This document shows, piece by piece, positions 1 through 64,000 of a stretch of DNA of 64,000 nt (positions within the stretch are counted from its first letter, which is position 1; every line of letters starts with the position of its first letter). This stretch comes from Alphaproteobacteria bacterium (GTDB lineage Bacteria; Pseudomonadota; Alphaproteobacteria; CADEGL01): NCBI GenBank assembly GCA_026400755.1, contig JAPLOM010000063.1:77349-141348 (forward strand). Reading direction: 5' to 3'. The position numbers were made by a program, and so were the translations under genes. The notes under the pieces are model-generated. The model had not been told where the DNA came from, ran no database searches, and saw only the letters and a program-made list of their open reading frames with translations.

Positions 1-709
1 TACGCGGATCGATGGCGGCGAAGGCCACAGCCGCGTCGGTCACGCTGCGCGTCAGGGGGCCGGGTGAATCGAGCGAGGGGCTGAACGGCACGATGCCGTC
101 GATGGACCAGCGGCCGTGACTGATCTTGAAGCCGACCGTGCCGGTCCACGCGGCCGGCATGCGAACCGAGCCGCCGGAATCTGAACCCAGCGCCACCCAG
201 GCTGAACCTTCCAGCAAACTCACGCCCGCGCCGCTCGAAGAACCGCCGGGCAGCCGGTGCGCCTTCGCGTCCCATGGGTTGCGCGGCGCGCCCCAGTTCG
301 AATTGACCCCCAACCCGTCATAGGCGAACTCGACCGTGTGGGTCTTGCCGGTGAAAACTGCGGATTGGCGGCGCAAGGCGGTGATGACTGGGCCTTCCTC
401 CTCGAAGCGCTTCGGCAGCGGGCGCGGCGAGCCGCCGAAGATCGGCATGCCCGTGACGCCAAACAAATCCTTCACCGAGACCGGAATGCCTTGCAGTGGG
501 CCCAAATCGCTGCACGCGGCGAAGGCCGCATCGGCGGCATCGGCCGCGCGGCGTGCATCCGCCGGCGCCCAATGCTTGTAGGCGTTCAGGGGCTTGCCGT
601 AGCGCGCGTGCCGCGCGATGGCGTGCTCGGCTAGTGCAACCGCTTTCAGCCGCCCGTCGCGCAGGCGTGCGCCGATCTCGGCGAGGGAGAGGTCGTGTAG
701 ATCTGTCAT
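1..709 (-). CDS. Amidase-signature hydrolase, C-terminus cut off by window edge
   Basis: This is the first 236 codons of an amidase-signature serine hydrolase, a family that hydrolyses amide bonds through a Ser-cisSer-Lys triad. The translation starts MTDLHDLSLAEIGARL. It shows the catalytic Lys region GIPVSVKDLFG (Lys about residue 80), the Gly/Ser-rich loop PGGSSSGAGVSL (about 154-164) and the nucleophile motif GSDSGGSVRMPA (nucleophile Ser about 181). The gene is oriented away from the gamma-glutamyltransferase at 790, with 80 nt between the starts. Substrate cannot be inferred because the variable C-terminal half is outside the window; aspartyl/glutamyl-tRNA amidotransferase subunit A and aryl-acylamidases share this fold. 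The gatB and gatC partners are not visible, so a stand-alone amidase is more likely. Confidence 0.9.
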   Translation of the reverse strand, partial: MTDLHDLSLAEIGARLRDGRLKAVALAEHAIARHARYGKPLNAYKHWAPADARRAADAADAAFAACSDLGPLQGIPVSVKDLFGVTGMPIFGGSPRPLPKRFEEEGPVITALRRQSAVFTGKTHTVEFAYDGLGVNSNWGAPRNPWDAKAHRLPGGSSSGAGVSLLEGSAWVALGSDSGGSVRMPAAWTGTVGFKISHGRWSIDGIVPFSPSLDSPGPLTRSVTDAAVAFAAIDPR

Positions 710-789
710 GGCGCGGCTCCGGGTGGCATTGGCGGCTATTGTGCGCGGGCGAATGAGACCGGACAATCGCAACCAGCGGGGAGGTGGCG

Positions 790-2553
790 ATGTACGAAAA
801 AGGTCTCAGCTACGATCCAGGAAGCGGCAAGGCGCCGCAGACCATGCGCCCGGTGGTAATGGGCCATCGTCACATGATCTCTGCCGGCCACTATCTGGCC
901 GCCGAGGCGGGCTTCCGCATCCTGGAGGCAGGCGGCAACGCGGTCGATGCGGGCATCGCGGCCGGCATCGCGTTGAGCGTGGTGCAGAGCGATCTGGTCA
1001 GCTTCGCGGGCGTGGCGCCGATCATGATCCGCATGGCGCGCGCGAAGAAGCCTGTCACCATCGACGGGCTGGGCGTCTGGCCCAAGGCGACCGAACCGGA
1101 GCGTTACTTCAACGAATTCCGTGCGATTCCCGCTGGGCTCTTGCGCACGGTGGTGCCGGCCGCGCCCGACGCGTGGATCACGGCGTTGGCGCGCTTTGGC
1201 ACGATGTCGTTCGGCGAGGTGGCGGAAAGCGCTATTCGACTCGCACGCGACGGCTTCGCCATGCACCCCTTGATGGCGGAGAACATCGAGACCTTTGCCG
1301 ACGGTTACCGGCGCTGGCCCGCCAACGCCGCTATTTATCTGCCCCAAGGGCGGCCGCCCAAGGTGGGTGAGCGGTTCGTCCAGCGCGACCTGGCGCGCAC
1401 GCTGCAATACATGGTGGACCAGGAAAAGCGCGCTTCGCGGCGTGGGCGCAAGACCGCGTTGAAGGCGGCGCGTGACGCGTTCTATCGCGGCGACATCGCC
1501 AAGACCTTCACGGACTATCACCGCAAGAACGGCGGTACGCTGACCATGGACGACATGGCGGCCTATCGCGTGGAGATCGGCGCGCCCGAGAAGCTGCGGT
1601 TCCACGGCGCGGACATCTACACCTGCGGACCGTGGTGTCAGGGCCCCGTGCTGCTGCAGGCGCTCTCACTGCTCGATGGCGTCGACCTGGCGGGGCTCGG
1701 CCACAACTCGGTGCCCTATATTCACATGATCGCGGAGGCGCTGAAGCTGGCCTTCGCCGACCGCGACCGGCATTACGCCGACCCGCGCCAGGCGCGCGTG
1801 CCCATGGCCGCGCTGTTGTCGAAGCGCTATGCCGCCGCGCGGCGCAAGCTGATCCGCCACGACCATGCGTGGAAAGAGATGCCGCCGCCGGGCGATCCCA
1901 GCGGCAAGGGGCGCGACCTCGCGGGTTCGCCGCAGGGGCCGGAGGAGGCGGGCGACGTCCATCCCGCGCTCGACACGTCGTATGTCGCCGTCGTGGACCG
2001 CCATGGCAACGCCTTCTCGGCCACGCCCAGCGATACCTCCTACAACGCGCCGATCGTGCCCGGCACCGGCCTGTGCCCATCAAGCCGGGGCAGCCAATCC
2101 TGGGCGGTCGAGGGCCATTCCGCCGCCGTGGCGCCTGGCCGCCGCCCGCGCCTGACGCCCAATCCCGCGATGATGGTGCATAAAGGCCGCGCTCTGATGC
2201 CCTTTGGCACGCCGGGCGGCGACGTGCAGAGCCAGGCCATGCTGCAGGCGCTGCTCAACGTCATGGTCTTCGGGATGGATGTGCAGCACGCGGTGGAAGC
2301 CCCGCGCTTCGCCACCTTCAGCTTCCCCAATTCCTTCGAGCCGCACCATTACTACCCCGGCCGGCTCAACCTGGAGCAGGCCGTGGGCGCGGACGTGGGC
2401 GAGCGTCTGGCGGCCCTCGGGCACCAGATCGAATGGTGGCCCGACCGCACCTGGCGTGCGGGCGGCATGTGCATGGTGGCGAAGGATCTGAAGACGGGGT
2501 TGTTGTCTGGCGGCGCCGACCCGCGCCGGCCGTCCTACGCGCTGGGGTGGTGA
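790..2553 (+). CDS. Gamma-glutamyltransferase family protein
   Basis: A 587-residue Ntn-hydrolase of the gamma-glutamyltranspeptidase family, which cleaves or transfers gamma-glutamyl groups after autoprocessing into large and small subunits. The N-terminal part has the family motif EAGGNAVDAGIAAG. The processing site and nucleophile is most likely the Thr in LDTSYVAVVDRHGNAFSATP (about residue 396), giving subunits of roughly 43 and 20 kDa. The ATG at 790 follows a GGGGAGG ribosome site; a GTG at 784 is in frame but overlaps that site. No signal peptide is obvious, so the enzyme may be cytoplasmic, unlike E. coli Ggt. A role in hydrolysing gamma-glutamyl amides would suit the gamma-glutamylmethylamide pathway further along, but that is inference. 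Cephalosporin-acylase-like activity is an alternative. Confidence 0.88.
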   Translation: MYEKGLSYDPGSGKAPQTMRPVVMGHRHMISAGHYLAAEAGFRILEAGGNAVDAGIAAGIALSVVQSDLVSFAGVAPIMIRMARAKKPVTIDGLGVWPKATEPERYFNEFRAIPAGLLRTVVPAAPDAWITALARFGTMSFGEVAESAIRLARDGFAMHPLMAENIETFADGYRRWPANAAIYLPQGRPPKVGERFVQRDLARTLQYMVDQEKRASRRGRKTALKAARDAFYRGDIAKTFTDYHRKNGGTLTMDDMAAYRVEIGAPEKLRFHGADIYTCGPWCQGPVLLQALSLLDGVDLAGLGHNSVPYIHMIAEALKLAFADRDRHYADPRQARVPMAALLSKRYAAARRKLIRHDHAWKEMPPPGDPSGKGRDLAGSPQGPEEAGDVHPALDTSYVAVVDRHGNAFSATPSDTSYNAPIVPGTGLCPSSRGSQSWAVEGHSAAVAPGRRPRLTPNPAMMVHKGRALMPFGTPGGDVQSQAMLQALLNVMVFGMDVQHAVEAPRFATFSFPNSFEPHHYYPGRLNLEQAVGADVGERLAALGHQIEWWPDRTWRAGGMCMVAKDLKTGLLSGGADPRRPSYALGW

Positions 2554-2560
2554 CAGCACC

Positions 2561-3577
2561 TCACTTGAAGTGCGGCATCACCTTGACGGCGAAGGTCTCC
2601 AGCGAGCGCATCACGTCTCGGTGCGGCACGCCCCAATGCATGTTGATCTGCATGTTATGGATGCCCTCGGCCTCGTACATCTTCAGTTTCTCGATGCATA
2701 GCTCGGGCGGGCCGACCACCAGGTTGCGCTCGACGTCGTCCAGCGAGATGTCGGATTCCACCGGCACGATGGCGCCCCGATCGACCGTACCGCTTGTGTT
2801 GTAGACGTTGAGGAACCGGCGGTGCCGGCCCATGGCAGCCTCGACCTTCGCGCGCGTGTCGGCCTCGTTCTCCGTCACGAACAGCATGATCAGCATGGAC
2901 AGCTTGAGCGGGTGCGATTCGCCCCAATACTTCTTGGCCGAGGCGTGGAACGCGCCGGTTTGCTGCTTCACCTTGTCGAAACTGTCGCGTAGCGGCGTGG
3001 TGACCACGGGCATGCCCAGCGAGCAGGCATAATCGATGCCGCCGGGCGTCATGCCGGCGAACCAGATGGTTGGGTGCGGCTTCTGGATCGGGCGCGGCGT
3101 GATGGTGGTGGGCGGGAATTTGTAGAACTGCCCATCCCAGGAGACTTCCTCCTCGGACAAAAGCTTGACCAGGACCTGAAGCGACTCGCGGAAGCGATCC
3201 GATGCCTCGTCCGGATTCACCTGCAGGCGTTCGAACTCATATTTGTACGCGCCACGACCGACGCCGATCTGGATGCGCCCGCCGGTCAGGCAGTCGGCTT
3301 GTGCGATCTCGCCCGCGAGAAGGCGCATGTCGTGGAACGGCAGCACGGTGGTCGAGGTGATCAGCGGCGCGTGCCGCGTGTTCTCGGCCACCTTGATCGC
3401 GGTCAGAAGCGGGTTCGGATGCACCAGCGCGTTGGTGAAATGGTGCTCCGGGATCGTGAAGGAGACGAAGCCCAGCTCCTCGGCGAACTTCGCGGCCTCC
3501 ACGGTCTCCCGATACAGGTGCTGCATCGGCACCGAGGTGTCAGGCCAATAGCAGGGCAGATAGAGCCCGAAATCCAT
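2561..3577 (-). CDS. Luciferase-like (LLM class) flavin-dependent oxidoreductase
   Basis: A 338-residue protein of the bacterial luciferase-like monooxygenase superfamily, F420- or FMN-dependent TIM-barrel oxidoreductases. The start MDFGLYLPCYWP, the early motif FTIPEHHFTN, the central TGGRIQIGVGRGAYKYEF and the later phosphate-binding region TIWFAGMTPGGIDYA are typical. Length is normal for the family. It is the last gene of a minus-strand operon with malate synthase A and an unrecognised protein, 17 nt after that protein's stop, and its own stop is 7 nt from the convergent gamma-glutamyltransferase stop. Substrate and partner reductase are not evident. Confidence 0.88.
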   Translation of the reverse strand: MDFGLYLPCYWPDTSVPMQHLYRETVEAAKFAEELGFVSFTIPEHHFTNALVHPNPLLTAIKVAENTRHAPLITSTTVLPFHDMRLLAGEIAQADCLTGGRIQIGVGRGAYKYEFERLQVNPDEASDRFRESLQVLVKLLSEEEVSWDGQFYKFPPTTITPRPIQKPHPTIWFAGMTPGGIDYACSLGMPVVTTPLRDSFDKVKQQTGAFHASAKKYWGESHPLKLSMLIMLFVTENEADTRAKVEAAMGRHRRFLNVYNTSGTVDRGAIVPVESDISLDDVERNLVVGPPELCIEKLKMYEAEGIHNMQINMHWGVPHRDVMRSLETFAVKVMPHFK

Positions 3578-3594
3578 CGCGCTGGTCTCCCGGA

Positions 3595-5103
3595 TCAGAT
3601 CTTCAGGTGCTGCTTCGCGGCCTCGTAGGTGTCCTGGCCGAAGCCGTAGCCACAGGCCACCGCTTTGGCGGCCGAGACCAGGTGGATCGTGTTGTGCGGT
3701 GCGCGCGTGTTCTCGTATTGCTCCACCGCGTCGTGGAAGCCGGCCAGGCTGTGCAGCTCCGTCGCGTCGTCGCGGATGACCAGGCGGCCAAGCGTGCGGA
3801 TCAGCGCTTGCGGATCGTTACCGCCCGCGATGTATTTCTCCGTCGCCGCGACCACCTTCCGCATCTGCGGCTGGGCCACCATGTCCGCGCGGCCGCCGCC
3901 CGTGCGCGCGGCTTCCACGTCGGCGCGCTGGGATTCGACCTGACGCTCGATCTCCTTGAGAAGGCCGGGTCCGTCGTCCGGCAATCCGGCCTGCTCGTCC
4001 TTGTTCGCGCGCGCGGTGTGGACCAGCTTGCTCATGCTCAGGCGAATCTCAGGGCCGGTGGAAAGCGAGAGGAGCGCGAGCAGCTTGTTGCGCAGCGAGA
4101 CACCCTCGACCCCGATCAGATAGCGCCGCACGGCGACGCCATTGTGAATGTGAACGTCCAGCGGATTGCCGTAGTTGGAGCGCAGGTGGATCGTGGCGCC
4201 GCCGATCGACAAGGCTTCGCCCGCGCCCTCCAGCGACAGGCCGCCGGCGATGGCGGCGGCCAGCAATTCCGGGATCTCGTCGAAATCGGACAGCGCGCCG
4301 ATGCGGCCACCCAATTCGGCCACCGCCTTGTCCTCGTCCGGGCCGGTCTTCGCGCGCAGATCGCGCCCGAGCAGTTTGTGCTTTTCCACCAGCGTCTCCA
4401 GCCGGTCGAAGGTCCAATAGCGGCCGAGGCAATCCTTGAAGAAATCCGAGCCATCGTCGCCATGGACGACCGAGATCGGCGGCATGGCCAGCCAGCGCGC
4501 GACCGGGCGCAGCAGGACGTGCGCCCATTCCCAGCCCACGACGTCCAAGGTGCGCGCGGTGAGGAGCGGGTAGAGCAGGTAATGGTCGTCGAGCGCGTTG
4601 CGGCGCAAGGACACGTCCAGCATCAGGTCCAGCACCTGGCCCGGCGAACGCGTCTTGAGGAGGGTCAGGAGGTGCCGCTCGGCCAAGACCGGATACTGGC
4701 CATGGATCGCGGCGACCAGGCCGGCGGCGGCCTTGGCGTCGGTGTCGTTCGGGTCTTCGATGTCCAGCATCACGGCCGGGCCCATTTCCGGCGAATGGAC
4801 ATGGCGATTGGCCAGCGCCACGCCCTGGACCAGGGCGAAACGCTTGCCGTCGCCCTCGAGCCGGCGGCCCAGGTCGATCAGCGCGTGCATGCCCGCGACG
4901 GGGTGAAGGGGGCCGCCATGATGGTCGATCTGAATCTCGTTCGACCGGCACACGGCCAGGGTAGCCGCAGCATAGAGGGCCTTGTCCGACGTGCCGCCGC
5001 GCAGCCGCTCCAGCGTGGCTTCGATAATCTGGGCAGGCGGCGTGTCCTCGACGAAGCGCACGTCGCGCTCCATCGCGTCCGGCAATGTGATCGGTTTCGG
5101 CAC
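3595..5103 (-). CDS. Conserved protein of unknown function in the malate synthase operon
   Basis: I do not recognise this 502-residue protein with confidence. It has no signal peptide or membrane segments and is rich in His in the N-terminal third (IDHHGGPLHPVAGMHAL, ALANRHVHSPEMGP). That vaguely resembles large bacterial proteins in which an all-helical His-containing domain accompanies Rieske domains, but no Rieske cysteines are visible. The C-terminal part is charged and helical (LLKEIERQVESQRADVEAAR), ending YEAAKQHLKI. I prefer the GTG at 5103 because a GGGAGGA site lies 5 nt upstream; an in-frame ATG at 5133 would add ten residues but has a weak ribosome site and overlaps a small hairpin. 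It lies 54 nt after malate synthase A and 17 nt before the luciferase-like gene. Confidence 0.75.
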   Translation of the reverse strand: MPKPITLPDAMERDVRFVEDTPPAQIIEATLERLRGGTSDKALYAAATLAVCRSNEIQIDHHGGPLHPVAGMHALIDLGRRLEGDGKRFALVQGVALANRHVHSPEMGPAVMLDIEDPNDTDAKAAAGLVAAIHGQYPVLAERHLLTLLKTRSPGQVLDLMLDVSLRRNALDDHYLLYPLLTARTLDVVGWEWAHVLLRPVARWLAMPPISVVHGDDGSDFFKDCLGRYWTFDRLETLVEKHKLLGRDLRAKTGPDEDKAVAELGGRIGALSDFDEIPELLAAAIAGGLSLEGAGEALSIGGATIHLRSNYGNPLDVHIHNGVAVRRYLIGVEGVSLRNKLLALLSLSTGPEIRLSMSKLVHTARANKDEQAGLPDDGPGLLKEIERQVESQRADVEAARTGGGRADMVAQPQMRKVVAATEKYIAGGNDPQALIRTLGRLVIRDDATELHSLAGFHDAVEQYENTRAPHNTIHLVSAAKAVACGYGFGQDTYEAAKQHLKI

Positions 5104-5157
5104 TGAATCCTCCCTCGCATTCGAGGGGGGCATTTCAGCGCATGCGGGCCGTCAGCG

Positions 5158-6786
<1,629 letters not shown>

Positions 6787-6985
6787 AACGCCATGACTCC
6801 TTTATAATGCGTCGGTATACGCCGTTCATGTTGCGGCGCAGCGATATCGCACAGGTGGGGGCGGGGGACAAGGGTTTGCGCCGTGAATAATCCCCAGCGG
6901 CCGCGTTCTAGCGGGTGATTTAAGGTTCAGGAAAAAATCTTGCCCGTCATGAAAGCGGGCCCTAGCGTGAGCCCCAGAGCCTCGC

Positions 6986-8227
6986 ATGCCATTCGGTCTC
7001 CTCAAGTACGGACTGTTCCCCTCCCGCCGGGTGCCGCGGCGGATTCCGCCGACGCCCGAGCTGAAGCCGTCCTATGACGTCGTCATCATCGGCGGCGGCG
7101 GGCATGGGCTGGCGGCTGCCTATTACCTGGCCACCGTCCACGGCATCACCAACGTGGCCGTGTTGGAAAAGGGCTACTTGGCCGGCGGCAACACCGCGCG
7201 CAACACGGCGATCATCCGCTCCAATTACCTGACGCCCGAGGGCGTGCGCTTCTACGACGAGTCCGTGCGCCTGTATCAGGGCCTGTCGAACGAGCTGGGC
7301 TTCAACATCATGTATTCCGAGCGCGGTCACCTCACGCTCGCGCACACCGATGCGGCCGTGCGGACGATGCGCTGGCGCGCCGAGGTCAACAAGCATTGCG
7401 GCGTGAATTCGGAGCTGATCTTTCCGAACGACATCCGCAAGCTGGCGCCCTCGCTCAACCTGTCGCAGGACGTGCGCTATCCGATCCTGGCGGCGCTGCA
7501 CCATCCGCCGGGCTCCATCGCGCGCCATGATGCGGTGGCCTGGGGCTATGCCATCGGCGCCGCGCGGCGCGGCGTCGAAATCCACCAACAGACCGAGGTG
7601 ACCGGTCTCAAGCGCGAAGGCAACCGCATCGTCGCGGTGGAAACAAACCGCGGCACCGTGGCGTGCGGCAAGGTCCTGCAGGCCGTGGCTGGATCATCGA
7701 CGCGCCTGGCCGACATGGCGGGCTTCCGCTTGCCGATCAAAACGGTGCCCTTGCAAGCCTGCGTGTCCCAGCCGCTCAAGCCGTTTCTCGACCCGATCAT
7801 CGTCTCGGGCAGCCTGCACGCTTACATCTCTCAAAGTTCGCGCGGCGAGTTGGTGATGGGCGGCTCGACCGATCCCTATTCGCTCTATTCCACGCGCTCG
7901 ACCTTGGAGTTCAAGGAAACGCTCATGGCGCACATGCTGGAGCTGTTTCCGTTCCTGTCCGAGGTGCGCCTGTTGCGCCAGTGGGCGGGCATGGCCGACA
8001 TGACGCCCGATTTCAGCCCGGTGATGGGCGAAACGCCCTTGGCCAACTATTACCTCGATGCAGGCTGGGGCACTTGGGGTTTCAAGGCCACGCCCGTCTG
8101 CGGCAAGCGCATGGCCGAGACGGTGGCCACTGGCAAGGCGCCGGACATCCTGCACGCCTTCCGCCTGTCGCGCTTCGAGGAGTTCGCGCAGGCCGGCGAG
8201 CGCGGCGCGGCCTCGGTCGGGCATTGA
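6986..8227 (+). CDS. mgdA: N-methylglutamate dehydrogenase subunit A (SoxB-like)
   Basis: A 413-residue FAD/FMN flavoprotein homologous to the beta subunit of heterotetrameric sarcosine oxidase. It has the dinucleotide-binding motif VVIIGGGGHGLAAAYYLA near residue 33, the SoxB signature GGNTARNTAIIRSNYL near 71, and IARHDAVAWGYA, whose His181 matches the covalent FMN attachment His of sarcosine oxidase. It is called MgdA rather than SoxB because the same-strand cluster continues with mgsABC and gmaS, the rest of the N-methylglutamate pathway. The complex would demethylate N-methylglutamate to glutamate, giving formaldehyde or methylene-tetrahydrofolate. True sarcosine oxidase remains the alternative. 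The downstream subunit starts 10 nt after its stop. Confidence 0.88.
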   Translation: MPFGLLKYGLFPSRRVPRRIPPTPELKPSYDVVIIGGGGHGLAAAYYLATVHGITNVAVLEKGYLAGGNTARNTAIIRSNYLTPEGVRFYDESVRLYQGLSNELGFNIMYSERGHLTLAHTDAAVRTMRWRAEVNKHCGVNSELIFPNDIRKLAPSLNLSQDVRYPILAALHHPPGSIARHDAVAWGYAIGAARRGVEIHQQTEVTGLKREGNRIVAVETNRGTVACGKVLQAVAGSSTRLADMAGFRLPIKTVPLQACVSQPLKPFLDPIIVSGSLHAYISQSSRGELVMGGSTDPYSLYSTRSTLEFKETLMAHMLELFPFLSEVRLLRQWAGMADMTPDFSPVMGETPLANYYLDAGWGTWGFKATPVCGKRMAETVATGKAPDILHAFRLSRFEEFAQAGERGAASVGH

Positions 8228-8237
8228 GGGCGCGGCT

Positions 8238-8537
8238 GTGAAGACCATGACCTGCCCCCTCAACGGCGTGCGCAACATCTCGGAGTTCGTCTGCGGCGGC
8301 GAGGTGCGGGCGATGCCCGACCCGGCATCCGGCACCGACGCCGAGTGGGCCGACTACGTCTTCATGGAGAACAACAAGGCCGGTGTCGTGCGCGAATGGT
8401 GGTGCCACACGCCCACATCGTTCTGGTTCATCGCCGAGCGTGACACGGTGACGGACGAGGTCCTGCGCACCTATCCCGCCGGCGACGTGTTCACCGCGCG
8501 TCGCGACTTTGATGCGCCGAACGAGGGCGGGGCATGA
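8238..8537 (+). CDS. mgdB: N-methylglutamate dehydrogenase subunit B (SoxD-like), zinc ligands altered
   Basis: A 99-residue homologue of the sarcosine oxidase delta subunit, starting at GTG 8238 with GAGGG 7 nt upstream (an ATG at 8247 lacks a ribosome site). The family pattern is clear: TCPLNGVRNISEFVCGGEV, then ADYVFMENN, then EWWCHTPTSFWFIAERDT. In characterised delta subunits zinc is held by Cys6, Cys9, His59 and Cys63. Here Cys6 and His57 remain, while the second and fourth positions appear to be Asn9 and Ser61, so canonical zinc binding is doubtful; Cys56 lies next to the His. The last four bases overlap the mgdC start (ATGA), implying translational coupling. Small size means function rests on context and motif. 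Confidence 0.87.
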   Translation: MKTMTCPLNGVRNISEFVCGGEVRAMPDPASGTDAEWADYVFMENNKAGVVREWWCHTPTSFWFIAERDTVTDEVLRTYPAGDVFTARRDFDAPNEGGA

Positions 8538-11440
8538 GCGCCGCGCCGTACCGCCTGCCGCCCCATCCCGGCGAGCGTATCGACCGCGACCGGCCGGTCG
8601 CATTCTCGTTCGAAGGACGCACCTACGAAGGCTTGGCGGGCGACACCGTGGCCAGCGCCCTGGCCGCGCACGGCGTGAGGGTCCTGTCGCGCTCGTTCAA
8701 GTACCGCAGGCCGCGCGGCGTCCTGACCATGGCGGGACAGGATGCGAACACGTTGGTGCAGCTGGGCGATGCGCCCAACGTGCCGGCCGACACGTTGCCG
8801 ATCGCACAAGGACTGGAGGTCGCGGGCCAGAACTACACGGGTTCGCTGGCGCGCGACTGGGGTTCCTGGATCGCCTATTTCGGCCGCTTCCTGCCGGTTG
8901 GTTTCTATTACAAGGCGTTCTTCCGGCCGAAGGGCATCTGGCGCTTTTGGGAGCCCATCGTGCGTGGGCGCGCCGGCCTCGGCCGCGTCGACGTGAAGGC
9001 GCATCACCGCTATTACGACAAGGCCTATGCCTGGCACGACGTGGCCGTGATCGGCGGAGGACCTGCCGGTATGGCGGCGGCGCTGGAAGCCGCGCGCGCG
9101 GGCGCCGATGTCCTGCTGGTCGAAGAGAACCCGTTTCTCGGCGGCTCGCTGGCCTATGCGCGCGCGGACGCCGAAGGCGAATTGGCGTTACGACGCCTGA
9201 CCCAGCTTTCGGGGGCCGTGCGCAGTGCGGGTGTGCGCGTGATGACGGGCGCGATGTGCCAGGGCGTGTTCGGCGAGAACTGGCTGTCGGTCATCCAAGG
9301 CGACCGCATGCACAAGGTGCGCGCGCGCGAGATCGTGCTGGCGACCGGCTCGGTCGAACAGCCCGCCATTTTCCGCAACAACGATCTGCCCGGCATCATG
9401 CAGGGCTCCGCTGCGCAGCGATTGATCCGCCTCTATGGCGTGCGGCCGGGCAAGCGCGCCGTCGTGGTGGCGGCCAACTCCGATGGTTACGGCGTGGCGC
9501 TCGATCTGTTGGACGCGGGCGTCGAGGTCGCGGCGTTGCTCGACCTGCGCGCGGCGCCGCGATCCTGCGCGCGCTCTGAAGCCGCACGTCAACGTGGCGT
9601 GCGGGTGGTGCCGCGCTATGCGCCGTGGGAGGGCGTGATCGGCAAGGACGGTTCGGTCGCGGGCCTGCGCATCGCGCGCATCGTGGGGCACGGGCGCTGC
9701 GACGCGTCCGACGAAACCATCGACTGCGACCTGATCTGCATGTCCATCGGCTATGCGCCGTCGGCGCAGCTTCTGCACCATGCGGGCGGCAAGGCGGCCT
9801 ATGACAAGGCCAGCGCGACCTTCACGATCCGCGGCGTTCCGCCGCACATGGCGGTCGCGGGCTCGATGGACGGCGCCTACGAGATCGAGGCCGCCATGGC
9901 CGATGGCCGCCGGGCGGGTTGGGATGCCGTGACGCGGCTCGGCAAATCGGCCGAAGAGCCGCCGATGGCCAGCAAGGGCGGGGCGGGGTGGAATCATCCC
10001 TGGCCGGTCTTCCCGCATCCCGACGGCAAGGATTTCGTCGATTACGACGAGGATCTGCAGGTCTCCGACATCCGCAACGCCATCGCCGAAGGTTACGACC
10101 ATATCGAGCTGCTGAAGCGCTACTCGACTGCGGGCATGGGCCCGTCCCAGGGGCGGCACACGGCGCTGACCTTGGCGCGCCTGGCGGCCGAGGCCACGGG
10201 CCGCGACATCGAGATCGTCGGGGCGACCACCGTGCGTCCGCCGGTCAGCGGCGAGAAGTTCGGCCATCTGGCGGGGCGGGGTTTCGAGCCCGTGCGCCTG
10301 ACCGCCATGCACCACCGCCATGTCGAGGCGGGGGCCCAGATGATGCCGGCCGGACTGTGGCTGCGCCCCGCTTATTACGGCACGGCCGACAAGCGCGCGG
10401 AGGCGATCCGCGCCGAGGCCGCCGCGGTGCGCGAGGGCGTCGGCCTGATCGACGTCTCGACGCTGGGCGGGTTCGACGTGCGCGGGCCCGACGCGGCCGA
10501 GCTGCTGAACCGCCTCTACACCTTCAACTACAAGAACCAGCAGGTGGGCCGCGCGCGCTACGCGCTGATGTGCGACCAAACTGGCGCCATCATCGACGAC
10601 GGCGTGGCCGCGCGCTTCCACGACCAACATTTCTACGTCACCGCGACCACGGGCGGTGCGGACCGCGTCTACCAGAGCATGCTGTGGTGGAACGCCCAGT
10701 GGCGGCTGGACGTGGACGTGACCAGCCTGACCGCGGCCTATGCGGGCGTGAATATCGCGGGCCCGCATGCGCGCGCGACCTTGGCCAAACTGTGCAAAGA
10801 CGTCGATCTGTCGGCCGAGGCGTTCCCCTACATGGGCGTGCGCATGGGCACTGTGGCGGGAATTCCCACGCGTCTGTTACGCGTCGGGTTCGTGGGCGAG
10901 CTGGGCTACGAGCTGCATGTGCCCGCGAGCCAGGGCGAGGCGCTGTGGGACGCACTTCTCTATGCCGGCCGCGAGTTCGGCATTCGGCCGTTCGGCGTCG
11001 AGGCCCAGCGGCTTCTGCGCCTGGAGAAGGGCCACATCATCGTCGGCCAGGATTCGGACGGCGAGACGCATCCCTACATGGCCGACATGGGCTGGGCGAT
11101 TGCCAAGAAGAAGCCGTTCTTCGTCGGCTCGCGCGCCATCGCGGCCCAGATGAAGCGGCCGCTGCCGCGCAAGCTGGTCGGCTTCGCGCTGACCAACCCG
11201 CTCGATCCCATCCCGGAAGAATGTCACCTCGTGGTGCGCGATGGCGCCATCGTCGGCCGGGTGACCTCGGCCGCCTATTCGGACTCTCTGCGCCGCATCA
11301 TCGGATTGGCCTTCGTGGCGCCGGACCAGGCCGTGCCCGGAAGCCGCTTCATGGTCAAGCTCGGCGAAAAGAAGCTGATCGAGGCCGAGGTGTTGAAGCT
11401 TCCGTTCTACGACCCCGACGGCAAGCGGCAGGAGATGTAG
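8534..11440 (+). CDS. mgdC: N-methylglutamate dehydrogenase subunit C (SoxA-like)
   Basis: A 968-residue homologue of the sarcosine oxidase alpha subunit. Domain order is as expected. An N-terminal ferredoxin-like fold (residues about 20-100) contains SFKYRRPRGV and no cluster cysteines. An NAD/FAD-binding Rossmann region follows, with DVAVIGGGPAGMAAALEAA near 173 and ATGSVEQPAIFRNNDLPGI near 275. A C-terminal GcvT/aminomethyltransferase-like half (about 590 to the end), with RAEAAAVREGVGLIDVSTLGG and GYELHVPASQGEALWDAL, is expected to bind folate. The folate-type domain suggests the methyl group leaves as methylene-tetrahydrofolate. It starts inside the last codons of mgdB, and mgdD follows 2 nt after its stop. 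Confidence 0.9.
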   Translation: MSAAPYRLPPHPGERIDRDRPVAFSFEGRTYEGLAGDTVASALAAHGVRVLSRSFKYRRPRGVLTMAGQDANTLVQLGDAPNVPADTLPIAQGLEVAGQNYTGSLARDWGSWIAYFGRFLPVGFYYKAFFRPKGIWRFWEPIVRGRAGLGRVDVKAHHRYYDKAYAWHDVAVIGGGPAGMAAALEAARAGADVLLVEENPFLGGSLAYARADAEGELALRRLTQLSGAVRSAGVRVMTGAMCQGVFGENWLSVIQGDRMHKVRAREIVLATGSVEQPAIFRNNDLPGIMQGSAAQRLIRLYGVRPGKRAVVVAANSDGYGVALDLLDAGVEVAALLDLRAAPRSCARSEAARQRGVRVVPRYAPWEGVIGKDGSVAGLRIARIVGHGRCDASDETIDCDLICMSIGYAPSAQLLHHAGGKAAYDKASATFTIRGVPPHMAVAGSMDGAYEIEAAMADGRRAGWDAVTRLGKSAEEPPMASKGGAGWNHPWPVFPHPDGKDFVDYDEDLQVSDIRNAIAEGYDHIELLKRYSTAGMGPSQGRHTALTLARLAAEATGRDIEIVGATTVRPPVSGEKFGHLAGRGFEPVRLTAMHHRHVEAGAQMMPAGLWLRPAYYGTADKRAEAIRAEAAAVREGVGLIDVSTLGGFDVRGPDAAELLNRLYTFNYKNQQVGRARYALMCDQTGAIIDDGVAARFHDQHFYVTATTGGADRVYQSMLWWNAQWRLDVDVTSLTAAYAGVNIAGPHARATLAKLCKDVDLSAEAFPYMGVRMGTVAGIPTRLLRVGFVGELGYELHVPASQGEALWDALLYAGREFGIRPFGVEAQRLLRLEKGHIIVGQDSDGETHPYMADMGWAIAKKKPFFVGSRAIAAQMKRPLPRKLVGFALTNPLDPIPEECHLVVRDGAIVGRVTSAAYSDSLRRIIGLAFVAPDQAVPGSRFMVKLGEKKLIEAEVLKLPFYDPDGKRQEM

Positions 11441-11442
11441 CC

Positions 11443-12144
11443 GTGGTCCGTCCTGTCGAATACGCCCGCCGCAGTTTCCTCCACCGCCGCTTGGCCGAGC
11501 ATGGCGCGGTCTTCGCCGAGATCGCGGGGGCGGCCGTGGCCGACCATTACGGCGGCGTGGACGGCGAGACCGTGGGCGCGGCCCAGCTTGCGCTGGCCGA
11601 CCTGTCGCCGCTGCCGCGCATCGGCTTCAAAGGTAAGAACGCCATCAATTGGCTGATCAGCCAGGGTATACGCGGTCTGCAAGCCGACAACGCAGTGGAC
11701 CTGCAGTATGACGGCGTGCGCGCCGCGCGGCTGGCGCCGACCGAAGGCCTCGTGCTGTGCGATCTGGAGGCCAAGAGCGGCACCTGCGCGCGTCTGGCCG
11801 ACGCCTGGTCGTTGGAATCGGCGCCGCTTTGCTTCCTGGTACCGCGTGCGGACAGCCACTATTGGTTCGCGGTCACCGGCGCGCGCGCTGCGGAAATGTT
11901 CGCCAAAATCTGCGGCGTCGATCTCAGGCCCGACCGCTTTGCCGAGGGTGCCATCGCGCAGACCTCGGTCGCGCGCAACAACGCCATCATCATCCGGCGC
12001 GATCTGGGCCGTACCTTGGCCTACGACGTCCTGGGCGACAGTGCGTCCGCCGATTACATGTGGCGCTGCCTGTTGGATGCCATGGCGGAGTTCGGCGGCA
12101 AGCCCGCGGGCCTGTCCGCGCTGCGCCGCCTCGCGGCGGAATAG
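11443..12144 (+). CDS. mgdD: N-methylglutamate dehydrogenase subunit D (SoxG-like)
   Basis: A 233-residue homologue of the sarcosine oxidase gamma subunit. The GTG at 11443 lies 2 nt after the mgdC stop and is followed by VRPVEYARRSFLHRRLAEHG. The body (LADLSPLPRIGFKGKNAINWL, then ADAWSLESAPLCFLVPRADSHYW) resembles the YgfZ/GcvT-like fold of this subunit. Its role in the tetramer is structural and contributes to the channel between active sites. The stop is immediately followed, with no spacer, by the ATG of the XRE-cupin regulator at 12145, so the regulator is probably translated from the same message. Confidence 0.82.
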   Translation: MVRPVEYARRSFLHRRLAEHGAVFAEIAGAAVADHYGGVDGETVGAAQLALADLSPLPRIGFKGKNAINWLISQGIRGLQADNAVDLQYDGVRAARLAPTEGLVLCDLEAKSGTCARLADAWSLESAPLCFLVPRADSHYWFAVTGARAAEMFAKICGVDLRPDRFAEGAIAQTSVARNNAIIIRRDLGRTLAYDVLGDSASADYMWRCLLDAMAEFGGKPAGLSALRRLAAE

Positions 12145-12792
12145 ATGGCGGCCAAGGGCAAGCGCGCGGCGGTGGGCAAGAAGGCGAAGCCCACGCCTGC
12201 GCCGGCCAATCACAGCGGCGTGCTGGAAGCAGCCATTGGGCGCGAGGTTTACACCTTCCGCCGCAAGCACGGCATGACGGTGGTCGATCTGGCGCGCTTG
12301 GCGAAATTGTCGCCCGGCATGCTGTCCAAGATCGAGAACGGCCTGACCTCGCCGTCCCTGGCCACCTTGCGCGCCTTGTCCACGGCGTTGGGCGTGCCGG
12401 TCACGGCCTTCTTCCGTCGGTTCGAGCAGCACACGGATGCCACCTTCGTGCGCGCGGGCGAGGGGCTAGTGATCGAGCGGCGCGGCACGCGGGTGGGGCA
12501 CCAGTACCGGCTGCTCGGCGCCGGTGTGCGCAAGAGCGTGGCGGTCGAGCCATACCTGATCACGCTGACCGAGCAGTCCGAGGTCTTCCCGCTGTTCCAG
12601 CATGACAGCGTCGAGTTCCTGTATGTGCTGGAGGGGCGGATGCGCTACCGGCACGGCGACAAGACCTATCTGCTGGGTCCCGGCGATTCGCTGTTCTTTG
12701 ACGCCAACGCCCCCCATGGACCGGACGAATTGATCGCCCTCCCGATCCGCTTCCTGGCCATCATTTCCCAGACGCCCGGCGCGGAGGACTAG
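12145..12792 (+). CDS. XRE-family regulator with cupin sensor domain
   Basis: A 215-residue transcription factor. A basic, disordered N-terminus (about 1-25, rich in Lys, Ala and Pro) precedes a helix-turn-helix of XRE type (about 30-85: RRKHGMTVVDLARLAKLSP, then GMLSKIENGLTSPSLATL) and a C-terminal cupin (about 130-210) containing QHDSVEFLYVLEGRMRYRHG and GDSLFFDANAPHGP. Cupin regulators of this kind usually bind a small ligand. Its position, directly abutting mgdD and 73 nt before mgsA, suggests control of the N-methylglutamate pathway by methylamine, an intermediate, or nitrogen status. The ligand is unknown. Confidence 0.9.
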   Translation: MAAKGKRAAVGKKAKPTPAPANHSGVLEAAIGREVYTFRRKHGMTVVDLARLAKLSPGMLSKIENGLTSPSLATLRALSTALGVPVTAFFRRFEQHTDATFVRAGEGLVIERRGTRVGHQYRLLGAGVRKSVAVEPYLITLTEQSEVFPLFQHDSVEFLYVLEGRMRYRHGDKTYLLGPGDSLFFDANAPHGPDELIALPIRFLAIISQTPGAED

Positions 12793-12865
12793 TTCCGAAA
12801 ATTCATAGCAGGAAAATTTATTCACTCCTATAATTGGGCTGTTTTCGGGCTTGGCGGAGCGTGAA
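12793..12865 (+). promoter_or_regulatory. Candidate internal promoter and operator upstream of mgsA
   Basis: This spacer is AT-rich compared with its surroundings. TATAAT occurs at 12829-12834, but no convincing -35 box lies 17 nt upstream. Two copies of GAAAATT at 12797-12803 and 12812-12818 are 15 bp apart and could be half-sites for the XRE regulator encoded just upstream. A second transcription start for mgsABC would fit, but this is only a sequence-pattern inference. Confidence 0.35.
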
Positions 12866-13765
12866 ATGTGCGGAATCGTTGGTCTTTTCCTTAAAAATCC
12901 AGCCCTGCGGCCGGAGCTTGGCACCCACGTCTCGACCATGTTGGCCGAGATGACCTCGCGCGGGCCGGACAGCGCGGGCATTGCCGTCTATCACCGCCCG
13001 ACCGTGGACGGCGCCTCGAAGTTCACCCTGTTCCACGACGACGACGCCTATCCATGGGACGAGATGACCGGCCGCCTGGGCGAGGCGCTGGGCGTCGAGA
13101 GTGACCTGGAGAAGCGCGCGAAGCACGTTGTCCTGGCCGTGCAGTCGGCCGAGGATCCGGTGCGCGCATGGCTGGCCGCCAACTGCCCCGGCGTGCGCGT
13201 CATGGGCTACGGCACGCTGATGGAGGTCTACAAGGAGAAAGGCCTGCCGGCCGACGTGCTGCGCCGCCACGGCATCGCGCAGATGGAGGGTACCCACGCC
13301 ATCGGCCATACGCGCATGGCGACCGAGAGCATCGTGACGACGGAGCATTCGCATCCGTTCACGGCCGCGCCGGACATGTGCCTGGTTCACAATGGTTCGC
13401 TGTCGAATCACAACCGCCTGCGCCAGTGGCTCAAGCGCCGGGGCCAAAGCTTTGACACCGATAACGACAGCGAAGTGGCCGCGCGCTATTTCGCCTTTCG
13501 TATGTCCGAGGGCGCCTCGCTGGAAGAAGCGATGGAAGCGGGCCTCAAGGACCTGGACGGATTTTTCACCTTCACCATGGGTACGCGCGACGGTTTTGCC
13601 GTGCTGCGCGACGGCATTGCCTGCAAGCCGGCCGTTTTGGCCGAGACGGACGATTGGGTTGCCATGGGGTCGGAGTATCGCGCGCTCGCCCATCTGCCCG
13701 GCGTGGACAAGGCGACCATCTGGGAGCCTAAGCCCGCCGTCGTCTACACCTGGACGCTGAACTAG
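12866..13765 (+). CDS. mgsA: N-methylglutamate synthase subunit A (class II glutamine amidotransferase)
   Basis: A 299-residue Ntn-type glutaminase domain homologous to the N-terminus of GltB and to GlxB. The start MCGIVGLFL gives an N-terminal Cys nucleophile after Met removal. An in-frame upstream TTG would bury that Cys, which decides the ATG at 12866. Other family landmarks are TSRGPDSAGIAVY, GHTRMATES and CLVHNGSLSNHNRLR. In N-methylglutamate synthase this subunit handles the gamma-glutamyl side of gamma-glutamylmethylamide, releasing methylamine to the synthase subunit. It is 5 nt upstream of mgsB. GlxB of unrelated glutamate-synthase-like clusters is the alternative name, but gmaS nearby favours Mgs. 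Confidence 0.9.
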   Translation: MCGIVGLFLKNPALRPELGTHVSTMLAEMTSRGPDSAGIAVYHRPTVDGASKFTLFHDDDAYPWDEMTGRLGEALGVESDLEKRAKHVVLAVQSAEDPVRAWLAANCPGVRVMGYGTLMEVYKEKGLPADVLRRHGIAQMEGTHAIGHTRMATESIVTTEHSHPFTAAPDMCLVHNGSLSNHNRLRQWLKRRGQSFDTDNDSEVAARYFAFRMSEGASLEEAMEAGLKDLDGFFTFTMGTRDGFAVLRDGIACKPAVLAETDDWVAMGSEYRALAHLPGVDKATIWEPKPAVVYTWTLN

Positions 13766-13770
13766 CCGCC

Positions 13771-14454
13771 ATGATCGACGTCGATATCGCCGGCACCCAG
13801 GTACGCGCGCTGAACCAACGGCTTCACGCCTTGCCCAAGGACACCAATGAGCGCGCATGGCGCGTGCTGAATCCCATGGGCGCGCATTCCATCGCGGCAG
13901 GCCTGACCCAGCCCATCGAGGTCCGCGTGGAAGGCCATGTCGGCTATTACTGCGCGGGCATGAACAAGGAAGCGACCGTGGTGGTCGAAGGCCACTGCGG
14001 CTGGGGCTTCGGCGAAAACATCATGAGCGGCCTGGTGCGCGTCACCGGCAACGCCTCGCAGGCCGTCGGCGCGTCAGGCCATGGTGGCATGGTGATTGTG
14101 GACGGTGACGCAGGCGCACGCTGCGCCATCGGGCTCAAGGGCGCGGACATTGTCGTGGGCGGCTCGGTCGGGCATTTCAGCGCCTTCATGGCCCAGGCCG
14201 GAAGCCTCGTCGTGTTGGGCGACGCGGGCGACAACCTCGGTGACTCGCTTTATGAGGCGCGGCTCTATGTGCGCGGCTCGGTGGCCAGCCTGGGCGCCGA
14301 CTGCGTCGAGAAAAAGATGACGCCGCACCATCTGCAGAAGCTGGAGCGAATCTTGGCCAAGGCCGGCATGACGGCCGATCCCAAATCCTTCCGCCGCTAC
14401 GGCTCGGCCCGGAAGCTCTACAACTTCCACGCCGATCACGCCGACGCCTACTGA
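13771..14454 (+). CDS. mgsB: N-methylglutamate synthase subunit B (GXGXG / GltB C-terminal domain)
   Basis: A 227-residue beta-helix protein matching the C-terminal domain of glutamate synthase large subunits. The repeating Gly pattern is visible in EGHCGWGFGENIMSG, GNASQAVGASGHGGMVIVDG and GGSVGHFSAFM. In GltB this domain is structural; here it is a separate subunit, as in known MgsABC and GlxBCD sets. The gene lies 5 nt after mgsA and 10 nt before mgsC, with normal length. Confidence 0.9.
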   Translation: MIDVDIAGTQVRALNQRLHALPKDTNERAWRVLNPMGAHSIAAGLTQPIEVRVEGHVGYYCAGMNKEATVVVEGHCGWGFGENIMSGLVRVTGNASQAVGASGHGGMVIVDGDAGARCAIGLKGADIVVGGSVGHFSAFMAQAGSLVVLGDAGDNLGDSLYEARLYVRGSVASLGADCVEKKMTPHHLQKLERILAKAGMTADPKSFRRYGSARKLYNFHADHADAY

Positions 14455-14464
14455 GGAAGCCGCC

Positions 14465-15787
14465 ATGACGGTCGACCCGCGCAATCTGCGCCCCTCCGCC
14501 AGTTTCACGCCGCACCATATCGCCGAGATCCACCGCGCGGCCGACGAAGGCATCTACGAAATCCGCGGCTTCGGCGCCAAGCGGCGCATGCCGACCTTCG
14601 ACGACCTGGTGCTGCTGGGCGCGTCGGTGTCGCGCTATCCCTTAGAAGGCTATCGCGAGACCTGCGGAACCAACGTCGTGATCGGCGGCCGCTTCGCGAA
14701 GAAGCCGATCGAGATCAAGATTCCCATCACCATCGCGGGCATGAGCTTCGGCGCGCTCGGCGTCAACGTGAAGGAAGCCATTGGCAAGGCCTGCACCGCG
14801 ATGGGCACCAGCTCGACCACCGGCGACGGCGGCATGTGCGAGGAGGAGCGGCAGGCCTCCAAGCTTCTCGTCTATCAGGTGCTGCCCTCGCGCTACGGCC
14901 TGAACCCGGACGATCTGCGTCGCGCGGACGCGATCGAGGTGGTGATCGGCCAGGGGGCCAAGCCCGGCGGCGGCGGCATGTTGTTGGGCCAGAAGATCAG
15001 CCCGCGCATCGCCAAGATGCGCACGTTGCCCGAAGGCATCGACCAGCGCAGCGCCTCGCGCCATCCCGACTGGACGGGCCCCGACGACCTGACCATCAAG
15101 ATCGAGGAGCTGCGCGAGATCACCGATTGGGAGAAGCCGATCTACGTCAAGGTCGGCGCGACGCGCACCTATTACGACACCCAGTTGGCCGTGAAGGCCG
15201 GCGCCGACGCCATCGTGCTCGACGGCATGCAAGGCGGTACGGGCGCCACCCAGGATGTCTTCATCGAGAATGTGGGCATCCCGACCTTGCCCGCGCTGCG
15301 GCTGGCCGTGCAGGCGCTGCAGGAATTGGATATGCACCGCAAGGTGCAGCTCATCATCTCGGGCGGCATCCGCACGGGCGCCGACGTGGCCAAGGCGCTG
15401 GCCATGGGGGCCGACGCGGTTTCCATCGGCACCTCGGCCTTGATCGCGCTGGGCTGCAACAAGCCGGTCCATCTCGAGGATTACGAGGCGCTGGGCACCG
15501 CACCCGGCTATTGCCACCACTGCCACACCGGGCGTTGTCCGGTCGGCGTCACCACCCAGGACCCGAAGCTGCAGGAGCGTCTGACCGCGGATCACGGCGC
15601 ACGGCTCCTACGCAACTATCTGTCGGTGATGACCTTGGAATTGCAGACCATGGCGCGCGCCTGCGGCAAGAACCATGTGCTCAATCTGGAGCCGGAGGAT
15701 TTGGTCGCGCTGACGGTCGAGGCCGCGGCCATGGCGGGCGTGCCGCTGGCGGGAACGAACTGGATACCGGGCAGGGGGACTTACTAA
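14465..15787 (+). CDS. mgsC: N-methylglutamate synthase subunit C (FMN-binding glutamate synthase domain)
   Basis: A 440-residue FMN/Fe-S subunit homologous to the central and FMN domains of GltB. Landmarks: ITIAGMSFGALGVNVKEAIG near residue 90; EVVIGQGAKPGGGGMLLGQKI near 158; GADAIVLDGMQGGTGATQD near 245; the 3Fe-4S cysteine cluster YCHHCHTGRCPVGVTTQDP near 345. In Mgs this subunit forms N-methylglutamate from methylamine and an activated glutamate or 2-oxoglutarate-derived moiety. It follows mgsB by 10 nt and precedes gmaS by 52 nt. Domain order and length match known MgsC/GlxD proteins. Confidence 0.92.
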   Translation: MTVDPRNLRPSASFTPHHIAEIHRAADEGIYEIRGFGAKRRMPTFDDLVLLGASVSRYPLEGYRETCGTNVVIGGRFAKKPIEIKIPITIAGMSFGALGVNVKEAIGKACTAMGTSSTTGDGGMCEEERQASKLLVYQVLPSRYGLNPDDLRRADAIEVVIGQGAKPGGGGMLLGQKISPRIAKMRTLPEGIDQRSASRHPDWTGPDDLTIKIEELREITDWEKPIYVKVGATRTYYDTQLAVKAGADAIVLDGMQGGTGATQDVFIENVGIPTLPALRLAVQALQELDMHRKVQLIISGGIRTGADVAKALAMGADAVSIGTSALIALGCNKPVHLEDYEALGTAPGYCHHCHTGRCPVGVTTQDPKLQERLTADHGARLLRNYLSVMTLELQTMARACGKNHVLNLEPEDLVALTVEAAAMAGVPLAGTNWIPGRGTY

Positions 15788-15791
15788 ACTC

Positions 15792-15817
15792 GCCCCGATA
15801 AAAAGAGCGAACGGGGC
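15792..15817 (+). other. Short inverted repeat between mgsC and gmaS
   Basis: GCCCCG at 15792-15797 is matched by CGGGGC at 15812-15817, a perfect 6-bp arm pair with a 14-nt A-rich loop. It starts 5 nt after the mgsC stop and no T-run follows. It may modulate read-through or mRNA stability between mgsC and gmaS. The pairing is weak, so this is tentative. Confidence 0.3.
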
Positions 15818-15839
15818 ATCACGTCACAGGGGGACGACC

Positions 15840-17147
15840 ATGGCGGCCGATCTGGCGAAGATCGCGAAGCAGCGGAAGATTCAATATTTCCTCATCAGCT
15901 ACGTCGACCTGTTCGGCGCCTTGCGCGCCAAGCTGGTGCCGGCGCGTGCGATCGGCGAGATGCAAAAGGCAGGGGCGGGCTTTGCTGGCTTCGCCACCTG
16001 GCTCGACCTGACGCCAGCCGATTCCGACATGTTCGCGGTGCCCGATCCCGACAGTCTGATGGTGCTGCCGTGGAAGCGTGAGGTCGGCTGGCTGGCCGCC
16101 GACATCGTGATGGATGGCAAGCCTGTTCCCCACGGGCCGCGCCACGTCCTGAAACAGCAGGTCGCCAAGGCGGCCAAGTTGGGCCACCGCATGAAGACGG
16201 GCGTGGAGTGCGAGTTCTTCCTGACCACGCCGGACGGCCGCGCGGTGGGCGACGAGAAGGACACGCAGTCCAAGCCCTGCTACGACCAGTCCGCGTTGAT
16301 GCGCCGCTACGACGTCATCACCGAGATCTGCGATGCGATGATCGAGCTGGGCTGGGAGCCGTACCAGAACGACCATGAGGACGCGAACGGCCAGTTCGAG
16401 ATGAACTGGACCTACACAGACGCGCTCGTCACCGCCGACCGGCACGTCTTCTTCAAGTACATGGTCAAGAGCATCGCCGAGGAGCATGGCTTGCGCGCGA
16501 CCTTCATGCCCAAGCCGTTCCTCAATCTGACCGGCAGCGGCTGCCACGCCCATGTCTCGGTGTGGGACAAGACGGGCAAGAAGAACCTGTTCCACGATCC
16601 GCGCGGCGAGCTGGGCCTATCGAAGCTGGCCTATAACTTCCTCGGCGGCATCATGCATTCCGCCGAATCGCTCTGCGCGCTCTTCAACCCGACGGTCAAC
16701 AGCTACAAGCGCATCAACGCGCCGGTCACGCTCTCGGGCGCCACTTGGTCGCCTAATGCCGTTACCTACGGCGGCAACAACCGCACCCACATGGTGCGCA
16801 TCCCGGAGGCCGGGCGGTTCGAACTGCGCCTGATGGACGGCGCGGCCAATCCCTATCTGTTGCAAGCGGGCGTCTTGGCTGCGGGCCTCGACGGCGTCAC
16901 CAACCGGCGCGACCCCGGCAAGCGGCTCGACATCAACATGTACAAGGACGGCCACACGCTGAAGAACGTGCGCCGCTTGCCGCTCAACATGCTGGATGCC
17001 GTCCGCGCCTTTGAGGGCTCGAAGACCTTGCGCGCGGCGTTGGGCGCCGAGTTCGCCGACAGTTATACGAAGCTCAAGATGGACGAATGGCGCCGCTACG
17101 CTGGCTCGCTCAGCCAGTGGGAGTTGGATAACACGCTCGACTGCTGA
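15840..17147 (+). CDS. gmaS: Gamma-glutamylmethylamide synthetase
   Basis: A 435-residue glutamine-synthetase-fold enzyme that ligates methylamine to glutamate using ATP, the entry step of the N-methylglutamate pathway. The N-terminal half has YFLISYVDLFGALRAKLVP and GAGFAGFATWLDLTPADSDM. The catalytic core shows ECEFFL, YQNDHEDANGQFEMNW, FMPKPFLNLTGSGCHAHVS, NPTVNSYKRINAP, GGNNRTHMVRIPEAGRFELR and the end WELDNTLD. These segments, especially the DLTPADSDMFAVPDPDS region, are characteristic of GmaS rather than housekeeping GlnA. It has a good ribosome site (AGGGGG) and follows mgsABC. Together with mgdABCD it appears to complete the pathway. Confidence 0.95.
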   Translation: MAADLAKIAKQRKIQYFLISYVDLFGALRAKLVPARAIGEMQKAGAGFAGFATWLDLTPADSDMFAVPDPDSLMVLPWKREVGWLAADIVMDGKPVPHGPRHVLKQQVAKAAKLGHRMKTGVECEFFLTTPDGRAVGDEKDTQSKPCYDQSALMRRYDVITEICDAMIELGWEPYQNDHEDANGQFEMNWTYTDALVTADRHVFFKYMVKSIAEEHGLRATFMPKPFLNLTGSGCHAHVSVWDKTGKKNLFHDPRGELGLSKLAYNFLGGIMHSAESLCALFNPTVNSYKRINAPVTLSGATWSPNAVTYGGNNRTHMVRIPEAGRFELRLMDGAANPYLLQAGVLAAGLDGVTNRRDPGKRLDINMYKDGHTLKNVRRLPLNMLDAVRAFEGSKTLRAALGAEFADSYTKLKMDEWRRYAGSLSQWELDNTLDC

Positions 17148-17222
17148 GCGGCTCCTGCGGGTTTCCCGCCCGGCGCTTTCGCATTAGCGTGCTGGGCGGA
17201 TGACCCTTAGCGCCCATTGCCG

Positions 17223-18116
17223 ATGAGCCAGCCCGCCTCCGCCGATGCGCCGCACGCCTTGCGCGGCATCGGCTTCATGGCCGCGACTCTCCTGTTCTAT
17301 GCGCTGATCGACGCGATCACGAAGTATCTGAGCGCGGAATATCCCGTCATTTTCATCCTTTGGGCGCGCTACGTCTTTCAAACCTTGTTCCTGGCCGTGC
17401 TGCTGGTGCGGGCGGGCTCTATCTCCTTCCTGCGTACCCAGCGTCTCGGGCTTCAGTCCGTGCGCGCCGGGCTCAATATCGCAACCAACTTCTGCTTCAT
17501 CTTCGGCCTGTCGTTCCTGCCGCTGGCGGATGCGGTCACACTGTTCATGGTGGGGCCGTTGTTCGTGACGGCTTTGTCCGTTCCCTTGCTGGGCGAGAAG
17601 GTGGGGCCGCGACGCTGGGCGGCCGTCGGTGTCGGCTTCGTCGGCGCCTTGATCATCGTCCGCCCCGGGATGGGCGACTCGTTCCAATGGGCGAGCCTGC
17701 TCATGATTCTGGCCGCCCTCATCAACGCGCTTTTCCAAATCTCGACGCGGAAGCTGAGCGCGACGGAACAGCCGCTCACGACCCAGGCCTACCTAACCCT
17801 GACAGGGCTTGCGGTGACCAGCGCGTTCGTTCCGTTCTTCTGGGTCCACGCCCCGATCGGTGTTCTTGCCTTGCTGGCCGTACAGGGTGTTTTGGGCAAC
17901 GCGTCCAATCTGTGTCTCATGGTGGCGTTGCGCCATACGCCAGCATCGACATTGGCGCCGTTCAACTACGGTACGGTCGCCTTTGCGGCGGTGTTCGGAT
18001 ATCTCATTTTTGATCAGTTCCCCGATCATTGGACGGTCACGGGCGCGTTGGTGATCATCGCGTCGGGCCTCTACATCATCCATCGCGAATCGGTGCGCCG
18101 CCGCGCGCTGCCGTAG
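17223..18116 (+). CDS. DMT/EamA-family transporter downstream of gmaS
   Basis: A 297-residue integral membrane protein of the drug/metabolite transporter superfamily, with about ten hydrophobic segments and two EamA repeats (residues about 20-150 and 165-295). Recognisable parts are LPLADAVTLFMVGPLFVTALS at the end of the first repeat, LLGEKVGPRRWAAVGVGFVGAL, and YIIHRESVRRRALP at the C-terminus. The ATG at 17223 is preferred to an in-frame TTG at 17217. It begins 75 nt after gmaS on the same strand and could move methylamine, an amino acid or a pathway product. The direction and substrate are not inferable. Confidence 0.9.
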   Translation: MSQPASADAPHALRGIGFMAATLLFYALIDAITKYLSAEYPVIFILWARYVFQTLFLAVLLVRAGSISFLRTQRLGLQSVRAGLNIATNFCFIFGLSFLPLADAVTLFMVGPLFVTALSVPLLGEKVGPRRWAAVGVGFVGALIIVRPGMGDSFQWASLLMILAALINALFQISTRKLSATEQPLTTQAYLTLTGLAVTSAFVPFFWVHAPIGVLALLAVQGVLGNASNLCLMVALRHTPASTLAPFNYGTVAFAAVFGYLIFDQFPDHWTVTGALVIIASGLYIIHRESVRRRALP

Positions 18117-18159
18117 GTCGCGTCTGTTCGCGATTGCCAGCCGATTGCGTTTGAATTTA

Positions 18160-18192
18160 GGAAAAAGCGGCCTGCTTCGGTGGGCTTTTTCC
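18160..18192 (+). terminator. Rho-independent terminator, possibly bidirectional
   Basis: GGAAAAAGC at 18160-18168 mirrors GCTTTTTCC at 18184-18192. Inside it a GCCTGC/GTGGGC stem closes on a TTCG tetraloop, followed by a run of five T. It sits 44 nt after the DMT transporter stop and 50 nt before the arginase-fold gene, separating the gmaS unit from the next operon. The A-run on the left arm means it could also act on the other strand. Confidence 0.72.
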
Positions 18193-18241
18193 GTCGCCGG
18201 GGTGCTAAGCTCCCGCGCCGGTTTACTCGGGGGAGGGATCG

Positions 18242-19252
18242 ATGGCCGACAAGCTCGTTTCGATGCACACCGCCATGCACGGTGGCGAAGTGCCGACGCT
18301 CGCGAGCGGCGTGCCGTCGCTGCTCGGCATTCCCGTCGCGCGCAGCGCGGCCGACCTCAAGGACGGCGACGTCGCCATCATTGGCATCCCCCAGGGCGCG
18401 CAGGCTTCGCCCGGCCGCCTGGCCTCCGAATGGTCGGACTATGGCAAGGCTATCGACCAGATGCGGTTTCAGTCGCTGCGCTATGGCGGCTATCTGCCCG
18501 AATACGACATCGACGTGTTCGAGAAGCTCAAGGTGTTCGACTGCGGCAATGTCGATCTGCCCAAGGACGATCAGGATGCCGCCATCGCCAACGTGGCGCG
18601 CGCGGTCAGTGAGGCGCTGGATGCGGGTTGCCGCGTCATCACGCTCGGCGGCTGCGTGCCCACGGCCAACTACGCGGTGGCCAAGGGCGTGGCCTCGGCG
18701 ACGCAAGGCAAGGTCGGCACGATCAGCTTCGATGCCCATGGCGACTGCCTGGATTACCTGAGCGCCACCGCGGGCCGCACTAAGCCCGGGCCGGGCACGT
18801 GGCAGCGCCGTCTGTGGGAGCATTGCCAGAACGTCGATCCCTCGCGCCATGTCGAGATCGGCATGCGGGGCCCGCGCAACGTCCGCGAGATGGTCGAGAC
18901 CTACAAGCGCAACGGTGGGCGGCTCTATCCGGCGTCGACCTTCCGGCAATGGGGCGTGGACACCGTCGCGGCCGAGGCGTTTCCGCATGCCATGAAGGAC
19001 ACGGCGCGCACCTGGTTCTCGCTGTGCCTCGATGTCCTCGACATCGGCGCGATCCCCGATTGGGGCGACGAGCCGCTGGGGCTTTCCAGCCACGATGTCG
19101 CGCGCGCTTCGTTCCTGGCCGCGAAGATGGGCGTCGATGTGATGGCGATCCATTTCATCGCCCCCGATTCGCCCTGCGCCCAGCGCTTGGCCTGCTACCT
19201 GTGCGTCTACATGATGGCGGGCTGGATCATGCACGATGAGGGCAAGCACTGA
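18242..19252 (+). CDS. Arginase/agmatinase-fold protein with substituted metal ligands
   Basis: A 336-residue member of the ureohydrolase (arginase, agmatinase, formiminoglutamase) superfamily. The central ligand motif FDAHGD is intact (Asp164, His166, Asp168). The first motif, normally GGDHS, reads GGCVP (136-140), so the usual ligand His is Val139. The third, normally SxDxDxxDP, reads SLCLDVLDI (260-268), so the first ligand Asp is Cys262 while Asp264 remains. Two of the six canonical Mn ligands are therefore changed. The enzyme may use a different metal, act on another substrate, or not be a ureohydrolase. It opens a plus-strand operon and its stop is 1 nt from the ornithine cyclodeaminase homologue, a pairing that suggests guanidino or amino-acid metabolism. 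Confidence 0.85.
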   Translation: MADKLVSMHTAMHGGEVPTLASGVPSLLGIPVARSAADLKDGDVAIIGIPQGAQASPGRLASEWSDYGKAIDQMRFQSLRYGGYLPEYDIDVFEKLKVFDCGNVDLPKDDQDAAIANVARAVSEALDAGCRVITLGGCVPTANYAVAKGVASATQGKVGTISFDAHGDCLDYLSATAGRTKPGPGTWQRRLWEHCQNVDPSRHVEIGMRGPRNVREMVETYKRNGGRLYPASTFRQWGVDTVAAEAFPHAMKDTARTWFSLCLDVLDIGAIPDWGDEPLGLSSHDVARASFLAAKMGVDVMAIHFIAPDSPCAQRLACYLCVYMMAGWIMHDEGKH

Positions 19253-19253
19253 G

Positions 19254-20222
19254 ATGGCCGGTTCGCTTCTGTTTCTTTCCAAGAAAGACGTCGAGGCGGT
19301 GGCGCTGCCGCCGGCGGAATTGGTCCAGCGCGTCGAACGCGCTTATCAGATCCATGCCAAGGGCGGTGTCTTGGTCAAACCCAAGACCGGGCTCTACACC
19401 GAGGACGGCAAGTTCTTCTTCTCTCTGCCCGCGGCGTCGGAGGAGATGGGCTATGCCGTCACCCACGCCAGCATGGGTACGCCGCTGGATCAGGCCCAAC
19501 CGGGCCAGCATCACATCTCGAGTCTCGAGATCCTGGTCGACGCCAAGACGACCCAGCCTTTGGCGGTGATCGACGCGCTCTGGGTCGCGACCTTCATTCC
19601 GGCCGCGGTCACCGCGCTGGTCGCCAAGCATATGGCGCGCAAGGACAGCCGCGTCGCGGGCTTCGTCGCGGCCGGCGCCCAGGCACGCAGCAACCTGGCC
19701 ACCTTGCGCGAGGTGCTGCCGCTCACGACCGTCTTGGCCTATGACGAGCGGCGCGAAGCGGCGGATGCTTTCGTGCGCTATGCCCAATCGCTTGGCTTCC
19801 AGGCCCAGGCCGTATCCAAGCCGGAAGAGGCGGTGTCACAGGCGGACGTCCTGGTCTCGAGCGTGCCTTACATGCCGGGCATGGCGCCCGCGCTCGATCC
19901 GGCCTGGCTGAAGCCCGGCGTCTTCGTCAGCATGGTGGACCTGGCGCGTTCATGGAAACCGGGGCTGGAGAAGCTCGATCGCCTGCTCACGGACGACAAG
20001 GCCCAGGCCGTGAATCAAGTGCGCGACGGTAGGCTCAAGTTCGCCGGGCCCTACGATACCGAGATCGTTGAACTGATTTCGGGCAAACGTCCCGGCCGGA
20101 CGTCGGATACCGAGCGCGCGGCGTTCATCCATCCCGGCTACGCGGTCGGCATCTTGGCCATCGCCGCCGGTCTGTATGAACGCGCGAAGGCGCAAGGTCT
20201 GGGCACGAAACTGCCGCTTTGA
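19254..20222 (+). CDS. Ornithine cyclodeaminase / mu-crystallin family protein
   Basis: A 322-residue NAD(P)-binding protein of the OCD/mu-crystallin family, whose members include ornithine cyclodeaminases, alanine dehydrogenases and ketimine reductases. It has the N-terminal dimerisation half, with LEILVDAKTTQPLAVIDALW near residue 90, and a Rossmann segment VAGFVAAGAQARSNLATLREV near 135, the family's GxGxQA site in slightly altered form. VSMVDLARSWKPGLEKLDRL lies near 223. The ATG at 19254 is 1 nt after the upstream stop; an in-frame ATG at 19236 inside that gene is less likely. Substrate is uncertain. Confidence 0.88.
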   Translation: MAGSLLFLSKKDVEAVALPPAELVQRVERAYQIHAKGGVLVKPKTGLYTEDGKFFFSLPAASEEMGYAVTHASMGTPLDQAQPGQHHISSLEILVDAKTTQPLAVIDALWVATFIPAAVTALVAKHMARKDSRVAGFVAAGAQARSNLATLREVLPLTTVLAYDERREAADAFVRYAQSLGFQAQAVSKPEEAVSQADVLVSSVPYMPGMAPALDPAWLKPGVFVSMVDLARSWKPGLEKLDRLLTDDKAQAVNQVRDGRLKFAGPYDTEIVELISGKRPGRTSDTERAAFIHPGYAVGILAIAAGLYERAKAQGLGTKLPL

Positions 20223-20242
20223 CTGCGGGGAGGGAGACGGCG

Positions 20243-20984
20243 ATGGCGTTCGACAAGGTGATCGTCACGGGCGGCAGCGGCCTGCTCGGCCGCTATGTGG
20301 TGCGCGAATTGCGCGCGGCGGGGCACGGGGTGACGGTGGTGGATTTGGCGCCGCCGGAGGCCGGCATCCCATACGTGAAGGGCGACGTGCTGGATCTTCC
20401 GTCGCTGGAGGCGGCCTTCAAGGGCCATGATGCGGTGATCCATCTGGCTGCGCTCGACCTGGCCATCCAGACGACGCAGGACCATTTCATGCGCGTCAAC
20501 GTGCAGGGCACCTGGAACGTGCTGCAGGCCGCAGAAGCCGCGGGCATCAAGAAGGCCGTGATCTGCTCCAGCATCGCGGCCACGGGCCTGGGCGAGATGC
20601 GCACCGATTGGCCGCCGCAATATCTGCCCGTGGACGAAAATCACGAGCGTGATCGAGAAGGTGATCGAGCGCACCAAGGAAGGCTTCCGCTGGCTCTATT
20701 ATTATGTGACGCCGGAGGACACCGCGCGCGCCTTCCGCCTGGCGATGGAGGTCGAGAACGTGCCCTACGACGTTCTCTTCGTGGCCGCCGCCGACAATTG
20801 CGTGGACGAGTCCACCTTCGACATGCTCCGGCGCAACCGCATCCTGCCGTTCCCCGAAGTGCGCCTGCCGCTTCTGTACAAGCGTAATCCGCGCGCGTCC
20901 GTCCTCGACCCCGAGCGCGCCAAGCGCGTGATCGGCTTCGAGCCGTCGAGCGACTGGATGAAGGTCAAAACCCAGAAGGCATGA
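20243..20984 (+). pseudogene. NAD-dependent epimerase/dehydratase, disrupted by an internal deletion and frameshift
   Basis: The 5' part (ATG 20243, preceded by GGGGAGGGAG) encodes a normal short-chain epimerase N-terminus, KVIVTGGSGLLGRYVVREL, through to PPQYLPVDENH at 20644. The reading then moves to another frame, where YYYVTPEDTARAFRLAMEVEN and FEPSSDWMKVKT continue to 20984. Compared with the adjacent intact paralogue, the stretch between these landmarks is 61 nt instead of 186 nt. About 125 nt, not a multiple of three, is missing, including the catalytic YxxxK. Both a truncated protein and a separate small C-terminal ORF could be made, but neither would be a working epimerase. Confidence 0.85.
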
Positions 20985-20988
20985 TCCG

Positions 20989-21864
20989 ATGACGAAATAC
21001 GAACGCGTGCTGGTAACCGGCGGCAGCGGCCGCGTCGGTAGTTATGTCGTGAACGAACTGGTGAAGGGCGGGCACGGCGTCACCGTGTTCGACATGAACA
21101 AGCCCCAGGCCGATGTGCCCTTCATCCAAGGCACCATCCTGGACCTGCCCGCCGTGGAGAGGGCGGTGAAGGGCGTGGACGTCGTCGTTCATCTGGCCGC
21201 GCACGACTGGATCATGAACACGCGCGGCATACGCGGCGACGAGTTCATCCACGTCAACGTGCTGGGCACCTGGCGCATCCTGCAGGCGGCCGAGCAGGCC
21301 GGCGTGCGCAAGGTGGTGGTCTGCTCCAGCATATCGGCGACCGGCATCGAGGAGCTGCGCCCGGAGTTCCCGCCCGAGTACCTACCGATCGACGAAAAGC
21401 ACGTCATCAAGCCAGTCGAGCCCTACAGCGTCAGCAAGCAGATGGTCGAGGAGGCCGCACTGTCCTTCGCCCGCCGCGACAAGATGGATGTGATCTGCCT
21501 CCGGCCCCAAGGCGTGTCGGTGCCGGGTTCGTTCGAGCGCTATATCAAGCTGGCGGCCGACCCCGTGAAGCCCTGGTTCAATTGCTACGTCACGCCGGAG
21601 GATACGGGGCGCGCGTTCCGCCTGGCGGTCGAGCGCGACCTAGGCCGCTTTGACCTGTTCTTCGTCTCGGCGCGCGACACGACGGCCGATATTCCGACGC
21701 TCGATCTGGCACGGAAGATCTTCAAGAAAATGCCGGAGGTGCGCCGGCCCGACTATTACCGCGCCTTCCCGCGCGCCTCGCTGATCGACGTGGACCATGC
21801 CCGCAAGGTGCTGGGCTTCGAGGCCGAGAGCGACTGGCTCAAGCTGCGCGCGGCCGCGGGCTGA
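20989..21864 (+). CDS. NAD-dependent epimerase/dehydratase family protein, intact paralogue
   Basis: A 291-residue extended short-chain dehydrogenase. The N-terminal NAD-binding motif is VLVTGGSGRVGSYVVNEL, VVVHLAAHDW follows near residue 66, the Ser motif CSSISATG lies near 110, and the catalytic pair is in PYSVSKQMVEEAA (Tyr and Lys about 145-149). The C-terminal half, YVTPEDTGRAFRLAVERD to FEAESDWLKLR, matches the broken neighbour ending 4 nt upstream, so the pair arose by tandem duplication. Nucleoside-sugar or hydroxy-acid substrates are possible. It ends the operon begun by the arginase-fold gene. Confidence 0.9.
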   Translation: MTKYERVLVTGGSGRVGSYVVNELVKGGHGVTVFDMNKPQADVPFIQGTILDLPAVERAVKGVDVVVHLAAHDWIMNTRGIRGDEFIHVNVLGTWRILQAAEQAGVRKVVVCSSISATGIEELRPEFPPEYLPIDEKHVIKPVEPYSVSKQMVEEAALSFARRDKMDVICLRPQGVSVPGSFERYIKLAADPVKPWFNCYVTPEDTGRAFRLAVERDLGRFDLFFVSARDTTADIPTLDLARKIFKKMPEVRRPDYYRAFPRASLIDVDHARKVLGFEAESDWLKLRAAAG

Positions 21865-21870
21865 CCTTCG

Positions 21871-22957
21871 CTAGTCCACCCGGTATTTCGCGATCGCCGC
21901 CTCATCGAGTGTGACGCCGAGGCCGGGGCCCTGCGGCACGGCCACGCGGCCGTCCGATCCAATGGGCAGCTTCTCGTGCGTCATCTCCCAGCGCAGCGGC
22001 GAGTCGGCGATCGAGTATTCGAGCCACTCCTCGGTCCAGTGCTGGGAGAGGAAGGCGAGATTGGTGGCGAGCAGCACGTTCGACTTATAGCCGTGGGGGA
22101 TGATGCGCTTGTTCATGGCCTTGGCCAGGGCTGCCACGCGGCGGAATTCGGTGAGCCCGCCCACATAGGTCGGGTCGGGCTGGAGAATCTCTACGCCGCC
22201 GCGCTCCGCCATATCCTTGAACTCGAAGCGGGTGGTGAGGCCCATGTCGCCGCCGGTGATTGGGATGCCGCGGCCCGACAGGCGCGCATAGCCTTCCAGG
22301 TCGTCCATGGGCAGCGGCGCCTCGAGCCATTCGAGACCGATGTCCTGGAACAGTCCCCAATGGGGTTCCACCTCGTCCGCCGATTTCCACACGCCATAGG
22401 CGTCCAGCATGATGGTGATGTCGCGTCCCACATGCTCGCGCGCCGTGCGGCAGAGCAACTCCACCAGCTTGCGGTCGTGGCGCCAGGCCGCGTCGGAACA
22501 CAGTTTGATGGCCTTGGTGTTGTGCTTGAGGCCCGCGTCGATGACGCGCTTCACCGCATCGGCGGTCGAGCCGATCCGCACCAGCGTCGTGTAGGCGCGG
22601 ACGCGGTCGCGTTGTGGCGTGCCCAGGACGGCGGCGACGGACTTACCCGCCGCCTTTCCGCGCAGGTCCCACAAGGCGATGTCGATGCCGGAGAGGGCGT
22701 GGATGAGGATGCCGCGCCTGCCGTTGTGAAGCGTCTTCTCATAGACGCGATCCCAAAGCGCCTCGATGTCGCCCAGCGGGTCTTGGCCCTCGAACAGCGT
22801 GAAGAGCGGCGGCCAGGTGGCTGTCGATTTCCGCGATGCCTTCCAGCCCCGCATCGGTCTTCACGCGCAGGAAGCAGCCCACATACGCGCCGTCATAGGT
22901 CTCGAACGAAGGCCTGGGCGCGCGCAGGTCGATGACGTCGATGCCGGTGATCTTCAT
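21871..22957 (-). pseudogene. Mandelate racemase / muconate lactonizing enzyme family gene with a frameshift
   Basis: The natural start is ATG 22957, giving MKITGIDVIDLRAPRPSF and continuing to GIAEIDSHLAA. Homology then continues in another frame from LFTLFEGQDPLGDIEALW, so an indel lies at about 22800-22825. The downstream part is a convincing enolase-superfamily barrel: KHNTKAIKLCSD, metal Asp in MLDAYGVWKS, Glu in EWLEAPLPMDD, Asp in ITGGDMG, and His in IIPHGYKSN. The latter supports the mandelate racemase subgroup (sugar-acid dehydratases or racemases). Only one frame change is needed to restore about 360 residues, so sequencing error is a real alternative to a true pseudogene. Confidence 0.8.
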
Positions 22958-23043
22958 GGCGTGTCTCCCCTGATCGCGATCATCGCCGCTTTGCATCGCC
23001 TGCGTAAATGGGGAAGGATCGCGCGGCCAACAGGGGGAAACGC

Positions 23044-23763
23044 ATGGCGAAGCTCGGTTTTATCTATCCCATCGGCGGCGGCGAATATGAGTACTACCAG
23101 TTCGCCGAATCGCTGGACTACCGGGTGAAGCCCTACCTGGTCTTCGCTTGGCATGCGGGGGGGGACGAGAACCACGATCCCGATGCGTTGAAGGAAACCG
23201 GTGCGGTCGATCGCCTGGCCGTCTCCGCGCGCGGCTTGGTGCCGCTCGACCCCGACGTCGTCCTGTGGGCCTGCACCAGCGGCAGCTTCATCGCCGGACG
23301 CGCCTGGGCCGAGGATCAGGTGAAGGGCATCGCCGCCGTGACCGGCAAGCCGACCAGCAGCACCTCCATCGCCTTCGTCAACGCCGCGCATCATCTCGGC
23401 GCCAAGCGCGTCGCCGTGCTGGCGTCCTATCCCGAACGCACCTCCAAGGCCTTCGGCTCGTTCCTGCAGGAGCACGGCATCGGCGTCTCGCATCTGCAGT
23501 GGATGGATGCACCGGGCGGGCGCGACGCCTATTTGATGCCGCTGGAGCGTTTCATGAAGGCCGCGCGCGAGGCCGATGGACCGGACGTGGACGCATTCCT
23601 GGTGCCCGATACGGCCATTGCCGGTTTCCCCTTGATCGGCCCCTTGGAGCGCGAGCTGGGCAAGCCGGTGCTGACCGCCAACCAGGTCACGATCTGGGAG
23701 GCGTTGCGCCTGGCCGGTTGGCGCGAAAAGGTCGCGGGCTACGGAAAGCTTCTGGCGGCCTAA
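23044..23763 (+). CDS. Asp/Glu racemase-fold protein (maleate isomerase / arylmalonate decarboxylase-like)
   Basis: A 239-residue protein of the Asp/Glu/hydantoin racemase superfamily, closest in style to maleate isomerase and arylmalonate decarboxylase. The first catalytic loop DVVLWACTSGSF carries Cys77. The second loop, where racemases and maleate isomerase have a Cys, reads FLVPDTAIAGFP (Asp189-Thr190), so only one of the two Cys is present. A one-Cys arrangement is seen in arylmalonate decarboxylase, although there the Cys is on the second loop. The gene is divergent from the frameshifted enolase-family gene (86 nt) and its stop overlaps the deacetylase stop on the other strand. Confidence 0.85.
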   Translation: MAKLGFIYPIGGGEYEYYQFAESLDYRVKPYLVFAWHAGGDENHDPDALKETGAVDRLAVSARGLVPLDPDVVLWACTSGSFIAGRAWAEDQVKGIAAVTGKPTSSTSIAFVNAAHHLGAKRVAVLASYPERTSKAFGSFLQEHGIGVSHLQWMDAPGGRDAYLMPLERFMKAAREADGPDVDAFLVPDTAIAGFPLIGPLERELGKPVLTANQVTIWEALRLAGWREKVAGYGKLLAA

Positions 23764-24566
23764 AGGCGCGGGCGCAGCGCGTCGGCGATCTGGTCGCAGC
23801 GCGCGAACCACAGGTTCGGGTGTTTGCGGATATAGGCGATCAGCCGCTCCAGCATCTTCATGCGCGAGGGCCGGCCGATGATCTGCGGGTGCATGACCAG
23901 TATGAACATGCGGTCTTCGGCATAAAGCCCATCGAACTCGGCCTTCCACACTTCGAGCACCGCATCCGGCGTCTGCACGACGCGGCCGAAATGGTGCGCG
24001 CTGAACAAGAAATACGGCGCATCGTCCAGCGACCAGGCATAGGGCAGTTCGACCAGTCCGGTTTTCTTGCCGTCCTTCGCGTGCAGATAGGGCGAGTCGT
24101 CGTCGAAGAAGTTGGAGGAATAGCCAAAGCCGTACTCGTGGATCAGGCCCATGGTGGCTGGGCCGAACTCGCCATGGGGCGAGCGGTAGCCGACTGGCGC
24201 TTTGCCCGACGCCGTCTTGATGGCGGCGATGCCTTTCTCCATCTCCTCGCGTTCCTCAGCTTCGCTCAGCTTGGGAAGCCAGGGATGGGTGTGGCTGTGA
24301 TGCGAAAGTTCATGCCCGCGCTTCAGCATGTCTTCGATGACGGCGGGGTAGTCCTCGACCACGGCGCCCGGCGTGAAGAAGGTCGCCTTGATGTCCTCGC
24401 GGTCCAAGAGGTCGAGGATGCGGCCCATAGCGACCTTGAGGCCATAGCGCCCCTGGGACATGGTGATCGGCATCTCGGCGCGCTCGGGCTTGCCGCCGGT
24501 CCACATCGTCTCGGCGTCGAGATCGAAGGTGATGGCGACCGGGAAACCCTGCGGCGCGATCGGCAC
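23760..24566 (-). CDS. NodB-type polysaccharide deacetylase (PuuE/HpPgdA-like)
   Basis: A 268-residue carbohydrate esterase 4-like protein. Start is taken as GTG 24566 (VPIAPQGFPVAITFDLDAET), 5 nt after the upstream stop; longer upstream reading in this frame is shadow of the DMGDH-like gene. Motifs: Asp in ITFDLDAETMW, the metal His pair in GHELSHHSHTHPW, YRSPHGEFG, and VMHPQIIGRPSRMKMLERL near the end. This arrangement matches the cytoplasmic PuuE / Helicobacter PgdA branch, which includes allantoinase-type amidohydrolases. Sitting third in an operon with two DMGDH-like genes, hydrolysis of a small cyclic amide or acylated amine is as plausible as a cell-wall role. Confidence 0.85.
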   Translation of the reverse strand: MPIAPQGFPVAITFDLDAETMWTGGKPERAEMPITMSQGRYGLKVAMGRILDLLDREDIKATFFTPGAVVEDYPAVIEDMLKRGHELSHHSHTHPWLPKLSEAEEREEMEKGIAAIKTASGKAPVGYRSPHGEFGPATMGLIHEYGFGYSSNFFDDDSPYLHAKDGKKTGLVELPYAWSLDDAPYFLFSAHHFGRVVQTPDAVLEVWKAEFDGLYAEDRMFILVMHPQIIGRPSRMKMLERLIAYIRKHPNLWFARCDQIADALRPRL

Positions 24567-24571
24567 GGCGC

Positions 24572-26962
24572 TTAGCCCGCAGAAACTGCGGGCGTCGCGA
24601 CCACCGTGGCCGGCTGGCGCTCGCCCAGCAATTCGACGGTCAGCTTGGTGCCCGGCGCGGACTTGGCGCGCTCCACGAAGGCCAACGCCAGACGCGCACC
24701 CACGCGATGACCGTAAGAACCCGAACTGGTGATGCCCACGCGCTTGTCGCCGTCCCACACCGGCTCGCTGCCGCACGGATCGGCGTCGGCGACCGGGCCT
24801 TTCTCGTCCAGCTTCAGCGTGACCAGCATGCTGCCGGGCTGGGCGGTTTTCGCCTTGCTGCCGACGAACTCGCCTTTGTCGGCCTTCACATGGCGTTCGA
24901 AGCCGATGGCGGCCGGCGACGTGGCCGCGCCGTAATCAACGCCCCAGCGCGGTACGCCGCTCTCGATGCGTAGCGATTCATGCGCGCGCATGCCGAAATC
25001 GACAAGGCCGTGCGCCTCACCCGCCGCGCGGACGGCGTCATAGATCGAGCGCAGATAAGGCGCCGCGCCATGCAGCTCCCAGCCAGGCAGGCCAAGCCCG
25101 CAGAGCGACAGGATGCGCGCGGGCACGATGCCGGCTGTGACCTCGCGGGTGCGGAAGCGCGGCAGCGTCTCGTCCGACAGATCTTCCTTCAGCGCCGCGG
25201 CCAGAATCTCGCGTGCTTTCGGACCCGCGACCAACACTGCGCCCCAGGCTTCGGTCAGATTGTCGACCGTGACGTCGGCGGGTGCGCCGCGCGTCAGGAT
25301 GTCGAGCACATGCTGCTCGGCCAGCGACGACCCGGTCAGATAGAATCTGTCGCGCCCCGTGCGGGTGATCGAAACGAAGGCGGCCAACTTGCCCTTGGGC
25401 GAGAGCAGGGGGGCCGCCGCGATGGCGCCTTCCGTGGGGAGTTGGTTGGCCGACAGGCGGTCCAACCACTTGGTCGCCCCTGCGCCCGAAACCTCGAACT
25501 TGCTGAGACTCGACAGGTCGATGACGCCCGCTTTCTCCGCGACGGCTTTCACCTCGGCGGCCACGGTCGCGAACCATTCGGCGCGGCGGAACGTCGGCTT
25601 CTCTTTCGAAGGGCCGCCTTTCTTCGCGAACCAGTTGGGCACTTCCCAACCGTTGCGCACGCCAAACACGGCACCTCCGTCCGTCATGCGATCGTGCAGG
25701 GGGCTGATGCGGGCATTCCGCGCGCCGTGCGGCTCTTCCTGCGGATAGACGACGCTGAACTCGTGCACATAGGCGCCGCGCGTGGCGTCCATGGTGTAGC
25801 CGCCGGTCGCATAGTCGCCGAAGCGGCGGACGTCGAACGCGCTCAAATCGATGGAGGGCTCGCCCTCGGTGATCCATTCGGCCAGGTGCCCGCCGAGGCC
25901 CCCGGCCAGGCCGAAGCCCGCGAAATAGCCGCCGTTCATGAAGTAGTTGGGAATGCCCGGCACTGGACCGATCAGCGGGTTGGCGTCCGGCGTGCGCATC
26001 AGCGGGCCGTTGATGACGCGCTTCACGCCCAATTCGCCCAGGATCGGAATGCGCTCCAGGCCCTTCTCGAAGGCGTGGCTGACGCGTTCCAGATCGGGCA
26101 CCAGCAATTCCTGTTCGAAACCCGCCGGCGTCTCGTCGGCGGCCCAGAACACCGGCTCCTTGTCGAACAGGCCGAGCAGCAGGCTCTCGCGCTCCTGACG
26201 TATATAAAGTGGCGCGGTGATGTCGCGCAGGATGGGCAGTTCGTGGCCCAGATCCTTCAGGCCCGGCACGGGCTCGGTGACCAGATACTGGCGCTCCATG
26301 GGCACCATGGGCGGACGATAGCCGACCATGGCGGCGACCTCGCGGCCCCACAGGCCGGCCGAGTTCACCACGATCTCGCAGGTGATATCGCCCTTGTCGG
26401 TCTGGACGCGCCAATTGCCGTTCTCGCGCGTCATGCCGGTCACGCGGGTGTGGCGATAAACCTCGGCGCTGTTCGCGCGCGCCTGGCGCGCCAGGGCGTT
26501 GGTGATGCTGGACGGGTCGATATAGCCGTCGTCGGGCGTATAGGCCACGGCCAGAACGCCCTTGGTCTCGATATAGGGAAACAGCTTCTTGGCTTCGGCC
26601 GGGCCGACCAGTTCGATCGGCATGCCCAGGTAGTGCGAGCGGGCGATGGCGCGCTTGTGCTCCTCGATATGGTCCTGGTTGATGGCCAGGCGGATGCCGC
26701 CGCATTTGTGGAAGCCAACCTCTTCGCCTGTTTCCTTGGCGAAGGCATTGTAGAACTTCGTCGAATCCAGGAAGACGCGGCCGGTCGTATAGCTGGTCGT
26801 GTAATGCGGCGTGTTGCCCGCCGCGTGCCAGGTGGAGCCGACCGTCAGCTCGCCTTTTTCGACCAGGACGACGTCGCGCCAGCCGCGCTTCGTCAGGTGG
26901 TAGAGAAGCGAGCAGCCGACAATGCCGCCGCCGATGACGACCACGCGGGCATGGGATTTCAT
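24572..26962 (-). CDS. Dimethylglycine dehydrogenase-like flavoprotein, copy 1
   Basis: A 796-residue enzyme of the dimethylglycine/sarcosine dehydrogenase family, which oxidatively removes N-methyl groups. Residues 1-370 form a DAO-type FAD domain: ARVVVIGGGIVGCSLLYHL at the N-terminus and GSTWHAAGN near residue 43, whose His fits the covalent FAD attachment in the family. A linker (370-430) with DVRRFGDY follows, then a GcvT-like folate half with YPQEEPHGARNARISPLHDR, GVRNGWEVPNWF, AEKAGVIDLSSLSKFEVSG and FERHVKADKGEFVG. The gene lies 48 nt after copy 2 on the same strand and 5 nt before the deacetylase. The exact amine substrate is unknown. Confidence 0.92.
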   Translation of the reverse strand: MKSHARVVVIGGGIVGCSLLYHLTKRGWRDVVLVEKGELTVGSTWHAAGNTPHYTTSYTTGRVFLDSTKFYNAFAKETGEEVGFHKCGGIRLAINQDHIEEHKRAIARSHYLGMPIELVGPAEAKKLFPYIETKGVLAVAYTPDDGYIDPSSITNALARQARANSAEVYRHTRVTGMTRENGNWRVQTDKGDITCEIVVNSAGLWGREVAAMVGYRPPMVPMERQYLVTEPVPGLKDLGHELPILRDITAPLYIRQERESLLLGLFDKEPVFWAADETPAGFEQELLVPDLERVSHAFEKGLERIPILGELGVKRVINGPLMRTPDANPLIGPVPGIPNYFMNGGYFAGFGLAGGLGGHLAEWITEGEPSIDLSAFDVRRFGDYATGGYTMDATRGAYVHEFSVVYPQEEPHGARNARISPLHDRMTDGGAVFGVRNGWEVPNWFAKKGGPSKEKPTFRRAEWFATVAAEVKAVAEKAGVIDLSSLSKFEVSGAGATKWLDRLSANQLPTEGAIAAAPLLSPKGKLAAFVSITRTGRDRFYLTGSSLAEQHVLDILTRGAPADVTVDNLTEAWGAVLVAGPKAREILAAALKEDLSDETLPRFRTREVTAGIVPARILSLCGLGLPGWELHGAAPYLRSIYDAVRAAGEAHGLVDFGMRAHESLRIESGVPRWGVDYGAATSPAAIGFERHVKADKGEFVGSKAKTAQPGSMLVTLKLDEKGPVADADPCGSEPVWDGDKRVGITSSGSYGHRVGARLALAFVERAKSAPGTKLTVELLGERQPATVVATPAVSAG

Positions 26963-27010
26963 GGTTGAGCGTCCGGATCGGTGGAAAACGGACGCCGAGT
27001 GTGGAGGAAG

Positions 27011-29386
27011 CTAGACGGCGCGGTCAACGACCGTGGCTGGATAGCGCTCACCGAAAATCTCCACCTCGAACTTTGTGCCCGTCTTGGCCGCGGGACCGTC
27101 CACGCGCGCCAGCACCATGCATGTGCCGTCGGCCTGGGCATACGCGCCCGAGGTGACGAAGCCGGCGTCCTTGCCGTCCTTCACCACGATCTCGCCGCCC
27201 CACGGGTTGGTGCCCGCGCCCTGGATGGACAGAAGCGTCATGCGCCGGCTCTTGCCGTTGGCGCGCGAGGCCATGGCGCCATGGCCGACGAAGCCGGACT
27301 TCGATTTGTCGACGAGGTGAGCGACGCCCGCTTCGTCCACGCCGTTATCGTGCGCCATGTCGGCGCCCCAGCGCGGCAGGCCGGCCTCGACGCGCAGCGT
27401 CTCGTAGGCGCGCATGCCGATGTCGTTGAGCCCGTGAGAGGCGCCGGCTTCGACGAGGCGCTGATAGACGCCCAGCGCATTCTCCAGATAGGTGTGCACC
27501 TCCCACGCCGGGCTGGCGATGCCGTCCACGCGCAGAAGGCGCACGGTCGCCATGCCGATATTCGGCTTGCGGTACTCGTTCACTTTGACGTCCGCCAGGG
27601 ATTGGCCGGTCGCGGCTTCGAGGATGCGGGTCGATTCGGGGCCCGCGACGACGAAGGCGCCACGCGCTGCGGTCACGTTCTGGATTTCGACGCCGCTGGC
27701 CGGCGCATGGCCGCGCAGCCAGTCGTGATCGCGCTGCTCGCTCTCGGACCAGCCGGTGACGATGAAGCGCTCCGGCGTGATGCGCGACACCGACATCAGT
27801 GCGGCGACGCCGCCCTTTTCAGTCAGCATCGGCACCGTCGCGGCCTCGCCGTCCTTCGCGGGCAGGCGCCCGGCGGACAGATTGTCCAGATAGGCCTTCG
27901 CGCCGGAGCCCAACACCTCGAACACCGACATGGAGGAGAGGTCCAGAATGCCCGCTTTCTCGCGCACGCTGCGCACTTCCGCCGCGACATGCGGGAACCA
28001 GTTGGTGCGGCCGTAGCTCAGCACGTCCTTGCCTTCGACGCCGTCGGGCGCGAACCAGTTGGGCACTTCCCAGCCGTTACGCACGCCGTACACCGCGCCT
28101 TTCGCCGCGAGGCGGTCGTAAAGCGGGCTGGTGCGGGCCAAGCGGCCGCGGCTGGTTTCGCCGTGCGGGTAATAGACCGGCGAGGAATAGGCGTGGCCCG
28201 CGTTTAGGCGGTCGATGACATAGGGTTTGGTGGCATAGGTGCCGAAACGGCGCACGTCGACCGGCGACAGGTCCATGCTGGGCTCGCCGTTGATGATCCA
28301 CTCGGCGACGTACTTGGACAGGCCCGCTTGCAGGAATGCACCGGGCAGGCCGCAGAAGACGAAGTAGCCCTTCAAGCCGTGCGCGGGCCCGACGAGCGCG
28401 CGCAGGTCGGGCGTGCGCCCCGTCGGGCCGTTCACCACGGTTTGGACGCCGAGCTTCTTCAAGAGGGGGATCATCTCCGCCGTCTCTTCCAGGTATTCGG
28501 CCGAGCGCTCCAGGTCGGGCGCGAACAGCTCCTGGCCGAACTCCTTCGGAATACCCTGGGGCCACGGAAACACGGCGTGCTTTTCATAGCAGGCGATCAG
28601 GAAACCGTTGCGCTCCTGCCGCGCATACATCGGTACGTTCAGATCGCGCAGGACGGGAAGCTCGGTCGACAAGCTCGCCAATTCATCGCTCTGCTCGGTC
28701 ACCAGATAGGCGTGCTCCATGGCCGTCACGGGCAGGTAATAGCCCAGCATCGCGGAGATTTCGGCACCCCAGAAACCCGTGCAGTTGAGGATCGTCTCGC
28801 AGGTGATCTCGCCCTTGTCGGTCGTGATGCGCCATTCGTCCTTTCCGGAACGCGCGATGGAGAGGACGCGGGTGTGGCGATTGACCTCGGCACCCAGCGC
28901 GCGCGCAGCCTTGGCGAAGGCGTTGGTGGTCTGTGACGGATCGGTATAGCCGTCGCCTGGGACATGCAGAGCGCCGACGGTCTGGCGCAGTTCCAACAGC
29001 GGCCAAAGGGATTTCACCTGCTGCGGGCCGACCAGGTCGGCCTCGATGCCCAGCATGCGCGCGGTCGCCAGGAAGCGCTTGTACTCGTCCATCTCGTCCT
29101 TCGAGCGCGCGAGGCGCAGGCTGCCGCAGGCATGGACGTTGACCGGCGAATCCGCTTCGTCGCCGATCTTTTGATAGAGCTGGAAGCTCTCGTGATGGAT
29201 GCGCGAGAAGAACGCGCTTTCCGAGAAGTAGGGGACTTGGCCTGCCGCATGCCACGTGGAGCCGGCCGTCAGCTCGGCCTTCTCGATCAGCACGACATCC
29301 GTGCAGCCCTGCTTGGCCAGCTGATACAGCGTGCTGCAACCGATGATGCCGCCGCCGATGACGACGACGCGGGCATGGCTCTTCAT
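27011..29386 (-). CDS. Dimethylglycine dehydrogenase-like flavoprotein, copy 2
   Basis: A 791-residue paralogue of the next gene, starting MKSHARVVVIGGGIIGCSTL at ATG 29386 behind GGGGAGAG; an in-frame ATG at 29425 would run into the AT-rich promoter region and is rejected. It keeps the GSTWHAAGQ His motif, DVRRFGTYATKPYVIDRL and the GcvT half with GVRNGWEVPNWF, EKAGILDLSSMSVFEVLG and HLVDKSKSGFVGHG. Differences from copy 1 in the active-site loop after the His (VPYFSESAFFSRIHHES versus TPHYTTSYTTGRVFLDS) suggest a different amine substrate. It is first in the operon and divergent from the IclR regulator, which probably controls it. Confidence 0.92.
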   Translation of the reverse strand: MKSHARVVVIGGGIIGCSTLYQLAKQGCTDVVLIEKAELTAGSTWHAAGQVPYFSESAFFSRIHHESFQLYQKIGDEADSPVNVHACGSLRLARSKDEMDEYKRFLATARMLGIEADLVGPQQVKSLWPLLELRQTVGALHVPGDGYTDPSQTTNAFAKAARALGAEVNRHTRVLSIARSGKDEWRITTDKGEITCETILNCTGFWGAEISAMLGYYLPVTAMEHAYLVTEQSDELASLSTELPVLRDLNVPMYARQERNGFLIACYEKHAVFPWPQGIPKEFGQELFAPDLERSAEYLEETAEMIPLLKKLGVQTVVNGPTGRTPDLRALVGPAHGLKGYFVFCGLPGAFLQAGLSKYVAEWIINGEPSMDLSPVDVRRFGTYATKPYVIDRLNAGHAYSSPVYYPHGETSRGRLARTSPLYDRLAAKGAVYGVRNGWEVPNWFAPDGVEGKDVLSYGRTNWFPHVAAEVRSVREKAGILDLSSMSVFEVLGSGAKAYLDNLSAGRLPAKDGEAATVPMLTEKGGVAALMSVSRITPERFIVTGWSESEQRDHDWLRGHAPASGVEIQNVTAARGAFVVAGPESTRILEAATGQSLADVKVNEYRKPNIGMATVRLLRVDGIASPAWEVHTYLENALGVYQRLVEAGASHGLNDIGMRAYETLRVEAGLPRWGADMAHDNGVDEAGVAHLVDKSKSGFVGHGAMASRANGKSRRMTLLSIQGAGTNPWGGEIVVKDGKDAGFVTSGAYAQADGTCMVLARVDGPAAKTGTKFEVEIFGERYPATVVDRAV

Positions 29387-29404
29387 TTGTGGCTCTCCCC
29401 GTAT

Positions 29405-29439
29405 AATTATATTGCAATTATTCAAATTATATTACAATT
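29405..29439. promoter_or_regulatory. AT-rich direct-repeat operator candidate between DMGDH copy 2 and the IclR gene
   Basis: Two 15-nt direct repeats, AATTATATTGCAATT (29405-29419) and AATTATATTACAATT (29425-29439), differ at one base and start exactly 20 bp apart, close to two helical turns. Each contains a near-palindromic core (ATTGCAAT or ATTACAAT). They lie in a 91-nt divergent spacer that is strikingly AT-rich for this genome. On the plus strand TTGCAA (29412-29417) and TACAAT (29433-29438) could be promoter boxes 15 nt apart, so the repeats overlap the core promoter. Binding by the adjacent IclR protein is inferred. Confidence 0.6.
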
Positions 29440-29477
29440 TTGCGGCGGCACAAATCTTTGGTGAGGGATTTTTCGGA

Positions 29478-30317
29478 ATGGTCCAAAGCCGCGACGCAGC
29501 GCCCCCCAAGCCCGCGAAAACCGACACTGCTGTGACGCGCGCGGCGCGCAGCTTCAAGGGCGTGTTCGATCCGCATTTTGAAGGCCGCGCCATCGCGGAG
29601 AAAAGCGACCAGCGGCTTTTCATCAATTCGGTCGAGAAGGCGCTGCGGGTGCTCTATGCCTTCGACGATTCGCGCAAGTCACTCACCATCGCCAGCATCG
29701 CGGAATCGACCAAACTGGGACGCAGCGGCGCGCAGCGTTTCGTCTACACGCTGGAAAAGCTCGGCTATCTGCGCAAGGACCCGGAGACGCGGCGCTATCG
29801 CCTGTCGCCGCGCGTGCTCGACTTCGCCGCCGCCTATATGCGGACCGACGAACTGGCGCCGCTTCTGATCGAGCATTTCTCCGAGCTCAACCACGCCTGC
29901 GGCGAATCCGTGACGTTGAGCGAGCCGGACGGAACAGAGATCGTCATCGTCACGCGCCTGGCCAGCCGGCATATGTTCGGCGCGCATTTCTTCACGGGCA
30001 TGCGTTCGCGCATCTTCTGCGCTTCGGCGGGCCGCGCCATCCTGGCTTTTCTGCCCGCGGCGCGCGCCATTGAGATCATCGAGCGCTCCGAGCGCCCGGC
30101 CTTCACCAAGCACACGATCACCGACAAGGATGCGATCTTGGCCGAGTTGACCAAGGTGCGGCGCGACGGGTTTTGCATCGCCGAGCAGGAATCGGTGCCG
30201 GATACGATTTCCATCGGCGTGCCCGTGTTCGACTACACGCGCCTGCCGGTGGCGGCGGTCAACATTTTCGTGCCCCTGTCGCGCTGGCCGCGCGCGCGCA
30301 TGGTGCGCGAACTGTAG
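29478..30317 (+). CDS. IclR-family transcriptional regulator
   Basis: A 279-residue IclR regulator. A basic N-terminal extension of about 45 residues precedes the winged helix-turn-helix (about 48-110: FINSVEKALRVLYAFDDS, AESTKLGRSGAQRFVYTLEK and LGYLRKDPETRRYRLSPRVL). The effector-binding domain follows (about 125-279) with ASRHMFGAHFFTGMRSRIFC and ASAGRAILAFLP. The C-terminus stops at PLSRWPRARMVREL, somewhat short of the usual final helix. It is divergent from the DMGDH-like operon and 50 nt upstream of two enoyl-CoA hydratase genes, so either or both may be targets. Confidence 0.92.
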   Translation: MVQSRDAAPPKPAKTDTAVTRAARSFKGVFDPHFEGRAIAEKSDQRLFINSVEKALRVLYAFDDSRKSLTIASIAESTKLGRSGAQRFVYTLEKLGYLRKDPETRRYRLSPRVLDFAAAYMRTDELAPLLIEHFSELNHACGESVTLSEPDGTEIVIVTRLASRHMFGAHFFTGMRSRIFCASAGRAILAFLPAARAIEIIERSERPAFTKHTITDKDAILAELTKVRRDGFCIAEQESVPDTISIGVPVFDYTRLPVAAVNIFVPLSRWPRARMVREL

Positions 30318-30367
30318 ATCATCGGAGCCCAGCGGCCGACCGTATTATTAGAGGGGAGAGTCCCGAG

Positions 30368-31132
30368 ATGCCCGACAGCCTCCAGGTGTCGAACCGAGGC
30401 CCGGTGCGCGTTCTGACGCTGAACCGGCCCAATGTTCTGAACGCGCTCGACGAGGAGCTGCGCGGCGCCATCGCCAGCGAGATCCGTTCGGCGCACACCG
30501 ACAAGTCGGTTCGCGCCATCGTCATCACCGGCAACGGCCGCGCCTTCTGCTCGGGGCAGGATTTGAACGAAGCCAAGCAGCAGAACGCCGAGACGGCCGA
30601 GCGCTGGCAGCGCACCTGGACCGATTTCACCCACTCGTTCCTCGAGTGCCACAAGCCGATCATCGCCGCGGTCAACGGCGTGTCGGCCGGCGGTGGTTTC
30701 CTGATGGCGGCTCTGGCCGACATCAAGGTGATGGCGCGCCCCGCGCGCTTCGTGATGGCCGAGATCAACATCGGCCTGCCGTCGATCATCGGCTCGTTCC
30801 TGCTGTTCAAGCAAATCTTTCTGTCGCGCACCATCGACATCGTGCTGAACGGCCGCGACGTCCCCTCGCACGAAGCCAAGGTCATCGGTTTCGTCCATGA
30901 AGTGGTCGAGCCTGAGGATGTGCTGAAGCGCGCGATCGAGCTGGGCCAAGAGCTGGCGACTAAGTATCCGACGCCGATGCGCCTGACGATCAAGCGCATG
31001 CGCACCGTCCTGCTCAAGGATTGGGACGAGCTGGAGCGCGCGGCTCAGCGCTATCAGGGCGAAGCGGTCCGCAGTGGCGAGCCGCAGAAGGTCCAAGCCA
31101 AGTTTCTCGCCGACCGCGCCGCCCGGCGCTAG
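30368..31132 (+). CDS. Enoyl-CoA hydratase/isomerase family protein
   Basis: A 254-residue crotonase-fold protein. CoA-binding and oxyanion-hole segments are visible: RVLTLNRPNVLNALDEEL near residue 14, NGRAFCSGQDLNE near 55, and AAVNGVSAGGGFLMAALADI near 98. Of the two catalytic Glu of classical hydratases, the first (in GGGxE) is Leu here, while the second is retained in FVMAEINIGLPS. That favours isomerase or another crotonase reaction over simple hydration. The ATG at 30368 has GGGGAG upstream; the longer in-frame reading overlaps the IclR gene. It is 30 nt before the second hydratase-like gene. Confidence 0.9.
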   Translation: MPDSLQVSNRGPVRVLTLNRPNVLNALDEELRGAIASEIRSAHTDKSVRAIVITGNGRAFCSGQDLNEAKQQNAETAERWQRTWTDFTHSFLECHKPIIAAVNGVSAGGGFLMAALADIKVMARPARFVMAEINIGLPSIIGSFLLFKQIFLSRTIDIVLNGRDVPSHEAKVIGFVHEVVEPEDVLKRAIELGQELATKYPTPMRLTIKRMRTVLLKDWDELERAAQRYQGEAVRSGEPQKVQAKFLADRAARR

Positions 31133-31162
31133 GCCCGACTCCCGCGATCAGAGGCGAACACG

Positions 31163-32245
31163 ATGTACAAATTCATCAAGACCCGCATCGAGGACCAGAT
31201 CGGTATCCTGACGCTCGATCGTCCCGAAACCATCAACGGCTGGCACCAGCCGATGCGGCTGGAAGTCAGCGATGCGCTGAAGAAGTTCAACGCCGACTCC
31301 AAGGTCCGCGCGATCATCATCACCGGCGCGGGCGACCGCGCCTGGTCGTCGGGCCAGGATCTGGCCGAGACCATGGTCATCAAGGGCGGTGAAGAAGGCG
31401 TCAAGTGGGCCAATTACTGGGTCGAGTTCTATGACGTGCTGCGCAGCATGGAGAAGGCCGTCGTCGCGGCGCTGAACGGCGTGGCCGCCGGCTCCGCCTA
31501 CCAGTACGCGATGATGTGTGACGTGCGCGTCGGCCATTCCGGATCGCGCATGGGCCAGCCCGAGATCAACTCCGGCATCACCAGCACGACCGGCCCGTGG
31601 ATCATGTATGACCGTATCGGCCGCTCGCGCACCATCGAGCTGACCCTGCGCGGCCGTATGATGAACGGCGACGAGGCGCACGAGATCGGCCTGATCCACT
31701 ATCTGGTCAAGCCGGACCAGGTGATGGCGAAGGCGATGGAGGTCGCCAAGGTCTTGGCCAGCAAGGCGCCGTTGGCGATGAAGCTGACCAAGCAGCGCTT
31801 CCGCGAGATGACCGAGGCAGGATTCCGCGAGACGACCCAGGCCAATATCGAGATCAGCAAGGAAAACTACGCTTCGGGCGAGCCGCAGAAGGCCATGAAG
31901 GAGTTCTTCGAGGAGCGCGCGCGCCGCAAGGCCGAGCGCGAGAAGGCGGCCGGCAAGTCTTCCGCCAAGCCGGCCAAGAAGTCCGCGCCCAAGAAGGCCG
32001 CCAAGCCCGTCGCGAAGAAAGCAAAGCCCGTCGCCAAGAAGGCGAAGCCCGCTGCCAAGAAAGCCAAGGCGAAGCCCGCCAAGAAGGCGAAGGCCAAGCC
32101 GGCGAAGAAAAAGGCCGCACCGAAGCGCAGGGCGGCACCGAAGGCCGCGAAGCGCGGCGCGACGAAACGTGCGGCGGCCAAGCGCCCCGCGCGGCGTTCG
32201 CCCGCCCGCCGGCCCGCCAAGCGGAAGCCGACCCGCCGCCGCTGA
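31163..32245 (+). CDS. Enoyl-CoA hydratase-family protein with a histone H1-like C-terminal tail
   Basis: A 360-residue fusion. Residues 1 to about 250 are a crotonase domain: GILTLDRPETINGWHQPM, AWSSGQDLAETM, ALNGVAAGSAYQYAMMCD and SRMGQPEINSG. The first catalytic Glu position appears to be Tyr, while the second Glu (QPEI) is kept. From about residue 263 to the end there are some 98 residues made almost wholly of Lys, Ala, Pro and Arg, in AKPAKK/AKKAKP-type repeats that turn Arg-rich at the C-terminus. This resembles bacterial H1-like (Hc1/AlgP-type) nucleoid proteins. The tail is in frame with the enzyme and has no internal start, so it is a genuine fusion on this sequence. It would be expected to bind nucleic acid or other polyanions. 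Confidence 0.9.
   Translation: MYKFIKTRIEDQIGILTLDRPETINGWHQPMRLEVSDALKKFNADSKVRAIIITGAGDRAWSSGQDLAETMVIKGGEEGVKWANYWVEFYDVLRSMEKAVVAALNGVAAGSAYQYAMMCDVRVGHSGSRMGQPEINSGITSTTGPWIMYDRIGRSRTIELTLRGRMMNGDEAHEIGLIHYLVKPDQVMAKAMEVAKVLASKAPLAMKLTKQRFREMTEAGFRETTQANIEISKENYASGEPQKAMKEFFEERARRKAEREKAAGKSSAKPAKKSAPKKAAKPVAKKAKPVAKKAKPAAKKAKAKPAKKAKAKPAKKKAAPKRRAAPKAAKRGATKRAAAKRPARRSPARRPAKRKPTRRR
31949..32245 (+). repeat. Low-complexity repeat encoding the Lys/Ala/Pro/Arg tail
   Basis: This stretch repeats short units such as AAGCCCGCCAAGAAGGCGAA and variants, encoding AKPAKK-like hexads. The 5' two thirds use Lys codons and the last third shifts to Arg codons (RAAPKAAKRGATKRAAAKRP onwards). Such tracts expand and contract by slippage, so length variation between strains is expected. 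The stop at 32243-32245 is followed by a terminator. Confidence 0.8.
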
Positions 32246-32269
32246 GCGCCGGCTGGTTACTGAATAAGA

Positions 32270-32307
32270 AACCCTCTCCGCCAGACCGGTGGAGAGGGTT
32301 TTTCTTT
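32270..32307 (+). terminator. Rho-independent terminator after the H1-tailed hydratase gene
   Basis: AACCCTCTCC at 32270-32279 pairs perfectly with GGAGAGGGTT at 32291-32300, an additional GCC/GGT pairing extends the stem inward, and TTTCTTT follows. It is the strongest classical terminator in the window. It ends the IclR-hydratase transcription unit 24 nt after the stop and before the flavoprotein gene at 32350. Confidence 0.92.
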
Positions 32308-32349
32308 GGCGTTCTATCAAATGCGTCACCCCGGCAGGGAGGGACACCC

Positions 32350-34389
32350 ATGGGCCAGTTCGATGCGCTGCTGAAGCCGCTCAAGCTTCGCAACCTCGTC
32401 ATCCGTAACCGGGTGATGAGCACGGCGCATGCCGCCGGTTTCGGCCAAGACGGCGTGCCCGGCGATCGCTACATCCGCTACCATGAAGAGAAGGCCAAGG
32501 GCGGTATCGGCCTGACCATCTTCGGCGGCTCGTCCTCGGTCGCCATCGATTCGCCCGGCTACATGCGCCAGCTCTATCTGGGCGACGACGTTATCGTGCC
32601 TCACTTCCAGGATTTCGCCGCGCGCATCCATCGCCACGGCGCGGCGCTGATGTGCCAGATCACCCATATCGGCCGGAAGATCGGCTGGGACAACGGACAC
32701 TGGCTCTGGCCCGTGGGACCGTCGCGCCTGCACGAGCCGCTCCATCGCACCTTTCCGAAGGAGATGGAGGACTGGGACATCAAGCGCACGGTCAAGGCTT
32801 ACGGAAGCGCGGCCCTGCGCTGCAAGCAAGGGCATTTGGACGGCGTCCAGATGCTGGGCGCGGGCGGTCACCTGATCGACCAATTCTGGAGCCCGCTCGG
32901 CAATGCCCGCACGGACGCCTATGGCGGCCCACTCGAGAACCGCATGCGTTATGGGCTCGAGGTGATCGAGGAGGTGCGTAAGCAGGTGGGTGACGACTAC
33001 ATCGTCGGCCTGCGGATGGTCGGCGATGAGATGATCGAGGGCGGGTTGACGCCCGAGGAGTGCGTCACCATCGCCACCACCTATGCCAAGACGGGGATGC
33101 TGGATTACCTCGACATCGTGGCCAGCACGACCTTCAATTTGGAGCACCGCACGCGTCACATCCCGGGCATGTGGGCGCCCATCGCGCCGTACCTGCATCT
33201 GGCGGGCGCGATCAAGGCCGAGGTGGACATCCCCATCTTCCACGCCACGCGCGTGCTCGATGTGCAGACCGCCGCGCGCGCGATCGAGGAAGGTCACATG
33301 GACATGGTGGGCATGACGCGTGCCCACTTCGCCGATCCGCACATTGTGAAGAAGCTGACCGAAGGGCGGGTGGACGACATCCGCCAATGCATCGGGGCCA
33401 GCTATTGCAACGATCGTTCCTCCACGGGTAAGGAAGTGGTCTGCATCCAGAACGCGGCGACCGGCAAGGAAGCGATCTTGCCCCACGTCGTCGCCAGGAC
33501 GCCCGCCCGCAAGACCGTGGTGGTCGCGGGCGGTGGGCCCGGCGGGCTCGAGGCCGCGCGCGTGGCGGCCGAGCGCGGTCATCGCGTTGTGTTGTTCGAG
33601 GCGTCGGATCGCGTCGGCGGCCAGATCAACATCGCCAGCAAGGCCACTTGGCGCGAGGCGCTTTCGGGCATCCCGCGCTGGCTCGACCAGCAGGTGCGCA
33701 AGTTAGGCGTGGATGTCCGGCTCGGCGCCGAGGCCACCAAGGCGCGCGTGCTGGCCGAGAAGCCCGATTACGTCGTGGTCGCGACGGGCGGCACGCCCGC
33801 CATCGGCCGCTTCAAGGGCATGGAGTTGGCCGTCAGCACGTGGGACGTGCTGGAGGGCCGTGCGGCACCGGGCGAGAACGTGCTGATCTTCGACGACAAC
33901 GGCGACCACCAGGCCGCCTCGGCGGCCGAGGTGCTGGCCCAGCGCGGCGCCAAGGTGGAACTGGTCACGCCTGACCGTATGGCCATGGCGCGCATCGGCT
34001 ACAACAACCTCGGCGTGCATCTGCGCGAGCTGCACCGGATGGGCGTGGTGATCACCACCGACATGCGCCTGGTCAACGTCTACCGCGAGGACAACACGCT
34101 GATCGCGGTCCTGCGCGACGAGCACTCCAATGCCGAGGAAGAGCGCGCAGTCGATCAGGTGGTCGCCGAATACGGCGTCAAGCCGCGCGACGGTCTTTAT
34201 TGGGACCTGCGGCCGCTGTCACGCAATCTGGGCGAGGTCGATCCCGACCGCTTCGCTGCCGGCCTGCCGCAGGAGACGGTGACGAACCCGGCGGGCGCGT
34301 TCGCGCTCTATCGTGTCGGGGACGCGGTCGCGGGGCGGAACGTCTATGCCGCCATCCACGATTCACTACGGCTGGCCAAGGATTTCTAG
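32350..34389 (+). CDS. Trimethylamine dehydrogenase / N-methylproline demethylase-like flavoprotein
   Basis: A 679-residue enzyme with an old-yellow-enzyme FMN barrel (1-340: PLKLRNLVIRNRVMSTAHAA, then MCQITHIGRKIGW, then GNARTDAYGGPLENRMRYGL), a short Fe-S segment, and a C-terminal FAD/NAD Rossmann pair (KTVVVAGGGPGGLEAARVAAE near 392; NVLIFDDNGDHQAASAAEVL near 513). In trimethylamine dehydrogenase the cluster uses four Cys spaced Cx2Cx2Cx12C. Here Cys347, Cys353 and Cys365 are present but the second position is Ala350. My recollection is that N-methylproline (stachydrine) demethylases share this feature, which would fit the methylated-amine setting, but the substrate is not proven. 2,4-dienoyl-CoA reductase is less likely. 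Confidence 0.88.
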   Translation: MGQFDALLKPLKLRNLVIRNRVMSTAHAAGFGQDGVPGDRYIRYHEEKAKGGIGLTIFGGSSSVAIDSPGYMRQLYLGDDVIVPHFQDFAARIHRHGAALMCQITHIGRKIGWDNGHWLWPVGPSRLHEPLHRTFPKEMEDWDIKRTVKAYGSAALRCKQGHLDGVQMLGAGGHLIDQFWSPLGNARTDAYGGPLENRMRYGLEVIEEVRKQVGDDYIVGLRMVGDEMIEGGLTPEECVTIATTYAKTGMLDYLDIVASTTFNLEHRTRHIPGMWAPIAPYLHLAGAIKAEVDIPIFHATRVLDVQTAARAIEEGHMDMVGMTRAHFADPHIVKKLTEGRVDDIRQCIGASYCNDRSSTGKEVVCIQNAATGKEAILPHVVARTPARKTVVVAGGGPGGLEAARVAAERGHRVVLFEASDRVGGQINIASKATWREALSGIPRWLDQQVRKLGVDVRLGAEATKARVLAEKPDYVVVATGGTPAIGRFKGMELAVSTWDVLEGRAAPGENVLIFDDNGDHQAASAAEVLAQRGAKVELVTPDRMAMARIGYNNLGVHLRELHRMGVVITTDMRLVNVYREDNTLIAVLRDEHSNAEEERAVDQVVAEYGVKPRDGLYWDLRPLSRNLGEVDPDRFAAGLPQETVTNPAGAFALYRVGDAVAGRNVYAAIHDSLRLAKDF

Positions 34390-34392
34390 CCG

Positions 34393-36804
34393 CTATTCGG
34401 CGGCGGCGGCCTTTTTTGCATCCCGTCCACCGTCGCCCGGCAGGCGCACGCCGTCGAACGGCACGCCCACCACCGTGGCCGCGCAGCTTTTGCCCAGGAT
34501 CTCGACCGTGAGTTTGCGCCCGGGCGCGGCCAATTCAGCCGGCAAGGATGCAAACGCGCAGCTTTTGCCGTGGCGATCGTGTCCGCCTGAAGCGACCAAT
34601 CCCACCGCGCGATCGCCGTCTAGCACGGCATCGTTGAGATAAGGGTCGGCATCGCCTCCCTCGACAGCCAAGCACACCACCCGCCGTGCGGATTTGCTCG
34701 CTGTATCGTGCTTTTCATCGATGAGACGCACGAATCCCGCCTCGGCGACCGTCGTGGTTGTGTCGAAATCCCAGCCTTCGCGCGGGAATCCGGCCTCGAG
34801 CTGCAAGGCTTCCTGCGCGCGCAGTCCGACATCGCCGAGGCCGTGAGCCGCACCCGCCGACATCAACGCGTCGTATAGCGGTGCGAGGGAGGGGGCGGGG
34901 ACATGCAGTTCCCAGCCGTCCTCTCCGAACGCAGTGAATCGCAGCGCCAGGACGCGGGCCATGCCCAGATCGATCGCGCGCGCAGTACCCCACGGAAACG
35001 AATCCTCGGACAATGTTCCGCCCGCTGCGCTCTCTAGAATTTCCCGCGCGCGCGGCCCAGCTAGAAGAAGCGATCCCATCTGCTCAGTACGATTGCGCAA
35101 AGATGTGTCCGCATCGCGCAGCAGGTTGCGCCACAACCAATCGAAGTGCCGCACCTCGTGCTCGGCCGGTCCCATCAGGCGGAAGCGCTCGGCATCCAGA
35201 CGCACGACCATCAGTAACGCCGCGATACCGCCTTTGGGTGTGAGGAACGGCATGAAGCGCACCTCGCCGTCGCGTGCCGGCAAGATGCCCGCGGACAGGC
35301 CGGCCAGGGCTTTCGCCGCGCCTTTACCGACGAGTTCAAAGACCGAGCGGCCGGTGCGGTCGAGCAGACCCGCGCCTTCGCGCACGCGCCGGCATTCCGC
35401 GTCCACGTGCCGCGCCCAATCGGGCCGGCCGAAGCGTGACGTTTCCGTCGGCTCGGTGCCCTCGGGCGCGAACCACAGCGGCGTTTCCCAACCGTTGCGC
35501 GCACCGAACAGGGCGCGCTTCGCGCGCTGGCGTTCGTAAAGCGGGCCGGTCTTGCCGAGCCGGCCGGAGCCGCGTTCGCCATGGGGATAGTCGATGGCGC
35601 CCGCGAATTTGTGGCCCACGCGCACGACGGCGTAGGTGAATTCCTTGGTGGCATAGGGGCCGTAGCGGCGCACGTCGATGGGGGCGGGGTCCAGGCTGGT
35701 CTCGCCCTCGGCGATCCATTCGGCGATCACGCCGGTCGCGCCCGACTGCATGATGCCGGCGGAGAAACCCGCGGCCATGAAGAAGTTGCGCAGGCCCGGC
35801 ACCGGCCCCACCAATGGTGCGTGGTCTGGCGTGCGGCTGGTGGGGGCGTTGTAGACCATCTTGATGCCGAGTTCGCCCAACAGGGGAACGCGGGCGATAG
35901 CGCGGTCGACGAAATCTTGTGACCGCTCCCAATGCGGCGGCAGAACCTCGCGGCCGAAAGCGGGCGGAATGCCGTCGATGCCCCAGAATTCGGGTTCGTG
36001 CTCGTAGACGCCGGACAGAAGCCCCTTGCCCTCCTGCCGCACGTTGAAGCCGCCAAGCGGGTCTCGCAGTGTGGGCAGCTCGCGCGACAAGGCCGCGATC
36101 AGGGGCGAGCTTTCCGTCACCAGATGCTGGTGCAGAAAAATGACGAAAGGCAGCTTCAGGCCGACCAGCGCCGCCACCTCGGGCGCCCACATGCCGGCCG
36201 CGTTGACGACGATCTCGGCCGTCAGCTCGCCCTTGTCCGTCGTGATGCGCCATTCGCCGGTGGGAAGATGCTCGAGCGCGGTGACTTTGGTGTTGGTGCG
36301 AATCTTGGCGCCGTGCTGCCGCGCCAACGTGGCCATGGCGTAGGTCGCGCTCGACGGATCGGCGCTGCCGCAGCCGGGCGTGAAGGCACCGCCCAGTACG
36401 TCGTGCAGTTCGATGAAGGGGAAGAGGGCCTTGATCTCCTTGAGGCCGATCAGCTCCATGTCGACGCCTAGCGACTTGGCCTTCGCGTAGGCGCGGCGAT
36501 GTTCGACCATGTGATCGGGAACAGTAGCGAGCCGGATGCTGCCGGCCTCGTGGAAGCCAATTGGATGGCCCATCTCTGTGGCCAGCGTCTTGTAGAGCTC
36601 GGTCGTGGCCTTTTGCACGCGTGTCCAGAAGGCGCTGCTGGAATAGTGCGAAAGATTGCCCGCGGCGTGCCAGGTGGCGCCTGCGGTCAGTTCGGTCTTT
36701 TCCAAAAGGACGAGGTCGGTCCAGCCGCGCTTGGCCAGATGATAGAGGATTCCGCAGCCGACAATGCCGCCGCCGATGATGGCCACCCGTGCGTGAGTCG
36801 TCAT
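34393..36804 (-). CDS. Dimethylglycine dehydrogenase-like flavoprotein, copy 3
   Basis: An 803-residue third paralogue, on the minus strand and convergent with the flavoprotein before it (3 nt between stops). It begins MTTHARVAIIGGGIVGCGIL and keeps GATWHAAGN, the His expected for covalent FAD, DVRRYGPYATKEFTYAVV, and the GcvT-like half with YPHGERGSGRLGKTGPLYER, GARNGWETPLWFAPEGTEP and LRAQEALQLEAGFPREGW. It ends with an extra basic tail, RLPGDGGRDAKKAAAAE. It is divergent from the ABC-transporter operon across 178 nt, so transporter and enzyme may share regulation. Substrate is probably another N-methylated amino acid. Confidence 0.92.
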   Translation of the reverse strand: MTTHARVAIIGGGIVGCGILYHLAKRGWTDLVLLEKTELTAGATWHAAGNLSHYSSSAFWTRVQKATTELYKTLATEMGHPIGFHEAGSIRLATVPDHMVEHRRAYAKAKSLGVDMELIGLKEIKALFPFIELHDVLGGAFTPGCGSADPSSATYAMATLARQHGAKIRTNTKVTALEHLPTGEWRITTDKGELTAEIVVNAAGMWAPEVAALVGLKLPFVIFLHQHLVTESSPLIAALSRELPTLRDPLGGFNVRQEGKGLLSGVYEHEPEFWGIDGIPPAFGREVLPPHWERSQDFVDRAIARVPLLGELGIKMVYNAPTSRTPDHAPLVGPVPGLRNFFMAAGFSAGIMQSGATGVIAEWIAEGETSLDPAPIDVRRYGPYATKEFTYAVVRVGHKFAGAIDYPHGERGSGRLGKTGPLYERQRAKRALFGARNGWETPLWFAPEGTEPTETSRFGRPDWARHVDAECRRVREGAGLLDRTGRSVFELVGKGAAKALAGLSAGILPARDGEVRFMPFLTPKGGIAALLMVVRLDAERFRLMGPAEHEVRHFDWLWRNLLRDADTSLRNRTEQMGSLLLAGPRAREILESAAGGTLSEDSFPWGTARAIDLGMARVLALRFTAFGEDGWELHVPAPSLAPLYDALMSAGAAHGLGDVGLRAQEALQLEAGFPREGWDFDTTTTVAEAGFVRLIDEKHDTASKSARRVVCLAVEGGDADPYLNDAVLDGDRAVGLVASGGHDRHGKSCAFASLPAELAAPGRKLTVEILGKSCAATVVGVPFDGVRLPGDGGRDAKKAAAAE

Positions 36805-36982
36805 GATGTTCCGCGCTTTCCTCGAAGGATAAAAATACTATGAGCCATCATCTCGTCTGTCATTGGCCTTAATCGCATGGCGATAGGCCGGGCTGCTTTC
36901 CGCGATGCGGCCGTTGCAGCATGATGTCCAAGAGCCGGAACGGACTTTTTAGTTTTCTGGCTCATATCAGGGGGAAAACTTC

Positions 36983-38086
36983 ATGGGCAAGAAAACTGGG
37001 CTTATCGATATCACAAAGAAATGCGCCGGGCCGACCCGCCGCACGTTCCTTGCTGCCTCCGGCGCCACTATTGCCACCGCGGCCGTAACCAGCGGTCCTC
37101 TCATCATTGTGCCCGGCAAGGCCAAGGCCGCCGAGCGCGTCGTGTTCGCGACCTGGGGCGGGCAGCTCCAGGAATCGATCACCGAAGCCTACATCAAGCC
37201 GTTCATGAAGGAGACGGGCATCGAGGTCGTCGTCACCGGCGCTCCGGATCTGGCGAAGATCACCGCCCAGGTGAAAGCAGGCGACGTCGAAACGGATATC
37301 GCCGAGATGGCGGGCAGCTACCTCGCTTCGGGCGAGAAGAACGGCTTGTGGGAGCCGGTCGACACCAAGATCGTCAATCGTTCCGACGTTGTCTTGCCGA
37401 TGTTTAACCGGCAGATGTCGCAGGCCTATTAAACCTATGCCGGCGGTATCGGCTATTCCGAGGAGCGGAACCCGGGCGACAAGCATCCTTCGACATGGCC
37501 GGAATTCTGGGACCCGAAGAAATTTCCCGGCCGGCGCGGCCTGCGCTCCCGTCCCGGCGAGACGTTCGAGATGGCCTTGATGGGCGATGGCGTCCCGGGC
37601 AGCAAGGTGTATCCGATCGATGTCGATCGGGCATTCAAGTCGCTGGATAAGATCAAGCCCTACGTCTCGCATTGGATCGCCGAGACGCCCAAGACCGTGA
37701 CCCTGATCCAAGGAAATGAGTGCGACTTCACCTATACCTTCAACGGTCGCGTCTATTTCGCGAACCGCGAGGGCGCGAAGCTTGGCTTCTCGTTCAAGCA
37801 GAACTACATCGCGCCGAGCTGGTTGTCGGTCGTCAACAAAGCGCGCAACAAGGAAGCGGCGTTCAAGTTCATGAACAGCTGCCTCAATCCCGAGCGTCAG
37901 GCGCACTTTGCTTCGCTCATGACCTATGCGCCGGTCGTGAAGTCGGCGGACAAGTTGGTCCCCGCCAACATCAAGAAGCTCCTGCCCGAAGCCAACAATC
38001 CCGACAACTGCGTCGAGAATGTCGAGTGGTGGGCGGACAAGAACGAAGAGCTGACCAAACGCTTCAAGGAATGGCAGATGGTCTGA
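36983..38086 (+). pseudogene. ABC transporter substrate-binding protein gene with an in-frame nonsense codon
   Basis: The frame runs from ATG 36983 to 38086 and matches the next gene along its whole length, but a TAA at 37430-37432 interrupts it after 149 codons. At exactly the same offset (447 nt from the start) the intact paralogue has TAC, so one base change explains the stop. The start carries a Tat signal, GPTRRTFLAASGATIATAA. After the stop the frame continues normally, TYAGGIGYSEERNPGDKHP to RFKEWQMV, with no other lesion. A recent loss is implied. The truncated product would be an exported, non-functional N-terminal lobe. Confidence 0.9.
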
Positions 38087-38094
38087 GTAAATTT

Positions 38095-38124
38095 ATGGGA
38101 GGGCCTGCTTCGCGGCCCTCCCAT
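38095..38124 (+). terminator. Stem-loop after the broken binding-protein gene
   Basis: ATGGGAGGGCC at 38095-38105 and GGCCCTCCCAT at 38114-38124 are perfect 11-bp arms around an 8-nt loop, 8 nt after the stop. The following CTTGTC is a poor T-tract. It could terminate, or attenuate and protect the 3' end of the upstream message. Confidence 0.6.
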
Positions 38125-38429
38125 CTTGTCCCGCGGCGCATCACAGTTTTGCCCGGCCGGCGGGTGCAAACGCGGTTTACATCGGATGGCGATTGCGGCC
38201 CCGCTCAGATTGACTTTTGTTGCGTTGCGGTGATTGACTCGTGACCTAAAGCTCACGATAAGAGCTAGGAATACGGGCGGGTCACGGGGAGGCACGCTGG
38301 TTAGGGCGATTTGCGCAAAGCATCGGCTCTGAGTCGGCGATCCGTTTTACCGTTCGGCGATATTGATGGACGCGGCGCAAGCTCCGCTTTTGCGGGGTTT
38401 GTGGACGTGCACATCGTCGAAATGGCGCG

Positions 38430-38448
38430 GGATGGAAATTTTCCATCC
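38430..38448. promoter_or_regulatory. Perfect palindrome upstream of the intact binding-protein gene
   Basis: GGATGGAAA and TTTCCATCC form 9-bp inverted arms around a single T, ending 29 nt before ATG 38478. The symmetry and size suit a homodimeric repressor site. No copy was seen upstream of the broken paralogue at 36983. Confidence 0.5.
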
Positions 38449-38477
38449 TGCTAGAACCGATCAGGGGGTGTTGTTTC

Positions 38478-39581
38478 ATGGCCAAGAAGACAAAGTTCAT
38501 CGACATCACGAAGAAGACCGCGGGCCCAACCCGCCGCACGTTCCTCGTCACCTCTGGCGCCACCATTGCCGCCGCGGCCGCGACCAGCGGCCCGCTCATC
38601 ATCGTGCCCGGCAAGGCCAAGGCCGCCGAGAAGGTCGTATTCGCGACGTGGGGCGGTCAGCTTCAGGAGTCGTTGACCGAGGCTTACATCAAGCCGTTCA
38701 CCAAGGACACGGGTATCGAGGTCATCGTGACGGGCGCGCCTGACATGGCGAAGATCACCGCCCAGGTGAAGGCGGGCGACGTCGAAACCGATATCGCCGA
38801 TCTGGCTGGCAGCTATGTCGTTCCGGGTGACAAGAACGGCCTGTGGGAGCCAGTCAATACGAAGATCGTGGACCGCTCCAATATCCTGGATCCCAAGTTC
38901 AATCGCGCCAACCAGCAGGGCTACTACACCTACGCTGGCGGCATCGGCTATTCCGAGGAGCGTAATCCCGGCGACAAGCATCCGTCGAATTGGGTGGAGT
39001 TCTGGGATGTGAAGAAGTTCCCGGGCCGCCGCGGCCTGCGCACCCGTCCCGGTGAAACGCTCGAAGTGGCGCTGATGGGCGATGGCGTTCCCGGCAACAA
39101 GGTTTATCCGATCGACGTCGAGCGTGCGTTCAAGGCGTTGGACCGCCTTAAGCCGAACGTTACGAACTGGATCGCTGAGACGCCCAAGACGGTCACCCTG
39201 ATTCAGGGCAACGAGACTGATTTCACATACGCCTACAACGGCCGCGTTTACTTCGCGAACCGTGAGGGCGCGAAGTTGGGATGGGCGGGCGACCAAGCGT
39301 ACATCGCGCCCAACTGGATTTCGGTGGTTCAGAAGGCGCGCAATAAGGAGGCGGCGTTCAAGTTCATGAACAGCCTGCTGAATCCGGAACGCCAGGCCCA
39401 TTTCGCGAAGCTGATGACCTATTCGCCCGTCGTGAAGGGTGCGGACAAGTTCATTTCGCCCGAGGTGAAGAGGCTGTTGCCGGATCCGCTTAACCCGAAC
39501 AGCTGCTTCGAGAACGTAGAGTGGTGGGGCGACAAGAACGAAGAGCTCACCAAGCGCTTCAAGGAATGGCTGATGGTCTGA
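38478..39581 (+). CDS. Tat-exported ABC transporter substrate-binding protein (PotD/spermidine-putrescine type)
   Basis: A 367-residue periplasmic binding protein. The N-terminus has a twin-arginine signal, GPTRRTFLVTSGATIAAAAA, with a likely cleavage after KAKA (about residue 49). The mature part EKVVFATWGGQLQESLTEAY and KPFTKDTGIEVIVTGAPDM is typical of the polyamine/iron/thiamine-type binding proteins. It is the intact copy of a tandem pair and is followed by two permeases and an ATPase on the same strand. Export through Tat implies folding in the cytoplasm. Ligand is not certain: a polyamine-like or methylated amine compound fits the neighbours. Confidence 0.93.
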   Translation: MAKKTKFIDITKKTAGPTRRTFLVTSGATIAAAAATSGPLIIVPGKAKAAEKVVFATWGGQLQESLTEAYIKPFTKDTGIEVIVTGAPDMAKITAQVKAGDVETDIADLAGSYVVPGDKNGLWEPVNTKIVDRSNILDPKFNRANQQGYYTYAGGIGYSEERNPGDKHPSNWVEFWDVKKFPGRRGLRTRPGETLEVALMGDGVPGNKVYPIDVERAFKALDRLKPNVTNWIAETPKTVTLIQGNETDFTYAYNGRVYFANREGAKLGWAGDQAYIAPNWISVVQKARNKEAAFKFMNSLLNPERQAHFAKLMTYSPVVKGADKFISPEVKRLLPDPLNPNSCFENVEWWGDKNEELTKRFKEWLMV

Positions 39582-39597
39582 CGCGGGTCGGGCCTAA

Positions 39598-39646
39598 CCG
39601 CCGAGGCTAGCTCCGGCGCGTCTCGCGCCGGAGCTAGCCTCGGCGG
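39598..39646 (+). other. Perfect 22-bp hairpin between binding-protein and permease genes
   Basis: Bases 39598-39619 are the exact reverse complement of 39625-39646, with a five-base loop GTCTC (or 23 bp and a TCT loop if the outer loop bases pair). The arm includes CTAGCTCCGGCGC. It starts 17 nt after the binding-protein stop and has no T-run after it, so it is not a standard terminator. Such intra-operon stem-loops commonly protect the upstream mRNA from 3' exonucleases, giving more binding protein than permease. Confidence 0.85.
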
Positions 39647-39707
39647 CCTCCGCGCGGCGTCTGCTCGAATTAACTTAATCCCTTTGGTTTAGGCAGGAAT
39701 CGTATTG

Positions 39708-40556
39708 ATGCTTGAGCGGCGCGCTCAACGCTTGGCGATCATGTTCGTCGCACCCGCGACGATCTTCATGTTGGCCGTCTTCCTGATTCCGCTCTGGAAG
39801 GTGGTTTCGCAAAGCTTCACGACCATGGACGGCCATTTCACGTGGGCCGGCTATGCCGAACTGAAGACCAGCATCCTGTTCGCCAAGGTGATGTGGAACA
39901 CCATCGAGATCAGCTTGATGGCGACGGTGGTGACATTGCTGTTCGCCTATCCCCTGGCCTATTACCTGGCCAAGCAGCCGCCCCGCCGGCGGGCTTACCT
40001 GATGGTATTCGTCTTGCTGCCCTTCTGGACCAGCGTCCTGGTCAAGAGCTTTGCCTTCATGGTGGTGCTGGGTGAAAACGGCTTCATCAACCAAGGCCTA
40101 CGCGCGATCATTGGCGGCGACTTGCCGATCAAGCTCCTGTTCAACCGGACGGGCGTCATGATCGGCATGACGCACTATTTCATTCCCTTCATGGTCTTCC
40201 CGATCCTGACCAGCCTTTTGGCGCAAAGCCCGGATCTGCCGAAGGCGGCTCAGCTCATGGGCTCCGGGGCCATGCGCATCTTCTTCAAAATCACGCTGCC
40301 GCTCAGCATGCCGGGCGTCATGGCCGGCAGCCTGCTGACCTTCATCCTGTCGCTGGGTTTCTTCATCACGCCGTCTCTCATGGGCGGTCGCAAGGACATG
40401 ATGATGGCCAACCTGGTCGACTTCTATATGCGTGAGACGCTGAATTGGCCGGTCGCCGCGGCGATCGCCTGTCTGCTGCTGCTGCTGTCGTTGGCGTTTA
40501 TTGGACTTCTCACGCGCATCCCGGGCGGCAAAAGCGTCCTGGGCGAGGCGGGCTGA
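39708..40556 (+). CDS. ABC transporter permease, PotB type
   Basis: A 282-residue inner-membrane permease with about six transmembrane segments, from FVAPATIFMLAVFLIPLW near the N-terminus to ACLLLLLSLAFIGLLT at the end. The cytoplasmic EAA-type loop for ATPase contact reads AAQLMGSGAMRIFFKITLPL (about residues 181-200). The ATG at 39708 has AGGCAGGA upstream; a TTG one codon earlier is in frame. The next permease starts 1 nt after its stop. Confidence 0.93.
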   Translation: MLERRAQRLAIMFVAPATIFMLAVFLIPLWKVVSQSFTTMDGHFTWAGYAELKTSILFAKVMWNTIEISLMATVVTLLFAYPLAYYLAKQPPRRRAYLMVFVLLPFWTSVLVKSFAFMVVLGENGFINQGLRAIIGGDLPIKLLFNRTGVMIGMTHYFIPFMVFPILTSLLAQSPDLPKAAQLMGSGAMRIFFKITLPLSMPGVMAGSLLTFILSLGFFITPSLMGGRKDMMMANLVDFYMRETLNWPVAAAIACLLLLLSLAFIGLLTRIPGGKSVLGEAG

Positions 40557-40557
40557 C

Positions 40558-41364
40558 ATGGGTGGTGGAGAAAAGCCCGTCGGCGCCGCGATGAACCCCT
40601 GGGGCATCTTCAGCACGACTGTTGCGTGGTTCATTCTGCTCTTCTTGATGCTGCCCAGCTTCGTCGTCGTGCCGATGTCGTTTGGCGGCAAGTTCGAGAT
40701 GATGTTCCCGCCAACCACGTTTGACACGATCCTGTACGAACGCTTCTTCAGCACTGGCAATTGGATCGCCACCACCATCACCAGCTTCAAGGTCGCCATT
40801 GGCGCCACCGTCCTGGCCCTTCTTTTGGGCGTGCCGGCCGCCTATGGCATCGTGCGCGGCACCTATCCGGGCAAGAAGATCGTTGCGCTGTTCCTTCTCA
40901 GTCCGATCCTGGTGCCGGTGATCGTTTTGGCCTTGGGCATGTATCTCTACTTGGCCAGTTTCAAGGCCACAGGCACGGATTTCGGTTTAATCATCGCTCA
41001 CGGCGTGCTGACCACGCCGTTCGTGATCGTCACCTGCATGGCGGGCCTGCGGCACATCGATCCTAATCTCGAAACGGCGGCGACCATCATGGGCGCCTCG
41101 GTGATGCAGACCTTCTTCAAAGTCACCTTGCCGCTGCTGAAGTCCGCCATGTTCGCGGGTGGTCTGTTCGCCTTCCTGATGTCCTTCGACGAGGTTGTCG
41201 TGGCTTTCTTCATCACGGAGGCCAGTACGATGACTTTGCCGGTCAAGATGTACAGCAGCATCAAGTGGGAGATTTCGCCGATCCTGGCGGCTATCTCCTC
41301 GCTTCTGACGTTTCTGTCGCTGGTGGTCTGCTTGATTGGCGCCGCGGCACAGAAGAAGTCATGA
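40558..41364 (+). CDS. ABC transporter permease, PotC type
   Basis: A 268-residue second permease subunit with about six membrane segments (AWFILLFLMLPSFVVVPMSF first) and an EAA loop ETAATIMGASVMQTFFKVTL (about 175-194). It begins 1 nt after the first permease and ends 67 nt before the ATPase gene. Together they form the usual heterodimeric channel of a polyamine-type importer. Confidence 0.93.
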   Translation: MGGGEKPVGAAMNPWGIFSTTVAWFILLFLMLPSFVVVPMSFGGKFEMMFPPTTFDTILYERFFSTGNWIATTITSFKVAIGATVLALLLGVPAAYGIVRGTYPGKKIVALFLLSPILVPVIVLALGMYLYLASFKATGTDFGLIIAHGVLTTPFVIVTCMAGLRHIDPNLETAATIMGASVMQTFFKVTLPLLKSAMFAGGLFAFLMSFDEVVVAFFITEASTMTLPVKMYSSIKWEISPILAAISSLLTFLSLVVCLIGAAAQKKS

Positions 41365-41431
41365 GCGTTTTAACAGTTCTTTATTTCGAGACGGCGGCGC
41401 CCCGAGGGGCCCCGGCCGGAGGGAGGTTCTG

Positions 41432-42520
41432 ATGGCGATGGTGGGTCTGCAGCGGGCAGGGAAGCGCTACGGCGACGTCGTCGCGTTGCACGAGGTCGAT
41501 CTTTCCGTCGAGGAAGGCGAATTCGTCACGCTGTTGGGGCCCAGCGGCTCGGGCAAGACGACGATGCTGAATCTGATCGCGGGCATGATCGCGCCGACGA
41601 CGGGGCAGATCTTCATCGCGGGCAAGGACGCGACCAATACGCCGCCGAACAAACGCGGCCTGGGCATGGTGTTCCAGAACTACGCGCTGATGCCCCACAT
41701 GACGATCTTCGAGAACGTGGCCTTCCCCTTGCGCGTCCGCAAGACGCCGGAGGAGGAGATTAAAAAGAAGGTCGCTCACGTCCTCAATCTCGTCCATCTG
41801 CCCCAGGTGGCGAACCGCAAGCCGCGCGAGTTGTCGGGCGGCCAGCAGCAGCGCGTGGCTCTGGCCCGCTGCATCGTCTACAACCCGACCATCATTCTGA
41901 TGGACGAGCCGTTGGGCGCTCTCGACAAGAAGCTGCGCGAGCAGATGCAGCTTGAGCTGAAGCGCATCCACACCGAGCTCAAGATCACGATGCTCTATGT
42001 GACGCACGATCAGGAAGAGGCGCTCACGATGTCCGACCGCATCGTTCTGTTGAACGATGGGCGGATCGAACAGATGGGGCCGCCGGAGGAAATGTACTTC
42101 AAACCGCGATCTGTCTTCGCGGCTGACTTCCTGGGCAGCTCCAACATCTGGGATGCCACCATCGAGAGCGACGGCGGGGCCACGATCAAGTCGGGCGATA
42201 AGGTGAAGATAAAGTCCGAGGCATTCGCCAAACCCGGCGCCAAGGCGAAGATCATGGTCCGGCCGGAGAACATCAACGTCATCCGTCAAGGCGACGACGA
42301 AAGCCGGTTCGAGAACCGCGTCAGCGGCAAGGCTATCGACACCCTGATCCTGGGCGGCGTCATCAAGCATTACGTCCAGTTGGCCAACGACACGGTCATC
42401 ATCTCGCAGGAGCTGACCCGCTCCGGCCGCCGTTCCCTGACGCCTGGCCAGGACGTCCGCCTGGCGTGGCGTCCGGACGACACGCTGCCGCTGCCGGCCA
42501 CGGGCAAAATGGAAGGCTGA
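41432..42520 (+). CDS. ABC transporter ATP-binding protein, PotA type
   Basis: A 362-residue ATPase. Walker A GPSGSGKTT near residue 37, Q-loop VFQNYALMPHMT near 81, signature LSGGQQQR near 134, Walker B IILMDEPLGALD near 154, switch His in YVTHDQEEA near 190, and a C-terminal TOBE domain (about 280-355). A strong GGAGGGAGG precedes the ATG at 41432. The longer in-frame reading from 41336 overlaps the permease and is not used. It completes the importer with the binding protein at 38478 and the permeases. Confidence 0.96.
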   Translation: MAMVGLQRAGKRYGDVVALHEVDLSVEEGEFVTLLGPSGSGKTTMLNLIAGMIAPTTGQIFIAGKDATNTPPNKRGLGMVFQNYALMPHMTIFENVAFPLRVRKTPEEEIKKKVAHVLNLVHLPQVANRKPRELSGGQQQRVALARCIVYNPTIILMDEPLGALDKKLREQMQLELKRIHTELKITMLYVTHDQEEALTMSDRIVLLNDGRIEQMGPPEEMYFKPRSVFAADFLGSSNIWDATIESDGGATIKSGDKVKIKSEAFAKPGAKAKIMVRPENINVIRQGDDESRFENRVSGKAIDTLILGGVIKHYVQLANDTVIISQELTRSGRRSLTPGQDVRLAWRPDDTLPLPATGKMEG

Positions 42521-42552
42521 AGCGTCGTCTCAGGGCCAGAGGAGCGCGCGCC

Positions 42553-43281
42553 ATGAACGTGCTCGTCGTCCTGGGGCATCCCGAGCCTAAGTCTTTCAAT
42601 GCCGCGCTGACCGCGACGGCGAAGCGGGTGTCCGAGGCCCAGGGCCATGCCGTCCGCATCAGCGACCTCTATGGCCAGGGCTTCAAGGCTGAGGTCACCC
42701 GCGACGATTTCAAGTCTCAGCGCGATCCCGAGATGCTCAATATCATCCGGGAGCAGGGCAGCGCCTGGAAGACCGGCGGTTTTGCCGACGAGATCAAGCG
42801 CGAGATCGAAAACATAAGCTGGGCCGATTTCGTCATCGTCCAATGCCCGATCTGGTGGTTCGGCCTGCCCGCGATCGTGAAGGGATGGATGGACCGGGTC
42901 TTCGTGCCCGGTTTCACCTATGGGCGCGGCAAGTGGTACGAGACGGGCGGCTTGGCGGGCAAGCGCGCCATGATGTCGATTACCTTCGACGCCAAGGCCT
43001 CGGCTTATACCTCGCGTGGACGCTACGGCGACGCCGATATCATGTTGTGGCCGATCCACACCAGCCTGCGCTTCGTCGGCTTCGACGTATTGCGCCCGTT
43101 CATCTCGGATCAGGTGTCGGAATCGGCGGATGCACGTACCAAGTCACTTGCCGCATTCGAGGCTCGGCTGAAGGCGGTCGATGGCGAGACGCCGATGACC
43201 TTCCACACGCTGGACGAGTTCGACGAGAACGACATGCTGAAGCCCGGTATCAAGGGCCGGACGGCGGCTCAGCGCGACTGA
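42553..43281 (+). CDS. NAD(P)H dehydrogenase (quinone) family flavodoxin-fold protein
   Basis: A 242-residue NQO/flavodoxin-like reductase. The phosphate-binding loop region reads VLVVLGHPEPKSFNAALT at the N-terminus, and the FMN/FAD-binding signature VQCPIWWFGLPAIVKGWMDR lies near residue 96, followed by VFVPGFTYGRGKWYE. It starts 32 nt after the ATPase and may be co-transcribed with the importer. Its 3' end overlaps the convergent thioesterase gene by 13 nt. It could act as a general quinone or nitro reductase; a specific partner is not evident. Confidence 0.9.
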   Translation: MNVLVVLGHPEPKSFNAALTATAKRVSEAQGHAVRISDLYGQGFKAEVTRDDFKSQRDPEMLNIIREQGSAWKTGGFADEIKREIENISWADFVIVQCPIWWFGLPAIVKGWMDRVFVPGFTYGRGKWYETGGLAGKRAMMSITFDAKASAYTSRGRYGDADIMLWPIHTSLRFVGFDVLRPFISDQVSESADARTKSLAAFEARLKAVDGETPMTFHTLDEFDENDMLKPGIKGRTAAQRD

Positions 43282-43805
43282 CGTTTTCCGCCGCTGCGGA
43301 TGCCAATGGTGGTCGAGACCTCCGGCGGCATCGGCATGGACTTGTGGACGTCCCAAATACGGCCCAGGAGAGTCATGCGATCCGGCGGCATCACCGCGCT
43401 GCGGCGTGTGGCCACCAGGATATGCACGTCCAGGCTTTCACTGACCGCCGCGACGTAGTTCTCATCGGCGTTGTGCATGAAGATCGTGTAGTGAACTAGC
43501 TTGTCGCTGTAGTCCAAGAGCTGGAACGTGTATTCCAGCGTCGCGTCCGCGCGAATCTCGCGCAGATATGTGGTCGCCCATTTAAGGGCATAGACGCTGC
43601 GTCCTTCCGGTAGCCCGTCCTTGAAGCCAAGGCGCGTATAGCGCAGCACGCCACCCGAAGCCCGCAGCAGGGCGTGGGCATAGCCGGTGACGCCCACATG
43701 GTCGTTGCGGTCGATCCAGGTGGGATCGACCTTCTCGCGGTAGAGCCGCACCGGCGCTTCGATCAAGTCGTGCTCGGACGGCGATTTCACGCTCTCGTAA
43801 GACAC
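43269..43805 (-). CDS. Thioesterase-superfamily (hot-dog) protein
   Basis: A 178-residue single hot-dog-domain protein. The active-site region reads DPTWIDRNDHVGVTGYAHAL (about 28-47), equivalent to the DxNxHxN(Y) motif of 4-hydroxybenzoyl-CoA thioesterase-like enzymes. RADATLEYTFQLLDYSDKLV follows. Similar proteins accompany carnitine and betainyl-CoA degradation, which would match the quaternary-amine theme, but the substrate is not shown. It is the last gene of the 18-gene minus-strand block, 19 nt after the oxidase gene. Confidence 0.85.
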   Translation of the reverse strand: MSYESVKSPSEHDLIEAPVRLYREKVDPTWIDRNDHVGVTGYAHALLRASGGVLRYTRLGFKDGLPEGRSVYALKWATTYLREIRADATLEYTFQLLDYSDKLVHYTIFMHNADENYVAAVSESLDVHILVATRRSAVMPPDRMTLLGRIWDVHKSMPMPPEVSTTIGIRSGGKRQSR

Positions 43806-43824
43806 GGAGGTCCTCGGGGGAAGG

Positions 43825-45141
43825 TCAGAAGGGCAGGGAGTCGCGGAAATCGTAGTAGTTCATGACTGTGGGCAGGAACCACGGGTCGCCGTTATAGAAC
43901 CGCGCGCCGGGGAAGTCGCGCCCGTCGAAGGCCGTCTTGGCCTCTGCCGCCTTGCCCAGCAGGCGCAACGCTAGCTTTCGTCCCAGGTAGCTGCCCATGG
44001 GAATGCCCGTGCCGCAGCAGCCCACGGCATAGTGTACGCCGTCCTGCACGCCGATATGAGGCAGGTAGTCGAAGGTGAAGGCAAAATACCCGTCCCAGCA
44101 GCGCGCCAGGCGAACGGAGGCGAACTGGGGGAAGCGGATCGCGAAGTGGTTGTGAAGGTGGGCGGCGGTGGTGCGCAGATCCTTGTCGCGCCGGCCCGCC
44201 CGGCCGCCGATGATCAAGCGCTTGCCGTCCGGCGTGGGCTGGATGTGGAAGACCACCTTGTGCGAGGTGATGATAGGCCGCCCGCCGGGCACGATGGATT
44301 GGATCAGCTCCGTCGGCACGGGCTCGGTCGCGCAGGCATAGCTGTTCACCGGGATCAGGCGGCGGCGCAGGTATTCGAACACCGGGCCGTCGCGCCCCGT
44401 ATAGGCGTTGGTGGCGACGATCACTTGGCTCGCCCGCAACCGGCCCCGGCTGGTCACGACCTCGAAATCGAGGTCGGCGCGCTGGATGCCAGTCACGCGG
44501 GTCTGACCGGCAATTGTCACCCCGGCTTCAACCGCGCGGTCGATCAGACCCCGGTGATAAAGGGCGCCGTGCAGATAGCCGGGTCCGTGCACGACCTGGC
44601 CGCCGAAATAGACGTCGCTGCCCACATGGGCGCGCTGTTCGCTGCGGGGGATCATGTCGGCCTTGTAGCCCACGCGCTTGAACAGGACGTCCACCTCGCG
44701 CGCCAGCGCCTCGTAGGCCCTCGGGCTGTGGGCGGCGTAGTAGCGGCCGGTGCGCTTGAACAGGCAGTCGATACGCTCGGAGCGGATCGTCTCGTCCAGA
44801 TGCTCGATGGCGAGAGCCGCCTCGCGGTAATAGGCCGTCGCGGCATCGATGCCGTAGCGGTGGACCAGCCCGTCGAAGCTCCACTTTAGCGTGCGGCTGA
44901 CGTTGCCGGCGTTGCGCGTGGAGGCGCCTTCGCCAGGCGTGTTGGCCTCCAAGATCAGGACGCTGCGGCCCGCGCGGGCCAGCGGCAGGGCGGCGGACAG
45001 GCCCGTATAGCCCGAGCCCACGATCGCGACATCCACGCGCGCGGGCAACGACGCAGGCTCGGCGCGGCGCAAGGGCGCGTCGATCCACCAGTAGGGTTCT
45101 TCCTTGAAATCGGTGGAGAAGATGTCGGGCTGGGTGACCAT
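43825..45141 (-). CDS. DAO-type FAD-dependent oxidoreductase (gamma-glutamylputrescine oxidase-like)
   Basis: A 438-residue flavoprotein that oxidises an amine or imino acid. Start is ATG 45141 (MVTQPDIFSTDFKEEPYWW); the longer upstream frame is noncoding and overlaps the dioxygenase gene. The FAD motif DVAIVGSGYTGLSAALPLAR lies near residue 30 and ANTPGEGASTRNAGNVSRT near 57, as in PuuB and related oxidases. GRPIITSHKVVFHIQPTPDG and GYFAFTFDYLPHIG occur in the C-terminal half. The neighbours (dioxygenases, racemases, M20 and M24 enzymes) suggest a pathway for a modified amino acid. Confidence 0.9.
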   Translation of the reverse strand: MVTQPDIFSTDFKEEPYWWIDAPLRRAEPASLPARVDVAIVGSGYTGLSAALPLARAGRSVLILEANTPGEGASTRNAGNVSRTLKWSFDGLVHRYGIDAATAYYREAALAIEHLDETIRSERIDCLFKRTGRYYAAHSPRAYEALAREVDVLFKRVGYKADMIPRSEQRAHVGSDVYFGGQVVHGPGYLHGALYHRGLIDRAVEAGVTIAGQTRVTGIQRADLDFEVVTSRGRLRASQVIVATNAYTGRDGPVFEYLRRRLIPVNSYACATEPVPTELIQSIVPGGRPIITSHKVVFHIQPTPDGKRLIIGGRAGRRDKDLRTTAAHLHNHFAIRFPQFASVRLARCWDGYFAFTFDYLPHIGVQDGVHYAVGCCGTGIPMGSYLGRKLALRLLGKAAEAKTAFDGRDFPGARFYNGDPWFLPTVMNYYDFRDSLPF

Positions 45142-45230
45142 AGCGCGGCAGTCTAGCGGCGGGTTCGCGTGCCAGCCATCGCCGCCAATTGCTATGTCAT
45201 AAGGTCGGCAGCCTGGTAATCGCCCGCCGG

Positions 45231-46076
45231 TTAAGCTTGGGCGTCTGGCCGTGGCCAGACTTGGGGGAAGATGGCTGGATCGGTCAGCCGCTCGCCGTTT
45301 TGGAAAACGCGACCCTCGATACGCGGCTCTACCTCGACCTGACGCGCGCCATAGACGCAATCATCGCCGAGCCAGGTTGACTGCAGCGCCCGGCGGCGGA
45401 TCTTCAGCGTATTGCCGGCCGCGCCGTGCAGCATCATGGGATGGAAGGCGATGCAGTCCCCGGGCTCCATGTCCCAGGCGGCCACGTCGTATTTGTCGCG
45501 ATTGGCCTCGACGTCGGGCGCGGGTTCGAACTCTGGCCCCAGACCCTGGGGCACCTTGTTGCCCTTGATCAGGATGGGAATGAAGCTCTTGCCCCATTTG
45601 TGCGAGCCACGGACGAAGGACAAACAGGTTTCCTTCGTGACCGGATCGAGCGGAATCCAGAGCACCACGATCTGGTTCCCGTTGACGTTGTAATAGACCT
45701 GGTCCTGGTGCCAATTCGTGGGCTTCTTCGTGCCGGCGTCTTTCACAAACAGCCCGTCGAAGAAATAGTTCACCTGCTTGGAACGTATCAGCCTGGCCGC
45801 GATGGCGCCGCCCGGGCCTTCGACCGCGAAGCGCTTCAGCTCCGGAACGTGCCGCCACATGTAATAGTCGGTGAAGAAGAAGCCGGGATCGTCCGGATCG
45901 GATTGCGTGCGGCCGTAAGGACCGGGGTTCTTCAGGTCGCTCTCGATCCCCTCGGCGATCAGATCACGCCACTTCTGGCCGAACATACCGCGTAGACAGA
46001 TGGCGCCGTCCCTCTCCAGATCCTGGATGTCGGACTCGCGAACTTTGGCTACAAGCTGATCCGTCTCCGCAGTCAT
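45231..46076 (-). CDS. Phytanoyl-CoA dioxygenase (PhyH)-family protein, copy 1
   Basis: A 281-residue 2-oxoglutarate/Fe(II) dioxygenase-like protein. The iron facial triad is visible as His and Asp in NWHQDQVYYNVN (near residue 120) and a distal His in MMLHGAAGNTL (near 218), with the 2-oxoglutarate-binding Arg likely in IRRRALQSTWLGDD. IPLDPVTKETCLSFVRGSHK is a family hallmark. Members hydroxylate small molecules such as ectoine, fatty acyl-CoA or antibiotic intermediates. It lies 32 nt after a second copy. Confidence 0.9.
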   Translation of the reverse strand: MTAETDQLVAKVRESDIQDLERDGAICLRGMFGQKWRDLIAEGIESDLKNPGPYGRTQSDPDDPGFFFTDYYMWRHVPELKRFAVEGPGGAIAARLIRSKQVNYFFDGLFVKDAGTKKPTNWHQDQVYYNVNGNQIVVLWIPLDPVTKETCLSFVRGSHKWGKSFIPILIKGNKVPQGLGPEFEPAPDVEANRDKYDVAAWDMEPGDCIAFHPMMLHGAAGNTLKIRRRALQSTWLGDDCVYGARQVEVEPRIEGRVFQNGERLTDPAIFPQVWPRPDAQA

Positions 46077-46108
46077 GGCCGGTCTCCGTTCGAGTTCCTA
46101 TGCTCAGT

Positions 46109-46975
46109 CTAGCCGGTCGCGCGCGGCCAAACTTGGGGAAAATGTGGTCCCAGAAAGCGTTGACCGGGTTCCAGCCCGGCATGGCGCAAGTCCGGATCGG
46201 TGCCGCCCGGCTTGTCGGGCTGGTAGACGGCGTCGTCGCCCGTGTACCGCGCGGCCAGGACCCGCAGGCGCTTGCCTGCGGGCAGGTTGCCCGAGCCGCC
46301 ATGCAGCACCATGCCGTTGAAGGCCAGGCAGTCGCCCGGCGCCATCGCCCAGGCCAGGATTTTGTACTTGCCGGGGTCGGCGTCGATATCGGGAATGCGC
46401 GCCCGCTTGGTCTCGCGTGCGTCGCGGTCACCGGGCGTCGATTCGAAAGCGTGGGTGCCCTGCCCATCGGCGAAGAAGCTGTCGCGGTAATAGACTATGT
46501 CGCCTGCGTGGGTACCGCGCACGAACTCCAACGCGCTCTCGCGTCCCACGGGGTCCAGCGGCACCCACAGGCTACAGACGTGCTGGCCCTCGACGCTCCA
46601 ATAAGGCTTGTCTTGATGCCAGGGCGTCCGCGCCCGCGTGCCGGCGGTGCGATAGAACATGCTGTCGTAAAAGACGCGCGCGGTCTCGGAGCCCATCAAC
46701 CGCGCGGCGATTTGCCCGGTCGGCGATTCGGTCAGGAAGCGCTCGTATTCCGGAATGCGGCGCCAGCTCACCACGTCGTTGAAAAAGACGTGACCTGACT
46801 CGTCCTTGGCATAGGTGTGGGCATAGGGGCCGGGCTCGGCCAGGTTGCGCTCGGCTCCCGCGGCGCCCAGCGCAATCCAGTCGAGGTCAAACACGCCGCG
46901 CAGGCAGACGACCCCGTCGCGGCGATAGGCCGCGACGTCCGCATCGGTCAGGGGCTTCAACGGGTTGCGGTTCAT
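46109..46975 (-). CDS. Phytanoyl-CoA dioxygenase (PhyH)-family protein, copy 2
   Basis: A 288-residue paralogue of the next gene. The triad His and Asp are in TPWHQDKPYWSVEG, the distal His in MVLHGGSGNL, and the matching VPLDPVGRESALEFVRGTHA is present. ATG 46975 lies 1 nt from the M20 stop, implying coupling. Both copies have complete iron ligands, so both may be active, on different substrates or successive positions. Confidence 0.9.
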   Translation of the reverse strand: MNRNPLKPLTDADVAAYRRDGVVCLRGVFDLDWIALGAAGAERNLAEPGPYAHTYAKDESGHVFFNDVVSWRRIPEYERFLTESPTGQIAARLMGSETARVFYDSMFYRTAGTRARTPWHQDKPYWSVEGQHVCSLWVPLDPVGRESALEFVRGTHAGDIVYYRDSFFADGQGTHAFESTPGDRDARETKRARIPDIDADPGKYKILAWAMAPGDCLAFNGMVLHGGSGNLPAGKRLRVLAARYTGDDAVYQPDKPGGTDPDLRHAGLEPGQRFLGPHFPQVWPRATG

Positions 46976-46976
46976 C

Positions 46977-48164
46977 TCAGCGTTCGCCGTCCAGGAAACG
47001 GCGTGCGGCGGCCAGCATGACGGACGCCCCCACGGGGATTGCACGCTCGTCCACGGCGAATTCCGGATGGTGCAGGGGATGCACCATGCCGGCTTCCTCG
47101 TTGCGGATGCCCAGGCGGAACATGGTGCCCGGCACGACGCGCGCGTAATAGGCAAAATCCTCGCTGCCCATCGAGGGCCGGCGCATCTCGGTCACCCGCT
47201 CGGCACCCAGGATGTCCGAGGCGGCCCGGCGCACCAGGTCGGTCAAGGGCGCGTCGTTCACCAGAACAGGTTCGCCCTCCAGCGTCTCGAAGCTGGCCTC
47301 GGCGCCGTTGGCGCGCGCGACATTCTGGGCGATCGATTCGATCAGGCGGGCGACCTCGCTGCGCAGGCCCTCGTCCAGCACGCGGAAGGTGCCTTCGATC
47401 ACGGCAGTCTCGGCGATGATGTTTTTGGCCGTGCCGGCCTGCATGCGGCCAATCGTGACCACGACCGGCTCCAGGGGATCGGTGCGGCGGCTGCGCACCT
47501 TCTGCAGCTCGCCTACGATGGCGCAAGCAGCGGCCAGCGCGTCGATACCCAGATGTGGCCGCGCGGCGTGGCTCGACCGGCCTTTTACTCGGATGGTGAA
47601 TTCCTGCCCGCCCGCCATCAGGGCGCCTGCGCGCACGCCGATCAGGCCCACTGGAATCTCGGGATCGACGTGGAGGGAGACGATGCCCTCCACCCCTTTC
47701 ATATGTCCGGCCTTGATGATCTCGCGCGCCCCCAAGGGCTCGGCCTCCTCGGCCGGTTGGAACACGCAGCGCACGGTTCCTGAGAATTTGTCCCGTTCGG
47801 CCTGGAGCGCCAGCGCCACGCCCAGCAGAACAGAGGTATGGACGTCGTGGCCGCAGGCGTGCATCACGCCGGCCTTCTTGGAATGGAATGGAAGGTCCGG
47901 CCTCCGCTCCTCGATGGGCAGGGCGTCCATGTCGGCGCGCAAGGCCAGGGTGCGGCCGTTGCCCTTGCCGCGGATGGTGGCCACGAGGCCGGTGTCGAAC
48001 ACCGGCTCAATCTCGGAAATGCCCGCGCTTTCCAGCATGCGCCGGACAAGCGCCGAGGTTTCGCGCTCTTCGTGGGACAGTTCCGGGTTCTCGTGGATGG
48101 CCCGGCGCGCCTTGATCATGGTCTCGGCCAAAGCGGGCGTGATGTTGCGGGGCAGATCGGACAT
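46977..48164 (-). CDS. M20-family amidohydrolase (hippurate hydrolase-like)
   Basis: A 395-residue metal-dependent amidohydrolase. Metal and active-site motifs: MHACGHDVHTSVLLG near residue 106, QPAEEAEPLGA near 140, SLHVDPEIPVG near 164, and HPLHHPEF near 361. These match the aminoacylase/hippurate hydrolase branch of M20, which cleaves N-acyl groups from amino acids. It lies 9 nt after a racemase-fold gene. Deacylation of an N-acylated amino acid after racemisation is a reasonable inference. Confidence 0.93.
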   Translation of the reverse strand: MSDLPRNITPALAETMIKARRAIHENPELSHEERETSALVRRMLESAGISEIEPVFDTGLVATIRGKGNGRTLALRADMDALPIEERRPDLPFHSKKAGVMHACGHDVHTSVLLGVALALQAERDKFSGTVRCVFQPAEEAEPLGAREIIKAGHMKGVEGIVSLHVDPEIPVGLIGVRAGALMAGGQEFTIRVKGRSSHAARPHLGIDALAAACAIVGELQKVRSRRTDPLEPVVVTIGRMQAGTAKNIIAETAVIEGTFRVLDEGLRSEVARLIESIAQNVARANGAEASFETLEGEPVLVNDAPLTDLVRRAASDILGAERVTEMRRPSMGSEDFAYYARVVPGTMFRLGIRNEEAGMVHPLHHPEFAVDERAIPVGASVMLAAARRFLDGER

Positions 48165-48173
48165 GAAACCCTT

Positions 48174-48887
48174 CTACTCAGCGGCGGTGGAGCGCGCGAT
48201 CCCGGCGGGTCCGGCCACGGACTCAGCCAGGATGCCGGCTAGGCTGACATAGTCGAACACGGGAAGACCGGTCGCCACGCGCACGTGGTCGGCCACGATC
48301 GGGAAAACGGCACATTCGAAGACGATGGCGCGAATGCCGGCATGGGCATCGAAGGCGCGCCGCGCGGTCGCCATCACGTCGCGCGCCAGCATGGCGTGGG
48401 TGATGCCGGGTTGGGGCTTGCGCATCTCGTCCCAGGATTCCGTGCCCTCGACGCCCGCGACGATCACGGGGCTGGTCTTGAGCGACCAGCCGGCGCCATT
48501 GGCAAGACCTTCGTTGAAGCGCGTGGCGTCGAAGGTCAGAAGGGCGATCTTGGATCCTGGCGGCAAGAGGCGCTCGACAAAGGGCACCAGCAACAAACTC
48601 GAGGTCGCCACCGGGACTGAGACGGCGGCGCTGATCTCGGCTTGGAAATGGCTCGTGTAGCCGCACAAGGTAGCGATGGCGCGACAACCGTCCTGCTCCA
48701 TCTCTCGTGCGTTTTCGATATAGGCGCCGAGGATGTCACGGTCGCCGCCGGTGACTACGTCTACGCGCGCACCAGGCACGTGCCGATGCAGGACCGGATA
48801 CGGGAAGGTCGTAGGATTGTGGTAGGAACCCGGCAGATGAATCGGCCCCACGTCCAGCATCTGGATGCCGAGCGTGGGGCGCGTCAT
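48174..48887 (-). CDS. Asp/Glu/hydantoin racemase-fold protein, copy 1
   Basis: A 237-residue racemase-superfamily protein. Both catalytic-type Cys are present, in ATLCGYTSHFQAEI (near residue 74) and IVFECAVFPIVAD (near 194). Bilobal pseudo-symmetry around these loops is typical. The N-terminal GIQMLDVGPIHLPGSYHNP is shared with copy 2. Racemisation or isomerisation of a small amino-acid derivative is likely; the hydantoin racemase branch is possible but unproven. Confidence 0.87.
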   Translation of the reverse strand: MTRPTLGIQMLDVGPIHLPGSYHNPTTFPYPVLHRHVPGARVDVVTGGDRDILGAYIENAREMEQDGCRAIATLCGYTSHFQAEISAAVSVPVATSSLLLVPFVERLLPPGSKIALLTFDATRFNEGLANGAGWSLKTSPVIVAGVEGTESWDEMRKPQPGITHAMLARDVMATARRAFDAHAGIRAIVFECAVFPIVADHVRVATGLPVFDYVSLAGILAESVAGPAGIARSTAAE

Positions 48888-48894
48888 CGGCGTT

Positions 48895-49614
48895 CTACTC
48901 GGCGGCGGCCAACGAGGCGCTGGCCTGGGCCGTGACCGAGGCCATTAGGAAGCGCTGCAGCGTGGAGAAATCGACCGTTGGCAGACCGATTTCGCGGCGC
49001 ACCGTCGCGGCGACGATCGGGAAGGCCGAGCATTCCAGCACGATCGCGGCGACGTCCGGGTTCGCGGCCACGAGCGTGCGCGTCGCGGCCAGTACGTCGC
49101 GCTCCAACATGCCCACGTTGAACTTCGGATCGGGCTTGGCCATTTCGGTCCAGGATTCGCTGCCCTCGATGCCGGCGATCACGGCGGGCGTATCTTTCAT
49201 CGACCAGCCGGCGCCGTTGAAATGCAACTCGACGAGCTGCTTGGCGTCGTAGGTCACGATGGCCAGCTTCTTTCCCGGCGGAATGATGCGGGCCATGAAA
49301 GGCACCAAGGACAGGCTCGATAGCGCCACTGGAATCTTCACCGCCGCTGCCACGTCCTTTTGGAAGCGCGCGGTGAAGCCGCAGGCGCTCGAGATGGCGG
49401 CCACGCCTTCGCGCTCCAGTTGGCGGGCCGCTTCGATATAGGCCGTCACCACGCCAGGGTCGGTGCCAACCACGTTCTTGGTCCAGGCCCCTGGTACTTG
49501 CAGATAGCGCACCGGAAAGTCGAAAGTCACCGGATTGCTGATCGCGCCAGGCAGGCGGATCGGCGTGTTCTGCAATTGCAGCATCCCCAGGGTGGGGCGG
49601 CTCTTGGCGTCCAT
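48895..49614 (-). CDS. Asp/Glu/hydantoin racemase-fold protein, copy 2
   Basis: A 239-residue paralogue 7 nt upstream of copy 1. The two Cys loops are SSACGFTARFQKDV and IVLECSAFPIVAA. Both proteins end in a short Ala-rich tail (ASLAAAE and RSTAAE), supporting tandem duplication. It could form a heterodimer with copy 1 or recognise a different substrate. It follows the M24 enzyme gene by 26 nt. Confidence 0.87.
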   Translation of the reverse strand: MDAKSRPTLGMLQLQNTPIRLPGAISNPVTFDFPVRYLQVPGAWTKNVVGTDPGVVTAYIEAARQLEREGVAAISSACGFTARFQKDVAAAVKIPVALSSLSLVPFMARIIPPGKKLAIVTYDAKQLVELHFNGAGWSMKDTPAVIAGIEGSESWTEMAKPDPKFNVGMLERDVLAATRTLVAANPDVAAIVLECSAFPIVAATVRREIGLPTVDFSTLQRFLMASVTAQASASLAAAE

Positions 49615-49640
49615 GCGCGTTTCCTCCGATGATCCGGTGG

Positions 49641-50816
49641 CTAGGCGATGTGCATCTTGCGCGAGGTCTTGGTCAGGACCTCGACGCCGGTCTTGGTCAC
49701 GGCCCAGGTTTCGCTGAAGCCAATCGCGCCCACGCCAGGGATGCCGATCATGGGCACGCTGTGGAAGGTCATGCCCGCCTGCAAGGGGCGCGGGTCATTG
49801 GGCTTCAGGTCCATGATATGGCCTTCACCCCAGCCCGGCGGAAAGCCGATGCCGATGGAATAGCCGGTGCGGTGGATCCAGTACTTGCCCAGGCCCGCCT
49901 TCTCGACGATGCGGCGGCCGGCGCGGTCGATATCGCCCGAGGTCACGCCAGGTTTGACCGCGGCCAGGAGCGCTTCGAGCGCCCCCTGCACGGCCTCGGC
50001 CGCCTTCTTCACTTCGGCCGAAGGCTTGCCGACGGAGACGGTGCGCATGATCGCGCCACCATAGCGGTACCAAGAGCCGCCGATCTCCAGAAAGACCAGG
50101 TCTTTGGCTTTGATCTTGTTGCGCTCGAAGGTGGCGTGGCCGAGGGCCGAGCGCGTGCCAGTGACGACATAAGGCTGGGAGCCGACATATTCGCTGCCCG
50201 CTGAGACCATGGCGTTGTAGATGGTGCCGGCCACCTCGTTCTCCGTGCGGCCAGCCTTGATGACCTTGTAACCCGCTTCCAGGCCCATCACTGCCGTGCC
50301 GGCGGCCTCGCGGATATATTCGATCTCCTTCGGCGACTTGATCAGGCGGCATGCTTCCACCACGCCGCCGGCGGGAACGAAGGTGGCGTTCTTCAGGCGC
50401 GCCCGCAGCGCGTCCAAGATGCCTGCGGGCAGGAAGAAGCCTTGGTCGTCGAAGCCAATGCGTGCCCGCGCGCCGCCCAACCCTTCGATGCAACTCGCCG
50501 TGGCCTCGAAATAGCTTTCGGTGTCGGCGACGGCGTAACCCTTCTTGATCCAAGACAGGCTCTGCACGTTGGTGAATTCCAGGCGGCGCACGACGAATTG
50601 CGGCTCGCCGTTCGCCGGCACCACAAGCGCTTGGTAGACGTAATAGCCAGTCGTCCGGTAGCCGGTCAGGTAGTAGATATTCTCCGGGCCCGTCACCAGC
50701 ATCATGTCGATGTCTTTCGCCCGCATCTTGGTGCGGACGTTCTTTAGGCGGGTCTTGAACTCTCCGATGCTGAACGGATACCCGAAGTTCTTGCTTGCGG
50801 ACGGCTTGTCGGCCAT
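49641..50816 (-). CDS. M24-family creatinase/ectoine-hydrolase-like protein without the metal ligands
   Basis: A 391-residue pita-bread-fold protein. The creatinase N-terminal domain (about 20-150) and the M24 domain (about 165-385) are recognisable. The five residues that bind two metals in aminopeptidases are not conserved: VFLEIGGSWYRYGGAIMRTV lacks the two Asp, and HRTGYSIGIGFPPGWGEGH lacks the usual GHGIG His. Such metal-free members include creatinase and ectoine hydrolase (DoeA), so C-N hydrolysis of a guanidino, ureido or cyclic amidine compound is more likely than peptidase action. It is 78 nt after the DMT array. Confidence 0.88.
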   Translation of the reverse strand: MADKPSASKNFGYPFSIGEFKTRLKNVRTKMRAKDIDMMLVTGPENIYYLTGYRTTGYYVYQALVVPANGEPQFVVRRLEFTNVQSLSWIKKGYAVADTESYFEATASCIEGLGGARARIGFDDQGFFLPAGILDALRARLKNATFVPAGGVVEACRLIKSPKEIEYIREAAGTAVMGLEAGYKVIKAGRTENEVAGTIYNAMVSAGSEYVGSQPYVVTGTRSALGHATFERNKIKAKDLVFLEIGGSWYRYGGAIMRTVSVGKPSAEVKKAAEAVQGALEALLAAVKPGVTSGDIDRAGRRIVEKAGLGKYWIHRTGYSIGIGFPPGWGEGHIMDLKPNDPRPLQAGMTFHSVPMIGIPGVGAIGFSETWAVTKTGVEVLTKTSRKMHIA

Positions 50817-50894
50817 TGAATTTTTCTCCCTAATACGATCGGCCTATTCTAGAGCACCGTCGAGGCGCGGCCAACGCCTGGAAAGCGGGGAAAA

Positions 50895-51821
50895 TCAGGC
50901 TTCGGGTGGCCTCACGGGCTCGGACACCAGCCTGTGCGCGGCGCGGGCCCGGACGGCCTCGCGGTGGCCGATATAGAGGACCGCGGCGATGATGATGGCG
51001 GCGCCTATGGGGGTCCAGATGTCGGGCACTTCGCTGAATAGGAAATAGCTGGCCACGGCGGCCAGAGGCAGTTGCAGGTACTCCAGCGGCACGACCACGG
51101 AGGTTTCCGCGACCGTGAGCGCGCGCGAGACGGCGATGTGCCCGAGCGTTCCCGTCGCGGCCAAGGTGAAGACCAGGATCAGCGCGGTCCACGTCGGCGT
51201 CTGCCAGACGAAGAGGGTCGGAATGAGCGTGGCCGGCGTCAGCATGATGAACATGTAGCCGACGATCACGGTCGGCGATTCCGTGCGCGACATGACGCGC
51301 GACAGGATGATGGCGCTGGCCCACGTGGCGGCGTTGATCAGCACATAGAGTGCGGCTGTATCGAACACGGCGATGCCGGGCCGGATGATGACCATGGCGC
51401 CGACGAAGCCGAAGAAGACGGCCGTCCAGCGCCGGACGCCGACTTTCTCGCGCAGGATCAGCGCAGCCAGCATGGTGGCGAACAGGGGCGCCGTGAAACC
51501 CAGCGACACGGCCTCGGTGATCGGCAACAGCTTGACCGCGTAGATCCACATCAGCATGGACACGAACATCGCCGCGGCGCGCATGAAATAGAGGCTTGGC
51601 CGGCCCATTTTCATGCCCTTGAAACCGACCTTGGCGATAAAGGGAATGAATAGAATCGCCGCGAAGAAACAGCGCAGGAACAGGAGTTCGATGGGTGGCA
51701 GTTCCAGCGAGATGGGACGGATCAGGATTGTGTTGAGCGCCCAGCAGACGGCCGCGCCAGCCATCCACAGGATGCCCTCGATGGGCGCCGGCAGGCTGGG
51801 CATCCAGCGCCGTGTGTTCAT
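50895..51821 (-). CDS. DMT/EamA transporter, array member 9 (3'-most)
   Basis: A 308-residue membrane protein with ten predicted hydrophobic segments and two EamA repeats. Features shared with neighbours include RPISLELPPIELLFLRCFFAA, EKVGVRRWTAVFFGFVGAMV, VSRALTVAETSVVVPLEYLQ and YIGHREAVRARA. It carries the longest soluble C-terminal tail of the six-gene run (HRLVSEPVRPPEA). Its ATG overlaps the previous gene's stop by 4 nt (51818-51821). Confidence 0.93.
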   Translation of the reverse strand: MNTRRWMPSLPAPIEGILWMAGAAVCWALNTILIRPISLELPPIELLFLRCFFAAILFIPFIAKVGFKGMKMGRPSLYFMRAAAMFVSMLMWIYAVKLLPITEAVSLGFTAPLFATMLAALILREKVGVRRWTAVFFGFVGAMVIIRPGIAVFDTAALYVLINAATWASAIILSRVMSRTESPTVIVGYMFIMLTPATLIPTLFVWQTPTWTALILVFTLAATGTLGHIAVSRALTVAETSVVVPLEYLQLPLAAVASYFLFSEVPDIWTPIGAAIIIAAVLYIGHREAVRARAAHRLVSEPVRPPEA

Positions 51822-52747
51822 GTGTCTCTCGATCCGGCCATCTCGGCCCTGCGTGCCGCGCGGGCGATCTGGCCCTCTCGGTGCGCGATATACAGCGCCG
51901 ATCCGATGATGACGGCGGCGCCGGCCAGCGTCCACTTGTCCGGAACCTCGTTGAAGATCAGGAAAGCGATCAGGCCACCGAAGACCAGGCGCGTGTAATC
52001 GAATGGCACCAGGACCGACGCCTCGGCGGCGTGGAAGGCACGAGTCATGGAGATATGGCCGATGGTTGATGCCAGGCTCAGCGCGAACAGGATCATGAGC
52101 GTATTCCAGCTCGGCGTGTGCCAGACGAACAGCGCCAGGATGAAGGAGGCCGGCGTCACCCACATGAACATGTGAGCCAGGATGGTGGTCGGCGAATCGG
52201 TCCGCGTCAGGATGCGGATCACGATAGCCGCGATGCTCCAGATGGTGGCGTCGCCCAGGACCAGAATCAGCCAGAAGTTGAACTCTTGGAATCCAGGTCG
52301 AAGGATCACGATTGCGCCTAGAAAGCCGAAAGCCACGGCCGTCCAGCGCCGGGCCCGGACCTTTTCATGCAGGACCAGTGCGGCCAGGATGGTGATGAAG
52401 ATGGGCGCGGTGAAGTTCAGTGAGATGGCGTCGACCAGCGTGACGTGCGGGATGGCCGAGAACCAGCACAGCATGGCGCCCAGGAAACAAGCCGCGCGCA
52501 GCAGATGCAGCTTCAGCTTCGTGGTGCGAAGCGCGCCCAGTCCCTGCCGGAAGATAAGGGGTGATAGAAGGATCAGCCCGAACAAGTTGCGGAAAAAGAC
52601 GATCTCGAACGGGTGCATCTCCTGCGCCGCGGGCCGGATCAAGGCTGTCATGATCGAGAATGAGCATGATGCCAGCGTCATCCAGAGAGCGCCGCGCACG
52701 GGGCCGGGCAGGGCGGCACCGGCCTGGGCGATCGAAGCCAGGTTCAT
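51818..52747 (-). CDS. DMT/EamA transporter, array member 8
   Basis: A 309-residue EamA-family transporter. Repeat 1 opens with GPVRGALWMTLASCSFSIMT and RPAAQEMHPFEIVFFRNLFG. The inter-repeat loop reads LHEKVRARRWTAVAFGFLGA and the second repeat contains MTRAFHAAEASVLVPFDYTR. A basic C-terminus follows (IARAARRAEMAGSRDT). It is joined by ATGA overlaps to the genes on both sides (51818-51821 and 52744-52747). Confidence 0.93.
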   Translation of the reverse strand: MNLASIAQAGAALPGPVRGALWMTLASCSFSIMTALIRPAAQEMHPFEIVFFRNLFGLILLSPLIFRQGLGALRTTKLKLHLLRAACFLGAMLCWFSAIPHVTLVDAISLNFTAPIFITILAALVLHEKVRARRWTAVAFGFLGAIVILRPGFQEFNFWLILVLGDATIWSIAAIVIRILTRTDSPTTILAHMFMWVTPASFILALFVWHTPSWNTLMILFALSLASTIGHISMTRAFHAAEASVLVPFDYTRLVFGGLIAFLIFNEVPDKWTLAGAAVIIGSALYIAHREGQIARAARRAEMAGSRDT

Positions 52748-53637
52748 GTCGCGGCACCCTTCGCGCGCGCTTGGGCGGCTTCGCGTTGGGCGATGTAGAA
52801 GGTGGACCCTGTAATCAGCGCAGCGCCGATGAAGGTCTCGAGATCGGGCACCTCGTGGAAGATGAAAAAGCCGATCAAGGCGGCGAACAGAAGCTGGGTG
52901 TAGTCGAACGGCATGATCGCCGATGCCTCGGCGCAGGTGAACGAGCGCGCCAAGGCGAAGTGACCGAAGCTCGACATCACCGCGACGCCAGCCACCCAGG
53001 CCAGGGATTCCAGCGGCGGCGGTTGCCAGACGATGAGGGCCGGGATCGCCGACAGCGGCGTCACCCAAAGGAACATGTGGGCGACGATGGTCGCGGCGCT
53101 GTCGGTGCGGGCGACGCTGCGCATGACGATGGCGCTGAAACTCCAGAAACAGGCGTTGGCCAGGATCAGTAGCTGCGGCCAGTCCACGGTCGAGACGCCC
53201 GGCCGCAGCACGATCAAGGCCCCCACGAACCCTACGGCCACCGCCGTCCAGCGCCGGATGCGGACGCGCTCGCCCAAGACCACGGCCGCCAGGATGGTGA
53301 TGAGGATCGGCGAGATGAAATAGAGGGTGATGGCGTCGACCAGAGGGATGTGCGGCAAGGCCCAGAACCAGGTGACCATGCCGCCGAAGAACGACAACGC
53401 GCGCAGGAGGTGAAGCCGCAAATGCGCGGTTCGCAGAACCCCGAAGCCGGCGTGGAAGATGAACGGCGCCATCATGGCTAGGCCCATGATGTTGCGGAAG
53501 AACACCACCTGGAACGGGTGCAGCCCTTCCGAGGCCGGGCGGATCATGGCGGCCATGACGGCGAAGGCGGCCGCCGACATGGTCATCCAGAAGGCCCCGC
53601 GTACCGGCGCCGAAAAGGTCGTTGGCAGTCCTTTCAC
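52744..53637 (-). CDS. DMT/EamA transporter, array member 7
   Basis: A 297-residue transporter starting at GTG 53637 (VKGLPTTFSAPVRGAFWMTM), where GTGA is shared with the upstream stop. Family features are RPASEGLHPFQVVFFRNIMG, LGERVRIRRWTAVAVGFVGA and LARSFTCAEASAIMPFDYTQ. A Cys replaces the usual residue in the latter helix (TCAEA). The GTG start may lower translation relative to its neighbours. Confidence 0.93.
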   Translation of the reverse strand: MKGLPTTFSAPVRGAFWMTMSAAAFAVMAAMIRPASEGLHPFQVVFFRNIMGLAMMAPFIFHAGFGVLRTAHLRLHLLRALSFFGGMVTWFWALPHIPLVDAITLYFISPILITILAAVVLGERVRIRRWTAVAVGFVGALIVLRPGVSTVDWPQLLILANACFWSFSAIVMRSVARTDSAATIVAHMFLWVTPLSAIPALIVWQPPPLESLAWVAGVAVMSSFGHFALARSFTCAEASAIMPFDYTQLLFAALIGFFIFHEVPDLETFIGAALITGSTFYIAQREAAQARAKGAAT

Positions 53638-54545
53638 GCCTGTGCCGCGCCCCCTCCGGCGCGCCCCGCCTCGACCCGTGCTTCGCGGTGTCCGACATAG
53701 AGCGCGGCGGCCACGATGACGGCGGACCCGATCAGCGTCCAGTGGTCCGGCGCCTCGCCAAAGGCGAAAAAGCCGATCACGCCGAGAAGCGGCAGGCGGA
53801 TGAATTCGATCGGCATCACCAGCGACATGGGCGCGAGCGAAACCGCGCGGGTCGCGCAGACATGGCCGGCCCAGCCGGCCAAGCCGAGTAGGAGAATCCA
53901 TGGGATCGACGTCCAGGTGGGATCACGCCAGTTGTCGAGCGCTGCCGGAAGGGACATCGGCGTCAGCAGGACGAACATGTAACTGACGATGGCGTTCGTG
54001 CTGTCCTTGCGGTTCAGCACTTTGATCATGATCACGGCCGCCGCCCAACCCAGCACGTTCAAGACGATGAGAAGCATGTTCGGGTCGACATTGCCAAAAC
54101 CCGGACGAAGGATCAGCAGCGCGCCGGCGAACCCCGTGGCGATGGCCAGCCAGCGGCGCCAGCGCACTTTTTCGCCAAGGAACGTCGCGGCCAAGCCCGT
54201 GGTGATAAAGGGGATCGTGAAGCTCAGCGCCACGGCATCCACCAGCGTGACCCGCGGAATTGCGTAGTACCAGGTCGACATGGAGAGGTAGACGAGCGAT
54301 GCGTAAAGGATATGAAGCGGCAGACGCTTGGATCGCATCGCGCTGATGCCCGACTTGAGAAGCCACGGCATCATCAGGGCCAGTCCGATGACGTTGCGGA
54401 AAAACAGCACTTGCAGCGGATGCATATCGGCCGAAGCTGGGCGGATAGACGCCGTCATGGCCGAGAAGCAGGCAGCGGAGACCACCATCCAGAGGACACC
54501 CCGCACCGGGGCTGGCAGGCCGTCCGATGCGGAGGAGGCGTTCAA
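53634..54545 (-). CDS. DMT/EamA transporter, array member 6
   Basis: A 303-residue transporter. RPASADMHPLQVLFFRNVIG and LGEKVRWRRWLAIATGFAGA are conserved. The second-repeat helix is more divergent (CATRAVSLAPMSLVMPIEFI, with LAPM in place of the AEAS seen in neighbours), suggesting a different substrate pocket. The C-terminus is Gly/Ala-rich (GRAGGGAAQA). It overlaps its neighbours by 4 nt at each end. Confidence 0.93.
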   Translation of the reverse strand: MNASSASDGLPAPVRGVLWMVVSAACFSAMTASIRPASADMHPLQVLFFRNVIGLALMMPWLLKSGISAMRSKRLPLHILYASLVYLSMSTWYYAIPRVTLVDAVALSFTIPFITTGLAATFLGEKVRWRRWLAIATGFAGALLILRPGFGNVDPNMLLIVLNVLGWAAAVIMIKVLNRKDSTNAIVSYMFVLLTPMSLPAALDNWRDPTWTSIPWILLLGLAGWAGHVCATRAVSLAPMSLVMPIEFIRLPLLGVIGFFAFGEAPDHWTLIGSAVIVAAALYVGHREARVEAGRAGGGAAQA

Positions 54546-55468
54546 GGCTTCGTGCCAGGCTGGCGTGGTGGCTCGTCGGCCGCCACGGCCACATCATGGA
54601 CGCGATGGAGGTAGGCCTCGCGGCGGGCGATATAGAAGGCAGAGCCGATGATCACGGCGGCGCCGATCCAGGTCCACATGTCGGGCCGTTCATTGAAGAA
54701 CGCAAAGCCGATGGCGGCCGCGAAGACGAGTTGTACATAGTCGAAGGGTGCTACGACGGACACCTCCGCGCTGGCCCATGCGCGGGCCAGGCAGATATGA
54801 CCCATGGTGCCGATCACAGCCACACCCAGCACGGCACTCAGCGCATACAGCGTCGGCGTCTCCCAGAAGAACAGCGCCGGAACCAGTGTCATCGGCGTCA
54901 TCAGGACGAAATTGTAGACAACGATCGCGATCGGCGAAAAACCGCTTGAAAGGTGGCGGACGATGACACCGTACGAAGCCGCCGTGGCCGCGCAGAGAAA
55001 GACAAGCAGCGCAGCCCAGTGAAATTCCTGGACGCCGGGCTGCAGCACGATCATGGCTCCGGAGAATCCAACGATGATAGCCGTCCATCGGCGAACGCGG
55101 ACGATCTCGCCCAAGAACACGGTCGCCAGGATGGTCGCGAAAAACGGTGTCGTGAAGGAGAGGGCTGTGGCTTCGACCAGTGGGATCAGGGAGACCGCGA
55201 TGAACCAACTGAGGGTGGCCACTGTTTGGCACAACGCGAGAAGCAGAAACGTCTTGCGTTTTGTCGGCGCAAAGAACCCGGTCCGGTGCTTGATCACCCA
55301 TGGCGCCAGAAGCGCAACGGCGAAGACGCAACGGAAGAAGGCGATCTGCACCGGATGTAGTTCCTCGGCCGCAATGCGCACGAAGAAGTTCATCACGGTC
55401 CAGCAGATGGCCGCACCGACCATCCATTGCGCGCCCTTGAGCGGGGAGTGGGTGAGGGGTGCGGTCAC
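54542..55468 (-). CDS. DMT/EamA transporter, array member 5
   Basis: A 308-residue transporter from GTG 55468 (VTAPLTHSPLKGAQWMVGAA), whose GTGA overlaps the preceding stop. RIAAEELHPVQIAFFRCVFA and LGEIVRVRRWTAIIVGFSGA match the array consensus. The second repeat has LARAWASAEVSVVAPFDYVQ. A hydrophilic 25-residue C-terminus (DVAVAADEPPRQPGTKP) is distinctive. Confidence 0.93.
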   Translation of the reverse strand: MTAPLTHSPLKGAQWMVGAAICWTVMNFFVRIAAEELHPVQIAFFRCVFAVALLAPWVIKHRTGFFAPTKRKTFLLLALCQTVATLSWFIAVSLIPLVEATALSFTTPFFATILATVFLGEIVRVRRWTAIIVGFSGAMIVLQPGVQEFHWAALLVFLCAATAASYGVIVRHLSSGFSPIAIVVYNFVLMTPMTLVPALFFWETPTLYALSAVLGVAVIGTMGHICLARAWASAEVSVVAPFDYVQLVFAAAIGFAFFNERPDMWTWIGAAVIIGSAFYIARREAYLHRVHDVAVAADEPPRQPGTKP

Positions 55469-56376
55469 GCCGCTGCCCTCTGGGCTTTTCGCGCCATCGC
55501 TTCCCGCTGTGCGATATAGATGGCGGCGGCGGCGATCAGCACCGAGCCCGCGATGGTCCATTCATCGGGAATCTCGCCGAAGACTAAGTAACCGATGAAG
55601 GCGACGACGAGAAGCTGAGTGAAATCGAATGGCGCGATCTGGGACGCTTCGGCCACCACATAGGCACGAGTCATGAAGAGATGACTGACCGCGCCGACGA
55701 TGCCGAGTGCGCCGAGCCAGGCAAACATTTCCAGGGTGGGCCATTGCCACACCAGGAGCGCGGGCACCAAGAGAACCGGCGTCAAAATCGTGAAGTTATA
55801 GGCGACCATGTCGTTGGGGCTCTGGTCCCTTGTCAACGTGCGGACGGTGATGCGCCCGATCGCCGAAGTGATGGCCGTGCCGAGCACGAGCATGGCGCCC
55901 CATTCGGGCGCTTCCAGCCCCGGGCGCAGGATCAGCATGGCCCCCGCGAAACCCGCGGCCACGGCCAGCCAACGGCGCGCCCGAACGACCTCGCCCAGAA
56001 ACAAGACCGCCAGGATGGTGGCGAAGAAAGGGGCCGTAAAATAGAGCGCCGTCGCCGGAGCCAGAGGCATCATGGTCAGGGCGGAAAACCAGAACAGCAT
56101 GGCGCCAGCATGCAACGCGGCGCGAACGAGATACAGGCCCCGGTGGGTGCGCGGAAAGATACCGGTACGGTTCCGTACCATGTGCGGAACCATGATGAAG
56201 GCGGCGAAAAGAATCCGGAAGAATGCCACCTCGACCGGCGGCAGGTCGGTCGCCAGATAGCGAATCATCGCGCTCATGAGCGCCCAGCAGGTGCTCGCGG
56301 CGATCATCCATAAAGCACCCTCGACGGGCGCAGAGACCGCGACCACGGGCGCCCGCTTTTGGGCCGGCTTGCTCAT
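55465..56376 (-). CDS. DMT/EamA transporter, array member 4 (first of the six-gene run)
   Basis: A 303-residue transporter, ATG 56376 (MSKPAQKRAPVVAVSAPVEG). RYLATDLPPVEVAFFRILFA, LGEVVRARRWLAVAAGFAGA and MTRAYVVAEASQIAPFDFTQ are visible. It lies 128 nt downstream of the family 5 binding protein, so it may have its own ribosome-loading site and a separate promoter; the five genes after it are all translationally coupled. Confidence 0.93.
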   Translation of the reverse strand: MSKPAQKRAPVVAVSAPVEGALWMIAASTCWALMSAMIRYLATDLPPVEVAFFRILFAAFIMVPHMVRNRTGIFPRTHRGLYLVRAALHAGAMLFWFSALTMMPLAPATALYFTAPFFATILAVLFLGEVVRARRWLAVAAGFAGAMLILRPGLEAPEWGAMLVLGTAITSAIGRITVRTLTRDQSPNDMVAYNFTILTPVLLVPALLVWQWPTLEMFAWLGALGIVGAVSHLFMTRAYVVAEASQIAPFDFTQLLVVAFIGYLVFGEIPDEWTIAGSVLIAAAAIYIAQREAMARKAQRAAA

Positions 56377-56504
56377 CCGTCCCCACTCTTAAATGCTTTG
56401 GGGAGGCCCCGCCACCGCAGCCATCGCATGGGACTTGGATGATCGATGCAAAGGCCGCATGGCGGCCGGTAAGAACGGGCAGCCTTGGGAAATGCGTCCG
56501 GCGC

Positions 56505-58061
56505 TCAAACCTGACGGAAGAACGGAAGCTGCCAGTCGTTGCCGTTGGGCAGCAGGGCCGGCCTCAACCAGCTGCGCGAGGCGAAGGTCAATGTGTCGTG
56601 GGTCAGCCAGACGAAAGCAGCCGATGCGTCCATCAACTGCTGCATCTGCACGAAGGCGTCCATGCGCTTGGTTGGGTTGTTGGTCTGGGCCGCGCGCGCG
56701 GACAGCTTGTCGAACTCTGCGTTGCTCCAGCGCTGCCAGTTCCACATGCCAATCTGGGCGGTGGTGAACCACTGGGTATAGAAGCTGGGGTCGAACTTGC
56801 CCTTCAAGGTTTGGAGCGAAAGCTCCAAATCCTTGCCGCCGGGGTCCTTGCCCGCGCTGTAATAGGCGTCGCTGTCCAGCGCTTGGATTGCGCACTCGAT
56901 GCCGATTTCGGCCAGGTTGGCCTGCACGACCTTGGCCGCGGCCTGATGGGTTTCCGTGTTCATGATCGTCAGACGGGTCTTGAAGCCCTCGACCCCGGCT
57001 TCCTTCAACAGGCGTTGGGCCGAAGCGACACTGCGCGCATAGAGCGGCGCGCCGTTCCAGCTTCCCGAGATCTGGGGCGGGATCAGGGTCTTGGCGCGCT
57101 TGACCTGTCCGGCCCAAGCCGCGGTCAGGACGGCGTTCACATCGATGCCCATGCGAATGGCCTGGCGCACCTTGATGTTGTCGAGCGGCGCTTTCTGGAC
57201 GTTCATGCCGATCCAGATCGTGTCCATGCCATCCATGCGGACGGTGGCCGCGTCGGGCAGCTTGGAAATCTCGCTGAAGCTCGACAGAGAGACGCGGGTG
57301 AAATCCGTCTCGCCGCCGCGGAAGGCGGCATCGGCCGCCTTGTCGTCCGTGATGGGGCGCAATTCGATCTCGCCGAACGCGGGTTTCGGGCCGGAATAAT
57401 CGCCGTTGGCGGCCATGACGAAACGTTGGCCCGGCACCCACTCGCGCTGGGCATAGGCGCCCGAGCCGATGGCCTGGGTCGCGATCTTGTCGCCCAGCGC
57501 GTCGTAACCCTTTTTGGAGACGATGCAGCCTGAAGCGTCGCAGATTGTCGTCTTCCACAGGGCTGGCGCGGGCGTCTTGAGCAGGATGCGGCCGCTGAGA
57601 GGGCCAGTGACCTCGACCTTGTCGAGCTGCATCCAGTCGCCTGCGTTGGCGACCTTCTTGGCGGGGTCGATGAAGCGCATGAACGAGAACTGCACATCCT
57701 CGGCCGTCATGGTGCCGTAGCCGCCCGCGAATTTCTGGTTCGGCTTCAGCGAGAATTCGATCGTGTTGGCGTCGACCTGCTTGATGGTCGCGGCCGCGTC
57801 AGACTCCCATTCGAGCGAGCCGGGTTTGAAGCGCGCCAGCGTCTGGTAAGTCGCGCGGCAAATATTGCCCTCGATCGCGCTGATGCGATTGGCGGGGTCG
57901 ATATTGATGATGTCGCGTTCGATGCGCGCCACGAACTGGCCCTTGGCCTGGGCTTGTCCCTTGGTGGCCTGCGCCAGGGCCCAGCCGGGGGTCATGGCGG
58001 TGGCAGTCGCGGCCGCCGAACCCTTGAGGAAATCGCGGCGCGAGAAGCCTGAACCGTTCAT
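56505..58061 (-). CDS. Tat-exported family 5 (dipeptide/oligopeptide type) substrate-binding protein, no cognate ABC genes
   Basis: A 518-residue periplasmic binding protein of the DppA/OppA family. The Tat signal is SGFSRRDFLKGSAAATATAM, with likely cleavage near ALAQA (about residue 30). The family's domain order is normal, including GGYGTMTAEDVQFSFMRFID near 118 and DNIKVRQAIRMGIDVNAVLT near 298. The ATG at 58061 follows the run of three DMT genes by 74 nt. No permease or ATPase of the Dpp type is in the window, so its partner is either elsewhere or, speculatively, one of the adjacent DMT proteins. Confidence 0.93.
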   Translation of the reverse strand: MNGSGFSRRDFLKGSAAATATAMTPGWALAQATKGQAQAKGQFVARIERDIINIDPANRISAIEGNICRATYQTLARFKPGSLEWESDAAATIKQVDANTIEFSLKPNQKFAGGYGTMTAEDVQFSFMRFIDPAKKVANAGDWMQLDKVEVTGPLSGRILLKTPAPALWKTTICDASGCIVSKKGYDALGDKIATQAIGSGAYAQREWVPGQRFVMAANGDYSGPKPAFGEIELRPITDDKAADAAFRGGETDFTRVSLSSFSEISKLPDAATVRMDGMDTIWIGMNVQKAPLDNIKVRQAIRMGIDVNAVLTAAWAGQVKRAKTLIPPQISGSWNGAPLYARSVASAQRLLKEAGVEGFKTRLTIMNTETHQAAAKVVQANLAEIGIECAIQALDSDAYYSAGKDPGGKDLELSLQTLKGKFDPSFYTQWFTTAQIGMWNWQRWSNAEFDKLSARAAQTNNPTKRMDAFVQMQQLMDASAAFVWLTHDTLTFASRSWLRPALLPNGNDWQLPFFRQV

Positions 58062-58135
58062 GGTCGAACCCCTGATTGGGCGCCCGGAAACAGGCGCATC
58101 TTCAGGGCAAAACCTAGCCGAGGGGGGGCGAAACC

Positions 58136-59032
58136 TCAACGACCGTTCTTCGCCGCGGCCCGCCGGATGGCGGCTTCGCGCCGGGCGATATAGATGGTCG
58201 AACCCGCGATCACGATGGCGCCCGCCCAGGTCCAGACGTCCGGCAGCTCGCTGAAGAGGAAATAGCCCAGCGCTGCGGCGGTGATGAGCTGGACATAGTC
58301 GAAGGGCGCCATCTCCGAGGCCTCGGCGACATGCATGGCTTTGGCGACGCAGAAATGGCCGAAGGTGCCCAGCATCGACAGGCAGGCGGTCAGCAGCAGC
58401 GTCCGCGTGTCGGGCCAGGTCCAGACCGGAATGGCGGGAATGAGCAGCAGCGGCGCCAGGAGCAGGAAGTGGTAGGCCACGATCCGCTTGGCGTCGATAT
58501 GGAAGGTCAAATGCCGGGCGCCGACCCGCGACATGGCCGCCGCGGCCGCGGAGATCAGCACCAGGCTCGAGGCCCAATTCAGCGCCTCGGTGCCGGGCCG
58601 CAGGATGATCATGGCACCGGCGAAGCCGAAAGCGATGGCCGTCCAGCGCCGCCGCCGCACCACCTCGCCCAGGAACAGGACCGCGAAGATCGTGGAGAAC
58701 AAAGGTGAGGTGAAGTTCAGCGCGATGGCGGTGGCCAGCGGCATGACCGGGATGATGACGAACCACAACGCCATGGCCGTGCTGTCGCTGAGCGCGCGCA
58801 GCACGACGGCCTTGCGGATACCCTTGGGAGGAATGACCGCGCCTGCGCGGAGCAGGATGGGCAAAAGCACCAATGCGCCGATGCCCGCGCGTAGAAACGA
58901 AACCACCAACGGGTGAACCGTCTCCGACGCGGGACGGATCATCGCGCTCATGCCCGCGAACAGCGAGCCGCCCAGGATCATCCAGATCGCGCCCTCGACC
59001 GTGCCGGAGAAGCGCCGTGCGGGGACGCTCAT
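58136..59032 (-). CDS. DMT/EamA transporter, array member 3
   Basis: A 298-residue transporter (MSVPARRFSGTVEGAIWMIL). It has RPASETVHPLVVSFLRAGIG, LGEVVRRRRWTAIAFGFAGA, and VAKAMHVAEASEMAPFDYVQ, grouping it with the downstream six-gene run rather than the two genes before it. ATGA overlap with member 2 at 59029-59032. It ends 74 nt before the binding-protein gene. Confidence 0.93.
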   Translation of the reverse strand: MSVPARRFSGTVEGAIWMILGGSLFAGMSAMIRPASETVHPLVVSFLRAGIGALVLLPILLRAGAVIPPKGIRKAVVLRALSDSTAMALWFVIIPVMPLATAIALNFTSPLFSTIFAVLFLGEVVRRRRWTAIAFGFAGAMIILRPGTEALNWASSLVLISAAAAAMSRVGARHLTFHIDAKRIVAYHFLLLAPLLLIPAIPVWTWPDTRTLLLTACLSMLGTFGHFCVAKAMHVAEASEMAPFDYVQLITAAALGYFLFSELPDVWTWAGAIVIAGSTIYIARREAAIRRAAAKNGR

Positions 59033-59973
59033 GTCGTGGTCGGACCTTGCTCGTCGGCGCGAACCGGCATCGGCTTGTGCTTCAACCGCGCCTCGCGGTG
59101 GACGATGTAAAGCGTGCTGCCCACGATCACGGCCGCGCCGAGGGCGGCCCAGATGTCCGGCACCTCGGCGAAGAACAGGAAGCCGACCGCGCCGATGATG
59201 ATGATCTGGCAGTAATTCACGGGCGCGATCACCGTCGTCTCCCCTGCTCTCCAGCCCATGATCGCGAAGACCAGGGCGGTGATCGAAAAGAACGACACCA
59301 TGAACATCAGGAAGACCTCGTGCCAGGTCGGCTCCTTCCAGGTGAGATAGGCCGGAAGGAGCCAGACGATGAACGTGACCGTGCCCATGTAGAGGATGAT
59401 CGTCAGCAGCCTCTCGGTTCGCGTCAGTTTCTTCACCACGAGGGTGATGGTGCCGTCGATCAGGCCGATGGCCAGGGGCACCAGCAGCGCGATATCGAGC
59501 GCGCCTGAGCCAGGCCGCAGCATGAGCAGCACGCCGCCGAAGCCCAAGACCGTCGCCGTCGTGCGCCGCCATCCCACGCGCTCACCCAGAAACAGCGCGG
59601 ACAGCACGATGATGAACAACGGCATCGTGAACATCAGCGCCGTCGATTCCGCGAGCGGCAGGAAACTGTAGGACCAATAGAAACACGCCATGCTGGCGCA
59701 GCTCAGCATTCCGCGCATGAGATGCAGCGGCAGACGCTTCGTGCGGTAGGCGTTGGGACGGCCCGGCCAGAAGGCCAACGGCAGAAGAATGCAGATGGAG
59801 AAAAGGTTGCGAAAGAAGATGATCTCGGCCGTCGGCATCGTCTTCGACGCCAGCCGGATGTAGTAGGCCAAGCCGGCCGAGAGCAGGGCGTTGATGACCA
59901 GGTAGACCGCGCCACGGGTGTTGCCTGGCATGCGCTGCCAGGCTTCCAGCGATCGTTTCGCCGCCGCGATCAC
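59029..59973 (-). CDS. DMT/EamA transporter, array member 2
   Basis: A 314-residue transporter from GTG 59973 (VIAAAKRSLEAWQRMPGNTR). It belongs with member 1 to a second subfamily: both have ESTALMFTMPLF, an F/L-LGE-KIGWRR-type loop (here LGERVGWRRTTATVLGFGGV), and RLKHKPMPV-type basic C-termini. The second repeat carries GETTVIAPVNYCQI in place of the AEAS-PFDY signature. GTGA overlap with member 1. Confidence 0.92.
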   Translation of the reverse strand: MIAAAKRSLEAWQRMPGNTRGAVYLVINALLSAGLAYYIRLASKTMPTAEIIFFRNLFSICILLPLAFWPGRPNAYRTKRLPLHLMRGMLSCASMACFYWSYSFLPLAESTALMFTMPLFIIVLSALFLGERVGWRRTTATVLGFGGVLLMLRPGSGALDIALLVPLAIGLIDGTITLVVKKLTRTERLLTIILYMGTVTFIVWLLPAYLTWKEPTWHEVFLMFMVSFFSITALVFAIMGWRAGETTVIAPVNYCQIIIIGAVGFLFFAEVPDIWAALGAAVIVGSTLYIVHREARLKHKPMPVRADEQGPTTT

Positions 59974-60977
59974 GGTACTTCGCCCGGTGGCGCCAAGGTG
60001 CCGGCATGCCGCTTCAAACGTGCCTCGCGATGGGCGATGTAGAGGGTACTGCCCACGATCACCAGCGCACCCGTCGCGGTCCACACGCTGGGCTTCTCGG
60101 CGAAGAGCAATAGGCCGGCAAGGCCGGCCAAGACGATCTGGATGTAGTTCAACGGCGCCACGGCGGTCGCCTCTCCCACGCGCAAGGCGGCGACGTAGGC
60201 AAACTGGCTGACGATCGTCAGCAGCGACATCACGAATAGGAGGCCCAGGAATTCTGTGGTCGGCGTCACCCACATGAAATACGTGGGAACGATGGTCAGC
60301 ACCATGGTGGTCATGGCCATGTAGAGCATGATGGTCAGAAGGCTGTCCGTTCTGGCCAGCTTCCTGATCACGAGGGCGGTCACCGCATCGGCCAGGCCGA
60401 CGATCAGCGGCACGAGAAACGCTGGATCGAAGGCGACGTAACCCGGGCGTAGCATGATGACGACGCCCAGGAAGCCCGCGACCGTGGCGGATGTCCGGCG
60501 CCAGCCTATCTTTTCGCCGAGGAACAAAGTCGTGAGCGCGATCAGGAAAAGCGGCATCGTAAACATCAGCGCGGTCGATTCGGCCATAGGCAGGTGGCTG
60601 AACGCCCAATAAAAGCACGACATGGCCACGAAGCTGATGCCGCCTCGCGCCAAGTGCAGATTGAAGTGTTGGGTCTTCAGCGCGTTGTGCCCGCCGCGGA
60701 AGACGAAGGGCAGGCCTAGGCTGAGCACGAAGATGTTGCGGAAGAAGACCAGTTCGAAGACGGGGATGTCCTGCCCCAGCAGTCGCACCAGGATCATGAT
60801 GACGACGCTGCTCAGCGCGTTGGCCAGCATGAATAGGGCGCCCTGGCTGTTCGGCGGCAGCCGGTGCCAGGATTGTGGGACGAGGCGGGAAAGGGCGGCC
60901 AAGGGCGGGACTTCACTCGTGCGCGTTCGAAAGCCGGCGCGCGGGTCGGGTGGACGAGGGAGTTTCGGCCCCGTCAT
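59970..60977 (-). CDS. DMT/EamA transporter, array member 1 (5'-most)
   Basis: A 335-residue transporter, the first gene of the minus-strand block. A Pro/Arg-rich cytoplasmic leader of about 45 residues (PKLPRPPDPRAGFRTRTSEV) precedes the first membrane segment. Its body, ESTALMFTMPLFLIALTTLF and LGEKIGWRRTSATVAGFLGV, is close to member 2. An internal start would remove the leader and is possible. It is divergent from the dehydrogenase gene with 39 nt between starts, so promoters must overlap or lie inside coding sequence. Confidence 0.92.
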   Translation of the reverse strand: MTGPKLPRPPDPRAGFRTRTSEVPPLAALSRLVPQSWHRLPPNSQGALFMLANALSSVVIMILVRLLGQDIPVFELVFFRNIFVLSLGLPFVFRGGHNALKTQHFNLHLARGGISFVAMSCFYWAFSHLPMAESTALMFTMPLFLIALTTLFLGEKIGWRRTSATVAGFLGVVIMLRPGYVAFDPAFLVPLIVGLADAVTALVIRKLARTDSLLTIMLYMAMTTMVLTIVPTYFMWVTPTTEFLGLLFVMSLLTIVSQFAYVAALRVGEATAVAPLNYIQIVLAGLAGLLLFAEKPSVWTATGALVIVGSTLYIAHREARLKRHAGTLAPPGEVP

Positions 60978-61016
60978 ACTGCCGGGTTAACCGCGTTCTT
61001 GGGGAGGGACGTCAAA

Positions 61017-62024
61017 ATGGCTGCCGGAAAACGCCAGGGCAAACTCAAGGTTTTCTTCGACGGCGCCTATAGCCGTCCCACCGTGTTTCAAATCACGCCG
61101 GAGCGCTATGCCGAGGCCACGAAGCGCCACAGGACGTTGTCCAAGCGCATCGAGGTCACCATCGGTGAAAGCTTCGACGAGATGGCGTCCATGATCGGCG
61201 CGGTCGACATCGCCATGGGTTTCCGCTTTCCCAAGGAGATGATCCGCGCGGGCGCGCGCAACCTCAAATGGATCCACAACACGGGCGCGGGCGTGGAGCA
61301 TTTGATGCCGCTCGAATGGCTACCCGAGCGCGCGATCCTGACCAACAACCGGGGTATCCATCGCGACAAGACGGGCGAGTCCGCGTTGATGGCGGTGCTC
61401 ATGCTCAACAACCGCATGCCCGAACTGCTGGCCAGCCAGCGTGCGAAGCGGTGGGAGCCGCTGTTCACGGGACCCATCGCGGGGCGCACGCTCCTGATCC
61501 TTGGCGTCGGCAACATGGGCGGCGCGGCGGCCCGCGTGGCCAAGAAAATGGGGATGAAGGTGTTGGGCGTGCGCCGCTCTGGCGGTACCCATCCGGCGGT
61601 GGACGAAATGGCGAAGCCGGAGAAGCTGCTGAAATTGTTGCCGCGTGCGGATTTTGTCCTGGTCACGCTGCCGGTCACACCCGCGACGCGGCATATGTTG
61701 GCCGCGCGCGAATTGGATGCGATGAAGCCGGGTGCGGGCGTGGTCAATTTCGGCCGTGCGGCCGTGATCGACTATAAGGCGCTGCGCGCACGGCTTGAAT
61801 CGGGCCGCATTGGTGGCGCGGTGCTGGATGTCTTCGACCCCGAGCCGTTGCCCGCGGAATCGCCCTTGTGGGGCACGCGGAATCTGATCATGACGCCGCA
61901 CTGCACGTCGGACGATCTGGAGGCCTATATCCCCAAGACGCTCGACCTGTTCTTCGAGAATCTCGACCGGCTGCTGTCGGGCAAGAAGCTCAAGAACGTG
62001 GTCGACCGAAAACTTTGGTACTGA
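61017..62024 (+). CDS. D-2-hydroxyacid dehydrogenase family protein
   Basis: A 335-residue NAD-dependent dehydrogenase. The N-terminal catalytic domain contains NLKWIHNTGAGVEHLMPLEW near residue 82. The Rossmann motif ILGVGNMGGAAARVAKKMGM lies near 162. Catalytic residues are visible as Arg in VNFGRAAVID (near 246), Glu in DPEPLPAESPLW (near 280) and His in MTPHCTSDD (near 294). Start ATG 61017 has GGGGAGGG upstream. Such enzymes reduce 2-keto acids such as glyoxylate or hydroxypyruvate, which could link to the malate synthase gene, but that link is speculative. The 3' end is 3 nt from the convergent acyl-CoA synthetase. Confidence 0.93.
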   Translation: MAAGKRQGKLKVFFDGAYSRPTVFQITPERYAEATKRHRTLSKRIEVTIGESFDEMASMIGAVDIAMGFRFPKEMIRAGARNLKWIHNTGAGVEHLMPLEWLPERAILTNNRGIHRDKTGESALMAVLMLNNRMPELLASQRAKRWEPLFTGPIAGRTLLILGVGNMGGAAARVAKKMGMKVLGVRRSGGTHPAVDEMAKPEKLLKLLPRADFVLVTLPVTPATRHMLAARELDAMKPGAGVVNFGRAAVIDYKALRARLESGRIGGAVLDVFDPEPLPAESPLWGTRNLIMTPHCTSDDLEAYIPKTLDLFFENLDRLLSGKKLKNVVDRKLWY

Positions 62025-62027
62025 GCG

Positions 62028-64000
62028 TCAGGCCAGGCGGATCAGCGCATCCACGGCCACGGCGCCCGATGCCGACACGATCACGGGATTGAGGTCGATC
62101 TCGCGCACGCGGCCACGATGGTCGTGGGCCAGATGGCCCAGTGCGATTAGGAGCGAGACCAGCCCCGCGCGGTCGTAGCGTTTTCCGGTGCGATAGCCGG
62201 ACAGAAGCCCTTTTGGATCGATGCGCGCCAGCATCTCCTCGGCGATGCGCGCGTCGAGTGGCGCGACCTCCACGGCAGGCGCGCCCATGGCCTCGGCGAA
62301 GATGCCGCCGAAGTTGACCACGACAGCCGGGCCCACATGCACGTCGCTGGTCACGCCGACCAGCATCTCGAAACCGGGTTCGGCCATGGCCTGGACCAGG
62401 AAGCCTTCGATGCCGGGTTCGCGGCGCTTCATCTCCTCGGCCGCGACCGCGACCGCCACGCCCGAGAGGCCCAGGCGCACCAAGCCTCGCTCGGTCTTAT
62501 GCGCCACGTCCGCGATCATGCCTTTGAGCGCGACCGGGCGGCCGAATCTCGCCGCCGCCTTGGCCGCGTCGTCTGGCGTTTGGGCCAACGCGTGTGGAGC
62601 GACCGGGATGCCATAATCGGTCAGCAGCGCATAGGCCTCGGCCTCGGGCATCAGCCCCGCGCCGAAGCGGCTCAGCCGTTCCGGCCCATGGCGGCGCGCG
62701 GGCATCGCGGGCGGCCGGTTCTCGACGATGCGTCCGTATTCGTGCAGGCCCTTGAGCGCGCGGATGGCGGTGGTCGGGGTGTCGAAGGCGATCACGCCGC
62801 CCGCGCGCAAGCCCGCATGGACCTCGCCCACGACCGGCCCGCCTTGCCAGCAGGCCACGAACGGCTTGGACGCGCGGTGTGCGAATTCGGCCAGTGGCTG
62901 GGCCGCCTTGTCCATGCCCAAAAAGGCCATCTCGCCGTAATAGACCGCGCCGACATTGGGATCGGCGTCCAGCGCTTCGACGCCGGCGATCATGTCGTGC
63001 AGTTCGTAGCCAGGCGAAGGCCGGCCGGCGAGATCGACCGGATTGGCCGGGCGCGGCTGGCCGGCTTTTTCGGTCAAGCGCGCCTTGGTCGCCTCGGTCA
63101 GCTTGGCCATGGGCAAGCCCGCGTCGGAGAGGGCGTCACCGAGTGCGACGGCATAGCCGCCAGAGAGCGTCGCGGCGCCCACGCCCGTGCCGGCCTTGAA
63201 GCGCTTGCCGGCCAGAAGTGCTGCGGTCGCATGCAGATCGTCGATGTCGGTCGCCAGCACGATGCCGTGGCGGCGGAAGGCGCTGGCCTGCACCGCACGG
63301 TCGCCGGCCACGCGGCCGGTGTGCGACAGGGCCGCATCGGCCCCAGCCTCCGAGAAGCCCGGCTTCATGAACACGATCGGTTTGCCCGCCGTGCGCGCCT
63401 GCTCGGCCAACGCGAAGAAGCGGTCATAGTCGTCGAGCCCTTCGGCGTAGAGCGCGATGGCCTTGGTGTTGGGGTCGGCGATGAAGAATTCCAGGTAGTC
63501 GCAGGTGTCGAGATCGAAGTCGCCGCCGCCCGAGACCATGGCCGAGAAGCCGACGCCGGAAAGGCGCGCGCGGTCGATCACGCCCGAGACGATGCCGCCG
63601 CTCTGGGACGCCAGCGCGACATTGCCCGCGCGCGGCAGGCCGCCGGGCAGGGTGCTGGAGCCGCACATGGCCAGCTTCGCGTGGGGCGCCACGACGCCGA
63701 GGCAGACCGGGCCGATCAGGCGCGGGCCGCCCGCCGCGATCTTGCGGCGGAACTCGTCGAGGCGCGCCTCGCGGTCGGGTGCGCCGCCGGGCACCATGTC
63801 GCCCACGACGATGATGAACTTGGCCCGCCCGGTCATGGCGTCGTAGAGCGCGGGCAGGCGGTCAGGCCCCACAAGGGCAACGACCACGTCCACCGGCTTG
63901 TCGATGGCGGCTGCTTCCGGATAGCAGCGCAGGCCCATGACGGTCTCGTATTTCGGATTCACCGGATAGATGCCGCCCGCATAGCCGCCGTCCAGGCAAT
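62028..64000 (-). CDS. NDP-forming acyl-CoA synthetase (AcdA/Pat-like), N-terminus cut off by window edge
   Basis: At least 657 residues are in the window, reading in from beyond base 64000 (YPVNPKYETVMGLRCYPEA is the first clear motif, from the CoA-binding domain). The ligase domain has GDMVPGGAPDREARLDEFRR, and LSHTGRVAGDRAVQASAF with the phosphorylated His. An ATP-grasp domain follows at the C-terminus: YALLTDYGIPVAPHALAQTP, HKTERGLVRLGLSG, AVVVNFGGIFAEAMG and VREIDLNPVIVS. It interconverts acyl-CoA plus ADP and phosphate with free acid and ATP. The missing part is the first 50-70 residues. Confidence 0.93.
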   Translation of the reverse strand, partial: CLDGGYAGGIYPVNPKYETVMGLRCYPEAAAIDKPVDVVVALVGPDRLPALYDAMTGRAKFIIVVGDMVPGGAPDREARLDEFRRKIAAGGPRLIGPVCLGVVAPHAKLAMCGSSTLPGGLPRAGNVALASQSGGIVSGVIDRARLSGVGFSAMVSGGGDFDLDTCDYLEFFIADPNTKAIALYAEGLDDYDRFFALAEQARTAGKPIVFMKPGFSEAGADAALSHTGRVAGDRAVQASAFRRHGIVLATDIDDLHATAALLAGKRFKAGTGVGAATLSGGYAVALGDALSDAGLPMAKLTEATKARLTEKAGQPRPANPVDLAGRPSPGYELHDMIAGVEALDADPNVGAVYYGEMAFLGMDKAAQPLAEFAHRASKPFVACWQGGPVVGEVHAGLRAGGVIAFDTPTTAIRALKGLHEYGRIVENRPPAMPARRHGPERLSRFGAGLMPEAEAYALLTDYGIPVAPHALAQTPDDAAKAAARFGRPVALKGMIADVAHKTERGLVRLGLSGVAVAVAAEEMKRREPGIEGFLVQAMAEPGFEMLVGVTSDVHVGPAVVVNFGGIFAEAMGAPAVEVAPLDARIAEEMLARIDPKGLLSGYRTGKRYDRAGLVSLLIALGHLAHDHRGRVREIDLNPVIVSASGAVAVDALIRLA

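Follow-up and report, generated by a model that had tools for sequence, protein, structure and literature searches.

AlgP and PhaF carry the closest described tails, both KPAA-rich and disordered, with net charges of +55 and +35, respectively. DNA binding is established or presumed for these tails, which position polyphosphate and PHA granules. Fragments of the AlgP tail bind DNA, and deletion of the tail disturbs granule spacing. The C-terminal domain of PhaF binds DNA while natively unfolded. For Cobetia PhaC2, a PHA synthase with an HC2-like C-terminus, DNA binding has only been proposed. We describe here a long basic tail on a crotonase-family enzyme (ECH2), encoded in a 64,000-nucleotide stretch of an alphaproteobacterial genome that we refer to as the window.

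The ECH2 ORF (31163-32245, + strand) runs from ATG at 31163 to TGA at 32243-32245 in a single uninterrupted frame of 360 aa. The first-pass annotation, made from the window sequence, had described a crotonase fused in frame to a K/A/P/R tail from about residue 263, passing from Lys-rich to Arg-rich. The reading frame bears out the fusion, and we place the tail start close by, at about residue 259. The tail comprises 102 aa with a net charge of +45 (32 K, 32 A, 14 R, 13 P, and a single acidic residue, E); K, A, P and R make up 89% of it. The K/R counts in successive thirds are 12/1, 14/2, and 6/11, in agreement with the described Lys-to-Arg shift. Chance composition was ruled out by comparison with all other stretches of the window: any other stop-free stretch of 98 aa, in all six frames, contains at most 12 Lys, vs. 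32 in the tail. An antisense ORF of 399 aa (31148-32347) was rejected as the true gene, since both the homology to crotonases and the pattern of substitutions assign the coding frame to the + strand. Inside the Lys-rich part, at 31989-32110, the DNA contains tandem repeats of 21 and 24 nt. A hairpin with U-tract lies 22 bases past the stop codon, in a segment (32245-32320) with a predicted folding energy of -34.4 kcal/mol (z -4.4). This predicted terminator was not picked up by a pattern scanner; its position suits a message whose true 3′ end is the tail.

Features of the ECH2 locus, in window coordinates
Feature	Coordinates	Strand	Basis
Dimethylglycine-dehydrogenase-like gene (DMGDH-like), DAO + GCV_T	27011..29386	-	Human DMGDH 5l46, 523 bits
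IclR-family regulator, PcaR/PobR-like	29478..30317	+	PF01614, PF09339, TIGR02431; start codon chosen by eye
ECH1, upstream tandem crotonase without tail	30368..31132	+	PF00378, 1.2e-46
ECH2 crotonase core, residues 1-258 (Gln114, Glu134)	31163..31936	+	PF00378, 4kd6 alignment, pLDDT, Foldseek
Last core helix (model H240-265), running into tail	31880..31960	+	AlphaFold2 secondary structure, C-termini of relatives
Lys-rich tail part, residues 259-326, AKKAKP/PAAKK-type repeats	31937..32140	+	Translation, repeats, predicted disorder
Arg-rich tail end, residues 327-360, ending KPTRRR	32141..32242	+	K/R per third, charge-conserved block
Putative intrinsic terminator hairpin just 3′ of the fusion stop	32267..32303	+	Predicted fold
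Old-yellow-enzyme (OYE)/dienoyl-CoA-reductase-like flavoenzyme	32350..34389	+	PF00724, 3e-53
Second DMGDH-like gene	34393..36804	-	Identity to counterpart in a second genome of the genus

ECH2 belongs to the crotonase superfamily, having the crotonase fold and a PF00378 domain (residues 9-253, E 9.3e-44). The nearest solved structure is 4kd6, an enoyl-CoA hydratase/isomerase of Burkholderia graminis (E 6.7e-87), which is also the top Foldseek match (TMt 0.95, 53% identity). Alignment to the canonical crotonase 5z7r placed Gln114 at the position of the first catalytic Glu and Glu134 at that of the second; the spacing of 20 is the same as for Glu112/Glu132 of RdAcuH (PMC5651017). ECH2 thus lacks the pair of catalytic Glu that defines a canonical enoyl-CoA hydratase (Glu144 and Glu164 in the rat enzyme). 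The first-pass annotation had noted a missing first Glu with the second retained, and the residues agree; as a trait of the fusion, the observation did not stand. All 25 ECH2-type rows of our alignment, with or without tail, have Gln first and Glu second, as has 4kd6, and all 25 show the features by which we define the 4kd6-like ECH/isomerase subfamily (a GSA[FY]Q ... GQPEI pattern together with identity of about 50% or higher). Tail-less members have this Gln too, so the substitution belongs to the subfamily and is unrelated to the tail. Mutation of the first Glu in AcuH abolishes hydratase activity (PMC5651017); therefore canonical hydratase activity of ECH2 appears unlikely. What is generally known of the superfamily would fit a reaction that depends on one Glu (of isomerase, lyase, or decarboxylase kind).

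The gene order is IclR, ECH1, ECH2 with tail, and OYE-like flavoenzyme, with DMGDH-like genes flanking both sides. The flavoenzyme matches 6qkg, 1ps9, and histamine and trimethylamine dehydrogenases. The product of the second DMGDH-like gene is 84% identical to its counterpart in the second genome of the genus, which is about 41% identical to the protein encoded at 27011-29386. Elsewhere in the window (6986-17144), sarcosine-oxidase-like, glutamate-synthase-like, and type III glutamine-synthetase-like genes stand in a row, which we take to resemble the complete N-methylglutamate (methylamine) pathway; an XRE-cupin regulator with a basic N-terminus lies among them (12145-12789). The fusion gene lies in a region of N-methylated-amine catabolism, and it is plausible that the crotonase performs a CoA-linked step in breaking down an amino compound that is N-methylated or zwitterionic. 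At the fusion locus itself we saw no link to PHA or polyphosphate genes. Two other features of the window were recorded. The IclR regulator is ~18 residues shorter at its C-terminus than a near-identical counterpart at a second locus (..MVREL vs. ..MVRELAPAMMRAARAFSRSLGAP), and about eight EamA-type transporter paralogues, two of them checked with Pfam, lie nearly all adjacent at 50895-60977 (- strand).

Relatives of ECH2 were sought with core-only queries in the five searchable genomes of the taxonomic family: G000 (the window genome), G001 (a second species of the same genus), G002 (another genus), and G003 and G004 (a third genus). All five conserve the ECH1-ECH2 pair and have a DMGDH-like gene in its vicinity, and ECH1 adjoins ECH2 also in G130, of another alphaproteobacterial family. 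G130, together with G075 and G228, was among the six genomes that passed E 1e-92 in a sample of 289 from the class. The first-pass annotation had proposed a search for the same fusion in related genomes and for variation in tail length, and both were found. ECH2 has a tail of 98 aa in G001 (net +41), of 116 aa including a non-basic insert in G002 (net +43), and of 33 aa in G130 (net +15), so that orthologues carry 0, 33, 98, 102, or 116 tail residues. The tail sequence in G002 differs from that in G000, and the Lys-to-Arg gradient is present in all four tails. Since the in-frame fusion recurs in relatives, a sequencing frameshift is excluded. The orthologues of G003 and G004 sit in the same tandem and have no tail, ending ..ARKAAAAAKG and ..ARKAAAKKG; the tail thus appears to be dispensable for the reaction. 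G075 and G228 also have tail-less orthologues, and no tail was found on any of 11 plasmid homologues. A short basic stub (..ERAARKAAAKKG), located at the position of the last core helix, is the C-terminus of the tail-less relatives. The tree required at least two changes of tail state and no bootstrap tree had one change, in a small sample with few tailed genomes and with G130 only 74% complete. Probably, then, the tail arose at least twice on the same enzyme. Among the other crotonases of G000 and G001 that we examined, none had a comparable tail, and we rejected, for those examined, the idea that G000 crotonases generally bear poly-Lys tails. Three other proteins of the window genome have short Lys/Ala-rich N-terminal extensions: one of the RidA family (extension about 40 aa), one of the arginase family, and a hemerythrin (loci G000:C78:31273, C37:2827, and C53:14446), and a tiny ORF (G000:C8:12046; MAAKKKAKKPAKKKTAKKKTAKKKI) encodes little beyond an H1-like tail.

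The ECH2 tail could be the product of neutral low-complexity expansion, in which slippage of AAG/GCC-rich repeats lengthened the basic stub and the tail does nothing. The 21- and 24-nt tandem repeats, the obvious seed provided by the relatives' ..ARKAAAKKG end, the very variable length, and the absence of a tail in some relatives fit such an origin. Comparison of the G000 and G001 tails gave 44.5 synonymous and 13.5 nonsynonymous differences (dN/dS about 0.06, vs. 0.12 for the core). In the first half of the tail, repeats make the alignment uncertain, and amino-acid-guided alignment is biased toward identity; we therefore relied on the unambiguously aligned C-terminal block of 51 codons. This block has 29 nucleotide differences, distributed 4/3/22 over the codon positions; 6 amino acids are changed, and none of these changes alters the charge. 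Under neutrality, simulation predicted 16.2 amino-acid and 8.1 charge changes, and none of 5000 runs was as low on either count. The codon-position pattern, together with the frame common to independent genomes, rules out a frameshift or assembly artefact. Between G000 and G002, 44% of nonsynonymous tail sites differ, yet the net charges are +45 and +43; neutral drift to this divergence gave +18 (sd 4.5, maximum 34 in 2000 runs), a test that presumes one common tail, separate origins implying convergence to the same charge instead. The substitution pattern of the 51-codon block and the simulation indicate that the tail is translated and that its charge is under selection. Neutral expansion is unlikely: conservation of charge and of protein sequence is far above neutral expectation, the 51-codon test largely refutes it, and the tail appears at least twice on the tree. 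As judged from selection on its charge in relatives, the tail is a genuine and functional part of the protein.

A separate observation concerns synonymous divergence between G000 and G001, which is far higher in the tail (31937-32242; pS 0.57) than in the core (pS 0.16); the 22 third-position changes of the 51-codon block are part of it. Possible causes are gene conversion or slippage, selection that disfavors identical repeats, and homogenisation of the core.

AlphaFold2 was run on 18 sequences (window and genome-locus rows). pLDDT was 74-98 in the core, mostly above 85 for residues 1-260, and about 36-49 in the tail, mostly below 50 for residues 267-360, with the last helix extending to residue 265. 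The tail residues are thus predicted to be disordered. The tail had been likened to bacterial H1-like proteins, and in composition the likeness stands; membership in that family does not. No Pfam or NCBIfam profile, including HC2 and the H1-like models, matched the tail at E up to 10, in a search that HMMER filters and bias correction weaken for low-complexity sequence. Lacking an H1-like profile match, the tail is H1-like in composition only and ECH2 is not an H1-family protein. With PhaF and AlgP the tail shares length, predicted disorder, K/A/P-richness, and high positive charge. It lacks their regular 4-5-residue KPAA/AAKP repeats, having one AAKP and three KPAA/KPVA in 102 aa.

By analogy with those tails, we suggest that ECH2 is a catabolic crotonase, probably of isomerase or lyase type using one catalytic Glu, whose basic C-terminal stub has grown into a disordered polycationic anchor. 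As crotonases assemble into trimers or hexamers, a particle would present 3-6 tails (about +135 to +270) and could bind polyanions multivalently. Binding would hold the enzyme on the nucleoid, polyphosphate, or RNA, so that it would not move freely in the cytosol; we do not propose that the tail takes part in catalysis. Electrostatic anchoring of the oligomer to a polyanion (DNA, polyphosphate, or RNA) is the reading we favor, and we consider it somewhat probable. It follows the polyanion-binding role suggested by the first-pass annotation and draws on charge selection, predicted disorder, and the PhaF and AlgP analogues; the accompanying idea of a moonlighting regulator found no support. DNA, the likeliest single ligand by the same analogy, is put forward as main ligand only tentatively.

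Any polyanion, an acidic partner protein, the membrane, or solubility would be compatible with the conserved charge. The tail may bind an acidic partner enzyme or anionic membrane lipids, or enrich negatively charged acyl-CoA near the active site. Conservation of charge without conservation of sequence, and the position of the gene among amine-catabolic flavoenzymes, would suit such ligands; the size and composition of the tail match those of tails for which binding to DNA or to polyphosphate granules is known, and we regard this alternative as rather doubtful. A solubility or stability tag with no defined ligand seems improbable. The short basic extensions on RidA-like, arginase-family, and hemerythrin proteins could reflect a general habit of the proteome; however, ~100 residues at +45 are expected to bind cellular polyanions anyway, and sister genomes have orthologues and paralogues that lack the tail. 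More speculatively, and with very little expectation that it holds, polyanion anchoring might extend to a crotonase tethered to the nucleoid and working on acyl-CoA in the neighborhood of DNA. Such an enzyme would control acyl-CoA pools locally and also the acylation of lysines in nucleoid proteins or in its own Lys-rich tail, as a bacterial analogue, evolved independently, of the CDYL-like crotonase on chromatin. An equally speculative form of this reading is that several amine-catabolic enzymes of this genome (crotonase, RidA-like, arginase-family) are held on a polyanion scaffold as part of a broader pattern. The tail-less orthologues of sister genera are a ready natural control, and it can be tested directly here whether bacteria attach ordinary metabolic enzymes to DNA, RNA, or polyphosphate, and for what reason.

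The elements of the fusion are known separately; their combination on a crotonase found no match in the literature we searched, which is not proof of absence. The proteobacterial 4kd6 subfamily shares the core fold, about 50% identity, the Gln/Glu pair, and genes often beside those for IclR, polyamine-type ABC transporters, AMP-ligases, and, elsewhere in the subfamily, FAD-oxidoreductases; its proteins, in contrast, end at about residue 255-260, and neither 4kd6 nor any of the 11 plasmid homologues has a tail. Human CDY/CDYL (2gtr, 2fw2; found as structure matches) place the crotonase fold in a chromatin protein tethered by a chromodomain; however, identity of the crotonase domain is 18-22% and there is no evidence of common function. 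Cobetia PhaC2 is likewise an enzyme with a basic H1-like C-terminal extension, but it has another fold, and its extension matches HC2 at relaxed criteria whereas the ECH2 tail matches nothing. PhaF, a Pseudomonas phasin, has a disordered Lys/Ala/Pro-rich C-terminal tail on an oligomeric metabolic protein; its carrier is a phasin helix and no enzyme, and its repeats are regular. AlgP of P. aeruginosa has an H1-like KPAA/KPVA tail needed for polyphosphate granule spacing, carried as a regular repeat of 154 aa on a helical N-domain of unknown function that is no enzyme. Bacterial H1-like tails are thus known on nucleoid and granule proteins; here, such a tail is borne by a soluble CoA-dependent catabolic enzyme.

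Follow-up and report, generated by a model that had tools for sequence, protein, structure and literature searches.

Descriptions of known proteins of the DME family (TC 2.A.7.3), the 10-TMS EamA proteins YddG, EamA/YdeD, RhtA and AexA, usually concern single genes or small sets. The abundant EamA carriers mostly have no known substrate. In a 64-kb window of an alphaproteobacterial genome (the whole stretch of DNA analysed here, 64,000 nucleotides), nine EamA genes follow one another on the same strand, which raises the question of whether such an array is real and old, and of what its members may do. We find that the locus is genuine and ancient: a conserved, operon-like array whose members are ordinary EamA transporters.

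Nine overlapping EamA genes on one strand

The array occupies the minus strand from position 60977 or 60902 down to 50895 (open reading frame coordinates in the window). Its EamA/DMT genes lie head to tail in runs of three and six, as the preliminary description had it; the coordinates given there match the open reading frames. The genes are as follows.

59970..60977, minus strand: EamA member 1; Pfam EamA; subfamily I in the tree; dN/dS 0.145 with the 60902 start
59029..59973, minus strand: EamA member 2; GTGA overlap with member 1; Pfam EamA; subfamily I in the tree
58136..59032, minus strand: EamA member 3; ATGA overlap with member 2; Pfam EamA; 10 helices in the AlphaFold model
55465..56376, minus strand: EamA member 4; Pfam EamA; first gene of the six-gene run
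54542..55468, minus strand: EamA member 5; GTGA overlap; Pfam EamA; without an orthologue in the array recovered from genus g2
53634..54545, minus strand: EamA member 6; TTGA overlap; Pfam EamA
52744..53637, minus strand: EamA member 7; GTGA overlap; Pfam EamA
51818..52747, minus strand: EamA member 8; ATGA overlap; Pfam EamA
50895..51821, minus strand: EamA member 9; ATGA overlap; Pfam EamA; doubled in genus g2

All nine array proteins, which are ~300 aa long, matched the Pfam EamA model PF00892, and every half-domain match was above the cut-off except for one half of member 2. For member 1, it is uncertain which of three starts is used (ATG 60977, TTG 60902 or ATG 60830). The genes of the locus share a common direction, with intergenic gaps of -4 to 128 nt. 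Exact 4-nt overlaps were found at 7/7 junctions within the runs; in the order of transcription these read GTGA (59970), ATGA (59029), GTGA (55465), TTGA (54542), GTGA (53634), ATGA (52744) and ATGA (51818). The overlaps had been noted at all seven junctions before and hold, but their letters had been given as ATGA or GTGA only, which is incorrect for 54542. The stop coordinates modulo 3 are 0, 1, 2 and 1, 2, 0, 1, 2, 0, so that the frames step consistently from gene to gene. All seven overlaps are likewise present in the sister species (G001). In the rest of the window, a 4-nt overlap was found in one of 33 co-directional gene pairs, and the difference from the array gave a Fisher p of 4e-7, a value that is indicative, as a simple codon-usage caller supplied the background starts, which are approximate, and pairs within one array are not independent. 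A scan of the locus for consensus promoters and terminators returned no excess over shuffled sequence.

Age of the array and comparable runs

The family of this genome comprises at least three genera in the genome collection examined. A search with member 3 recovered the array from the sister species at 89% identity and from genus g2 at 61%, along with related runs from genus g3. In a supported maximum-likelihood tree, members 1-2 formed one clade and members 3-9 another, bearing out the two subfamilies that had been proposed from the window. The tree paired the g2 genes with those of the window in the same order, with members 3, 4, 6, 7 and 8 matching one to one. The g2 array has about ten members on two contigs, the adjacency of which was inferred from their ends; member 5 is missing, member 9 is doubled, and subfamily I is represented by three genes spread over both contigs. 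For the six members compared, orthologues were 54-64% identical between genera, higher than the 35-52% among the compared paralogues of the window. Overall, the window paralogues are 30-52% identical (30-48% for all members against member 1). Comparison of the two species of the genus gave a dN/dS of 0.063-0.145 for 9/9 members, indicating purifying selection on each.

Together, these results show that the array is old, real, conserved in order and under purifying selection, with no recent amplification. The preliminary description had argued against a single recent amplification, and the conserved order, subfamilies and overlaps, with purifying selection on all nine genes, uphold that argument. 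The array is not peculiar to one assembly, because its order is shared with another genus, nor do neighbouring genes appear as near-identical copies, because the paralogues have diverged further from each other than the orthologues have and dN/dS is low. An artefact of assembly or binning could be suspected from the fact that array regions break some assemblies, with contigs ending there in G002 and G003. However, the sister species and another genus, assembled independently, have the same order, and here the array sits in the interior of a 212-kb contig; the data refute this reading, whose probability we regard as negligible.

The array is less singular than first suggested. The genome has ~54 EamA genes in 3.36 Mb (a count derived from 106 half-domain matches), and among 289 sampled alphaproteobacteria the first-look EamA counts were highest in the two genomes of this genus. 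Further DMT runs of two or three genes occur in the same family, such as the trio on contig C28, which the sister species and g2 also have, and genus g3 has a trio made of other subfamilies. A six-gene DMT run was found in an uncultured alphaproteobacterium, A_MB73 (G299). It resembles the window array in its head-to-tail EamA genes and 4-nt overlaps, but its members form a clade of their own (support 100/95), and by this placement in the tree it arose independently. Long coupled DMT arrays are therefore a repeated, if extreme, outcome in transporter-rich alphaproteobacteria. Among the open-access papers searched, none described such arrays, although this is only weak evidence that no description exists.

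These counts and runs also bear on the idea that the array is a by-product of dosage or near-neutral expansion, in which DMT-rich genomes duplicate small genes in tandem and the members are largely redundant. The high EamA counts of the genus, the runs of two or three genes in the family and elsewhere, and the independent run in G299 would all be consistent with it. Redundant copies, however, are not expected to be held as these are: the members are only 30-52% identical, every one is under purifying selection, and the six compared have been kept at 54-64% between genera, above the 35-52% of the paralogues. We therefore consider the near-neutral reading improbable.

Fold of the array proteins and the gene between the runs

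AlphaFold modelled member 3 with 10 helices (pLDDT 88, pTM 0.86), and the other members align with it over their full length. A fold search with this model returned DMT transporters as the best solved structures (TM 0.70-0.78, E ~1e-7), the best matches being the triose-phosphate translocator, YddG (5i20), SLC35B1, Vrg4 and the choline importer LicB (7paf), whereas a sequence search of solved structures with a profile of the nine members returned no match. None of the array members tested reached the cut-off of a curated substrate-level model (NCBIfam). The array proteins thus resemble the DME family in their two EamA repeats, the 10 helices of the member 3 model and their DMT fold, with YddG among the top matches; they differ in being encoded by nine co-directional overlapping genes, 30-52% identical, with no tested member assigned at substrate level. 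LicB and other DMT importers share the fold and gave the highest TM-scores of the search (0.75-0.78 by query), but sequence identity is only ~13%, and we know of no arrays of LicB-type or other DMT importers. Each of the nine proteins is an ordinary representative of a known family and, most likely, functions alone as a full permease.

SMR proteins such as EmrE and SugE, with which the array had been compared, also belong to the DMT superfamily and also form small sets of adjoining genes. They are half-size subunits of ~110 aa with four helices, for which dimerisation is obligatory, in contrast to the ~300 aa and 10 helices of the array proteins. The comparison is not applicable, because the modelled member has the full 10-helix DMT fold of a full-length carrier, like YddG and LicB.

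The space between the two runs (56377-58135) is not empty. It holds a gene on the same strand for a family-5 extracellular solute-binding protein (SBP) with a Tat signal:

56505..58061, minus strand: Tat-signal family-5 SBP gene; Pfam SBP_bac_5 (E 9e-59) and TAT_signal

Neither this gene nor the catabolic cluster downstream of the array had been reported in the preliminary description. The sister species has an orthologue, 86% identical, at the same position, and the next best match in the family is ~26% identical. In the matching space of genus g2, an M24 peptidase gene on the opposite strand takes the place of the SBP gene. The SBP was rejected as a core part of the array, being confined to this genus; because the g2 space holds an M24 gene instead, the SBP gene is most likely a late insertion outside the conserved core.

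The inserted gene and the overlaps could be taken to mean that neighbouring members assemble into a hetero-oligomeric or combinatorial transporter, in which strict 4-nt coupling would provide equal stoichiometry and the Tat-exported SBP, encoded on the same strand, might feed the transporter. Hetero-oligomers had also been proposed in the preliminary description, and the results do not support them: the model of member 3 is that of a whole 10-helix carrier, with which the others align in full, the SBP is limited to this genus, and another genus keeps the array without it and with a changed number of members. To our knowledge, no DMT transporter needs an SBP. We consider such a transporter very unlikely. 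In a further reading, the whole array is one unit, its nine DMT proteins being translated together and joining in mixed complexes or in combinatorial uptake, coupled in this genus to the SBP; it would be the first binding-protein-assisted DMT transport, and we judge it very unlikely too.

The downstream catabolic cluster and the possible role of the array

Directly downstream of the array, in the same direction and with gaps of 1-122 nt, lies a series of seven genes:

49641..50816, minus strand: M24 metallopeptidase-family gene, DoeA-like; Pfam M24 and Creatinase_N; 78 nt downstream of member 9
48895..49614, minus strand: Asp/Glu racemase-superfamily gene 1; Pfam Asp_Glu_race at 27.4 bits, just below the cut-off; NCBIfam PRK07475 at 217 of 231 bits
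48174..48887, minus strand: Asp/Glu racemase-superfamily gene 2
46977..48164, minus strand: M20 amidohydrolase gene, CpsA/DoeB2-like; Pfam M20; NCBIfam TIGR01891 above the cut-off
46109..46975, minus strand: PhyH-family Fe/2-oxoglutarate dioxygenase gene a; Pfam PhyH
45231..45986, minus strand: PhyH-family dioxygenase gene b; Pfam PhyH on a longer reading of the open reading frame
43825..45141, minus strand: FAD-dependent amino-acid-type oxidase (DAO) gene; Pfam DAO on a longer reading of the open reading frame

The order of this cluster is kept in the sister species and in the third genus, g3 (G004, contig C62), where two EamA genes lie directly upstream of the M24 gene. In genus g2 the M24 orthologue is at the edge of another contig, and the contigs end where linkage to the array would show. 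A general association of M24 with EamA genes was considered and rejected: this genome has 33 M24 genes, so numerous that proximity to EamA genes is in general uninformative, and M24 relatives outside the family rarely have EamA neighbours.

Ectoine transport, as described, is of the ABC (Ehu) or Tea/Ueh type and not of the DMT type. The cluster resembles the ectoine clusters (eutABCDE and doeABCD) in its DoeA-like M24 hydrolase, its racemase-superfamily enzymes and its DoeB2-like M20 deacylase. It differs from them in several respects. The M24 protein scored 338 bits against ectoine_DoeA_2 (NCBIfam; cut-off 575) and is not assigned to DoeA; the M20 protein is below the equivalog cut-offs of CpsA (390/500 bits) and DoeB2 (297/550 bits) and is not assigned to DoeB or DoeB2. 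PhyH and FAD-oxidase genes are present, and EutB and EutC are absent among the annotated downstream genes. The nearest NCBIfam model for the DAO gene is L-pipecolate oxidase, with a score far below the cut-off. Ectoine clusters also contain EutA, described as a racemase (PMC5924519). From this and from the likeness of the M24 and M20 proteins to DoeA and DoeB2, we infer that the downstream pathway may act on an ectoine-related derivative of an amino acid, either cyclic or N-substituted, and that the DMT array may provide its transport.

The cluster is the best functional clue for the array, to which a function is provisionally assigned through gene association only. The model that we slightly favour, at a little better than an even chance, is that of an ancient tandem expansion of coupled 10-helix permeases of differing specificity that serve the downstream catabolism of amino-acid derivatives. 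One 10-helix DMT (EamA-type) lineage would have expanded in tandem long ago, alongside a second subfamily of two members, and the copies would have been kept as co-directional, translationally coupled cistrons, probably on a single transcript. A ribosome ending one gene would re-initiate on the next one, whose start lies in the overlap, yielding similar amounts of the members of a run. Each member would be its own permease and would favour amino-acid-like solutes in a range that differs from, yet overlaps with, those of the others. The set would serve the catabolic cluster just downstream by importing ectoine-type derivatives of amino acids, N-substituted or cyclic, or by a balancing exchange of them.

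The fold by itself does not reveal the direction of transport, because YddG exports and LicB imports choline. RhtA is an exporter, as are YddG and AexA. Many characterised EamA proteins, including EamA, YddG and AexA, are exporters (PMC11005379), and export by the array members is for this reason about as likely as uptake. The nine genes might accordingly encode an efflux set, ridding the cell of amino-acid-like intermediates, toxic or in excess, that arise in the downstream pathway or in general metabolism, as the characterised carriers and the place of YddG among the best structural matches would suggest. However, importers such as LicB have this fold too, it would be unusual for one pathway to have nine different exporters, and the neighbourhood is catabolic. 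We regard an export set as possible, with rather less than an even chance.

Nine diverged, ordered paralogues beside a defined catabolic cluster form a natural panel for the residues that set DMT specificity. We found 16 positions, all in helices, that are fixed in most orthologue groups yet differ between paralogues. Judged from these sequences, the members likely have different solute preferences; the positions are compatible with the pocket diversification suggested previously, for which they are weak evidence. It was noticed post hoc, and was not used as proof, that 12 of the 16 fall in helices 3, 4, 6 and 7, which make up about a third of the length. Outside the array, the window holds a tenth EamA gene (17223-18116, plus strand), and member 9 has a dispersed relative elsewhere in the same genome, on contig C12.

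Tandem copies and expanded families

The downstream cluster carries five PhyH genes in tandem in genus g3 (locus L082, contig G004:C62) compared to two in the window, indicating that tandem expansion reaches the dioxygenases too. The M24 peptidase family, with 33 genes in the 3.36 Mb of the window's own genome, is a notable expansion beside the ~54 EamA genes.

DMT runs at other loci

A six-gene DMT run was found at locus L101 of the uncultured alphaproteobacterium A_MB73 (G299), one of its genes being frameshifted. This run is independent of the window array. A second DMT trio is common to the window's genome, the sister species and genus g2 (L010, L091 and L087). Genus g3 carries a DMT trio from other subfamilies (L085, L086).

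Other genes in the window

17223-18116, +, lone tenth EamA gene of the window, separate from the nine-gene array
24572-36786, -, three dimethylglycine/sarcosine-dehydrogenase-like genes (DAO + GCV_T)
36983-38086, +, PotD-type solute-binding-protein gene broken into two ORFs (N-terminal half, C-terminal half)
38478-39581, intact copy of the PotD-type gene, after the split copy

The dehydrogenase-like genes, two of which lie side by side, suggest methylated-amine catabolism. The split PotD-type gene is probably a pseudogene or a sequencing error.
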